NCBI RefSeq assembly: GCF_026151205.1
Contig: NC_087084.1
Span: 6,629,538-6,689,537, forward strand
Source: Bolinopsis microptera
Lineage: Eukaryota; Ctenophora; Tentaculata; Lobata; Bolinopsidae
Direction of reading: 5' to 3'
DNA: 60,000 nucleotides
The position numbers were made by a program, and so were the translations under genes. The notes under the pieces were generated by a model. That model made no database searches, had not been told where the DNA came from, and saw only the letters and a program-made list of their open reading frames with translations. This document shows, piece after piece, positions 1-60,000 of this stretch (positions are counted from its first letter, which is position 1; each line of letters opens with the position of its first letter).

Positions 1-132
1 AGACTACCTGCTCGGAGGAACCTTGAGGGGGTTTATTGGTTAATTAATTAATTGTGCAAAGTGGTGCAGATATGACAAATATTACATATTTCGAATTTGC
101 AGTTTTTATATTAAACAAACTCAATGACCGAA

Positions 133-225
133 CTTTAACTACCTCGAGGTCCTTACTTCTCCATGTAAATACAATAAATTAATAGCATGCAACTTACATT
201 AACGTTACCTTCTACTCTTCTAGTA
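133..225 (+). repeat. Left copy of a direct duplication flanking element 1
   Basis: This segment begins CTTTAACTACCTCGAG and ends near GCAACTTACATTAACGTTACC. A diverged copy begins at 3261, directly after element 1, and ends near 3450. The two would have been tandem neighbours before element 1 inserted at the CTTTAAC that starts the second copy. Nothing else is recognisable in bases 1-232. Confidence 0.6.
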
Positions 226-232
226 CTTTAAC

Positions 233-3200
233 GGGGGGGGGGGGGGGTGACATGTCTCCAATGTCTCCAATGTCTTTTGTCTTTTTTGAAAAGATAGGGT
301 GCAGAGACATGTCCTGGAGACATTGGAGACATTGGAGACACAGCTTTTGGAGACATTGGAGACATTGGAGACATTGGGGACATTGGAGACATTGGAGACA
401 AAGTTTTTGGAGACATTGGAGACATTGGAGACACTGGAGACGTAGATGTATGATTGGAGAAGGAGGAGGATCTAGGAGGAGGATGACCCAGGAGGAGGAT
501 TCAGGAGGAGAAGGAGGAGGATGAGGACTCAGGAGGAGGACTCAGGAAGAGGACTGAGGAGGACTGAGAAGGATCAGGAGGAGGACTGAGGAGTACTGAG
601 GAGGATGGCTGAGGAGGATGGCTGTGGAGGATGGCTGAGGAGGATGGCTGAGGAGGATGACTGAGGAGGAGGACCTAGGAGGGGGAGGACCCAGGAGGAG
701 GAGGACCCAGGAGGAGGACTCAGGAGGAGGAGGACTCAGTAGGAGGACTCAGGAAGAGGACTGAGGAGGACAGAGAAGGAGGAGGACTGAGGAGTACTAA
801 GGAGGATGGCTGAGGAGGATGACTGAGGAGGATGACTGAGAGGTAGGAGGAGGAGAACAATGACTGAGGAGAAGGAGAAGGAGGAGGACCAAGGAGGATG
901 AGGACCCAGGAGGAGGACTCAGGAGGAAGAGGAGGAGGAGGATTCAGGAGGACTGAAAAAGAAGAGGACTGAGGACTGAGGAGGATGAAGAGGAGGAAGA
1001 CCCAGGAGGAGGAGGGATGAGGACTGAGGAGGAGGAGTAGGACTGAGGAGGAGAAGGAGGGGGACCTAGGAGGAGGAAGACCCAGAAGGAGGACTCAGGA
1101 GGAGGAGGAGGAGGAGGAGAACTCAGGAAAAGGACTGAGGAGGACTGAGAAGGAGGAGGACTCAGGAGTACTGAAGAGGATGACTGAGGAGGAGGAGGAG
1201 GAGGAGAAGGACTGAGGAGGAGAAGGAGAAGGTGGAGGAACTAGGAGGAGGATGAACCAGGAGGAGGACTCAGGAGGAGGACTCAGGAGGAAGAGGAGGA
1301 GGACTTAGGAGGAATGAGAAGGAGGAGGACTGAGGAGAACTGAGGAGGACTGAATAGGAGGAGGAGGAGAGGGACTGGGGAGGACTGAGGAGGAGGACTG
1401 ACGAGAAGGATGAGGAGGAGGACTGAGGACTGAGGAGGAAGAGGAGGATGAAGAGGAGGAAGAGGACCAAGGAGGAGGAGGACTGAAGAGGACAATGAGG
1501 ATGAGGACTGAGGAGGAGGAGAAGGACTGAGGAGGAGAAGGAGGAGGACCTAGGAGGAGGAGGACCCAGGAGGAGGACTCAGGAGGAGGACTCAGGAGGA
1601 GGACTCAGGAAAACTGAGGAGGAGGAGGAGGAGTGAATAGGAGGAGGAGGGGGAGGACCTAGGAGGAGGAGGACCCAGAAGGAGGACTGAGGAGGAGGAG
1701 GAGGAGGAGAACTCAGGAAGAGGACTGAGGAGGACTGAGAAGGAGGAGGACTGAGGAGTACTGAAGAGGATGACTGAGGAGGAGGAGGAGAAGGACTGAG
1801 GAGGAGAAGGAGAAGGTGGAGGAACTAGGAGGAGGATGAACCAGGGCCAGGAGGAGGACTCAGGAGGAAGAGGGGGAGGACTCAGGAGGAGGACTTATGA
1901 GGATTGAGAAGGAGGAGGATTGAGGAGAACTGAGGAGGAGGAGGAGGAGGAGGACTGACTAGGAGGAGGAGGAGGGGGACTGGGGAGGACTGAGGAGGAG
2001 GAGGACTGACGAGAAGGATGAGGAGGAGGACTGAGGACTGAGGAGGAAGAGGAGGAGGATGAAGAGGAGGAAAAGGACCCAGGAGGAGGAGGACTGAAGA
2101 GGAGGATGAGGATGAGGACTGAGGAGGAGGAGGACTGAAGAGGAGGATGAGGATGAGGACTGAGGAGGAGGAGGAGGACTGAGGAGGACTGAGGAGGATG
2201 GCTGAGGAGGATGACTGAGAGGGAGGAGGAGGACTGAGGAGGAGGAGGAGGAGAAGGACTAAGGAGGAGAAGGAGGAGGACCTAGGAGGAGGAGGACCCA
2301 GGAGGAGGACTCAGGAGGAGGACTCAGGAGGAGGAGGAGGACTGAGGAGGAAGACTCAGGAAAACTGAGGAGGAGGAGGAGGAGTGAATGGGAGGAGGAG
2401 GGGGACTGGGGAGGACTGAGGAGGAGGAGGACTAAGGAGAATGATGAGGAGGAGGACTGAGGAGGAGGATGAGGACTGAGGAGGAGGACTGAGGAGTACT
2501 GATGAGGATGGCTGAGGAGGACGGCTGAGGAGGATGGCTGAGGAGGATGACTGAGGAGGATGACTGAGAGGGAGGAGGAGGAGGAGGAGAAGGACTGAGG
2601 AGGAGGAGGAGGAGGAGGAGGAGGAGAAGGAGGAGGAGGACTCAAGAAGAGGAGGAGGACTCAGGAGGAGGACTCAGGAGGAGGACTGAGGAGGACTGAG
2701 GAGAACTGAGGAGGAGGAGGATGAGGATTGAATAGGAGGAGGAGGGGGACTGGGGGAGGACTGAGGAGGAGGAGGAAGACTGACGAGAAGGATGAGGAGG
2801 AGGACTGAGGAGGAGGACTGATGATTGAGGAGGAAGAGGAGGAGGATGAAGAGGAGTAGGAGGACTCAGGAGGAGGAGGACCCAGGAGGAGGAGGACCCA
2901 GGAGGAGGACCCAGGTCCCAGGAGGAGGACTCAGGAGGAGGAGGAGAACGACTCAGGAGGACTCAGGAGGAGGAGGAGGAGGAGGAGGAGGAGGAGGAGG
3001 AGGAGGAGGAGGAGGAAGAGGAGGAGGAGGAGGAGGAGTCTCCAAAAGCTGTGTCTCCAATGTCTCCAATGTCTCCAAAAGCTGTGTCTCTAATGTCCCC
3101 AATGTCCCAAATGTCCCCAATGTCTCCAATGTCTCCAAAAGCTGTGTCTCCAATGTCTCCAATGTCTCCAATGTCTCCAATGTCTTTGTCTTTTTCGAAA

Positions 3201-3260
3201 AGATAAGGTGCGGGAGACATTGGAGACATGTCACCCCCCCCCCCCCCCCCCCCCCCCCCC
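233..3260. mobile_element. G-capped foldback element 1 with purine satellite interior
   Basis: A run of 15 G (233-247) opens the element and a run of about 27 C (3234-3260) closes it. The 7-bp sequence CTTTAAC lies directly outside both ends (226-232 and 3261-3267) and is read as the target-site duplication. The left arm (248-450) and right arm (3039-3233) are inverted copies of a 9-bp unit, GGAGACATT, turned around a short core containing GAAAAGATA. Bases 450-3038 are a degenerate GGA/GGACTGA purine satellite. Proline- or serine-rich frames across it are translation artefacts. No transposase is present, so it must be non-autonomous if mobile. It lies downstream of the last confident SLC4 exon, perhaps in an intron. 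Confidence 0.75.
450..3038 (+). repeat. Purine-rich GGA/GGACTGA satellite (element 1 interior)
   Basis: The plus strand is almost purely purine with interspersed CT, built from variants of GAGGAGGACTGA, GGATGGCTGAG and GGACCCAGGAG. Blocks recur in the same order several times, implying local duplication. The same vocabulary fills the other two G-capped elements. Confidence 0.85.
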
Positions 3261-3691
3261 CTTTAACTACCTCGAGTCCTCGAGGTCCTTACTTTATTTT
3301 GTTGATACACAGGGTGTATCACATAAAATGTATAAATGCATAAAAAATAATGTATACATAAACAGCAGTTGGTAAGAAGTCACATTTTATTTGGAACACC
3401 CTGCAGTAAATGAAGAGCATGCAACTTACATGAACGTTACCTTCTAGTACGATCATTGCTCTTATCCTGATCAGGATACATGTATTTCTGAAATTATCTC
3501 AGTAGATTTATAGCCTCCTCAATCAACTGTCTGATCAGTTATTGCAACTGACAGTTATAATCAAGTTTAATCAGGTTTAATCAGCCATGATCAGCTATAG
3601 CGACTGACAGCTACAATCAAGAATTGGACGCAGATACCTTTTATAACCATAACTGCAACCACTTCGACCGGAATTGAAATTTTAAATGATA

Positions 3692-3827
3692 CCTGTTAAT
3701 AATTTGTCGGGGCCGGGGAAAAGCCAGCCTTGGCAGTAACCGGGGCCGGGAGGCTGAGATCCTACAGTGAACTAATAAACTCACCTCGATTCTCGTGGAA
3801 GCATTTTTCAGCCATTGTAGCGGGGAC
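3692..3827 (-). CDS. Possible further 3' exons of the SLC4-like gene (unresolved)
   Basis: Two minus-strand blocks have acceptor and donor dinucleotides: 3785-3827 and 3692-3761. Joining 4292 to 3785-3827 keeps phase, but then 3692-3761 meets a stop (TAA at 3696-3698) after about 21 codons. Joining 4292 directly to 3692-3761 stays open. The second block contains a GC-rich imperfect repeat (GGGGCCGGG). I cannot choose between these, and either may be spurious. Confidence 0.2.
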
Positions 3828-4291
3828 CTGAAAATCAGCCAATATCAGCCAGCAACTCAGCAATTTTATAATTTGTAGCATACTTGCCAGTCAGCTTTCT
3901 TGAATTTCTTAGCATTGTTAAACGGGCGTAAAATATAGCTATAATAATGGTTTAGCATCATCAGCTACTTATATTACAGCGGTTGATCCAGGAAGTGGGC
4001 CAAACACTGCTTACCACAGAATGCGAGATCTATAATTGCTGAGCTTGCAGGCGCAAGACATAATCTTACTTTTACATTGCAGGACTGAAAATTGTGAAAT
4101 ATGTGATGATTATCTAAACAAATAAAAATCCATTGACATGCTTTCAATTTATTTTGATCCAATCAGAAAAACCCCAATTTGAAGCAACATTGTATTGTGT
4201 GAGATATTGAGATATTGGTGCCAAATCGTAGATATCAAGCAGATAAAAAACGGAAAACATTATAATTAAGCTGCAAATGTATTGCAATTAC

Positions 4292-7200
4292 CTGTTAAGT
4301 TTATGCTTGAGGAACTGCGCAGTACTGGCTCTCCTTTTTCCGTCACTGACAGATGACTTCTTGTCCCCTCCATCCTTGCCGGAGCTGGATTCTTGAGATG
4401 CTTGTACTTCTTCAGATCCTGACGTTGTCTCCACATGTTTCGTTATTGCATCCAATACCTTGTGGAAAGAGTACTTCAAGCTGATTGTTTCTTTAATATG
4501 ACCTCATATTATCGTATTATAACCAAGGTCCAAGACGCAGGTTGTACAATAACCTCCAATCTCCATCCATTTATATTATATATGATTTTAAAATGGCTAC
4601 AACTATTAGCCTAGTTTTGTGCTTTCAGACTTCGATCAAGCTACCAAACAAATTCGATCAAACTATAAAAACATTGCGGATTCCATAAATGGAATTATTT
4701 TACCCTAACACCATCCTCCTCTTCCTCCTCCTCTTCCACAACGAGAGGATTGTTAAGAACAAAGTGAGCGGTAGGAGAGAGTGTAGGTCTGTCAAAATTT
4801 AGTTCGTGGAGTCCAACTGTTGACTTTCGGGGTTCCATGAATGAAACTGTCTTTCGGGAATTTAGACCTGAAAAAATTGGCTGGAAAGATCAGAACCAAA
4901 AGCAACATGCACTGAGGGGTTATTTAGTTATCCAACTCGGGCGCTTGAAGAAACAGCAGATAACGGAAAGCTTAACAAATTGAGCCATTAGATACTTATA
5001 ATAAAATACTGAAATTTTTTGTGATGTAGAACTCACCAGTCCGCTTCTGTTTGATCTCTTGCTCACATTTCATAAAATCCTGCTTCACTTTTTCTAGAAT
5101 GTTCGACACCAACTTGTCAGAAATTTCGGTTATCTCCCTCTCTTCTGCTGTTTCATTTGAGGAATTTCCTTGTTTTGCCTCATTTGAGTTATTTCCTTGT
5201 TTTGCCTCATTTGAGGTATTCCCTTGTTTTGCCTCATTTGAGTTATTTCCCTGTTTTGACTCATTTGAGGTCTTCCCTTGTTTTGCCTCATTTGGAGGTT
5301 GTATCTCATCCATTGTCTCCTCTGTGAGGGCGGGTAAAGTAGGTGCTTCACTCGCAACGTTAGTAAAAACACAAGACTCCAGATCTTCTGATTTACTCGA
5401 TCTCCCTGAAAAGTATGAAATTATGAAGAAATGGGAGGTTTTATTGCCGAGTCAACTATACTTAAATAACTAAAAACTAAATAATTCTGCTAAAACCACG
5501 GTGATATTATAATATAAGGAACTTAAGTGAATCTTATTAGTTACCTTTAAATTCATTAATTTTGAGCTGAAGCCTATCAAATATGCTCTGTCTACGCTCT
5601 GCAGCAGGATCGGAGATGTCTTTTGAGTAACCTTGTGAAGTGGATCTGGCTCCTGAAGTTGAACTGTGAGAATTACTTGATAGAAAATAATTCATATAAA
5701 ATTAATATATCTATAAATAAAATCGGAGTAAAGTAACTGAATTTAGATGAATCACTTTCAGCTTCTGTTGATTATCGTATTGATAATTATTTGTTACCAA
5801 ATGTTGGATCGAAAGAAGATATGCGACGTTGTATCTTCTTGAATCTTCCGAGATCCTCATCCGGGCAGCTAAGTCGTTTCTGAAATTAAATCACCATGAA
5901 GCATTCATTACTGATGAGATGCTACATAACATACTAAACAATAGACATACTAAACATACATAATATTATACACAACATAACATGCTAAATTCATAAGATT
6001 TATTATTGGTTCATAATTTTTTGAATTGTGTAAACTTTATTGGTTTGAAATTTGAATCATTATTGTGTAATTTTGCTAAATTGATCAAAATTAAACTTAT
6101 TATATCCGTTTATTATTGTATCACAGTATCAATAACTATAACAATATTATTATGACAATTTGCCAGGAAGTACTCCTATCGTGATTGCGATGCTATTTAA
6201 CGTTCAAGAGTCTTGATCAAAGCGTGTCCTAAATGTTACTTTTTCTAGAATTCCAAGCCCCAACGAAGATGGTTAATGTGTTTAACACGCTGTTTAACAC
6301 ATTGTTTCTTCTCTCTGGCCCTTTTGTTTGAATCAGCCGCAGATTCCTCACAATAGCGCCACTGATGAAATACAATGGAAGTAGCACTGAAACAGTGTTT
6401 CTACTGGTAGATTTGTCACTTGTATGTGAAATGTTACAGGTCACGGTAACATGGAACTGTTTTGTTATGCGGTAACATTGGTGGTTCTCGAACACACTTC
6501 ATCCTGGATTTAGACCTGAGTATCTTTAACATGCCCGAAACCATGATAAATGTTGTTTGAAATCAGACTGACGAAACTCTATAAATGAAGTGGCATCTCC
6601 TATTTAAATTCTTGTGATTTGATAGCCTAGAAGATTTGCCCCAAGAGAGTAATAATGCCAATGCCATCTCAGTAATTGCACTATGGGGGGGGGGGGGGTG
6701 TCATGTCCGTCTATGTCCGCCTATGTCCTGTCCTTTTTGGATTCTATGAGACAACGGACGTGTTTTTTGGGACATTGGCGGACACGGACGGACATTGGCG
6801 GACTCGGACGGACATTGGCGGACACAGACGGACATTGGCGGACACGGACGGACCCGGACGGACATTGGCGGACTCGGACGGACATTGGTGGACATTAGCT
6901 CAGGAGGAGGAGGACTCAGGAGGAGGACTGAGACGGAGGAGGACTGAAGAGTACTGAAGAGTACTGAGGAGGATGGCTGAGGAGGATGGCTGAGGAGGAT
7001 GGCTGAGGAGGGTGACTGAGGAGGATGACTGAGGAGGATGACTGAGAGGGAGAAGGAGGATCAGGAAGACCCAGGAGGAGTAGGAGGAGGAGCACCTAGG
7101 TGGAGGAGGAGGAGAACTGAGGAGGATGACTCAGGAGGAGGAGGACTCAGGAGGAGGACTGAGGAGGACTTAGGAGGATGGCTGAGGAGGAGGAGGAGAA

Positions 7201-10200
7201 GGACTGAGGAGGAGAAGGAGGACCCAGGAGGAGGAGGACCCAGGAGGAGGAGGACCCAGGAGGAGGACCCAGGAAAAGGCCCCAGGAGGAGGAGGAGGAC
7301 TGGGGAGGAGGAGGACGGACATTGGCGGACACAGACGGACATTGGCGGACACGGACGGACATTTGCGGACCCGGACAGACATTGGCGGACTCGGACGGAC
7401 ATTGGTGGACATTAGCTCAGGAGGAGGACTCAGGAGGAGGACTCAGGAGGAGGATTGAGGAGGACTGAGACGGAGGAGGACTGAAGAGTACTGAAGGGTA
7501 CTGAGGAGGATGGCTGAGGAGGATGGCTGAGGAGGATGGCTGAGGAGGATGACTGAGGAGGATGACTGATGAGGATGACTGAGAGGGAGAAGGAGGATCA
7601 GGAAAACCCAGGAGGAGGAGGAGGAGGAGGACCCAGAAGGAGGAGGAGGAGAACTGAGGAGGATGACTGAGGAGGAGGAGGACTCAGGAGGAGGACTCAG
7701 GAGGACTGAGGAGGATGGCTGAGGAGGATGGCTGAGGAGGATGACTGAGAGGGAGGAAGAGGAGGAAGAGGAGGAAGAGGACTGAGGAAGAGGAGGAGAA
7801 GGACTGAGGAGGAGAAGGAGGACCCAGGAGGAGGAGGACCCAGGAGGAGGACCCAGGAGGAGGACCCAGGAAAAGGCCCCAGGAGGAGGAGGAGGACTGG
7901 GGAGGAGGAGGACTGTTGAGGACTGATGAGGAAAACTAAGCACGAGGAGGAGAAGTAGGAGGAGGACTGAGGAGGGGAGAAGGAAGAGGACTGGGGAGGA
8001 TCAGGAAGACCCAGGAGGAGGACCCAGAAGGAGGAGGAGGACTGAGGAGGACTGAGGAGGAGGACTGACGATGACTGAGAAGGAGGAGGACTGAGGAGTA
8101 CTGAGGAGGATGGCTGAGGAGGATGACTGAGAGGGAAGAGGAGGAGGAGGAGGAGGAGGACTCAGGAGGAGAAGGAGGAGGACTGAGAAGGAGGAGGACT
8201 GAGGAGGAGGAGGAGGAGGACTGAATAGGAGGAGGAGGAGGGGGACTGGGCCGGGGAGGACTGAGGAGGAGGATGGAGGACTAAAAAGAAGGATGAGGAG
8301 GAGGACTGAGGACTGAGGAGGAAGAGGAGGAGGATGAAGAGGAGGAGGACCCAGGAGGAGGACCCAGGAGGAGGACTCAGGAGGAGGAGGAGGACTGGGG
8401 AGGGGGAGGACTGTTGAGGACTAATGAGGAGGACTGAGGACAAGGAGGAGGAGTAGGAGGAGGACTGAGGAGGGGAGGAGGAAGAGGACTGAGGAAAATC
8501 AGGAAGACCCAGGAGGAGGAGGAGGAAGAGTAGGAGGAGGAAGCATCTAAATGTTATTTCCATTTTTGTCCGTTTTTGTCCATTTTTGTCCGCTCTATTT
8601 TTTGTCCGTTTTGAAAATATAGGGTACCGAACGGTGGAGGAGGATTGAGGAGGGGAGGAGGAAGAAGACTGGGGAGGATCAGGAAGACCCAGGAGGAGGA
8701 TCCAGGAGGAGGAGGAGGAGGACCCAGGAGGAGGACTGAGGAGGATGAGGAGGACTGAGGAGGAGGACTGACGATGACTGAGAAGGAGGAGGACTGATGA
8801 GTACTGAGGAGAATGGCTGAAGAGGATGGCTGAGGAGGATGGCTGAGGAGGATGACTGAGAGTGAGGAGGAGGAGGACGCAGGAGGAGGACTCAGGAGGA
8901 AGAGGAGGAGGAGGACTCAGGAGGAGGACTTAGGAGAAATGAGAAGGAGGACTGAGGAGAACTGAGGAGGAGGAGGAGGATCAGGAGGAGGACTGAATAG
9001 GAGGAAGAGAAGGAGGGGGACTGGGAGAGGACTGAGGAGGAGGAGGACTGATGAGAAGGATGAGAAGGAGGACTGAGGAGGAGGACTGAGGACCGAGGAG
9101 GAAGAGGAGGAGGATGAAGAGGAGGAGGAGGACCCAGGAGGAGGGCTGAGGAGGACTGAGGAGGATGGCTGCGGAAGATGACTGAGAGAGAAGAGGAGGA
9201 GGAGGACTGAGGAGGAGGAGGAGGAGGAGGAGGACTGGGGGAGGACTGAGGAGGAGGATGGAGGACTGAGGAGAAGGATGAGGAGGAGGACTGAGGAGGA
9301 CTGAGGAGGAAGAGGAGGAGAATGAAGAGGAGGAGGAGGACCCAGGAGGAGGACTGAGGAGGAGGAGGACTGGGGAGGAGGAGGACTGTTGAGGACTGAT
9401 GAGGAGGACTGAGGACGAGGAGGAGGAGTAGGAGGAGGACTGAGGAGGGGAGGAGGAAGAGGACTGAGGAAGATCAGGAAGACCCAGGAGGAGGAGGAAG
9501 AGTAGGAGGAGGAAGCATCTAAATGTTATTTACATTTTTGTCCATTTTTGTCCGCTCTATTTTTTGTCCGTTTTGAAAATATAGGGTACCGAACGGACAA
9601 AAAACATGACCCCCCTATAACAGCAAAAATTTAACATTTTATTTAGCAATTTAGGTGTCCATTAATGTCCGTCTATGTCCGCCTATGTCCGCCAATGTCC
9701 GCATATGTCCGTCTATGTCCGTCTATGTCCGCCTATGTCCGCCTATGTCCGTCTATGTCCGCCTATGTCCGCCTATGTCTGCCTATGTCCTGTCCTTTTT
9801 GGATTCTATGAGACAAGCGGACATAGACGGACGTGACACCCCCCCCACTATGGCCCGACACTGTCACAGATAGAGTAAGATTTATAACGTGTGGTATTTA
9901 TTAAGACCACAATGGCTTTTAATGAGGTAACGAGGTGCACTACTGCTGTTGATAAACGTTGGGATACGATTGGTGAGCATATTTGTGTGTTTGGGGCGTA
10001 ACGTTGCCTGTTGGCGCCCCCCCCCCCCCTCCCCCCTGTTGGCGCCGACACCCCCCCCCCCCCCTGTTGGCGCCCCCCTCCCCCCCCCCCTGTTGGCGCT
10101 TCCCCCGCTGAAAAAGTGCCCCCCTGTTGGCGCCCCCCCCCCCCCTCCTCTGTTGGCGTCCTGATATATGAAACTGTATTGTAATTGTAATATAATGAAC

Positions 10201-13200
10201 CAATAAATTATGATATTATTAAATTTTCAAGCCTCATCATTACTGCATTACATCAACCAGATAGTGTCATTCGATACCTACCGCTAATAAAATTGATCCA
10301 ATAAGCTAATAAAATGGTCGGAATCCTTACATTTCAGACCTTTAGTAAATTGCATCTTATACCGATAATACTATTATCTGTGGGTTCTGGCACTAGATCC
10401 CAACTGGCAGAATACCCGTGGAATAAAGACAAAACATGCCGAAATGCTAAAAATGCTGTTATTTTATAGAAAAAAATCTGTTCGTAAGGCTAAATATGTT
10501 GAAACACCAAGTAATTTAATGATTGTATTGAATCAACCTATTGAATTTCTTGTCGCTGTTCAGATTATTATTTCTGGATGGATTTTGACTGCCGGTATTC
10601 CAAACTTGTAGTGAAAATTTAAAACTTAAAAAGTAACCTTGTTTTCTGATTTTGCATCATCCTTCTCAGTTAAGACTTTATCTGGCGCCTGATAAAAATT
10701 CATGGATCACAACAATTTTCCTGTCGACTGTTAAGAAAAACTTGTAAAACTTGTGTAAATCGCTTGTAAAATAGATTTTAAGAATTTGCAGGGAAATCTA
10801 ACATGAAATCAACTTTTTCCGGTCTGTAAATGTAAATTTAAGTAGAAGGAAATGCCTGCTTTATTCCTCCAACAAAGGGAATATTATTCTAAGAGCTCAA
10901 GAGATCGTATCTATTATCTAACCAGAGAATGAGCCCTTCTGTTTCTCATAGCAGTCAAAAAATCTAAACTTTTCCTTTTATTCTTCTTGGACTGAAACTC
11001 ATTCCTGAAAATGTAAGTTAAGTGATACAAGCTTATTATATATAATCAAACGAGTTTTTATCATGTATTATCTTATTATCTACCAAGTGAAAGGTAAAAG
11101 CTTATCAATCTATCTATCAAGAGTACATTTAATTGAAAACTGGACGAAAACTAGTTTTTTAACAACTCTACACAGTCTGAACTAGCAAATCCTACAAATC
11201 CTACAAATCTTTAAAATCCTACAAATCTTAACAAATCCTAAAAAATCCTACAAATCTTTAAAATCCTACAAATCCGAACAAATCCTAAAAAATCCTACAA
11301 ATCTTTAAAATCCTACAAATCCTAGCAAATCCTAACAAATCCTAGCAAATCCTAACAAATCCTAACAAATCCTAACAAATCCTAACAAATCCTAGCAAAT
11401 GCTACAAACTTGTGTTTCAAGAGGAGAGCACGAAGTACAATGTCCTTGTGTTCCCTCTTCAGGATGCCTTGGTGAACAAACTCATTAAGAGCCTCGTGAG
11501 CTACACCTTGTAGGGTCACCTCTCTTGAATCTATCACTGCTATACCTGGAGTTATAATTCCATTTTAGCGTAGTTTAAATTTGTAATACTAAGATGGTTG
11601 TTTTACAATTTATCTAGACATTTAAGTATTATTATAAGCTAAGTGCAGTTCAAATTTGTAATTCAGACGGTTTTACAATTAATCTCGAATTAAAACTATT
11701 TATTACTGATGTGAATAATCTTACCACATGAAAACATATTCTCAACATGACAACATATTACTTTGAGCTATAATTAATTAATAATTAATAATTAATTAAT
11801 AAGTACCTTTGGAGAAGCCCCTGCGCAGTTCCAGTAGACTATGGAAACTGAGAGAAGACACGTGAGGCTTACCCCACCTCTCACTCTTCTCCATATCCTC
11901 CTCATACTGAAACACAGAGGTGTGTTAGTTTATGTGTTAGTTAATGAAACTAATTACAATTAATTAAACACAGGAGTGTGTTAGTTAATGAAACTTATTA
12001 CAATTAATTAAACACAGGAGTGTGTTAGTTAATGAAACTAATTACAATTAATTAAACACAGGAGTGTGTTAGTTAATGAAACTAATTACAATTAATTAAA
12101 CACAGGAGTGTGTTAGTTAATGAAACTAATTACAATTCTAATGTTGTAGTAAACATAAATGTACATAAATTGTCTAAAACAACCGTGAAACAGGTTTATA
12201 ATTATAAAATTTTGGAATTAGGAGGGATAGATTCAGAGAATCTTTGATTCTCTGATTCAAAGATGTGAAACATGCTCAGTCTCACTAGTCACTAACTAGT
12301 CACTAAGTAGTCACTAACCTTGAGCCACCTCGCAGTTTCAACCCACTCCATTTTCTTAGTTTTATCATCTTCATGGAGCTCCTCCAACTCTACATACACT
12401 GTGTGGGGCCTGTAATAGAGTTCAAGGTTAATATTCAAATTAATGATTTAACTATAGCTCTATTATAGGTATACCATGTGCTGTGGAATACTGATTACTG
12501 AACAGCGAGCATTACGAATAGGAACCAAGTTGTCAAAAGATTTTAGCGCGGGAAAATAAAACCACAGAAGCTGAACCTACTCAATGTGATGACTGGTAGG
12601 AGTGTTAGTGGACTGGTAGTTTAGATCAGTTGATTTTATAGCGGAGGACAACTTTAAACCTTCTTGGCTTATCATGGTGGCTTGCTTCGACATCCTTCTA
12701 CCCTTCAGATCTGAAGAGAAACGGTTAGTTGGTAAATCTCATAAAGTTTTGGATTGTAAAATATCTTCCTGAGAGAAGGGAACACAAAACTATTAAAAAT
12801 ATTAAACATTTTCTTGATCGGCACAAAATTAACTGGATTTGTTAGCATATTCAGTGATATTACAGACAAACCAAATGTTTTGGGGTGAGGGCAGCTACTT
12901 TCAGACCGATGTCTCTGTCTTGTCTTTTTTGTCTCTTCTTCTTCCGAACGCTGAGGAAACGCCACATGAACCAGTAACCACAGTAACCAGTAACTAATCA
13001 CATGAACCAGTAACCACAGTAACCAGTAACTAATCACATGAACCAGTAACCACAGTAACCAGTAACTAACCACATGAACCAGTAACCAGTAACTTACCAC
13101 ATGAACCAGTAACCACAGTAACCAGTAACTAACCATATGAACCAGTAACCACAGTAACCAGTAACTAACCACATGAACCAGTAACCACAGTAACCAGTAA

Positions 13201-16200
13201 CTAACCACATGAACCAGTAGGCAGTAACCACAGTAACCAGTAACTAACCACATGAACCAGTAACCACAGTAACCAGTAACTAACCACATGAACCAGTAAC
13301 CACAGTAACCAGTAACTAGCCACATGAACCAGTAACCACAGTAACCAGTAACTAATCACATGAACCAGTAACCACAGTAACCAGTAACTAACCACATGAA
13401 CCAGTAACCACAGTAACCAGTAACTAATCACATGAACCAGTAACCACAGTAACCAGTAACTAATCACATGAACCAGTAACCACAGTAACCAGTAACTAAT
13501 CACATGAACCAGTAACCACAGTAACCAGTAACTAATCACATGAACCAGTAACCACAGTAACCAGTAACTAATCACATGAACCAGTAACCACAGAAACCAG
13601 TAACTAATCACATGAACCAGTAACCACAGTAACCAGTAACTAACCATATGAACCAGTAACCACAGTAACCAGTAACTAATCACATGAACCAGTAACCACA
13701 GTAACCAGTAACTAATCACATGAACCAGTAACCACAGTAACCAGTAACTAACCACATGAACCAGTAACCAGTAACTTACCACATGAACCAGTAACCACAG
13801 TAACCAGTAACTAACCATATGAACCAGTAACCACAGTAACCAGTAACTAACCACATGAACCAGTAACCACAGTAACCAGTAACTAACCACATGAACCAGT
13901 AACCACAGTAACCAGTAACTAACCACATGAACCAGTAACCACAGTAACCAGTAACTAACCATATGAACCAGTAACCACAGTAACCAGTAACTAACCATAT
14001 GAATCAGTAACCACAGTAACCAGTAACTAACCACATGAACCAGTAACCAGTAACTTACCACATGAACCAGTAACCACAGTAACCAGTAACTAACCATATG
14101 AACCAGTAACCACAGTAACCAGTAACTAACCACATGAACCAGTAACCACAGTAACCAGTAACTAACCACATGAACCAGTAACCACAGTAACCAGTAACTA
14201 ACCACAATAACCAGTAACCACAGTAACCAGTAACTAACCACATGAACCAGTAACCACAGTAACCAGTAACTAACCACATGAACCAATAACCACAGTAACC
14301 AGTAACTAACCAAATGAACCAGTAACCACAGTAACCAGTAACTAACCACATGAACCAGTAACCACAGTAACCAGTAACTAACCACATGAACCAGTAACCA
14401 GTAACTAACCACATGAACAAGTAACCACAGTAACCAGTAACCAACCATATGAACCAGTAACCACAGTAACCAGTAACTAACCACATGAACCAGTAACCAC
14501 AGTAACCAGTAACTAACCACATGAACCAGTAACCACAGTAACCAGTAACCACAGTAACCAGTAACTAACCACATGAACCAGTAACCAGTAACTAACCACA
14601 TGAACCAGTAACCACAGTAACCAGTAACTAACCATATGAACCAGTATCTCTCTTATCTTATCTTATCTTATCTTATCTTATCTTATCTTATCTTATCTTA
14701 TCTTATCTTATCTTATCTTATCTTATCTTATCTTATCTTATCTTATGAGGATTCGTTGCGACGCAACAAGGCCATCGAATGAGTCGACCACCTTTGTTAT
14801 ATTACTTCGGCATTACCTGCATTACAATGTAAACCAGCACTTTCAAGGAAGAGCTTTACAAGAAGCCGAAGGATCGTTCCTAAGGCCAGCAACGGTTAAG
14901 GCACTATGCCACACTTTCTTCGCCCGAGGCTTCGCTGTGTTGATCAAGCACAGCTCCTCATTTAACCCTCACACCCGATTTCTCGAGCATTCGGCTGAGT
15001 GAACCGTGGGGCTACATAGACCACTCGGGATCCAGTAACCACAGTAACCAGTAACTAACCACATGAACCAGTAACCACAGTAACCAGTAACTAACCATAT
15101 GAACCAGTAACCACAGTAACCAGTAACTAATCACATGAACCAGTTACTTACCGAGAAGCCAAAACACAATGTGTCAAGTGCAAAACATGACGATTATATG
15201 TTGTAAGTATAACGAAACTTTCAGTGGTATTCATAATCCATAACCACTTAATCAATTCATTAAACTTAATATAACAACTAAACTTAATTAATTTAACTAT
15301 ACACCTACTACTATACCTTACTACTATCAATGTGAAGATAATTAGTTAGTTCTGCGTCTTTTTAACTATACACCTACCTCACTACTATCAATGTGAAGAT
15401 ATTTAGTTAGTTCTGCGTCTTTTTAACTATACACCTACCTCACTACTATCAATGTGAAGATATTTAGTTAGTTCTATACACCTACCTCACTACTATCAAT
15501 GTGAAGATATTTAGTTAGTTCTGCGTCTTTTTGGATTTTCTCTGCTTGCCACTTGGACAGCTCAGACTTTTTGATGACCTTTCTTGCTGCGATATTAAAT
15601 CAAGTTAAAATAACTTAATAAACTATTTATAAATTATAGTTTATAGTTTATAAATTATAGTTTAACATATTTTGTAAGTTATTAATATGAGTTATTCCGT
15701 GGACAGGACCATCTCCCCGTATGGTCCTTATGATAAGAAACTATCAGTGCTGTTATCTAGTTATTAAAACACTCACATATTTGTGGTCCTAAGGCTGTGT
15801 TATGAGAGGTTGGTCTCCGTCTCCTCTGCTTGTCTCCATGGTGACGGTGGTTCCGCTTCTTCCGAAGAGGTTCATGGATACTGATACATAGCTTCCTGTG
15901 ACCTGGAGTAAAATTGATATTCCACTATGTGATACTCAAACCGCAACTATAATTTTGTATGTTTTAAAGCAGCATTTTTTTCATAAATAAACAAAGCAGC
16001 ACCTAAATATGTTTCATCTGATCCAGACTTTTTTTAATAAAATATAAATCAGATAACACTTGCTTTATACCTGAGTTAATGGGAGAGTCTAAAGTACTGC
16101 CATTGTTATCAATATACTCGGGGGAGTGAATACTTCCAAATTCAGGCAGCGGAACAGAGGAGAGATCATCTATACTGTTAGACCTTCCTATCTCGCTCAC

Positions 16201-16612
16201 TAGCCCCTCTATACTGCTAGAGCTCCTCCTTTTCTTGCTCTGCCCGTCTGTGCTGCTGGAGGTTCGTCCTATTTTGCTCAGCCCGTCCAAATCTCGCAAC
16301 TCCTCTTCCGAGTTCTGTTGGAGGAAAAGATGTCATTCAACACAAAACAATGCGTGGTAGTTGTAATGAACTGATTTCAAATTCAGATGTTTGAACTAAT
16401 TATAATTTGTTTAATTACCCAAACGGAACAAATCTGTATAATTATCATAAATATTGGCAGAAACTACAATGAAGTTTCGATATTTAAGTATTTATTTTAG
16501 GGAAAGATTAGACTTGGGCGTTGTTATTTGACGATCCCTTGTTTAGAACTTGTATTTAATAATAATTAAAACTAATCATTAATTTTGAATTACACATATA
16601 CATTACCTCCAT
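4292..16612 (-). CDS. SLC4-family bicarbonate transporter-like gene, N-terminal cytoplasmic part
   Basis: Exons in transcript order: 16612-16607 (ATG GAG), 16314-16071, 15902-15777, 15586-15486, 12950-12872, 12710-12581, 12419-12319, 11906-11817, 11545-11410, 11004-10923, 10688-10638, 5879-5798, 5652-5545, 5405-5037, 4867-4704, 4458-4292. All junctions are GT-AG and keep phase. The family call rests on EWVETARWLK, then RWGKPHVSSLSFHSLLELR, then an exon matching the segment of SLC4 band-3 cytoplasmic domains that follows. A basic stretch (PLRKKRNHRHHGDKQRRRR) sits where NBC-type proteins have their Arg/His-rich stretch. SLC4 proteins carry bicarbonate, or exchange it for chloride, across the plasma membrane. 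The linker from 11004 onward is Ser/Lys/Glu-rich and not recognisable. No membrane exons occur in the window; if present they lie left of base 1. The gene is divergent from the neighbour at 17120. Confidence 0.75.
5153..5300 (-). repeat. In-frame 30-bp coding repeat (NEAKQGN)
   Basis: About five copies of a 30-bp unit lie within exon 5405-5037 of the SLC4-like gene and encode NEAKQGN followed by three variable residues. The period is a multiple of three, so the frame is kept. This charged, polar repeat would be a disordered insert in the linker. Confidence 0.75.
8536..8635. mobile_element. Internal terminus-like block in element 2 (first copy)
   Basis: A block beginning AAGCATCTAAATGTTATTT and running through TTTTTGTCCG repeats to TTTTGAAAATATAGGG and CCGAACGG matches the right end of element 3 (57155-57260), not element 2's own ends. 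It suggests a sister element inserted or recombined here. Confidence 0.6.
9509..9616. mobile_element. Internal terminus-like block in element 2 (second copy, with C-run)
   Basis: This repeats the block at 8536 and continues through GGACAAAAAACATGACCCCCC, so it ends in a short C-run like a true right end. The following 38 bases are unique AT-rich DNA before element 2's own right arm starts at about 9655. Confidence 0.6.
9994..10160 (-). mobile_element. Truncated hAT-like MITE (GGCGTAACG family)
   Basis: GGGGCGTAACGTTGCCTGTT is the reverse complement of the end of the MITE at 48831-49119. It is followed by five CTGTTGGCG repeats separated by C-runs. The second terminus is missing, so this is a truncated or internally amplified copy in an SLC4-like intron. 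Confidence 0.6.
11180..11405 (+). repeat. Short minisatellite (CAAATCCTAA variants)
   Basis: About 20 copies of a roughly 10-bp unit alternate ACAAATCCTA with shorter or longer variants. The array ends about five bases from the splice donor of the exon 11545-11410. Confidence 0.85.
11410..12419 (-). CDS. Core exons of the SLC4 band-3-type cytoplasmic domain
   Basis: Exons 12419-12319, 11906-11817 and 11545-11410 give the diagnostic block: a Glu-rich lead (VYVELEELHED), WVETARWLK, YEEDMEKSERWGKPHVSS, and then the helix GVAHEALNEFVHQGILKRE. This order and spacing match the conserved core of the family's cytoplasmic dimerisation domain. Both internal junctions keep frame (phase 0, then phase 1). 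The introns hold two minisatellites, described separately. Confidence 0.8.
11930..12135 (+). repeat. 44-bp minisatellite next to an SLC4-like splice acceptor
   Basis: Between four and five copies of a 44-bp unit containing GTGTGTTAGTTAATGAAAC and an AATTAATTAAACACAGG stretch. The first copy overlaps the pyrimidine tract of the acceptor of exon 11906-11817, and each unit resembles that acceptor region. Confidence 0.85.
12962..14645 (+). repeat. 36-bp minisatellite, about 46 copies
   Basis: The unit is AACCAGTAACCACAGTAACC followed by AGTAACTAACCACATG. Variants lose 12 bp (ACCAGTAACCAGTAAC). It begins about 12 bases from the acceptor of exon 12950-12872 and fills most of that intron. A minus-strand frame of hundreds of residues (repeated WLLWLLVHVVSY) runs through it because the period is a multiple of three; it is not a gene. 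The array resumes at 15033-15143 after an insertion. Confidence 0.95.
14646..14745 (+). repeat. (TCTTA)n microsatellite, tail of a SINE-like insertion
   Basis: About 20 perfect copies of a pentanucleotide. It abuts 14746-15032 and reads as that insertion's 3' tail on the minus strand, (ATAAG)n. Confidence 0.85.
14746..15032 (-). mobile_element. SINE-like insertion inside the 36-bp minisatellite
   Basis: This unique, more GC-rich block of about 290 bp interrupts the array. CCAGTA occurs on both sides of block plus tail, a possible target duplication. Read on the minus strand it starts CCCGAGTGGTCTATGTAG, has a GGTTCACTC motif that loosely resembles an RNA polymerase III B box, and ends in (ATAAG)n. 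Body length and simple tail fit a SINE. The A-to-B box spacing is short, so a tRNA origin is not proven. Confidence 0.5.
15320..15535 (+). repeat. 61-bp tandem repeat containing an exon end and splice donor
   Basis: Four copies with spacing of 61, 61 and 47 bp. The rightmost belongs to the SLC4-like exon 15586-15486; the others repeat the last 40 or so bases of that exon together with its GTAGGTG donor. Confidence 0.85.
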
Positions 16613-16840
16613 TAATGTTATTTAAGGCACGTACTGATCGAGCATCCTAAGAGATTTTCTTGGTTAAGTGTTTTTTGGTCACAGTATTTACTATGATTAA
16701 AAAAATTTAAAAAAACAAGTTTACCTGTAATTTATAGAGGTGATCCATAATTGTTTTGACACGTGACAGTGATTTGGGCTTTTTATTGGTCAAAGCTTGA
16801 AGACCAGCTCCATAGCACTTACCTAGGCCGATTGATATTT

Positions 16841-16872
16841 TCAAGCAAATAAGTCCACACTTATTTGCTTGA
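16841..16872. promoter_or_regulatory. Perfect inverted repeat between two divergent genes
   Basis: TCAAGCAAATAAG and its reverse complement are separated by TCCACA, giving 13-bp arms. It lies about 230 bp upstream of the SLC4-like start codon and 250 bp upstream of the secreted-protein gene. It could be a binding site for a dimeric factor or a chance hairpin. A minus-strand open frame crossing it (16707-16928) does not join to either gene. Confidence 0.35.
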
Positions 16873-17068
16873 CGCTTCCACTCCACACCGGATGCAATTT
16901 CCTCTGATCGAATAATTAAGAGGTTCACAAGGGACCGTTATCATTTGATAAGCATTAACATTAAAAAAATCTATATTATATCATATCCATGGTTATTGGT
17001 TACTTATATATATATCATCACTCCTGGAACTCTCATTCCATTTCTGGAAATGTAGGATTGTTTGTTCG

Positions 17069-17088
17069 TTATATAACCTATCTGATTG
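17069..17088 (+). promoter_or_regulatory. Possible TATA and CCAAT-like elements of the secreted-protein gene
   Basis: TTATATAAC at about 17069 and GATTGG at about 17083 precede the start codon at 17120. The TATA-like spacing would give a very short leader. This is consensus matching only. Confidence 0.3.
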
Positions 17089-17119
17089 GGTTCCATCATA
17101 CCAATAAAACCACAGCGGA

Positions 17120-20100
17120 ATGCCCAACCTTTTTAATCTAGTACTGACACTGTCCTGTTTGATTGCAACAACAGTGGCAACTGATGTGTATCAGTTCTCA
17201 GCTGAGGAGCTGGAGAGAAATACGGAGAAGATACGAGTTATCAGGCTGTACAATGATCTTGTGAGGTGGAGGTGGGTTTCACCCTTTCTCTTTCACTTTC
17301 TCTTTCTCTTTATGTACATAAATAGGACGATTTGTGTTTTTAAATAGTGCCATAATCCTTAATGCAGACGACTCCTGTCAGACGTCCAGAAGTGTCTGAT
17401 GAAATTGAAAACACATCTTGTTCTGTATCTTGTTCTGTGTCTTGTTCTGTGTCTTGTTCTGTGTCTTGTTCTGTGTCTTGTTCTGTGTCTTGTTCTGTGT
17501 CTTGTTCTGTGTCTTGTTCTGTGTCTTGTTCTGTGTCTTGTTCTGTGTCTTGTTCTGTGTCTTGTTCTGTGTCTTGTTCTGTGTCTTGTTCTGTGTCTTG
17601 TTCTGTGTCTTGTTCTGTGTCTTGTTCTGTGTCTTGTTCTGTGTCTTGTTCTGTGTCTTGTTCTGTGTCTTGTTCTGTGTCTTGTTCTGTGTCTTGTTCT
17701 GTGTCATGATTGGTTCACATTGACGATTTACCGATTTATTTACTAATATAAACATGTGATACGCAAAGGGCTCAAGGTTATCTTTAGATATAGATGGATA
17801 TCAACAGACAAAACATTTCACAGGAAAAAAAGTGAAGGAAAAGACTTACTGCCAGATATTATGGTACCTCATTTCATTGGAGAGGACTACCAACATCTAG
17901 AAACTTTTGCGCGAGACATTCACGGTAAAACTTTGTTAACGTTAATAAATGAACTAATTACGTCAATTAATTAATTATTTAAACTTGGTTTACGTCCAAT
18001 CAATGTTTACAAGATTAGATGACCTGCTTCGATAATTACATAAATTTATAAGAAGCGAACATTTTTATTAGAAATAACAAGTAACTTGATTAATTGAAGG
18101 TGGAGCAAATGAATTGAGATTTTTCATTGAATCGAAAGAGGAAGTACCTGTTCATGTTCAGGCCAGCGCTGCCTTTTATTTCAAATTGAAAGAGGTAAAA
18201 GTTCGTTTGTCTTTTGTCATGACTGTCAGACTTGCAACATATTATGTACTAAATATAAGGTTAATTATTCTTAATTCTAATGACTGTAAACTGTTTCTTC
18301 AACAGGATATTTCTAATCGTGTCTATTTTTTCAGATGGAGAAGAAGTATATCAAAAGTGTGGGTCTAGTTCCAACTGGTATCAAATCAGGGGTGTGTGGT
18401 AATTGGACAAAACTTGAGGAAATAACTGCAGATGATGAAAACTTATTTCACTATACCAAAGGTTTTAATTTTAGTTGTTATCGATTTAAGTACACATCTC
18501 CAACAAATTTGTAAAACTAATTTCGAAGAAGTTAACAAAATCAATACTGAGAATTCTTTGTTTCAGAGTCATCAAACAAAAAGAAGTCAGCTTATAAGAT
18601 AATCAAAAGGCATCTAAAGAAAGTTAAGAACGGAAAACAGCTATCGAAGAAGCTGAAAAAGCTAAAAGGAGACAAGGTGAACAAGGCTCTGGAAGATATC
18701 TCGGGTTTTGGAAAAAAATACCTAAAGTCAACCTGGATAAATAATGTAGAGGTTAGGCATCTGTTATTAACCTAAATAATTTAAAAGTAAATTGTCAGCG
18801 TTGTCAACAGAGATTTTTTCCCTACTCTTGCCGAAGGCAAAAAGATCGTAGGGAATAAGTAATCGGGTTTGGATATATGAGGTGGCCCGACGGCGCTACG
18901 TTGATGACAAAAGTCTGTTCCTTTGCAATATAGACCACTTCCCTATAATTATGTGTATAGGAAGCGTCTGTTATGCTGCGCGCGACGCTAGCCATGCGTT
19001 AATTAATTACATTGTGAGCGGAGAGTCAACAAGAGGAAGAGCTCTTGTGTCACTCGGAAAGCCATTGAGTTTGTTCCAGCAGGAGGGAGGTTTAAGGAGG
19101 TGAAGAGGTCGAAAGTCAGTGAGTTTGGGATTCTGAGTGGGGCCACTGATTGGATAGTATTAGCAGACCTGGATAAGCAGCTGAAATTCCCGTCGGATAT
19201 AGCAACGACCAGATTAAGACCAGATTTGGTTCTTTTCTCGAAAGCTTCCAAGAGAGTAATCTGGTGGGAGCTTACAGTACCGTCGGAAGAGAGAATAGCT
19301 GCATCCCATGAGCTGAAGCTTGATCGGTATAACAGTCTACAAGCGGAAATACAAGCTAATGGGTGGTCATGTTTCAGCTTTGCTGTTGAGGTTGGTGCTA
19401 GAGGTGTGGTCGCAGCAAGTTTGGAGTGTGCATCAAGGAAGATTGGTCTGACTGGGAGAGCCCTCAAGAAGTTGGTCAGAGATTGTGGGAAGGATGCAGC
19501 CCATTGTTCAAGATGGATTTATCTGCTATCTAGGAAAAGAGAGTGGGAGATGAGAGCTGTTTGAGCTTTATGACTTCACCTAACAGCCAGAGGTGCCATA
19601 AGCTAACTCGTCGCAAATCGCGAGCTCTAGCAGGTATCCTCGGGTGATTGTCAGATCAGATGGTGGTCCAAGAGAGACTGCTGGGGCACCTGACAGAAAA
19701 CCGTATCGCAATGAAAGCCCCGAAACGGTGTCAGGTTTGTGACTGAAGATTCTGATCAAGCTCAGGGTTGAGTCTACACAGTGTCGCCACTTGCCGATGC
19801 CAGTTGATGCGAGAAGACACTGATGTAAGTGGGAAGTTATGTCTAAGAAACAGCGTGTGGTTCGGGTGCCGGTTGAACGCATGTAAAAGGGAGGGTATAT
19901 CCGTATTTCGCTGCTAGTGATGCAGTCCTTGGCCCGGTAGCTAAGGCTTCCCCGTTTCTCGCTCATTTGTGCTCCGATGGGCTTGTGACCTCTGCGGGGG
20001 TCAAGTGCAGGATGAGGGACATGGCTGACCAGGAGAAGGTTGTTTTTGGGAGATAGAGTAGGGTTGGTTTGGTGTTGTGCCTTCGCAGTTTAACTGTATC

Positions 20101-23100
20101 TTTACTTTGATGCCCGGCGCTACATTGGTCAAATAAATCGTCAATTTTTACCATGCACGAATCCCACTTATTTATAAAAAACATAGTATGTAAATATGTT
20201 GCACTTTTTTCCAGTCACACTTTTCACTCAAAAGAATTAATGGTACAAGTACATTGTAGGGAAAATTAATCGTGCGTGGTTTAACCGCGGCGAAATTCTT
20301 GTTAATATCGGTCGGTCACCTAAACAACTCAAAGGTTTGGTCCTCGTAAATTGAGGGCCGAAAATCATGGAGGGAGCTTAGACAGATATTAAATATTGCC
20401 TAATTCTAAACAAGAAACAGAAGGGATTTTTTTTAAATTATTTCTCTGTTTTGTGAATAGATCTATTTTCTGTATGTATTTTGGGCGACTAGATCTGGAC
20501 GACTAGATCTACAGTGCCAGCAATATAAAGTTATAAGTATCCGAAACTTCAAAGTAGAGTTTTAGCGTAGTCAACAGATATTTTCAATATCCGCTGTCAT
20601 ATTTACCAGGTCTCCAATAATGTAAGTTATACCTATTTGTATGAGATGATAACAAGAAGCTATAAAATCAACAATTATTAACAATAATTAACAATTCAGC
20701 TAAAATGCGGAAAAGATCTGAATGATATCAAAGCGCTAGTAGCAGTTGAACGTCACCTCACAGTTCTATCAGACGGAGGTTGCGGTGAAGGTGTACTGTA
20801 CAGAGGAGTGTCAATATCGCTTAAACGTGCTCTTCAGGTCCCAATTACTCTTAATTGGAGTTAAATAATTAGAGTTAATTAATTAGTCCCAATTACCCTT
20901 CTGTTAGCTGCTTATTTGCTGACGACTTTGCTTTTGTAGTTTTGTTTTTTAAACTATCAATTCCTTATTTAGATTATACCGTTTAATTGAAAACTTTGTC
21001 AATCCTCTGATGATGAAAATTTAGGACATTGCCTCTGTAATGGGAGATGAAACCGTCCTTGAGAAAATATTCTCCGATTCAACAAAAGCATCTGAAGCAG
21101 CAGAAGAATTTAACGAGTTAAAAGCTTTTGTTGCAGAGGATAGTGGTTTTGCAATATTATCTCTCAACTACGTTCAGAAGATGATACTTGACAAAATTAA
21201 AATGTAAGTTTAATTGAAATTGATGCTTTGTAACCCATCAAAATTATCATCTGCCTTGCACTCAAGGTTTTCAGCTGTATAGATGAACCGGTTGGCCTAA
21301 AATTATTTTTATTCGATGCCAGAGGAAATTTAATTGCACTGCCTTCATACAAATTTGACAGTGACTCCTTATTTTATTATTCAATTCGGGGCCAACCATT
21401 CATACATCTTTTATCAGCAGATCTTGCGAGAAATGTGATTGTAAAACGGAAAGAAGATTTGGTATTTTAAAGAATGCCATTGATAGAGTAAGAAAGGTAG
21501 AGTGGCAGAGATTCTGTGATAATTGAATTGACTTCTTATTGTACCTAATCTGGGCTTAATTTACCATACAAAAAACAAATACATACAATTTGTATCTACC
21601 ATATCGGAATTTATTTGAACGGGTATTAAGTGAAGGCTGATCCAGTTAACCTTAAATTTATTGTGCTTCAGGTAATACCAGCAACGAGACAATGTAACAC
21701 AAGTTGGGATGACATAGATAAAGAGGTTACCGATATCGTTTACAACCATGTCTCCGTTATAGACTACTTTGACGAGAACAGAGAAGATTTGATGGTTAAC
21801 ATCTCAAGACTGTAAGAGTTGACATTTACAATCTACTAATATTTAAAACTAACACTATTCATTATACAAAGTATGAATTCATCTCTGATGAAAATTATTC
21901 ATTTGACTATGGTGATGCGATCGAAATACCAGTTTTTGAAAGTGGCCACATCAAGAAATCTATTTTTCAGTGATGGAATAGATGATGTTTTAGATCTTGT
22001 TGACACAGAATTACCAGCTTACTATAAAAAACCTTACATTAATCTACCTTTTGAGGAAATGCCGGTAAGCTGAATTTTAGATACTTTTGTGAATTTTGAT
22101 GAAAGGCAAGGCAAGAGTCATATTCAAATATTATGCCTGAATTATTTTCACTCAATTCAGATGAAACATGGCCTATGGTGGATGGGTCTCTTTATGATTG
22201 CATACGAAAGTTGTGAACAGTTTGCTACTGCTCAAATCATCCGGAAGTTATCTGAAGAGTTTTCGAAATTGTTCTATTTCCAAAGAAGCGTGTAAGTTAT
22301 GAGAAGCATTAATAATTATACTATTACGTAACTTTTTTGCAGTCAAATACACATGAACTGATAATCTCTATCGAATGTAACTGTCACCAAGATGGAACCC
22401 TGTGAAGGTCCTTAAAAAGGACCTTTTTTTAATTACGGGGGTGATGGTCAGATTGTGGATCTTTAACTTAATTTCTAGGCAGGTTATTATAGCCTTAGGG
22501 AAAGGTAGTCTTTAAATTTCTTCATTTAAATTTGAAACCTACTAATAATTATGATCATCCTTTATAAAAATCACATTGACACAGAGCCAATGGTACAACT
22601 ATTATACTAATGTTTTTGATGTTTTTGAGTAAGTATGATAAAGTATTAACTTTGACAGAATTATTGATCGCTGTGGATTGATACAAAAAGAGGATCCTAT
22701 AGACAGCTTCGTTTTGTCCGACAAAATAATGACCATGATTATGTACAGCATGCAAAGGACGTATGACTACAGGGAGCTAAATGAAGTGATCTTTCAGACA
22801 TCTGACACCGAAATAGTAAATATTGTCATTAATTTTAAACAAGTTATCTTTTGAAGTATCACCAAATCTGATCAGTCAAGTTAATTTTGTTAGTTGCTGT
22901 TACAGTATGTGATTTGCAGACTGAGAATAGTTACGAGAAGATGATTTGGATGATCTTTGCCACAGTTCGCTCGGAAAGTTTGGAACTGGATCCGGAATTC
23001 CACAGAGCATCAGTTGAGGAGTACTTTCAATTACAACTAACTGTTAGTACTCTGTAGGATTTGCTTGATGAAATCATACAAAATAGACTGCTGTTAGAAA

Positions 23101-26100
23101 TATTCTGAATTCCTTATTTTCTAAAGATAACAATACTTTCAACACTACTATATAACAAATAATTTGAGGTATGACACGAGGAGAGACGAAACGAACACGA
23201 AATGTCAAGAGAAAACTGGTGCTACAGCAGAAAAGGATGTAACTGGATATGAAGAAAATTGCAGTTGTGAATGCAGAAGGTATATATCAGAGGAGTTTTC
23301 ATTAGCTTGTGCAACCTGTGATATGTACTGGCATTACTGGCTGTGTTGGAATGACAGGTCTGACAAAAGAAGAAGGCGACCATCTGTCTAACTGGCGTTG
23401 TCAGAATTGTTTTATATCACCTTACATTAAAAGCATAATAATGAAGAACTAAAAACACTACGGAATGTTATTAGGCAGGAACTTGAGGCCCTTACACCTT
23501 GTATCAGAGGGGTTGTTGAAAATGCAGTGAGCGAGAACATTCCAACTAACTTCGAGTCTGAAAAACCTAAAGAAATATCAAAGATAGTGAACCAGGCTTT
23601 CCAGTCCTTCGCCGATGTTACTGCTAGCAGTCAGAAGAAGGTTATTGAAGAAATTAGTCTTGAACAGGCTTCCCATAGTGTTGTTACGAAAGTTCAAATA
23701 AGGATGCAAGACTTATATGAACGCAATGCACGAAAACATAATCTTTGTGTTGTAAAAGTCCCAGAGAGTAAGAAGGCTACCTTTAAACAGCGGAAGGAGG
23801 ATGACTTAAAATTCTGTGTGGAGACTTTAAAGATAGATAAGAACGACCTCGTCAGTTGCCATCATGCTGGTAAAGTTGATCCAAAGAAGCCTGACTATTG
23901 CCGACCACTGATCATCCAGACAGTTGATGAAGAATCGGTAAATTATTACTCAAATCATGGTAAGGGCTGGCAAGAAGCATCATATTGGATCAATCTGGAC
24001 TTATGCAGAGCAGACAGAGATATTCGTTTTTAGCCAGGAAAGAGAGAAAGGAGAGAAAGAAGAGTCAGGAGGAAGTAGAAAGGAGTTTAATCCTGCCAAA
24101 TGTAAAGTTGTTCATATTAATCTTAATAGCAACCCCAACTTAAATTATTTAGTAAATGGCGTAGAACTTGAAGTATCTGATCAGGAAAAAGATTTGGGGG
24201 TTATTACCCATAGTTCCCTGCTTTGGAATGAACAGATAAAAGCATGTATTTCCAAGGCAAATCGTATGATTTGTATAAAAGAATATGATTTCTAAATGTA
24301 TTGTAAATGATTTTCGAATTTTTCGAATTTTTCGAAAGAAGTTTTAACAAGAATTGAAGGTACCAGTTATATCAGAAATAAGGAAAAACACAATGATTAT
24401 CTGTGGTTTCATCCTTATGTAGCAAAGAAACGTTTTATAAATATTTACTCCACTGGGAAGTATGATTAAATTAAAAAATTTTTAATTTTGTTTTTATTCT
24501 TGATTAATATTTGGTAAATTATTATTTTTAAATTTGATGGAGAAATAGTTACTGTATATTGTAGTGTGATGATACTTTGTAGACATTAGTGATGATGTTA
24601 TGCCATAATTTTTACTTTATTTTACTTTACTTTCAACTTATCTAGAAAATTTCAGATGGACACTTTCTCAGAGACAGTCAAAGCACAAAAGACAGTTAAA
24701 ATCGTGCAGAATTGCCCTAAATGTGACATTTATAGTATATTTTTGGCCCTGAGTGATCTCTTAGAAATGCTGTAAGTCTTATTTGTATTTTTTACATAAT
24801 CATAATATTCAGAGCTTCTGTTTATTTTGAAAGATTTTCCACAGTAAAAATAATGTGCCTATGTCTTTCAACGTAAGCTTTTGACAATCCAGTAACCTAT
24901 GAAGGTTGGTAATAGTAGCACAGTCGATAGATGGGTCCTGATGTGCCCATTTTAAGCTCAATTTATGCTGTATTTAACCAACTTTATTAGATCCACTATT
25001 TGTGAAATAAAGTTGAAATACAAAGTTATGAACCTGTTACACATAAATGCTATATCAAGTAACTTGAAATTTGAACTCAAATAATGTCAGGTATCTTAAT
25101 TATTATGAAGGAAGAAAGTTACCATATTCATACGAGAAAGAAATGTATGAGCTGGCAAGAGAGAAGTTGTCGAACCAAGACGAACTCGCAGATATTGGTT
25201 GCAGGGAAACAGTAGATGCACAACTAGAGGATTTCAGACTTTCTGCAAAGACGGTTTTAGAATCGAATGCTATGAAAAATCCAGGTATGTTTTCGTAGTA
25301 AAACCACTGGAATAACTACTGTAGTCAAAATCTATTTTATCTTCACATCTAAAGTTAAAGGGCACTCTCTTAAGAGTATTAGTCACTTAAAACAATTCAA
25401 AGTTAACCTACAAGACAATTCAAGAATTGACGTTTATATTTCCAAATATCACAGTCAAAGAACATCTCTCTTTTGCAGGCACATTCTTAATCTGTTTAAA
25501 ATTCGCACTTCACACACAAAATCCCAAAGGGTCTCAATGCCTGGCCATTGAACAGGGATTATGGGCTAGGAAAGAATCAGTAAATATCATTGTAGGCGCA
25601 TTTGAACGATACCTGTGGTACATTAAAGCTGAGAACATGGACATCACACGGAAGCAAGTGATAGAATCGCTTACATCTTTGAAGGAAATGGAAGCATTTG
25701 ACAGCACTGTTTTCATGAGACTATTTAAAGCAGGTAAATATCAAAATACAATCTTTATCACCTGTTAAAAATCGTTTGTAATACAAAATAAATTATATTA
25801 ATCTGAATACGATACCTGATGTTATATAAGCATGACAATAGAAATGCTTCGAACTAACAATGACAAATAAAACCCTGTTATTCTCAGGGATTGAAGAAAA
25901 AGATAGCAGATCAATTTTTGATGATTTTCGAGAATTTGAAGAGGAATATGTGGGAAAAAAGTCTACCAAAGTTTTTAAGGCTCAATGGAAAAACTACATG
26001 CACAATCGGGAATGCATGTTGGGATATACAGGCATTTTTAGGTATTGAGATATGAGAATACTGTTTTATTTCAAAGTTTCTCACCAAAAAAGCTGGCCAG

Positions 26101-26265
26101 AAATATCTCCACGCGTTTTGGATTATACAAATCTAAGTGCAGACAATGATTATATTATGTTGACACCACCTGTACACTTTCATTTATGTATTTATTGACC
26201 ACTTTGTGTATTTTCCAGGCAGGATACGAATAAATTATCACCAAAAGATACTTGTGAAGACTGAA
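17120..26265 (+). CDS. Predicted secreted protein of about 871 residues, unknown family
   Basis: Exons: 17120-17271, 17368-17393 (weak), 17769-17924, 18100-18194, 18335-18461, 18567-18751, 21025-21203, 21275-21461, 21672-21811, 21872-22064, 22161-22291, 22659-22815, 22920-23042, 24656-24771, 25091-25284, 25479-25733, 25888-26041, 26220-26265 (TGA). Every junction is GT-AG, phases match throughout, and the total is 2616 bases. The start gives a hydrophobic signal peptide (MPNLFNLVLTLSCLIATTVA). A Lys-rich segment follows at 18567-18751; the rest is mixed and probably helical late on, with scattered Cys and no membrane segment that I can see. I recognise no domain. The exon at 21872-22064 has a frame conflict (see findings). 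Two retroelement fragments lie in its introns. AATAAA follows at 26395. Confidence 0.6.
17414..17708 (+). repeat. 12-bp minisatellite (TCTTGTTCTGTG)n
   Basis: About 24 nearly perfect copies. All three plus-strand frames are open (SCSV, LVLC and LFCV repeats), as is a minus-strand NKTQ frame, because the period is a multiple of three. It starts about 20 bases after the weak second exon of the secreted-protein gene and is treated as intronic. Confidence 0.95.
18815..20272 (+). mobile_element. Retroelement-like insertion in an intron, carrying an R2-type nuclease domain
   Basis: This region in the intron 18752-21024 has higher GC and different codon use from its surroundings. TTTTCCCTAC at the left and GTAGGGAAAA at the right form a short inverted pair that may mark the limits, though this could be chance. 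The only recognisable content is the nuclease-like frame at about 19000-19564. Confidence 0.4.
19000..19564 (+). CDS. Restriction-like endonuclease (PD-(D/E)xK) domain fragment of a retroelement
   Basis: The frame opens after a stop near 18997 and ends at the TGA at 19562-19564, about 188 residues. RPDLVLF, then WWELTVPSEE about ten residues on, then K-x3-Y in ELKLDRYNSL, followed by VEVGARGVVAASL, match the RPD...(D/E)(V/L)TVP...K..Y pattern of C-terminal restriction-like endonucleases in R2/NeSL-type non-LTR retrotransposons. In that family the domain nicks the target DNA. No reverse transcriptase is visible upstream, so this is a 5'-truncated remnant or a stand-alone derivative. It is intronic in the secreted-protein gene. 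Confidence 0.55.
23164..24480 (+). mobile_element. Rearranged CR1/L2-like retrotransposon remnant (ORF1 with PHD finger joined to RT end)
   Basis: The first third encodes a PHD-type Cys pattern (CSCECRRYISEEFSLACATC, then W-R-C-Q-N-C) broken by a frameshift near 23340. A coiled-coil stretch follows at about 23440-23700, then an RRM-like ORF1 region (RKHNLCVVKVPES ... VSCHHAGKVDPKKPDY) up to 24033. Immediately afterwards FNPAKCKVVHI and EKDLGVI are typical of the C-terminal part of the same family's reverse transcriptase. The endonuclease and catalytic RT are missing, so an internal deletion joined the two ends. It lies in the intron 23043-24655 of the secreted-protein gene. Confidence 0.65.
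23527..24033 (+). pseudogene. ORF1 fragment of a CR1/L2-like retrotransposon
   Basis: Longest open stretch of the remnant (168 codons). It begins in the coiled-coil part and contains the RKHNLCVVKVPES and HAGKVDPKKPDYCRPLII motifs of the RRM-like nucleic-acid-binding domain. The true N-terminus lies upstream in other frames after two indels. Confidence 0.6.
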
Positions 26266-26394
26266 GACAATTATCTTGGAGGATATTATCATTTTTACTT
26301 CGCATCGAATATCATTGCTTTGTCAATTCGCAGAGCATAACAATTTGGAAAGGTTGACATCGTCAATCAAACGCTTATCGGATATCAAATTATA

Positions 26395-26400
26395 AATAAA
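26395..26400 (+). terminator. Possible polyadenylation signal AATAAA
   Basis: Located 130 bases after the stop codon of the secreted-protein gene; further AATAAA copies occur near 26561 and 26575. Transcript evidence would be needed to choose between them. Confidence 0.4.
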
Positions 26401-26619
26401 TTGATTAGTTTTCATTAAATTGGACATCCATCTAATTGGACTTTAGCTTTAGCATTTATCTAATTGAACAGAATGTTGGGATATAGGACCAACATTTATT
26501 GTAGCCATAATTGCCTGCATGGTGCAATATTTGTTTATTTTTTCCGTACTTTACAAATAAAAACTCTGTTAGTAAATAAATTGTAAATACAACTTTTTGA
26601 TAAATACTGTAGTTATGCT

Positions 26620-26696
26620 TTACTGGGCGGCGCTCAGCCTGTCATTCCGCCGAATCTTTATGTTTATGAACATAATAGCCTGGGGTCCCCAGGTAA
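26620..26696 (+). mobile_element. Ultrashort MITE, copy 1 (77 bp)
   Basis: Starts TTACTGGGCGGCGCTCAGCC and ends GGGGTCCCCAGGTAA. It is nearly identical to the four other copies listed. No clean target duplication here. It forms an inverted pair with the copy at 26910. Confidence 0.8.
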
Positions 26697-26909
26697 AGTA
26701 TATGTATGTCAAAAATCTTTGTTACATGTAATTATAAAAACTTGAAATACATTTATCGTTTATCATTTTTGCTTTAAACGTTTCGGACACTTTCCTTGTA
26801 AGTCTATGAGTAAGCTTGCCAATTTTTGTTGCAATCAGAGGTCGGGAAGAATACTAAACATCTATTTGTTTGAAGAAAATTGTGCTGGCCGAAATTAGCG
26901 CTAAAAAAC

Positions 26910-26992
26910 TTACCTGAGGACCCCAGGCTTTAATGTTGGTAAACAATAGAATAGAGATTAGGCGGAATGACAAGCTGAGCGCAGCCCAGTAA
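26910..26992 (-). mobile_element. Ultrashort MITE, copy 2 (83 bp), 8-bp duplication
   Basis: Reverse orientation: starts TTACCTGAGGACCCCAGG and ends GCGCAGCCCAGTAA. TAAAAAAC lies directly outside both ends (26902-26909 and 26993-27000), an 8-bp target-site duplication as produced by hAT-type transposases. Confidence 0.85.
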
Positions 26993-27109
26993 TAAAAAAC
27001 CATCCTACAGTCGGCACGCGCAGCTCACTGTCGATGGCGCACTACCTACATATAATACACTGACATATAATACACTAACATATTATACACTGACTATGGA
27101 CTACAGGCT

Positions 27110-27320
27110 ATAATATACATCTCATCTAGCTCCGCAAGCAATTACCCTTGCGCGCCATGCGCGCGTCTAGTTGTGCCGTTGACATGGTAACTAACGGAAG
27201 TAAGAACTGACAACATATTCAAACCCACCTACCGCGATCTCCAAAATCCAATGGTCGTTTTTCTGCAAAAACGACCATTCGATTCGTAACCTTTCACTTT
27301 TGTCTTTTTACAAAAGAATG
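27110..27320 (+). repeat. Dispersed repeat B, copy 1
   Basis: Shares TCCGCAAGCAAT, GCGATCTCCAAAATCCA and TTCGTAACCTTTCACT with 44850-45010 in the same orientation and order. Identity is moderate and the element type is not recognised. Confidence 0.6.
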
Positions 27321-27747
27321 TGAATGAAAAAAAATGGGCCTTTACGTACATTAAGTGCAGCTAGATGCACTTGGTTTTCTTAATGCCCATTTGACTAGCA
27401 TGAAGGTTACGGCGCGCCGCGCGCTATACTACTGCGAGCGCTGGAAGGAACTGAAGATATATCCAAATAATACGACAAAAATCAACGAATTTGGTCAAAT
27501 TTGGTCAAATTACGCGACTTTTACAGCTAATTTTGCTCCAAAAGCCACGCACCATCAAATATGGCATTTAGGCGAAACTCATTGATCTTTTCAAAAAGGT
27601 ATGACAAATTTGGTATTGTGAAAATTCTCACAGTCTCTACACTTTAGAAAACAATGGTACAAAAATTTTTAAAATCCGAGCAAGTTTATTTTATGGTGCA
27701 CCCCCTATTATATGCGCGGTGCGAGTGTATTAATTGATGTATGCATG

Positions 27748-28010
27748 TATACACAGGAGGGGCTAAGTGCAAAGAAACTGCTGCTAACTGCTGCTCACTG
27801 CTACTAACTGCTGCTCACTGCTGCTCACTGCTACTAACTGCTGCTCACTGCTGCTCACTGCTACTAACTGCTGCTCACTGCTGCTCACTGCTGCTCACTG
27901 CTACTAACTGCTGCTCACTGCTGCTGTCGCGCGCGCGCCCATAGCAGCAGTGAGCAGCAGTGAGCAGCAGTGAGCAGCAGTTTCTTTGCACTTAGCCCCG
28001 CCTGTGTATA
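27748..28010. mobile_element. Small foldback element with CTGCT repeat arms
   Basis: TATACACAGG(A/C)GGGGCTAAG and on through GTGCAAAGAAACTGCTGCT is present at the left and, inverted, at the right. Inside, each arm is an array of CTGCTGCTCA/CTGCTACTAA units meeting at a (GC)n centre near 27927. It has the same plan as the G-capped elements, with tandem repeats in inverted arms, but a different sequence and no G-run. Confidence 0.7.
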
Positions 28011-28019
28011 GTATTAGGT

Positions 28020-28440
28020 AATAAGTCCAATTTGTATGTGACATGCGTAGTTAATTAGTGTACTGACTACTGATGTGTACAATTACAAAACATGAGTATA
28101 TTTCACTTTTTGCTTACAATTTCTTTAATTACAGATAAAAATTAAGCTTTATAAGGCAATTGAATTCAATCACAAGTGTTTCCCTATACTATTTTAAACA
28201 TAATGTTCGTATTATGAAGTGAGCTGATTAGAGTTGTATCACGTGGTGACCCCCACTGTCGCTTCACTATAGTGTTAGAGTTTCGACGATACAGGGGGAG
28301 CCACGCACTCGTGCGCGGCGGGTCATACAACGTATGACAAGATTAGAGCTTGTAGTTGAAATTAATGAAAATCTAGCGTCCACCACAGCACACAACGAAA
28401 CAACGGGCCCAATTCTTGTTTAGGTCCAAGGTCACGATCA
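28020..28440 (-). repeat. Dispersed repeat A, copy 1 (inverted relative to 44450-44790)
   Basis: The reverse complement of 44450-44790 aligns across the whole block, including CAACGAAACAACGGG and AATCTAGCGTC. The only large difference is a 107-bp insertion at 28234-28340. Confidence 0.75.
28234..28340. mobile_element. 107-bp MITE with 8-bp duplication GATTAGAG
   Basis: GATTAGAG occurs at 28226-28233 and 28341-28348. The ends TTGTATCACGTGGTGACC and, inverted, TTGTCATACGTTGTATGACC are similar. The homologous repeat at 44450-44790 has a single GATTGGAG and no insert (reverse complement near 44581), so it shows the empty site. Confidence 0.75.
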
Positions 28441-28546
28441 TTAGATTTCGACTGTTTTGTGGGTTGTGATTAGATTTCGACCATTTAAATTCCTGTAAAA
28501 TCGTCATAATATGTATACATATCGTCATAATATATACATATTATAT

Positions 28547-28628
28547 TTACTGGGCCGCGCTCAGCCTGTCATTCCGCCAAATCTTTATTCATAATATATG
28601 AACATAATAGCCTGGGGTCCCCAGGTAA
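28547..28628 (+). mobile_element. Ultrashort MITE, copy 3 (82 bp)
   Basis: Same sequence family as 26620. ATATTATAT lies outside both ends, but the flanks are low-complexity AT, so its 9-bp length may not be meaningful. Confidence 0.8.
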
Positions 28629-28894
28629 ATATTATATATATATAATATGTATATATTATGACGATATGTATATATTATGACGATTATACGGGAATTTAAA
28701 TGGATATTATATTTATTATGCAGTGATATACATAATATATATAATATCGATCTATATAATATAATATATATATATATACATGACAACGAATCCGCGCCGT
28801 AGTTGATACATAAAATTGGTTAGGCGTAGCGCGTTACGTAAAAGGAACAAGATATGGATGTTTTCAGAGGGCGCAATCTCGGTTTTTGTGGCCA

Positions 28895-29003
28895 ATGTGG
28901 CGTAACGAAAGGCCCCGCTGTGCGGGGGGGGGGGGGGGGGGTCATCTTAGGAGGGGGCACCAAATGGGGGGGGGGGGCGCCAACAGGCAACGTTACGCCA
29001 CAG
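28895..29003 (+). mobile_element. Short hAT-like MITE (GTGGCGTAACG family)
   Basis: GTGGCGTAACGAAAGGCC opens it and GGCAACGTTACGCCAC closes it, as in the 289-bp copy at 48831. Between them are two G-runs of about 20 and 12 bases. It is an internally deleted relative of that copy. Confidence 0.7.
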
Positions 29004-29298
29004 TGAGTCTTACCCCATCTTGAGATTTGCCTCGATGTTTTTGAAGGATTACTAAGTAGACACCTTGACTGGAGACACCTTGATTATCTAGTCATAACAG
29101 GATTAAACGAGGAGAAAACACATAAAACACACGGAATCAATTCCTAATTAAGAACAAGTTTAAGATTACGCTTTACAAATCAAAACCAAATTCAACTTCG
29201 GATAGTCTACTCAAACATACTAATAGGAACTTGAAAAACGTAACAGTGGTGATAACAAAGTCACTAATAGTAAATCTTTATATTTTACTAAAAATTAC

Positions 29299-29730
29299 GG
29301 TAACACGACATCTGTCCGACAGCGACATCTGTCCGACAGCACTATTTTCTTGTGTTTGAAGTGATATCTCAAATTTGACACATAGAAATTCACCCAAACT
29401 TGCACAAATTATTTGTCTTAAAGCTATCTTACTATCTAGAAAATTCAAGAAAATCGTATCGTTGGATCTCCAGATATATGCCTTGGTACCACTGCAAACC
29501 ACCGAATTGGAGATATTTTTTGTGTTTAAAAGGTGATATCTCAAATTTGGCACATAGAAACTCGCTCAAACTTACACAGATTATCCGTCCTATAATCTAT
29601 AACCACCATACTTTATGGAAAGTTTCAAGAAAATCGTACGGTAGGATCCGAGTTCCGACATAAACTATTGTCCGAATAACCTATTTTCTGAGTCGGACAG
29701 ATGTCGCTGTCGGACAGATGTCGCCCAATC
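29299..29730. mobile_element. 432-bp TIR element with 9-bp duplication (Mutator-like size)
   Basis: AAAAATTAC flanks both ends (29290-29298 and 29731-29739). A 32-bp perfect inverted repeat made of two GACATCTGTCCGACAGC-type units lies at 29306-29337 and, inverted, at about 29692-29723. Internally, a segment of about 170 bp (GTGATATCTCAAATTTG onward) is duplicated in tandem. There is no coding capacity. A 9-bp duplication is typical of Mutator-like elements, but no transposase supports the assignment. Confidence 0.65.
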
Positions 29731-30724
29731 AAAAATTACATTTATATACACAAACACTTTGCCTCCGGAATATCAGAGTTCATGACTTATAAAAACGTTT
29801 AACTGAATTCTGTTGGAGAGTTCTGGTCCTAGATTTGAGAGTAGAGTTGATTATCTGTTTTGTTTTTCTCTCCTATCAAACTGAAAGAATTTGATGAATA
29901 ACTGGTTGTTTCGTTTGTTTTTGTCGGAGAAAAATCACACATTAAATGATGATTAATAATATTTAAATCAAGTCAAATAATAATGACGCAAATATCACAC
30001 GTAATGGAAAACTCTGTTGATTATGATAAATAGCAAAATAATTTTATAAAGTGTATTAATAACCCACAATGAACAAATAACACAGAGAGTTTTCCAATGC
30101 GCAATGTTTGGTACCATGTAGCAGCAGCGATCAGCACTTCATACACGAAGCAGCAAACATTCAACTTATATCTTTACTACTGTAATCTACATGTAGATGC
30201 AAGTTTTTCACTAGATATCTACAACATGACATGACCTTTCAAAAGTATTTTCCTTCCTGGTTCAAAATTTACAATTAAGTTCCCCCCAGCCTGCTTGAGC
30301 GGATACCAAGTTTTTCCGAGCCTGCTCAAGAGAATCCCGAATTTTTCACGGAAATTCGATTTCTCAAAAATTTACTTTCCCGGTAAATTAACAAAAGAAT
30401 AATTTCATTTCCCGGTAAACTAGCGTACCCACTTTTGAAAGGTAAAAATTGACATCAAACCATTTTCTGGGAAACACTGTTTAGATATTCCAATAGTGAT
30501 CAAACATAAACTGATATTAACAGTACCTACTTTTACATCGGTCAGATGTTATCAGTCAATGAATCCTAGTATGATGAGTGATCAATCAATTATAAATATT
30601 TAATTAATTAATTAGCTAGTATTCAGTTAAGTGTTTTATTTTATCAGCAAGCATCTGTTTATTGATCAATTAGTATTCAGTTTATTATTTTCATCTCTTC
30701 AGCAAGCATCTGTTTTCATGATGA

Positions 30725-30870
30725 GGGGTCGTTCACATATTATATCATATTATATATTATTATAACATATTAATATATATTATTACAACATAATCACTAG
30801 GGCCATGGGAAGGGTTTCTAAGTTATTAAATTTTGGCCAAAAGGTGATTACGTAATATGTGAACGACCCC
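30725..30870. mobile_element. 146-bp MITE with GGGGTCGTTCACATATTA ends
   Basis: GGGGTCGTTCACATATTA at the left is matched by TAATATGTGAACGACCCC at the right. The family also occurs at 49464-50989 and, degraded, at 43022. TA follows the right end but GA precedes the left one. Confidence 0.8.
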
Positions 30871-30929
30871 TAAAACCTATAAAGTTTGTATTTCATATCA
30901 TTTAGCTGGGATCTAAGTTTAAACAAAGT

Positions 30930-31599
30930 TACCTTACAAGACATTTTTGTGGCGGACCAATTTGCGACGACTGAAATTTTGGCGGTCCGAAAATATGGCG
31001 AAATTGAACAAAAACCGTCACATTTCGGACGTCACAGAAAATAAGGGTATTTTTCATCATTTTGTTTTCTGACACAAAGGAAATTCAGAATTTTCTAAAA
31101 ATCGGTAAAATCATGTTGAAACAAAATGAAACTTATAAATCGATTTCTTCATCTTCCTCTAAGGGGTCCGGCTCGACTCTTTCAGTTTCACTTATTGAGT
31201 TTAGTATTAAATTGTTTATCTTGACTTAGTCTCTTATAAGTTACTGGGCCGCGCTCAGCCTGTCATTCCGCCAAATCTTTATTATATTTATATGTTAATG
31301 AACATAATAGCCTGGGGTCCTCAGGTAACTTATAAGACGTTTATGCTAGCACATAAATGTAATTTATTGTAAATTTAAAACGTATTACTTGACATTAAAT
31401 TCATCATGGAATATTGTGTTTATTTGTCCCACCATCATATCACTAACTTTTGAATCGATGAAGCCACAATTATTGGAATAAGCTAAAAATAATGCGACGG
31501 ATTCTATTACGACGACCGAAATTTTGGCGGTCCGAAAATATGGCGAAATTTCGGGAAAACCGTCGCATTTCGTACGTTATGAAAAAGTCTTGTAAGGTA
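30930..31599. mobile_element. 670-bp TIR element (CCTTACAAGAC ends, TA-flanked)
   Basis: TACCTTACAAGAC at the left equals the inverted right end (GTCTTGTAAGGTA). Inside each end lies a roughly 80-bp block with AAATTTTGGCGGTCCGAAAA that is itself partly palindromic. An ultrashort MITE is nested at 31241-31328. The putative last exon of the leftward gene (31133-31224) also falls inside. Confidence 0.6.
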
Positions 31600-34500
31600 G
31601 TAAAATATGCAGTTCGGTAAAGTCTAAATCGATTTCGACTAACAACCTCTCCAATTATCATTAACTTCTTCAAAAATGAAAACCAAGCGAACTCATCATA
31701 CATGTATTATGTACAAAATGCACATATCATTAAAATAAAAATCTAGCATTCTAAAACTAAAATAACTGCGAAACGTGAATTATTATGAAATTGAAGACAG
31801 TTGAAGAGGTAATAATATAGTGTTAAATTACTTTGATTACAGTATAAAAGTTTAAGCATAATGAGAGGTTCACTTATTTATGTTTTAAACTTAATTAACT
31901 TGATTTTATCTTAATTATGTTCTAACTTTTATACTCTCTACTTAAACAAAAACCCACCTATTTTAAGTCTAAGTAAAAACATAATTAAATACTTTAAACA
32001 ATTAAAGTAATTAAATAATTAAATAATAAAACCCACCTATTTTACAGCGGTATAAAACAACATTAGTAGGAAGTGTCTCCTGACCATGGCCCACTATGTA
32101 GAACTCTGTGTTGCAGCCCCGTTTAAAATGTTTCTTTTTACGTAGACTGCTTCTACTGCCTGAGTTATGAGTTTGTAGTGAGATTTTAAGGGTAATAGAG
32201 TAACTACTGCCTGAGTTATGAGTTTGTAGTGAGATTTCAAGGGTAATAGAGTAACTACTGCCTGAGTTATGAGTTTGTAGTGAGATTTTAAGGGTAATGG
32301 AGTAACTACTGCCTGAGTTATGAGTTTGTAGTGAGATTTTAAGGGTAATGGAGTAACTACTGCCTGAGTTATGAGTTTGTAGTGAGATTTCAAGGGTAAT
32401 AGAGTAACTACTGCCTGAGTTATGAGTTTGTAGTGAGATTTTAAGGGTAATGGAGTAACTACTGCCTGAGTTATGAGTTTGTAGTGAGATTTCAAGGGTA
32501 ATAGAGTAACTACTGCCTGAGTTATGAGTTAGTAGTGAGATTTCAAGGGTAATAGAGTAACTACTGCCTGAGTTATGAGTTTGTAGTGAGATTTTAAGGG
32601 TAATGGAGTAACTACTGCCTGAGTTATGAGTTTGTAGTGAGATTTCAAGGGTAATAGAGTAACTACTGCCTGAGTTATGAGTTAGTAGTGAGATTTCAAG
32701 GGTAATAGAGTAACTACTGCCTGAGTTATGAGTTTGTAGTGAGATTTCAAGGGTAATAGAGTAACTACTGCCTGAGTTATGAGTTTGTAGTGAGATTTCA
32801 AGGGTAATTGAGTAACTACTGCCTGAGTTATGAGTTTGTAGTGAGATTTCAAGGGTAATTGTGTAACTACTGCCTGAGTTATGAGTTTGTAGTGAGATTT
32901 CAAGGGTAATTGTGTAACTACTGCCTGAGTTATGAGTTTGTAGTGAGATTTCAAGGGTAATAGAGTAACTACTGCCTGAGTTATGAGTTTGTAGTGAGAT
33001 TTCAAGGGTAATAGTGCACATCATGACTTGTAAAAACTATATAATATTGTGCAGGCAACATGAAACTTTGTGAAGTAAGGATTAAAGTTTCAGCGTAACA
33101 TTCAGTATCAACCATGACTGTAAAAAGTTTATAGCAGGATGATGATACTGCATGTATTATAGGTAATAGGAAATATTTCAGAAAGTAGTTTTTAGTTCAG
33201 TAAGACCAACATGTAACCCAGGCCACGTTCTCAACTTTATTGTATTTCCGGGATAATAATAGTTGTCAGAATTATTCAATGTATAACAATACATAGATAC
33301 TAGATAGCTAGATAGGAAGTTGTACTGAACTAATTTAACACAAGACTTTAGTTAAGACTTGCATGTAAATAATCCTTGTAAAGACTGTAATTACAGCTGT
33401 ACTTGTAACGACTGTAACAGTACTTGTAACGTCTGTAACAGTACATGTTACATTTTAAAACATGCACCTTGACTGCCCGAGTCACTCTGATCTTGTTTCG
33501 TGTCGCCAATAACCTGCAATGTGTGTAATTTTACTTTGGAATGTGAACCTCACAGAACCAAGTTAACATGATCTCATTTACAAAACAGCTGGTTTCACAC
33601 TGTTACACACGTTTTATGGAGAGTTTTAGTGAACTTTATTACACAGTGATTATGTAAGTATGTAGTGGGATGGAAGCGTTTTAACCAGGTGTAGCCAGTA
33701 CAAACCCTGGCTCCATAATATGAAGGACTAGAACTAACCTGAGTGTCGTAGAATGTGATAGCGGAGGGTTTAGGCTTAGAGTTGGTTTTATTGTGTTTTT
33801 TAGTAGGGTTGCCTAACAGGGTATCATCATATAGGGGGTTGTTAAATCCTGTCCTGGCGTTCATCTGGAATTAATATATAATTAGCATGTTAATAATGAT
33901 AATTAATAATTCAATGTGTTAGAATTTATAGTAGTATATGTAATATGTAATATGTAATATGTATGATGTATTGTGTAAATGTAGATTGTACAATCAGAAG
34001 GTTGCTTGATAAACAAGGTGTACATTTTAAAATTAGTTGGTTGTTGTTTTCTGGTGCGGTAATTAACTGTAAAATAAACATTTTGTATGTTACATCAGGA
34101 ATACTGAAAGTGTAAACTCTCCTGCGTAACAAATCAAGATAATAAATAAATTAGAAGAGCAGACCATCAGACCATGCATAGCTAAGTTGTCTTTTGTAGA
34201 TTGCATGTAACATTAGTGGAGTGTAGTTACACTGTTACAAGTTACGATTATGATATATCATGTAATACCACTATCATTTATAATATAAAAGGATAAGAAA
34301 GAAATAAATCGATATAATATTGCATTGTGTCAATAAACATACACATATTATGATTAAAAACACATCAATCCCACATGCAAGTTGCGAGGGTAATGCTAAA
34401 TCGAGTGTAAACTGTAATATCGCTGCTGAAACTTACAAACTCTGCAAATACTATATCTGGTTCTGCTAAACAGTACGATTCCTGCAAACAAAATGTAACT

Positions 34501-37500
34501 TTCTTATTTTAACTTTATCAAATTTTATTTTAAAATTTGTACCAGAAACATCGATTATAACTAAGCTTGTAAATGTAAAACGTATAATATGTCAACGCCT
34601 TACTTTTTAGTAATAGAGTGAATGTGAAATACCCGAATCTTTACCAAAAGTCCATGCATATCTCATATTTTAACAATGTCCATACATTGTGTTTTCATCA
34701 AATGCATCTTGATTCTCGAACCAAAGACGCTTGCATAATAAATCATATTTTCAATTTCCTTTTTAATATCCATCAAATGATAGCACTCACATTCTCACAA
34801 TCCTTACACATTACACAACAAGCTACTATACAATGATTGAATAAAATAACACCACCATATTTTAAACTGAAATTTGTGTTTGAGTGCTCCGACATTGCGC
34901 ACAACAATGCTTACAGCCCCCCCCCCCCCCCACAAGCCATGCAATTACTCAAACTCAATAGGTCTGGATACTGGTGGAGAGAGGTGAACCATATCTCACA
35001 CGTGACAGCACATATCAGACACGTGACAGCACATATTGGACACGTGACAGCACATATCGGACACGTGACGGCACATATCGGACACGTGACAGCACATATT
35101 ATCGGACACGTGACAGCACATATCGGACACGTGACAAGAATGCTGAGATTTCATTTGTCACAGGTGATCGCTGATTGGTTAAAACTTTAAAATAACCGTC
35201 ACGTGTCCCCACTGGTATCCAGATCAACTCGGTCTACATAGCAATCAACTACTCAACTACCATGCGGCTAATGCACTAGGAATATTTGACATGACCATAT
35301 AAGGAATAATAGGAATGTGGAACGTTTCATCAGTGAGAAGAGCTTGTGACACATTGTGAAGATAATATGCTTTTGAGTGCGCTACTTGGCTTTATTCGAG
35401 TTTGAGTACAAAATAACAATGGTTATCTTACTGTGCTTACTCAAACTGTGTCATATCCTTTACAAATGCATAACGACAAAAAACGTTCAAATTAAAAAAC
35501 GAAACAATTAACCAATTAACCAATTATAAGCTAATAAAGTTAATTACCTGGGAGGAAACATTCTTGTTCTCGTAAACAGAATGGTACATTCTCTGAGGCG
35601 GAGGGTATTGACAATCTGGAGCAACATAGTCCTCATCTACCATGCCAGGGAGGGACACGTGGGAATCTGCACTGTTCTGAAACAGTGTGATCTAGTGGCT
35701 GTTAGTACTTGGTCTAATACAGTACTACTTGGTCTAGTACTTGGTCTAATACAGTACTACTTGGTCTAGTACTTGGTCTAATACAGTAGTACTTGGTCTA
35801 GTACTTGGTCTAATACAGTACTACTTGGTCTAGTACTTGGTCTAATGTAAGCAGTCACCATCTGCTCCAGATTCGTAGATTATTTGTATCAATTTAAGGT
35901 ACGAACAACGAAAACAAGAGTAATAACGATGGTTACAAGATATTAAACTATAAAACAATACAATGAATAATTCGACAAACTCCTGCTTTAACTCCTAGTT
36001 CACCAGACTTATATTGCCCAAAATCGCCCACCGATCTAATGATCTTATCCTACCATAACATATCACATCATGAAATACAATCACTATACACATACTATAG
36101 CCAGACATACTATTATATTATATAAAGTCGGCCGTCAATACTTGTCTATATTCACGCTGAAACTCCTAGCTTAAATCCGCCATGACCCATGCCATTATGT
36201 CTACTATCAATCCCTCTCTAGGCCAACCAGAACTCAACCAGAGTTACAGGTTCCGACCACCAACTATCCTTCGATAGGACAAACCACCAACTCTCTCTCT
36301 CCCAGTTCAGGCTCCCTTACAGTCCGGCATCAATGACACTCCATCGAATCGGGAAAACTCAATCTCCTTCTCGACCGTCCGTCCGACCTTATATATTCCT
36401 CGACCAGCCCTGTATGTGCCGCACCAAAATACGGCCCGCCTATGCTGTATGCTCCGAAAACTCATTATTCTCTATTAAATGCATTCTAATCTATAGCACG
36501 CACTGTCTTGTCAACAAGTCTGCCTGATTTTCTCGTGCTCCCTGGTGCTTATTCAACCAACATCGAACTACAGGCCGTCTAATTTTATCTATGATTATCA
36601 TTAATTCCCTACCAGTATTTTCAGCCACTACCCTCATCACACTTCCGTCGTGTTCTTGCCATAAGCCTTTACATGCTCGTTGCACAATGATTATTTCGGC
36701 CGCTACTAATGATAACTCCGCATTCTCTTAAGTAATCGGTTAATATTATAAATCTATATAATTTAACTTAATAATGATACTTCCAGAAAAATTGACTCAA
36801 AATATCCACTGCGTACACAACTTTACAAAATATGATATTTTTTTGAACCTTACTATAATAGTATACAAATTTAATAGAAAATCTCGAACTAAAGACCCTA
36901 TACCTTGCCCGATCACGGCTTACACAACTTATAACAACCCACTCAAAATCTGATCTTTCTTAGAACCCTACTATACTGGTATAATAATTTACACTCCTTA
37001 AAAACTCCTTCCTGCACTTCCTCAACATTTTAAAATCACAAATTTTTAGAACCCAACTATAATAATTTAATTACAACTCACAATTTCTAAACGTTTTTTT
37101 TTAAATGTGTCCATTTCAATCTCGTCTCTTCTTACCCGTGTCTTGTTCGTCGTTCAGAATATCCTTATCTGGCCTTCTGTTCCATGTCTTTGTTCGTCGT
37201 TCAGCACATAACTTTTTATCTTCGCTTAGGATATCAGCAATCATCTCCGATATCTTCGGTGGTCTCCGATTTATGCTTTCATGCGACCTTCAATCAACGT
37301 GTCCTCCAATCTTGTCTCCGATCTATGATTCCATGCATTTTCCAATCGATGTGTCCTTCAATCTTTCCGTTTTCGTTTTCTACTCCTTTCTTGACCTTTG
37401 TGTCTCCATCCAAGATAAATGCCTCCGCCCAGGGTATTAGCATTTGTACCCAACCTTGTGTCTCCATCCAGTATATCCGCATTTTGTCCCCCTACACTGT

Positions 37501-40500
37501 GTTTCCGTCTAGGATATCAATTAATCTCTCCGTCTCTGTGTCTCCATCCAGGATATCACCAATTTTTCCCGTCTCTCCGCCAAGGATATCAGTAATTTTC
37601 TCCGACACTGTCTCTCCGTCCAGGATATAAGTTAGTATCCCCGTTTCTGTGTCTCCGCCCAGGATATCAGTAATTTTCTCCAACACTGTCTTGCCGTCTC
37701 CGACACTTTCTCTCCGTCTAGGATATCAGCTATTTTCTCCGACACTTTCTCTCCGTTTAGGATATCAGCAGTTGTCCCCACCTCTTGGTCTCCATATCTA
37801 TCCCCCTTTTATGCTTCCATGTGACCTCCAATTCATGTGTTCTCGAATCCTGTTTCTGGTCTCTGCTTTCATGCAACCCCCAATCCATGTGTCCTCGACT
37901 CTGGTTACAGATATATTGTCTTTCAATTTCTTTCATTTTTAGCTTGCATGTACTTCTACTTTTCCACGGTTGGTTTCTTTATCTGTCTTTCTTTTCCAAT
38001 TACCTCAATCTGTAAGTTTTCTTTCCCCTTTAGTTCTCTTTTTCTTCTTTTTTCGTCCATCCTTTCTAAGATATCTATTCTCCGTTGTAGTCTGCCTTCT
38101 GTTATCGTCCTTGAATCTTCTAGCATCTTTATTTTTTCTCTAAAACACTAATCATTTCCGCTCTTAAATTGTTTCTCCTTTTCCGTACTTTTTCTAGTTC
38201 GGCATACATCCCCGTCCAATTCTCCTTCTTTCCATTTTTTAATCATCTCTACGCTTCCATGTACAGTCTAAAACGAAACCATTTCTCGTGCCCTATTTCA
38301 CTCTCGTCTTCATATTTTAATTTTTTCGCCTTTCTTGTCATTGACTCTTCTTCATCCGCACTACTGATCTCTGTACTACTATCTGAGTCGTATCCTGTGC
38401 TACTTTTTGTATCAGTTTCCTCTTCTCTTCGTTGATGAATGTATGGTCTTTCCTTCAAGTTCTCATCTTCCTTTTTGTATTTTTTATTTCCTCCCTCCGT
38501 ACCATTCGTCTCTAAGTTACTCTCTGAATCAGTGCTTGAATTTGGTTCGCACCCTTCCACTCCCATTACCATCTGTCTTTCTCTTTTCCCCACTTTACAC
38601 TTTACCGTTTACATTCTGAGCTATAGACCTCCAATCGATATGTCCTCCAATCTTGTTTCCTATTTATGCTTTCATGTATCCTTGTGTCTTCTTACAATGT
38701 CTCAATGTGTCTCCTTTCAATGTCTTCTTTCAGTGTCTTTCAATGTCTCCCCATATCTCTAGTATTTCCACCGCAATATCTCCAAGATTATCCATATGTC
38801 TTCTTCCAATATGTCTGCGTGTCTCCTTCCAATTTCTCAAGGTGTCTCCCTTAAATCTCTCCGTATCTATACTTCCAATTTCTTTACGTGTCTCCTCCGA
38901 TGTCTCCTCGTTTCTCCCAACAAAGTCTTCTAATATCTCCTCGTATCTCCTTCAAATGTTTCTCCTTCGATATTTACCCTGGAATGATATTTAATGCTCT
39001 GTCACCACTCACCACATTCTACACGTTATTTCATCACTCACCATGTTTAAATAATGTTTTCACTATTTACCACTTGTATATTTTCCACCACAATATTTCC
39101 AATATCATCCATATCTCTCCTTACTATGTCTCCATGTGTCTCCTTCCACGTGTTTCACTCCACGTGTCTCCTTGTTTCTCCTACCAATGTCTCCTTCCAA
39201 TGTCTCCTTATATCTCCTTCAAATGCTTCTAATGCCTCCTTCCATGTTCCCTCCAATGATACATGCGTCCTTTCCAGTCTCTCTCCAATTTATCTCCAAT
39301 ACGTCCACCCATACTTCCTCCAACCAGTCTCCAACCCATCCCTCCAGATGTCCTCCGATCATATTTCTCATTCCAATATGACCCCCACCACATTCTAATA
39401 ATATTTCCACTAGTTACCACTAGTACTACCACTGCACTCCTAATGCATCTATGCCTTTCCCTCCAACATCACTCCTCAACACGTTCCAACAGCTGGTTCC
39501 AATAATAATTCTGCTATTTATCTCCACCACCATATTCCAATAATAATTCCTCTAGTCACCTCTATTATCGCCACCACCATGTCTCCAATAATAATTCCAA
39601 TAATAATTCCAATAATAATTCCACTATTATCACCTCTCGCCACGTTTCACTAGCATTTCCACTAGTAAAGTAGTAAAAACCACTATTAGTAACTACCACT
39701 ATTAATGCCACCGCCATGTTTACAGATGGATTTATATGTAAAACAATCAAAACAAGCAAACTAAACGCGCAAACAACCGCTACCTCGTTTAATAGAGGAA
39801 ACTGAATACTTTATAAAACTCGCAAACTATAACTGAACATTTAACAATAGCCCCTCTATAGGGAATTTATACCATGGCTCAGCTCCAGATGTTCTTATTA
39901 TAGTAAACAACCGCTCAGACGTAACATAGTATGACATTTCAACTAATATGATTGTTTCCAGTGGACACCAACATATCCACAGCTTTCTATCTCGCCCTAA
40001 CTCCATACTATACAAAATTTACACTCACTTAATACAATACTCACCTGTCCGTTCCATTTCTCAGCCCCGCATTTCTCGGCTTTTACTCTAATTGACAAAC
40101 CAGTGTTTCACACAGTCACTCCATGACTTAATTTCCAAAATCACAGTGTTTCACACAGTCACTCCATGACTTAATATTCAAAATTGCCGTGTCTCACACA
40201 GTCACCTGATGACTTAATTTCCAAAATCGCCGTCGGATTATCTTTTTCATATATTCGGCCTGTCAATTCATCACACTCTTCACAGAAAAGTAGTCCTAGT
40301 TTCTTTCATCATAGAAAATACCATTCCCCTCAAAATTTAGATCTCACTCAAAACGTACCACGTTTTCAAACTTATACACAGCTTTAATTCGATACAAGTG
40401 ACGTCACATCTCTCTAAATAACCTCCCTCTCCCTTTCCAGTGCTAGCAGCACCCGGGTCTCATTTATATAAATTACATCTCTCCCCCAATCCTTGAAATG

Positions 40501-43500
40501 TTGGTCGCAATTTCGCCAGCCCACTCCAAACTCCCCCTCTCGCTCTCTTCCATAATATAAAATATGTAGCGCTACAAAAAGAAAACAAGTCTGACACACA
40601 ACAGAACGATTCAGCAGGCAGCCACTCCTACTGAGGCTCTGGTGGCTGAAAGTATGTCAAGTCTGCCGTCTTAAAACTTAAAATCAGAAACAGTAAACCA
40701 TGAACTGCTCACGTACCCCCTCGATAATAATTATAACATTCTCTCGATAAAATCTCTCAACGGACTGATATTTATTCCTCAAAATATCCCCTCTGCTCCT
40801 CCTAACCTATGCCCCTCCGGTACCTAACCTTCCTTCCCTTACATGATGAAAGAAACCCAAAAATTGCATTTAAACTCCACACTTAACCGTGTCTTCATTT
40901 ACTGCTCTTGCACTGAACTAATCGATGACCCTAATCTGACTGGCAACACTGTTACAACGTAACGTAACTCTACTCCTCACACCGGTCAATTCACATTCGA
41001 ATGATAAGCAATCTCTCCCTTACCTCAATTAAAATACAAATAATCTATCCTATAATAAAGTAGGATCCTACCGTTCGCGCCATTGTAAGCAGTCACCATC
41101 TGCTCCAGATTCGTAGATTATTTGTATCAATTTAAGGTACGAACAACGAAAACAAGAGTAATAACGATGGTTACAAGATATTAAACTATAAAACAATACA
41201 ATGAATAATTCGACAAACTCCTGCTTTAACTCCTAGTTCACCAGACTTATATTGCCCAAAATCGCCCACCGATCTAATGATCTTATCCTACCATAACATA
41301 TCACATCATGAAATACAATCACTATACACATACTATAGCCAGACATACTATTATATTATATAAAGTCGGCCGTCAATACTTGTCTATATTCACGCTGAAA
41401 CTCCTAGCTTAAATCCGCCATGACCCATGCCATTATGTCTACTATCAATCCCTCTCTAGGCCAACCAGAACTCAACCAGAGTTACAGGTTCCGACCACCA
41501 ACTATCCTTCGATAGGACAAACCACCAACTCTCTCTCTCCCAGTTCAGGCTCCCTTACAGTCCGGCATCAATGACACTCCATCGAATCGGGAAAACTCAA
41601 TCTCCTTCTCGACCGTCCGTCCGACCTTATATATTCCTCGACCAGCCCTGTATGTGCCGCACCAAAATACGGCCCGCCTATGCTGTATGCTCCGAAAACT
41701 CATTATTCTCTATTAAATGCATTCTAATCTATAGCACGCACTGTCTTGTCAACAAGTCTGCCTGATTTTCTCGTGCTCCCTGGTGCTTATTCAACCAACA
41801 TCGAACTACAGGCCGTCTAATTTTATCTATGATTATCATTAATTCCCTACCAGTATTTTCAGCCACTACCCTCATCACACTTCCGTCGTGTTCTTGCCAT
41901 AAGCCTTTACATGCTCGTTGCACAATGATTATTTCGGCCGCTACTAATGATAACTCCGCATTCTCTTAAGTAATCGGTTAATATTATAAATCTATATAAT
42001 TTAACTTAATAATGATACTTCCAGAAAAATTGACTCAAAATATCCACTGCGTACACTAATACAGTACTACTTGGTCTAATACAGTACTACTTGGTCTAGT
42101 ACTTGGTCTAATACAGTACTACTTGGTCTAATACCTTAATACAGTACTACTTGGTCTAGTACTTGGTCTAATACAGTACTACTTGGTCTAATACAGTACT
42201 ACTTGGTCTAATACAGTACTACTTGGTCTAGTACTTGGTCTAATACAGTACTACTTGGTCTAGTACTTGGTCTAATACAGTACTACTTGGTCTAGTACTT
42301 GGTCTAATACAGAACTACTTGGTCTAGTACTTGGTCTAATACAGTACTACTTGGTCTAGTACTTGGTCTAATACAGAACTACTTGGTCTAGTACTTGGTC
42401 TAATACAGTACTACTTGGTCTAGTACAGTACTACTTGGTCTAGTACAGTACTACTTGGTCTAATACAGTGCTACTTGGTCTAGTACTTGGTCTACTAATA
42501 ATTGGTCTAGTGATTGTTAGTACTTGTACTTGGTCTAAGACTTGGTCTAGTGGTTGTTAGTACTTGATCTACTACTTTATGTAGTATATTGTGTATTATC
42601 AATAAGTTACTCACTGTAGAGTGTGTAGTCATGGGACGTAGCTCAATGTCACCAGGTGTCACGGAGAACATCTTCTGAAATATAGAACTTTGTCACCACA
42701 TTGTCACCTCATTGGCACCACATTGTCACCACATTGTCACCACATTATCACCAGTACCACATTGTCACCACTTATCAATTTAATAATATTGTGGTTTTAT
42801 ATTAATTATACGAATATAAACCCCGATCTCATAACTAACATAGTCATAATCTAACATAAATCCCTTGGATATCAATAATCCAATTACATAGTGTGTCCTC
42901 AACAGCTTACATACATTCTTCAGCTTCAGCTACAAATGACAAACCATACTGTAACTGAAGAGTCTTATTGTATCAAAATTGAAATACTGTGTAAATTTGA
43001 TTTAAATTTAAATTCTAATAAGGGGTCGTTCACATATTATTACGTAGTCAGCCGAGGGGGGAGGGGTTTCTTCCCAAATGATTACGGTTGATTATGGGGG
43101 GGGGGGGGGTGGGGGGGGGTTGGCTGTTGATTACGCTGATTACCCTCTAGAATAATAACAATTTGACAATATTTTAATTCAAATTCCACTCAATTTCACT
43201 CTGATAAGTGATAGTGATACAATTTAGGAATGGATCGGGTATCTGGCTGCTAAAGTAAGTAGTTTGGAAGGTGCTTGGCCGGATATCATAACAATGATCT
43301 CGGCTCATAATGATCAGGATCTGCATGAAACGTAGAGAAAAGTGTTTTCAAAGTGAAAAAAGTCGAAAGGGGGGGGGGGGGGGGGGGATCAGGCCATGAT
43401 TACGTAATTTTGCTGTCGTCAGTCCATACATAACATCACGTGACGTCATAACATCACGCGACTTCATTGTTCGGGTTTTGTGCTTTTTAAAGGAATACAT

Positions 43501-46500
43501 ATAATATTATATAATGTTGACACTCATCATTAATAATTGCTGAATAATTAAATTCTGTGTAACGAAGATTTCATTTTCCAGCTTCGGCTTAAAGTTAAGG
43601 CCACAGGGGCCACTAGGGGGGGGGGGGGGGGGGGGGGGTCCGAGGTCAATTTTGAGATTTTGAGATATGTTGTAGAGCTCGATCTAAATTTTTAAATGCT
43701 TTTGTCCTTACCGAAAACAAAGTTTCCTATTTGAAGATATCTCGCGTTGAATTTTGAGGTTTACCTGTAATTCTATTGTAAATGAAAAATGTATATGAAA
43801 TTGTGTTCAAAATCTATCTTCTTTTTCAGTTTATGACTTAGAACCTTGTAACTTGGCAACAATGTTCTTCAAGGTATTTTGAGTTTTTGCTATGTAACGA
43901 TTTATGATATCTTGCTCCAAAGCTGAGATATGAGGTTAACCATGAGTGCGGTTTACAAAATTTAAAACGGTTAACCTCATAAAAAGAGTTAGGAGCAAAA
44001 TTACAACAATCGTTACATAACAAACTTTTAAATTCATGTCAGGAACATAAGTTCCAAATTTGAGGTGAAATGGATAAAAGCTCTAGGAGAAGATAGGTTT
44101 TTGAGGTGGTAAATAAATTGTTCAGGAGAGTCAAAAGACTGATTCTGAGAAAATATGTTAACCTCAATTTTCCAACAAATAAAGGACATATAATAGTTCT
44201 GTTCACATTGGATGGCCAATTGATACCCATTGATAAGTTTAACTTGTGATGAGAGCAACAAAATGTTAAGAACTGGTTATTTGTGAGGTTAACTGATTAA
44301 AAACTAAAAAGGCAATAGTTAACCTCAATTTTACGAAAAACTAGGCGCTCTGGGGGGCTAAGGGTGTTGTGCAATCGTCAGATAGTACGTGGTCTGCCAA
44401 CTGGCAAAAAACGTTTTTTCGACCTCGGACCCACCCCTGTGGCCTTAAAGCTGTGTCCAACCGATTGTGTTTGACCATTTTATTTCTGACAACTTAAAAG
44501 CTCAACAAGAATTGCGCCCGTTGTTTCGTTTTGGCAGACGCTAGATTTCCATTTCACATTTGCTATACATTTAAGTATAAGCTCCAATCAGCTCACTTCA
44601 ATCTTCATGATAATAATATTGATAAATTATGCATCAAATACGGGAAACACTTGAAATTCAGTTCAATTGCCGTAGAACTTAACTTGTATCTGTAATTCAA
44701 GAAATTATCAGCAAAGGTAAAACTATACTCGTGTACACATCAATACACTACGCGTGCCACGTACAAATTGGGCGTATTACCTGATAGTAATATTATACAT
44801 TACATGCATCGTATACATTAAAACACAGCCGCGCATTCATAGATCACAGGCTATCTATACATCACATCTCCGCAAGCAATCCTCGCGCGCGCGCGACTTT
44901 TTCGTTGCATGGTAACGGACGAAATGACACCATATTCAGACCCGCCTAACGCGATCTCCAAAATCCACGTTTTTCTGCCAAAACCTCCATTCGTAACCTT
45001 TCACTATTGCCTTTTTTCAAAAGGGTGAAAAGGAAAAAAATCTATCATGCCCCACACAAACCGTTTTTAACGTCCTACGTACACTAAAAACCCGATTCAC
45101 CGTACAGTTTGCGGGAAAAGAAAATAGTAAATTGGGGTTTTACTGTAAGTGGTTTCGAGAAAAAAGAAATCGTCAGGTTCCTGTTCAGAGCGTGACGTCA
45201 TGGTCGATATTGCGAAATCCTTATTAGAGGCCATTATATTTCTACTGCATGGGGTTGACTATTAAGTTTCTATAAAGGAGGTGGTTGGCAGAGCCACCTG
45301 TATTTAATTGCTACCTATTCACAAACTTTATAATGTCATTTTATTTAAATATCACTATGATTTTAGCTAATCTAAGCGGAAGAAGGACAAACATGCCTGT
45401 GCTCGATGTTTGGCTTCAACACACACCAATGATGCTGAGAATTCAAGAACACATAATGCGGCTGCTTATGATTGTCCTGTGTTGGTAAGAGAAACTAAAC
45501 GTATTGCTGCTAACACTGACTTTATTTCAAAAAACGTAATGTGAAATTAGGTGCTAATCGACAGAAATCACAGCTTTCTATTGGTTGTTTCAACGCAAGG
45601 TCTCTATGCAACAAAACTTGTGGCGTACTAGAAATGCTTAAGGATAACTCGATCTCTATCTGTTGTATCACGGAAACTTGGCTTAAATCTAATGATCGGG
45701 CAAAGTTTGCCGAAATTCGTTATTTTGGGTTTGATATTATCAGTGCCCCTCGAAGAGGTAGGGGAGGTGGTGTTGGTTTTCTCTTCAACCCCAAAGTTAT
45801 TTCGCCTGTACGCAATGATGTTACTAAATATTCATCTTTTGAAGTACTTGAATGTGTCATTAAAACTGCTGGTGAGGTTATCAGGCTATGTGTAGTTTAT
45901 CGCAGCACTCAGGCCAAAACAAAATATGATGAAACAAAAATATCTAAGTTTATGGATGACTTTGATGGATACCTGGACAATCTTCTGCTTAAAACTGGAT
46001 CTCCAATTATTTGTGGTGACTTTAATTTCCATGTTGAAGACCTAAACAATAATGTTGCCCAGAACTTTATTGCCCTTTGTGAGAGCAAAGGCTTCCTTCA
46101 GCATGTCGACTCTCCTACTCACATCTCTGGCGGGACACTGGACTTGTTATTTACTCTAGGCTGTGTAAGTGACTCATTGTCTGGAACAGATATGATGGTA
46201 GAGACAAGCACTGGAACCAGCTCTGATCACTATCTAGTAAGTTGTCAGATCCCAGTCTCATTCGATTTTCATAAAGCTCGTACATATGAAGAAAAAGATG
46301 TCAGAGAGCTAAGCAAAATTGACATCGATAAGTTCAGGGAAGATCTGTTTTGTTCAGAGCTTAACCTTTCTGAATATCAATCCTTGGACGAGGCTGTGAA
46401 CCTTTATCAAAATGTCCTTGAACAGGTGCTGGACAAACATGCCCCACTTATTACGAAACGATTTACTGCTGAAAAGTCTGATTTTTGGGATGAAAAATGT

Positions 46501-49500
46501 CAAATTGCTGTCAGAGAGAGAGGAGAAGAGCAAAACGAAAAGCCAAAAAGTATCCAGAGAATGATGAGTTTAAAACTACTCACTTTGAAAAGTGTGTTGA
46601 CGCAGAAATCACCATCAATCGAGCTAGAGATAGCTACTATGATAAACAGCTCAGTTCTTGCAAAGGAGACTCGAAAGGGACCTACAAAGTCATAAATAAA
46701 CTTTTAGATAAAGAATATGGCTCCAACAAACTGCCAAATGGTGAAGATATCGAAGTGGCTGAAAAACTCAAGACTTTCTTCGACAAAAAAGTAAAAACCA
46801 TTTACTCTAATATCGAGAAGGAAATTCAAAACACTTCCCTTAACGGTCAAGGTACCAAAAACTCTACTTCGATAGAGAATACAAAGTGTAGACTTGATCA
46901 GTTTAAGGAAGTCTCATTATCAGAACTTGAAACATTAATTAAGAGTCTTCCCAATAAATCAAGCGTACTCGATGTCATACCAATGTGGCTCTTCAAGAAC
47001 TGCTTACCCGAGCTTCTCCCAATCATCCATATTACATCGTGAATGAATCACTAAGAGTTGGAAAGTTTCCATCTGCCCTAAAAGAAGCATCTATAAGGCC
47101 TGGACTCAAGAAACCTACATTAGATGTTGATGAGCTGAAAAACTATCGACCGATTAGCAATCTAACCTATCTGTCAAAAATACTAGAAAAAGTAGTTCAT
47201 TGCCAATTAAATGAATATGCTGATGTCAACAACCTATTTTCCCCATATCAATCAGGCTATAGAAAATTCCATAGTTGTGAAACTGCAGTTACAAAGATAC
47301 ATAATGATATTCTAATGATGATTGATAGCAAATCGAATGTTGTGCTTCTACTCTTAGATCTATCAGCTGCTTTCGACACCATAAACCATAATCTCCTTCT
47401 TACGAAACTCAAGAATGCGTATGGTATTACAGAACTAGCACTCAGCTGGTTACAATGTTACCTTAATAATCGCACATTCAAGGTTAAAGTTAAAAAAGCC
47501 ACATCTTCTGAATGCTATCTGGATATTGGTGTACCTCAAGGATCCATTTTAGGACCACTACTGTTCATATTGTATACCAGAGATCTTGAGGAAATTGTCA
47601 CAAAATATGGTTTCTCGATACATTTGTATGCAGATGACACACAGGTGTACTTTGCTTTCGATGTTCACAGTTCTAATCCTGATTTAACAGCTGTGAAAAA
47701 TTGCTTTCTGGAGATAAAGCAATGGATGACAGTTAACTTCCTAAAACTGAATGATGAAAAAACAGAGTTCATTGATATAGGACCATATGTCAGCCCAATC
47801 CAGACAATGGATTTAGGAGACCTCTCAATCTGTCCTGTTAGCAAGGCCAAGAACCTGGGATTCCTTTTCGATCACCAAATGAATCTGGACTCTCAAATAA
47901 ATGCTGTGTCCAAAGTATGTTATTTGAATCAAAGGGACTTATCAAGAATCGGTTCAAAGCTTTCCCATGAACTAAAAGTTCAGTTAGTTCACTCCAATAT
48001 TCTCTGTTTCATAGACTACTGCAACTCAGTCTATTATGGTATAACAGAAAAGAATCTCCATAAGCTACAAAAGATACAGAACAATGCTGCTAGATTTATC
48101 TTTGGTCTTTATGGAAAAAAGATACGTGAACCTATCATGCCTTACCTCAAAAAGCTCCACTTTCTACCTGTTCGGTTCAGAATCAAGTTCAAAATATCAC
48201 TTCTGGTCTTCAAGTGTCTTAATAACATAGCCCCTCAGTACTTACAAGGACACATCAATCTAAGGGAAGTACGAAGACAAAGTTCCAGACTAGATGATGA
48301 CTTTTATTTGTTGAAAGTTCCTCCTGCTCCTCATTTCAGACGAACGGATGCTGCATTTATGTTTTGTGGACCAAAAATTTGGAATGAACTACCCTACTCA
48401 GTGAGATCATTATCATCTGTAGAATGTTTTAAAAATGCGCTAAAGACGTTTTATTTCCACCTAGCTTTTGATAACATTTCTAATATTTGTCCATAAAGTC
48501 TGAACTGATATGAAAGTGCATAATTTTGGGAACTTCATACAAATATTTGTTCATAAAATCTGATCTGATAAAAAGTCCATAATCTTGGTATTTCAACACT
48601 AAGTCTCGCTTGAATGACTTAAATGTACATCTTTGTTGGGTATATTTTAATGTCGAAGCGTGTAATAAATGTTAGAATTTATTTATTATTTATAATCTAC
48701 AAGCACTTAACTGGGGACCCCGGCTATAATGTTCATAATCATGTAATAAAGAATACAAATTCGGCGGAATGGCAGGCTGAGCGTGGCCCAGTGAACAAGC
48801 ACCTGCTCAAATTGCCTTTTAAATTCAATCCAGTGGCGTAACGAAAGGCCCTGCTGACCCCGCTGTGCAGGGGGGCGCCGTCTTAGGGGGGCGCCAAATC
48901 GTCGTTTGAATGTGGGACAATTTCGAAAACTTAACTAAAGTACTAGCAAAACTGCGCGTTTTGCTCTAGATACACACTTTTTTAGAGATTTTACCGGCGT
49001 ATTCTTTAAAATCACCTAATTTGTTCAATTTTAGGGAGGGGCACCAAAAGGGGAGGGGGCGCCAACAGGGGGGCGCTTTTTTCGGCAGGGGGGCGCAAAC
49101 AGGCAACGTTACGCCACTGATTCGATCATTAAATCGATTCAATGATTTTGTCTCCTAACAGCAGAATAGGCATTAGTGCCATAATATATTTGATTTTGCC
49201 ATCACAAATATACATGTACTAATACAGTAACAAGTAGTATATTTCGTAAAATCTCGCTTAATTACCCTCTCTATACGTAGCAAATTATTTGCAGCTGACA
49301 CACATGGTAATGAACACAACTGCCTCAGATTTTTAATCTTTGACAATAAAAAGCGTAATTTTTCTTTGCCAATTGTACTGTGCATGACTACTTGTGGTAA
49401 GCCAGTTTCTGTGCAATTCGAAATTGCATCGATTAATATTTTATTTTTGTTATTTTTTATTTAGGGGTCGTTCACATATTACGTAATCAGCGGAGGGGGA

Positions 49501-52500
49501 GGGGTGGATCTTGATTACAGTTGATTACGGAGGGGGGAGGCCCACATCCAGAAAGTTAAAAATATCCTCGCAGATACAAATTTTCTGTTTTCTGTGTGCC
49601 ATTCCCTCGTTTTTTAATCAAGTGGTTACTGGCTAGCTCTTTTGTTATTACAGCTACCTCGAGATCTTATCTAGGGCACTACTACATTAGTATTAGAATA
49701 TTAGAACTGTAATTCTAGAACTTTAAATTAAGATGACTTGGCCGAATGGCAGGGTTCGAGATTCGACTCTAAAACGCTCAGTTTAGGAGTGATTAGTAGA
49801 TAACTATTGCATAATATGCGATTCAAACTCCAACTAGACACGGATCATGCTTAATCAAAGTGTTCCTCGACTTGAACTTAAGTCTTGTAACCTACTGGAG
49901 TTTGGGCCACTGAATCGAATACGACCTGATATTAATTTTAAGATAAAGATTTTTATTCTTTGGTTTTTCAATTGTGCTACGAATCCGAGTTTGAGTTGAT
50001 AACACTGAATTTCCTGTTTGACTCTCAAAGAGAGGAACCAAGGCTTAGGTTCCTCTTTTTGGCTCTGAGATCCAACTTTAAGATCGGACTTCGGAGATCC
50101 TCGCGTCGGAGATCTTGTTAGTACGTAACATCAGTACCGGAGATCAGACTTTTTTGCACTCGATATTGGACATATAAATCTAAATATATATTCGAAACAG
50201 CACGGGATGTAACCAAGGTTACTTTAGATAATATATACCAGCTTTCGGGGTTACAGTAAAACAACTTTTTTTTTAAAGTAAAACAAAATTTTATTTTATA
50301 CCCACAATCAATTCATATTTAGTTTAAATATTTAAATTCAAAATAACCATTTCACAGAAGTGGTTTTATTATAATAAAATAATTTGTGATATGTGTACAA
50401 GTGATAAATTAATAAATTAATTTACACTCAAAAATGTACAAAAATACACAATTTTTACTTAGCAACACTGGTTCAGCGCGCGGCTGATCGAAAAAGTTTG
50501 GTTTACATTGGTTTAATTAATTATTACAACAACTACAGTGTACAGCGTACATGAAAAGATAACTTACTGAATTGTTTAATACTAAATACATATTAAGTCA
50601 GACGTTGTTCGATGAATTAGTCACGAAAATGTTCAAATTCTGTAGGAGGGTAAAGGACACAATTGCTAGTAATGCTTCTTTGTGCCCGCACAAGACCCCA
50701 AATGCAGGCAGAGCATCCTAAATCCTCATACTATCCTCACGTTGACCATCTATGTCCAGCCTCTCAATAAAAAAACAGCTATTAGGCTCGAGATCCGTCC
50801 CTTATCCTGTAGTGTCCCGTAAGTAAGAGATCATTCAGATTTTGATCATTTAGACCCCCTCTTAAATCAAAAATTTCTTCGCAGATTATCTACCGATCTG
50901 CTATGTTTCTGGATGTGGGAGGGGGGGGGGGGGGGTAAAAATTGCTAAAATATTGATTACGTAATATGCTAGAATATGTGAACGACCCCTAATGAAACAC
51001 CACCAGAGCGGGGGTATCACAGAGTTGTGACGTAATAATGGTAATAATGTCGTCCTCATCACATTTACAGTGAACTTAATGAGACTAATGTTTGACGGGT
51101 AGTAGCTCCGTGTAGACGTGTAGTGACAAGTGATTCAGTGAGTGTAGATTTGTGTGTAGAATGTAGTATTGTAGTGTGCACACTGTAGCGTGTACAACAA
51201 CTGATCGGATATCAGTGTATCGGTGATTATAGAATTAAACTTTTGTCTGTAGGATTTCATAGAACATTTAAACAAATGAAACACAGGTTTGATATAAACC
51301 TCCTCCAGTGATACAGTGGAAGATGTTAGAAATGTATGTGGCACAAGTTGCCCAGTGTAATGAAGCGTTAGTTAGATGTTATCGCAATCTACAACCCTTA
51401 TCTCATAACGTGTTCCTGCTAGTTATAAGTTGTGAAGTTCAGATTCTATGTATAGTATAGATAATAATCTACATTACTTGTAATGATGACTCAGCTGAGA
51501 TGCATTAAGATTAAGCTAACTGTAAAGCACACTAGCTTAGCACAGACCATATTGCATACAGTCAATAAATCTGTAGTAGAGTAGATACTTTCGATTCAGT
51601 TTAGAAAATTAACACAACATTTGTTTAACAAGATCGTCATGATATGACGCAGAGTAACAAGCTTAAACCAGTTACACACTTAATTCACGCCAGTAATTTC
51701 CCATGTAACTAATATAACGTTAGAAGAAAGAGTGATAGAGCCAGGTTGTTTGCAGTGTGGTTTCTAAGATCATGTTTCAGAACACTACTACTACTAGGGC
51801 AGTAGAACACAATAAACTATTAATATAGGTCAGGGACTCAGGTACTGACTGTTTTTAATGAAATACTGCTAATCTGGTGAGCTCTGGTTACAGCAAGTAA
51901 AGTTGTAGGGTAGGATGAGAAGCTTTAGTTATATATAAATGCATTAGATGTACAATGTACACGATCAATTATTGGTCAATTATTGATCAATTATTGGTCA
52001 TACAATATTGTGATTTAAATGTGATATTCCCTCTAAACATCCATCGTGAAACAGGCCTATGTGCTGCGGCTTACTATAAACGAATTACAAAACATTTCCT
52101 TGTGTTTCCAAGGACACAGTTAATTAGTTAATAACAAGTACAAATAAAGACAGTGCACCTGTACCTGTGAGCTGTACCCCTCATCTGTACCCCTCATCTG
52201 TGAGCTGTACCCCTCATCTGTACCCCTCACCTGTGAGCTGTACCCCTCATCTGTACCCCTCATCTGTGAGCTGTACCCCTCATCTGTACCCCTCACCTGT
52301 ACCTGTGAGCTGTACCCCTCATCTGTACCCCTCACCTGTACCTGTGAGCTGTACCCCTCATCTGTACCCCTCACCTGTACCTGTGAGCTGTACCCCTCAT
52401 CTGTACCCCTCACCTGTACCTGTGAGCTGTACCCCTCATCTGTACCCCTCACCTGTACCTGTGAGCTGTACCCCTCATCTGACTGTCTTGTAGGGTTCCT

Positions 52501-53271
52501 TTTATCAAATAACACTACTTCTCCTCCCTTATCTGCAGAGTCTAATGAACCGTTCCGTACCCACGTACTGCCGTAATCCTCTCCAACCTGGTCATAATGT
52601 TATATATAACATAATGTTATATATAATAATATATATATTATTATACTTAAAATAATACATATATGTAACACAATATTAAATATATTATTATATTTATAAC
52701 ACAATGTTATAAACTTATAACATAATGAGGGATGTTGTCACATTGAAACGTTGAATAATTCCTTTCCTAATAAAGAGCCTTTTCCTTGTCGCATCAAAGG
52801 GGATCAATAGAAATTTACCCAAGATAACATTTCAACTATGCGACTCATAAATAATATTCCAATCCGGATTTTACATATTAGGAGGGATGTTATAAACTAT
52901 GTAATAAATGTTATTAAAACTTATAACATGATAATAATGTTTGTTAACTAGGAGTTTCTAAAATTTCAATTAGGGTTGCTGAGATTACGTGGTCTCAAAA
53001 AAATGTTTTTAAAATTTAAACAATGAAGCGTTTATTATATAATATATAATCAGATAATTGACGAAATCGCTAAATAATTATGATAATTAATTAAAATAAC
53101 TCACCGCACTATTTGACATGGCACTATCGTCCAGTGCAGTAACAGTGGTAGTAGAACTGTTAAGAGTCGTGTTGTTACTACCAGCACCTGACTGGTACAG
53201 ATTACTAACGGAGTGTTGGTCGTGTAGTGATCGCGGGTTGTTATTCCTCTGTTTTACCTCCGAGTGGTTAC
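31133..53271 (-). CDS. Tyrosine-rich receptor-tail-like protein (partial gene model)
   Basis: Exons in transcript order: 53271-53105, 52587-52165, 42674-42615, 35676-35548, 34481-34437, 33864-33739, 33513-33468, 32159-32037 and, tentatively, 31224-31133 with a stop at 31133-31135. Junctions are GT-AG and all phases match. The product of about 400 residues has no signal peptide or membrane segment in this part. It has GFNNPLYDD (an NPxY motif), EDYVAP, QYPPPQRMYHSVYENKN and an acidic end (EPDPLEEDEEIDL). Such Tyr/NPxY-rich, low-complexity sequence is typical of intracellular tails of adhesion or guidance receptors; that is inference. The upstream exons, perhaps including a donor at about 53783, are unresolved. 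A 6.2-kb LTR element and many MITEs sit in its introns. Confidence 0.55.
31241..31328 (+). mobile_element. Ultrashort MITE, copy 4 (88 bp), 8-bp duplication
   Basis: CTTATAAG lies directly outside both ends (31233-31240 and 31329-31336). Sequence as in copy 1 with a slightly longer AT-rich middle. Confidence 0.85.
32160..33010 (-). repeat. 54-bp minisatellite, about 16 copies, each with a splice-acceptor motif
   Basis: On the minus strand each unit carries TCATAACTCAG/GCAGTAG, the same acceptor and first seven exon bases as the real exon that starts at 32159. The period is a multiple of three, so a long frame (ITLEISLQTHNSGSSYS repeats) runs through it; phase analysis places the array in the intron. 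Confidence 0.9.
34917..34931 (+). repeat. Poly-C tract
   Basis: An uninterrupted run of about 15 C in an intron of the leftward gene, with no foldback arms beside it. Confidence 0.9.
34993..35136 (+). repeat. 20-21-bp minisatellite with CACGTGAC
   Basis: About seven copies of GACACGTGACAGCACATATCG. Each contains CACGTG, the E-box palindrome bound by bHLH factors; whether this matters here is unknown. It is intronic in the leftward gene. Confidence 0.85.
35697..35845 (+). repeat. 32-bp minisatellite, left half (split by LTR element)
   Basis: Units of CTAATACAGTACTACTTGG plus TCTAGTACTTGGT. It begins 20 bases from the acceptor of exon 35676-35548 and continues at 42056 on the far side of the LTR element. 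Confidence 0.9.
35846..36817 (-). repeat. Long terminal repeat (3' LTR in element orientation)
   Basis: 972 bp, TGTAAGCAGTCACC to CTGCGTACA on the plus strand. It matches the other LTR in length and in all stretches compared. The preceding interior (36818 onward) has only a weak purine stretch where the polypurine tract should be. Confidence 0.9.
37500..37800 (-). repeat. VNTR in LTR-element interior (GATATC units)
   Basis: About eight imperfect 45-60 bp units each containing CCAGGATATCAGTAATTTTC or a close variant. On the minus strand they encode repeats such as EKITDILGGDTETG. Pyrimidine-rich CT-repeat DNA of less order continues to about 39700. Confidence 0.6.
38249..38593 (-). CDS. Hypothetical charged protein in the LTR element
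   Basis: 114 codons, MGKRERQMVMGVEGCEPNSS onward, rich in Ser, Glu and Lys, ending FRLYMEA. Charged frames rich in Lys and Glu (RRIDILERMDEKRRKRE) follow downstream but with stops. It could be a degraded gag-like protein. No zinc knuckle or protease motif is seen. Confidence 0.25.
   Translation of the reverse strand: MGKRERQMVMGVEGCEPNSSTDSESNLETNGTEGGNKKYKKEDENLKERPYIHQRREEETDTKSSTGYDSDSSTEISSADEEESMTRKAKKLKYEDESEIGHEKWFRFRLYMEA
40087..40235 (+). repeat. Three tandem copies of a roughly 50-bp unit in the LTR element
   Basis: TTTCACACAGTCACTCCATG then ACTTAATTTCCAAAATC occurs three times with minor changes, near one end of the element interior. Confidence 0.8.
41065..41082 (-). other. Candidate tRNA primer-binding site
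   Basis: TGGCGCGAACGGTAGGAT on the minus strand starts one base inside the 5' LTR. The TGG start fits the CCA end of a tRNA; the tRNA identity is not known to me. Confidence 0.5.
41084..42055 (-). repeat. Long terminal repeat (5' LTR in element orientation)
   Basis: Second copy of the 972-bp repeat. Short translated stretches at matching offsets in the two LTRs give identical peptides, consistent with a young insertion. Confidence 0.9.
42056..42590 (+). repeat. 32-bp minisatellite, right half
   Basis: Continuation of the 35697 array with units of 18-32 bp (CAGTACTACTTGGTCTA). It ends about 25 bases from the donor of exon 42674-42615. Confidence 0.9.
43022..43405. mobile_element. Degraded GGGGTCGTTC-family element with G-runs
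   Basis: The left end GGGGTCGTTCACATATTAT is intact; the right end fades after GATTACGTAATTTTGC and lacks the GAACGACCCC terminus. Three G-runs of 9-18 bases lie inside. Confidence 0.55.
43599..44444. mobile_element. 846-bp piggyBac-like MITE (TTAA-flanked)
   Basis: TTAA lies exactly at both edges (43595-43598 and 44445-44448). The ends GGCCACAGGGG and CCCCTGTGGCC are perfect inverted repeats, and GTCCGAGGTC / GACCTCGGAC continues the inversion after a G-run of about 24 bases at the left. TTAA target use is the hallmark of the piggyBac superfamily. No transposase frame is present. Confidence 0.7.
44450..44790 (+). repeat. Dispersed repeat A, copy 2
   Basis: Homologous in reverse to 28020-28440; lacks the 107-bp MITE and so preserves its empty site. 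Type of repeat unknown. Confidence 0.75.
44850..45010 (+). repeat. Dispersed repeat B, copy 2
   Basis: Homologous to 27110-27320 in the same orientation, although repeat A next to it is inverted relative to the other locus. Confidence 0.6.
45371..45544 (+). pseudogene. C-terminal end of retrotransposon ORF1 (zinc-knuckle-like)
   Basis: 57 codons ending VRETKRIAANTDFISKNVM and TGA. C-x2-C in HACARCLASTH with a later H and C in AYDCPVLVRETK resembles the CCHC knuckle that closes ORF1 proteins before ORF2. A stop lies just upstream in this frame. Confidence 0.5.
45541..48496 (+). pseudogene. ORF2: AP endonuclease and reverse transcriptase, two frameshifts
   Basis: Three frames join: 45541 to about 46520, about 46500 to 47035, and about 47030-48496. 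The endonuclease part has ITETWLK, GGGVGFLF, ICGDFNFH, THISGGTLDLLF and SSDHYLV, the catalytic set of APE-type nucleases that nick the target. The reverse transcriptase has NYRPISNLTYLSKILEK, LLDLSAAFDTINH, GVPQGSILGPLLF and YADD. Each shift fits loss of one base: one near 46500-46525 in a GA-rich run, one at about 47028-47032. The first codon is uncertain; an ATG in another frame and the ORF1 stop overlap at 45539-45544. The copy cannot make one continuous protein as written. Confidence 0.85.
48707..48794 (-). mobile_element. Ultrashort MITE, copy 5 (88 bp), 8-bp duplication
   Basis: Reverse orientation. ACAAGCAC lies outside both ends (48699-48706 and 48795-48802). The outer bases are slightly diverged (TTAACTGGGG and CCCAGTGA). 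Confidence 0.85.
48831..49119. mobile_element. 289-bp hAT-like MITE (CAGTGGCGTAACG ends)
   Basis: Perfect 13-bp inverted ends CAGTGGCGTAACG / CGTTACGCCACTG. The flanks ATTCAATC and ATTCGATC match at seven of eight bases, an 8-bp duplication. CAGTGGCG-type termini and 8-bp duplications are typical of hAT elements. The interior holds several GGGGGGCGC blocks. Relatives lie at 28895 and 9994. Confidence 0.8.
49464..50989. mobile_element. 1.5-kb non-autonomous TIR element (GGGGTCGTTC family)
   Basis: Ends GGGGTCGTTCACATATTACG and, inverted, GAACGACCCC with TATTCTAGCATATTACGTAAT inside. TA lies on both sides (49462-49463 and 50990-50991), compatible with a TA-targeting superfamily. No transposase frame is visible in the 1.5 kb. 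A G-run lies near 50920. Confidence 0.65.
52165..52480 (-). repeat. Coding 39/30-bp minisatellite carrying repeated splice donors
   Basis: Within exon 52587-52165 of the leftward gene the units encode DEGYSSQVQVRGT or shorter forms. Each unit contains CTCACAG/GTACAG, matching the donor at the exon's end, so alternative donors could remove whole units without a frameshift. Confidence 0.8.
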
Positions 53272-54144
53272 CTGTTAGATAATTCTTTGTTATCAGATAT
53301 CACAATTAATTATTACCATTAATTATTATTACTAGCAGGAACCCGTCTAACCCTAAAGTGACAACACTTGGAGGTCCAAATTTTGGGCACTAAAATTATT
53401 ATTCCTTGGCCAATTTTTTATTTTTTCATGCTGATTTGAAGCCCATCAACGCATTTGAACCAGTCAAAAAAGTTGAGGTTGTATATCTTTTACGGTTTTT
53501 GCGGAAAGTCGCGCTAAAGTTGATGCCGTGGTGTCAGTAAAATGGTGCGGATATATATTATATATCGTCTCGCTTTATATATAGTAAGATAGTAAGATCA
53601 ACTTAATCTTTCGATGATGGTTGTTAAGCTACCAGACATAACAAGTAGACAATGAAAAGAGGGACTTTAATTATATCTAATATTTATGTTATTAGAACTA
53701 TCCTAATGGGTCCTGATGCTTCTTGCAGTTATACTGTGTCTATTATTAAATTAATTATTTATCAATTCCCAGCAAAACTTACCGGCTGGCCGTGTTACTA
53801 GAGGTGGTCGTTTTTTAATAGCACACGTGTCAGCGCGCGTGACGTCATGTTCACTGATCGCACGCGTGAATTACAATCTGGAGTCATGGCAACAACATTA
53901 TTTTGCAAAGTTAAAAAGCTGCGATTTTTTATTTGGCTCAAAATCATACTTTTCAGGATAATTCAAAATCTACGTTGTCCCAAATTGTGCTCCTGGGGAG
54001 CTAACTTTAGTTTTACGAGATGGACATTTTGTTGAAAACCAGAACTTTCTATCTCTTTTACCTCCGAAGTTAGGCCCCTAACGGTAATATAAGGTTTTCT
54101 GGGTTATTGTTAAGTTAATTATTACTATTATTAATCACTATTGA

Positions 54145-54372
54145 TTATACAACAGTCCCTTCAGGACTAAACAAGTAAACAGGGCGCTTGCTGTGTTTTA
54201 GTTCCTCCTTTACTTCAACAGACGGGAAGTACGTCATGGATCTCAATTTAATGTTACAGAACGATCGTTTAAATGCTCTTAATGAGATTCCAAGCCTTAG
54301 TTTTAAATACACGCTGTATAGATGTTCTGGTAAACCGCTACAGTCCGTCTTTTGAACTTTTGAAGTTTTCAA
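54145..54372 (-). CDS. Hypothetical 75-residue ORF between divergent genes
   Basis: Starts MKTSKVQKTDCSGLPEHLY and ends YLFSPEGTVV. Its composition is protein-like (mixed, basic, no low complexity), but I recognise no family and see no splice link to the leftward gene. It may be a chance frame. Confidence 0.2.
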   Translation of the reverse strand: MKTSKVQKTDCSGLPEHLYSVYLKLRLGISLRAFKRSFCNIKLRSMTYFPSVEVKEELKHSKRPVYLFSPEGTVV

Positions 54373-54679
54373 TGTAGATTTATAACAATAACAGTTAGCT
54401 GAAATTCACTTTAAATGAAGAAGAATCGTAAAAATGGTTGCTCTATATTTTGCATCTTTGACTAATTTGTTCAGGACCTGGCGAAAACTATAACCGGCAA
54501 GTAATAGGAATTTTAATTCAAATGCCATTTGCGGGGATGTGTTTTAAGATTTGTCTATGTTTCACTCGTGAGCTTGCTTTTAGATTAGACGGAGGGGGAT
54601 TTGGAATAGACAATATCTTTTGATTTCCAATCACTTTTCAATATCAACTTAGCTAAAATATTTTTTAGATTATGGAGCT

Positions 54680-57128
54680 ATGAAACTTGCAACATTACTG
54701 ATTCTGTTGAAACTTGGTACTCCACAGAGTACTACACCATTAATCACAAGTAAATACAAATCAAAAGCTTGGTCCGAAGTTCCAACTTCAATTATCCAAG
54801 GTAATTATATCACTTATATTATTACGTATACAAATTAAAATCGACTACTACATCAGTTTAAAGACAGTAATTTTTGTTTTGGGTAATTAATGGAATTACG
54901 TTAGCTTAGGGGGGGGGATCATGTTATTTTTTGTCCGTTTTTGTCCGTTTTTGTCCGTTAATTTTTGTCCGTTTTGAAAATATAGCTGCCAAACGGACAA
55001 AAACGGACAAAAACGGACAAAAACGGACAAAAATTGTAACTTTTGATTTAAATTTTCTCCACAATTTGTAACAGGCTATCTGCAGAAATGGGTAGCCCGG
55101 TTAATGACCATGGTCCTTTCTCAAACTTTTAATCTTCAATTAGGCACAAAGAATAGTCTACACATTTTTTAATAACATAAAAAGGGATGAAAAGTTTTAT
55201 TACTGGAGAGTAAAACTTTCTTAAACACAAAGATTCTTGAGCACATTTTGAGTCAGACTCAAATGCGCTTAAAAACATTTTAGTATATAACAATAAATTA
55301 TGTTAACAATAACACCAACAATAATTATAAATTGAACAAATTATTGAGAGATGAAAGAGAGGAAAAGGAGGAGGGGGGACTGAGGAGGGGGACTGAGGAG
55401 GGAGAGGAGGGGGGCTGAGGAGGAGTGAGACTGAGAAGGAGAACTGAGGAGGAGGAATGAATAGGAGGAGGAGAAGAAGGACTCAAGAGGAGGAGGACCC
55501 AAGAGGAGGAGGACCCAGGAAAAGGCCCCATGAGGAGGACTGGGGAGGAGGAGGACCGATGAGGACTGATGAGGACTGATAAAGAGGACTAAGGACGAGG
55601 AGGAGGAGGAGGAGGAGTAGGAGAAGGAGTGAGCAGTGAGGAGGAGGACTGATGAGGAGAAGGAGGTGTATGATCTGAGGAGGATGAGGAGGAGAAAGGA
55701 GATAAAGGATGAGGATAAGGAGGACTGAGGAGGAGGACTGGTGAAGAGGAGTGATGAGGAGGAGGACTGAGAAGGGGAGGACTTAGGAGGACTGAGGAGG
55801 GGAGGACTTAGGAGGAAGAGGAGGATTGAGCAGGAGGAGGACTGAGGAGTAGAAGGAGGAAGAAGACTGAGGAGGATCAGGAGGACCCAGGAAGAGGAGG
55901 AAGAGGAGGAGGACTGAGGAGGAGAAGGAGGACCCAAGAGGAGGAACCAGGAAGAAGAGGAGGAGGAGGACTGAGAAGGAGGAGTGAGACTGAGAAGGAG
56001 AACTGAGGAGGAGGAATGAATAGGAGGAGGAGGAGAAGAAGGACTCAAGAGGAGGACTGAGGAGGGGAGGACTTAGGAGGAAGAGGAGGATTGAGCAGGA
56101 GGAGGACTGAGGAGTAGAAGGAGGAAGAAGACTGAGGAGGATCAGGAGGACCCAGGAAGAGGAGGAAGAGGAGGAGGACTGAGGAGGAGAAGGAGGACCC
56201 AAGAGGAGGAACCAGGAAGAAGAGGAGGAGGAGGACTGAGAAGGAGGAGTGAGACTGAGAAGGAGAACTGAGGAGGAGGAATGAATAGGAGGAGGAGGAG
56301 AAGAAGGACTCAAGAGGAGGACTGAGGAGGAGGAGGACTAATGAGAAGGATGAGGAGGAGGACCCAAGAGGAGGAGGACCCAAGAGGAGGAGGACCCAGG
56401 AGGAGGACCCAGGAAAAGGCACCAAAAGGAGGACTGATGAGGAGGATGAGGATGAGGAGGAGGGTGACTGGGGGAGGACTGAGGAGGAGGGTGACTGGGG
56501 GAGGACTGAGGAATATGAGGAAGACTGAGGAAGAGGAGAAGGACTGAGGAGGAGAAGGACTGAGGAGGATGACTGAGGAGGAGGAGGACTGAGGAGGAGG
56601 AGGAGGACTGAATAGGAGGAGGAGGGGGACTGGGGGAGGACTGAGGAGGAGGAGTACTGACGAAAAGGATGAGGAGGAGGACTGAAGAGAAGGACTGAGG
56701 ACTGAGGAGGAAGAGGAGGAGGATGAAGAGGAGGAGGAGGACCCAGGAGGAGGAGGACTGAGGAGGATGATGAAGACTGCAGAGGAGGAGGACTGAGGAG
56801 GACTGAGGAGGACTGAGGAGGATGGCTGAGGAGGATGGCTGAGGAGGAGGAGGAGGAGAAGGTGGAAGAGGAGGAGGAGGAGGAGGAGGAGGAGGAGGAG
56901 GAGGAGGAGGAGGAGGAGGAGGAGGAGGAGGAGGAGGAGGAGGAGGAGGAGGAGGAGGAGGAGGAGGAGGAGGAGGAGGAGGAGGAGGAGGAGGAGGAGG
57001 AGGAGGAGGAGGAGGAGGAGGAGGAGGAGGAGGAGGAGGAGGAGGAGGAGGAGGAGGAGGAGGAGGAGGAGGAGGAGGAGGAGGAGGAGGAGGAGGAGGA
57101 GGAGGAGGAGGAGGAGGAGGAGGAGGAG

Positions 57129-57160
<32 letters not shown>

Positions 57161-60000
57161 TAAATGTTATTTCAATTTTTGTTATTTTTTGTCCGTTTTT
57201 GTCCGTTTTTGTCCGTTTTTGTCCGCTTTATTTTTTGTCCGTTTTGAAAATATAGCTGCCAAACGGACAAAAACGGACAAAAAAACATGAGCCCCCCCCC
57301 CCCCCCCCCCCCTAGCTTATTTAGTGTCACTCTTGAAAAAACTTTGCAGAATCGTGCAGTTTTACAGAAGACGGAGGGTTTTTGAAACAGGTATGTTTGA
57401 GAGCGAGGTATCACAGGCTCTATAAGTGTCACAACACAGAGGAGTATTATTGGACGGAAAAATGGCAAAGAGTGTCAGCTTTATGTTCAGATGATCCGCA
57501 CTATTATCAGGCCTGCACTGGTCACCTCACTACAGCAGATAATATGGGGATAACAAAGGGCAACATTCTTTGTGGAAGATTTATGTGTAAGACTAAATTT
57601 GGTAGAATCCGGAACACATTAGAACATGAATCTTTAATTTGCAACGGACGATCTGACTGTGTCAATACAGAACTAGATGAAGTGGGATGCAGCGAAATAA
57701 TAACTTTGCCGAGTGGGTACAAGATAGCGTCCAACAAAATCTGTAATGATGTGTGTGATACAGACAACTGTGAAGATGAGGCTACATGTAACGGATACAG
57801 TTACGGTATGTATTGTGACATTCCATCTATAGCAGGAATAGTAAAGTACATACGACCAATTTTTATATGTAATGGATTTCAGAACTGTGTTAACGGAGAG
57901 GACGAAGCTAACTGTACCGTAACTAATGAAACACAGTACACTTGTGAACATTCCAGAACTAAAGTTACAGTACCAGTACACAACTTTACAAGATGTACAC
58001 GTCTTAAAGTGTCAGACATATACTTAAACCTTAGGTACTGCAGTGATGCTTCAACTCAAACAAACTGTTCAGATCCCGCCAGAGTAGGGGTATGGTGTCT
58101 TGTTGACGGATACTTGTCCTCTGTATCAAAATATATGATCTGCTTGGGTAGAAAGGCAATTTGTGATGATAATTTTGAAAACCAGTGCCCACAACTCCCT
58201 AGTCAGTGTACTGTTCACAGGCACTTAATGTGTGATGGTCAACCAGACTGCTATGATAAAAGTGATGAAACTGGTCTTTTGTGCAACAAAATGACACTGG
58301 AAAAGTGTGAAAGACGCGGCGGTCAGAAAAGGGAACTCCCAATACCTAAAGCTTGGTTAAGAGACGGGTTTAAGGACTGTTTGAATGAAATCGACGAAGA
58401 TGACAGATGGCCCATTTATTGTCGATTTGTTACCAGCAACGAGAAGTGTGAAAATGTGTTCCTTTGTCTATGGGGTGACCCTGGATATGTGGAATTTAGT
58501 AAACTATGTGATGGAGTTGAAACATGCGGATATGAAAATAAGATCTGCTCTGAGTCCCGCAAACAACCGAAACTGTCCACAGCCGTTTTATCAACTGACA
58601 AAAGCATGAAAAAGCATTTATCATACTGCATAAAGGGGATAAAAAACACTCAAAACTTCAAAAATCATTGCTTCACTATCAGCACGTTTAGATTTTCAAA
58701 TGAAAACGTTTACGGAGGAACCAACACAACGGTTATCATGCCAAACATTCTTCAAAATTGTGACCACATGTTTGGAGAACAATATTTGTACACTAGTTGT
58801 GCAGACAAGTGTTTCAGTTCCTCTTGTCCACTGAGAAATATCCCTAGATATGAGGCTTGTCCAGGACAATATCGTGATAGAATAGCAACGATAGCCAATA
58901 ACGAATACCTAACATTTGTCAGAAAATCCAATGGAAATATTTATACGAACAAGTATTTTGTCTGTGACAACAATATCACTTGCATTGATTATTCCCAAGT
59001 ATGCAATCTCATCGATAATTGCGGGGATGGCTCGGATGAGGACAGCTGCACAAATAATTTTAAGTGTGACGGTAGCTACATACCGGTGACAAAGAAATGT
59101 GACGGATCATTTGACTGCCTGGATTTAACGGACGAATGTAATAGCCAGTGTTCAAGACAGATTCTAGAAGGGAATGCTCTCAAATGTTCATCGTGGGTTA
59201 TAGGATTTCTAGCCGTCCTGGCAAATCTTATCATCCTGTCCAAAAATACTGGAACTTTGAAGAACTGTAAAACCACAGTAGCTCTGTTCAATAAGTTCCT
59301 CATCATGATGATATCTTTTGGAGACCTTTTAGTTGGTATCTACTTATTCGTCATATCAGTTTATGATGGTGTAATCTTCAAGGAACAATATTGTACTCAG
59401 CAGATTGGTTGGATTACAAGCATCCACTGTTCAATTATTGGTGTTCTTAGCACCATAGGATCTCAAGTCTCGCTTTTTGCTATGTGTGCACTGAGCCTCA
59501 CCCGAATTCATGGAATACAAAATTCTATGAGAATTCCGGGAGAAGTTACCTTAATAAAATCACTCCAAGTTGCAGGAGGTGTTTTTATGATGACGTTGGC
59601 TTCCATTATCATTGCTGTTATCCCAATTATCTCCAAATTTGGGGATTTATTCGTCAATGGAGTAAAATATGCAGAAGAGCTAAAAATATTTATTGGAACA
59701 ATGAACAAGCAGACGCTATTTGCCGTCTTTCAAGGATACTTTGGTAGAATGAAGGAAACAACACTAAGTTGGCATATGATCAACAAAATGATGTCCGAGA
59801 TGTATTCTCACGATAACAGGTATGAAGATTACACAAAAAACATACAAAAGGTAGATTTCTATGGAAATGATGGAGTCTGCCTCTTCAAATATTTTGTCAA
59901 AGAAAATGATCCACAGAGGCACTTGGTATGGGCAATTCTTGCCCTGAACTTTGTTTGCTTCTTTTTCATTACAGCTTCATACCTAATCATTGGCATCATA
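54680..60000 (+). CDS. LDLa-repeat 7TM receptor (LGR/relaxin-receptor-like), runs off window
   Basis: Exon 1 is 54680-54800 (signal peptide MKLATLLILLKLGTPQSTTP); exon 2 is 57350 to beyond 60000. Phase 1 matches on both sides. The large exon encodes about six LDL-receptor class A modules, recognisable by C-DG-x-D-C-x-D-x-S-DE endings such as CDGQPDCYDKSDE (about 58230) and CGDGSDEDSC (about 59020), mixed with Cys-rich stretches. Membrane helices start at about 59190 (FLAVLANLIIL). GDLLVGIYLF in helix 2 and SLTRIHGI after helix 3 match the leucine-rich-repeat receptor group (LGR/RXFP). The window ends in helix 5. No leucine-rich repeats lie between the LDLa modules and the helices. Ligand unknown; expected to signal through G proteins at the cell surface. 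Element 3 fills its only visible intron. Confidence 0.85.
54909..57312. mobile_element. G-capped foldback element 3 with purine satellite interior
   Basis: A G-run at 54909-54917 and a C-run of 21 at 57292-57312 mark the ends. TAGCTTA flanks both sides exactly (54902-54908 and 57313-57319), a 7-bp duplication. The arms consist of TTTTTGTCCG repeats turned around the core TTTTGAAAATATAGCTGCC, giving the inverted CGGACAAAAA array on the other side. From about 55340 to 57153 the interior is the GGA/GGACTGA satellite, with a unique AT-rich 300 bp before it. It lies in the GPCR intron, 37 bp upstream of the acceptor. Confidence 0.8.
56868..57153 (+). repeat. Uninterrupted (GGA)n tract, about 95 copies
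   Basis: Pure trinucleotide run, the longest perfect repeat of element 3. It yields artefactual poly-Glu and poly-Pro frames. Such purine tracts can form G-quadruplex or triplex structures. Confidence 0.95.

Follow-up and report, generated by a model that had tools for sequence, protein, structure and literature searches.

G-capped elements with purine satellite cores in Bolinopsis microptera are probably sister families of non-autonomous foldback transposons

The window, the whole 60,000-nucleotide stretch of DNA that was analysed (contig C13, positions 6629538-6689537, in an assembly of 264.65 Mb and 232 contigs), contains three elements of common layout: E1 (233-3261), E2 (6685-9846) and E3 (54909-57312). 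Each consists of a G run, a folded arm, a GGA/GGACTGA satellite, a second folded arm and a C run. The question raised by this arrangement is whether the elements grew in place from simple repeats or arrived by insertion and, if inserted, what kind of transposon they are. We put a probability of roughly 0.87 on the view that they are foldback DNA transposons from sister families, non-autonomous and dependent on a transposase supplied in trans. A preliminary description of the locus had reported the same plan, and its coordinates agreed with ours within a base or two; caps, arms and purine core were all present. The features are listed below in window coordinates.

227-232, no strand: left copy of the E1 6-bp duplication, TTTAAC
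233-247, + strand: E1 G cap, 15 G
248-441, + strand: E1 left arm, 9-bp TGGAGACAT units with central module TCTTTTTTGAAAAGATAGGGTGC; hairpin 248-345, z -8.99
456-3038, + strand: E1 GGA/GGACTGA satellite core
3038-3233, + strand: E1 right arm and hairpin, module oriented as on the left; z -7.24
3234-3261, + strand: E1 C cap, 28 C
3262-3267, no strand: right copy of TTTAAC
6680-6685, no strand: left copy of the E2 6-bp duplication, ACTATG, whose last G is shared with the cap
6685-6698, + strand: E2 G cap, 14 G
6699-6896, + strand: E2 left end (type A), hairpin and array of 10-bp GGACATTGGC units; z -5.41
6904-9513, + strand: E2 satellite core with interruptions, namely arm-like arrays inside it (7313-7413 among others) and a stretch of E3-type end sequence around 8559-8635
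9527-9615, + strand: inner E3-type right end in E2 (TTTTGAAAATATAGGGTACCGAACGGACAAAAAACATGA, then C6)
9660-9838, + strand: E2 right end (type B), arm and hairpin; z -5.33
9839-9846, + strand: E2 C cap, 8 C
9847-9852, no strand: right copy of ACTATG
48831-49125, + strand: uninterrupted relative of the target repeat of element L038; TTTAAA present once, without G or C run
54902-54908, no strand: left copy of the E3 7-bp duplication, TAGCTTA
54909-54917, + strand: E3 G cap, 9 G
54918-55036, + strand: E3 left hairpin, TTTTTGTCCG units around TTTTGAAAATATAGCTGCC; z -12.1
55037-55365, + strand: E3 unique non-satellite segment
55366-57153, + strand: E3 GGA satellite core
57175-57291, + strand: E3 right hairpin, module oriented as on the left; z -7.69
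57292-57312, + strand: E3 C cap, 21 C
57313-57319, no strand: right copy of TAGCTTA

A search of the assembly for G-capped ends, such as the preliminary description had proposed, recovered the families. The pattern G8NNNCAYGTC, which covers the E1 and E2 end types, had 901 matches in the genome, whereas the reversed pattern had 54. For E3, the left end gave 63 matches and the right end 28, each against none for its reversed-pattern control, and the type-B end of E2 gave 329 against none when at least one cap G was demanded. The three families are large, with copies numerous and far above chance. Among the matches listed, 93 places of G8NNNCAYGTC lay on contig C1 and few on C2, and the C1 places formed 34 plus/minus pairs within 7 kb. 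These pairs and one from C2 were examined as the E1/E2-type sample; with the neighbouring elements L046 and L047 and the three window elements they make up a set of 40. For the E3 type 23 pairs were formed; the flanks of 20 were examined and, with the window copy, give a set of 21.

Open reading frames of at least 100 amino acids overlapping E1, E2 or E3 were, as judged by eye, encoded by the repeats themselves, and to this extent the claim that the elements lack coding sequence held. Most copies lack coding capacity, judging from frames that were listed by length and inspected for the window and for some of the other copies; part of these frames were also scanned with Pfam. Otherwise the window has the content of animal DNA, with domains of the LDL-receptor class A type and a LINE that encodes endonuclease and reverse transcriptase.

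Uninterrupted relatives of the targets were found for two elements. The joined flanks of L038, an E2-type element, are identical at 292 of 297 positions to window positions 48831-49125, where the TTTAAA hexamer occurs once and both the G run and the C run are absent. A second relative of this target, in L048, is identical at 281 of 301 positions, with a hexamer one base different. The target of L022 has a relative in L046 (239/287 identical), also without caps and with a single hexamer that differs by one base. Since the caps are absent from the uninterrupted targets, they came with the insertion or were made by it. The expectation that an empty site would hold one copy of the duplicated sequence was thus borne out as to copy number, whereas the copy is a 6-mer, not a 7-mer, and in the L022 relative one base differs. 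A supposed empty site for E1 within the window, at position 133, was discarded: its match to the left flank covers only about 8 bases, too few to serve as proof. That the elements arose by local expansion of tandem repeats without transposition, as their simple-repeat cores might suggest, has a negligible probability: the matching duplications of 6 or 7 bp and the uninterrupted target relatives refute it. Insertion, as opposed to local expansion, had also been the earlier conclusion.

The duplications had been described as three different 7-bp repeats, CTTTAAC, ACTATGG and TAGCTTA, of a single family. TAGCTTA of E3 is a clean 7-bp duplication. The other two are 6 bp long without cap letters: CTTTAAC is TTTAAC plus one C of the C run, and ACTATGG is ACTATG, its first G being common to the duplication and the cap and its second a match to the G run. 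E1 and E2 were therefore read as 7 bp because a cap letter had been lent to the duplication.

When the tabulation of duplication lengths was carried out on our sample, a 6-bp duplication was present in 34 of the 39 E1/E2-type elements, exactly in 26 and with one shared cap letter in 8; the exceptions were L014, L026, L031, L035 and L047. If no cap letter was lent, the set of 40 had 6 bp in 25, 5 bp in nine, 7 bp in one (E3), 1 bp in three and no duplication in two, one of which, L024, has 6 bp with a corrected right end. In control pairings of mismatched flanks 6 bp occurred in 7 of 1560 and nothing longer was seen; when a cap letter could be shared at the left or the right, at least 6 bp occurred in 20 of 1560. 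Lending one cap letter per side (before the L024 correction) left 16 of the 40 elements at 6 bp and extended 17 to 7 bp and one to 8 bp, so that 16 of 40 cannot be read as 7 bp even on these terms. The 21 E3-type elements had 7 bp in 12, 6 bp in four, 8 bp in one, 5 bp in one and none in three, against a maximum of 4 bp in 420 mismatched pairings. Three of the four with 6 bp (L071, L081 and L091) become 7 bp, as read by eye, with one shared cap letter. From these counts it follows that the stagger goes with the end type, 6 for E1/E2 and 7 for E3, and the single family with 7-bp duplications has to be given up.

The 34 E1/E2-type targets are varied and AT-rich. Most are NNTANN, with a central TA in 26 of the 34 duplications against a TA frequency of 0.091 in the window sequence between the elements. 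The duplications of E1, E2 and E3 types are mostly not centred on TTAA.

All six ends of E1, E2 and E3 fold as separate hairpins made of short inverted units (z from -5.3 to -12.1), and at each end none of 200 shuffles folded as well. The module at the hairpin centre does not follow the inversion of the ends around it: it points the same way on the left and on the right of an element. It looks similar in all three types, with TC, a few T, GAAAA and ATAG in E1 and E3 and a weaker version in E2. The similar module suggests that E1, E2 and E3 types are probable sisters despite their different arm units.

Copies of one family are closely alike. A type-A or type-B motif of E2 was present in 62 of 80 ends, and the consensus was matched without mismatch over the outer 66 bases in 26 of 31 and over the outer 56 bases in 27 of 31 E2-type ends; these ends were picked by motif, which favours conserved ones, and the type-A and type-B sets contain one diverged outlier each. 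A 336-base segment of E3, comprising the unique segment and the 7 bases before it, was 98-100% identical in 40 scored places of 251 candidates, the window copy included. The near-identity of the E2-type ends and of the E3 segment indicates that the families moved recently.

The caps vary widely. In the set of 40 they range from 6 to 36, and beside the near-identical E2-type ends from 8 to 36, a lower limit partly built in by the choice of pairs with at least 8 G (7 for E3), and E3-type caps reach 47. Left and right cap lengths are uncorrelated (rho 0.06, p 0.73, n=40). Type-B ends on C1, for which a single cap G sufficed in selection, had at least 8 G in 28 of 31. One explanation is that transposition itself rebuilds or lengthens the caps through a step resembling terminal transferase or slippage. 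Near-invariant E2-type ends beside widely variable caps, the lack of left-right correlation, and the at least 8 G in those 28 of 31 ends against 4-6 in inner E3-type ends would agree with it. We nevertheless hold it to be very unlikely, as two observations fit slippage after insertion. Outside the elements, in 51,405 bases of the window and 55,189 bases from element flanks and five other loci, 24 G/C runs have length 6, one each has length 7 and 8, and thirteen reach 9 or more, which leaves a gap at 7-8 followed by a tail; 12 of the thirteen longest sit in the window, however, and the slippage argument draws on a small and uneven sample. A/T runs outside the elements fall off steadily except for one of 14 and one of 43. 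Moreover, in L044/L045, a single insertion present in duplicate copies, the caps differ: 30 versus 9 G, and 53+23 versus 20 C. Given the gap at 7-8 outside the elements, cap length is probably a product of slippage, and homopolymer assembly error may contribute to the run lengths. A slippage threshold at about 8 and a requirement for at least 8 G at working ends both explain the cap facts; inner runs of G4-6 were rejected as a sign that caps grow at active ends only, the threshold explaining them equally well.

The caps are not peculiar to these families: other elements also end in G runs, and long G runs occur elsewhere. An inverted-end family with TTCACCC termini and G-run ends gave 710 matches against none for the control, up to two mismatches being allowed, with 14 pairs spanning 0.5-3.4 kb among those listed on C1-C3. 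L051/L052 is an element of about 0.37 kb with G-run ends. It is conceivable, if rather improbable, that E1/E2, E3, the TTCACCC family and the 0.37-kb element form one unrecognised lineage, defined by termini of at least 8 G required for transposition, a 6/7-bp stagger and an exchangeable satellite core. If G-run termini were required, transposon ends of a new kind would have been found.

The satellite cores have phrases in common. The longest exact strings shared between pairs of E1, E2 and E3 cores were 60, 46 and 48, against maxima of 53, 42 and 42 when each pair was simulated 60 times with an order-6 Markov model; the margin is small yet consistent in all three pairs, and what they share is more than plain GGA repeats. 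Three GGACTGA units occurred at 54 places in the genome. Eight loci were examined, though L004-L007 are overlapping cuts from a single part of contig C3, and seven of the eight carried arm sequence of the E1-E3 kind. In the eighth, L008, the satellite is flanked by inverted arrays of an unrelated 171/172-bp repeat. Conversely, in L099 an E2-type end is followed by an array of 502-bp units. In 28 of 30 E2-type pairs among L009-L043 there is an inner E3-type end whose G or C run is 4-6 long; no match was obtained in L011 and L041. This inner end appears to be the fossil of an E3-like element. Cores with foreign arms, arms with foreign arrays and the inner E3-type ends together argue that cores and arms have recombined between families.

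A full-length relative with a transposase and the same ends was also looked for. Searches with PF20700, hAT and PF21787 and inspection of the long capped copies found no autonomous element with E1-E3 ends in this genome. Long or one-ended capped copies contained longer satellites or other tandem arrays (e.g. L099), and in the capped copies L019, L050 and L102 retroelement frames were recognised by eye.

Three superfamilies were weighed as the source of the mobilising transposase. A Kolobok-like enzyme (PF20700), as encoded in the capped L044/L045, is an unlikely candidate. PF20700 had 18 matches in the genome, five of them on C1. L044/L045 has caps at both ends, a PF20700 match with E 4.3e-15 and TCATGT adjoining one cap; one end, a G run plus TTCATGTC, resembles E2 and E3 ends, and among 19 hAT and five PF20700 matches on C1 its two duplicates alone lie within 10 kb inward of a G8NNNCAYGTC cap. 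If the duplication is taken as CTTAAG, it has 6 bp and a central TA that fits NNTANN, but TTAA is an equally good reading. The ends of L044/L045, judged by eye rather than by folding, lack hairpins of the E1-E3 type, the other end of L044 (TTCACCCTGA) belongs to the TTCACCC type with its 710 ends, and the TTCATGTC end has only 2 exact copies, both in one segmental duplication. The other PF20700 element with determined ends, L095/L096, which also has a THAP domain, is flanked by TTAA adjoining AGGTGCACACC ends and fits Kolobok as described in PMC9587614. With only the two L044/L045 matches of the five on C1 near a cap, and TTAA at L095/L096, PF20700 was set aside as the obvious partner.

The second superfamily is hAT, searched for by its domain PF05699. 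The target of hAT Buster elements is nnnTAnnn, so that the central TA of our targets would suit a hAT lineage with short duplications, and a hAT domain lies within a 3.4-kb end pair of the G-capped TTCACCC family (C2:19845492-19848888). That pair is of a different end type, one of 14 listed, with 37 hAT matches on C1-C3, and the domain may be a nested insertion. The hAT duplication is 8 bp, not 6 or 7, and none of the 19 scored C1 matches was within 10 kb inward of a G8NNNCAYGTC cap (150 of 365 candidates were scored, and those on C1 were compared with E1/E2 caps). A hAT origin is distinctly unlikely.

PF21787, which we take to be the P-type RNase H, had no match in the genome, and the control genomes likewise gave none. 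The duplication of the P element is 8 bp. Membership in the P superfamily, in the manner of Galileo, is doubtful: E1 and E2 duplicate 6 bp, although Galileo, as described in PMC3573991, has a matching repetitive foldback architecture and, like E3, duplicates 7 bp.

For the foldback reading that we favour, we propose the following mechanism. A DDE-type transposase supplied from elsewhere would bind the repeated end units or the module and attach the ends to target DNA cut with a stagger of 6 or 7 bp, which repair would turn into a duplication. The two lengths could come from a pair of related transposases or from one enzyme in two forms. The satellite core would be a passenger, expanded between the arms and transferred from family to family by nesting and recombination, of which the E3-type end within most E2-type copies may be a trace. 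The caps may have started as a G-rich terminus of about 8 bases and been lengthened by polymerase slippage once past a threshold.

Satellite DNA would then be carried and spread as the cargo of foldback transposons. The same kind of purine satellite lies between three related sets of arms and, at one locus, between an unrelated set. Such cargo offers a route by which dispersed satellites could be seeded, and perhaps fragile sites, because purine tracts, G runs and hairpins stand together in one element. Sister families with like end architecture and staggers of 6 versus 7 bp would make the link between transposase and stagger testable.

How do these elements relate to known systems? They have the marks of foldbacks: foldable arms of short repeats, target duplications with empty sites, and mostly no coding sequence. 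Foldbacks with repetitive arms are a structural kind that may stem from several lineages (PMC4079207). Galileo, a foldback of the P superfamily in Drosophila, makes 7-bp duplications (PMC3573991). It resembles our elements in its repetitive arms, in copies consisting of little but repeats and in the duplication length of E3, and differs in that E1-E3 have G/C caps, a hairpin at each end and a purine core, and E1/E2 duplicate 6 bp. Tetris of Drosophila virilis, with 8-10 bp duplications and a link to satellites (PMC4079207), is similarly non-autonomous, has tandem repeats tied to satellite DNA and lacks a detected autonomous partner. In Tetris internal tandem repeats, one of which is TIR-220, feed satellite arrays; unlike this, the satellite of E1-E3 is the middle of the element and common to families with different arms.

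Composite arms of short tandem repeats with variable length are known from FB, a foldback of the Mutator type. Tm1, the Mutator-type foldback of root-knot nematodes, has such arms as well, with duplications of 8-10 bp, mostly 9 (PMC3169594). Its terminal motifs are other than ours, and E1-E3 have G caps and duplications of 6 or 7 bp, outside the range of Mutator-type foldbacks. Kolobok has RR..YY ends and duplicates TTAA (PMC9587614). G..C ends satisfy RR..YY trivially and a capped Kolobok-like element, L044, exists in the genome, but the 4-bp TTAA duplication is not that of E1-E3. Dada shares duplications of 6-7 bp; it targets small RNA genes, and Dada-U6 and Dada-U1 have no terminal inverted repeats (PMC3706591), whereas our elements have inverted ends and 34 varied AT-rich targets. 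IS3EU/GingerRoot duplicates 6 bp, as E1/E2 do, with TA..TA and occasionally TG..CA termini (PMC10045372), in contrast to G..C in E1-E3.

In the literature searched, mostly papers available without subscription and with Repbase outside the scope, we recognised no description of G-capped foldbacks. The earlier statement that no known family combines these traits agrees with this, except that the 7-bp duplications named in it are not general. Thus the foldback kind is known, and what looks undescribed is the end structure together with a shared satellite core and two duplication lengths.

PF20700, the Kolobok-like transposase domain considered as a rival partner for the window's G/C-capped foldback elements (E1, E2 and E3), is carried by the following elements at other loci (L, with their own coordinates; C, contigs) of the same assembly:

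L044:404-5285 (C1:1677000-1683000) and L045:146-4762 (C1:1715000-1721000), G/C-capped element with Kolobok-like transposase, segmental duplicates
L095:1491-5756 and L096:1296-5573, Kolobok-type element, 4.3 kb, well preserved

In the L044/L045 element the transposase is split into several pieces, and one end has direct repeats nearby. The L095/L096 element encodes a THAP + PF20700 protein, its copies are 99% identical, and TTAA adjoins its ends.

Another family of G-capped inverted ends, GGGGGGTTCACCCTGATTTTTTTG, has 710 ends; among the pairs listed, one (C2:19845492-19848888) contains a hAT domain. Other loci of the assembly hold:

L051:4017-4390 and L052:4026-4406, small inverted element with G/C caps and CCAATGACTAC ends
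L008 with L104/L105, C3:9079300-9093300, GGA satellite flanked by inverted arrays of a 171/172-bp repeat
L099:1353-4161, tandem array of a 502-bp unit (246-bp half-unit) behind an E2-type capped end

The small element is nested in a larger repeat, at the same position in both copies. The GGA satellite structure is foldback-like, with a core of the same kind as that of E1-E3 and different arms; its ends were not found within C3:9079300-9093300. A LINE end, judged by eye, adjoins it.

The window itself holds further features:

36222-36524 and 41460-41762, identical 101-aa open frames
57337-60000, open frame (stop to stop), 888 codons, LDL-receptor class A domains
45520-48493, LINE with endonuclease and reverse transcriptase domains
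10017-10145 and 28924-28977, opposite strands, a further homopolymer-bearing repeat in which TGTTGGCGCC-like words alternate with runs of C or G
27748-28010 and 29306-29724, inverted arrays of ACTGCTGCTC units and CGACATCTGTCCGACAG units
48831-49125, ~300-bp repeat CAGTGGCGTAACG...CGTTACGCCACTG, several relatives

The identical frames are an intra-window duplication. The 888-codon frame starts 25 bases past the C cap (terminal C run) of E3 and reaches the window end. The inverted arrays are further foldback-like pieces, and the ~300-bp repeat resembles a hAT-type MITE.
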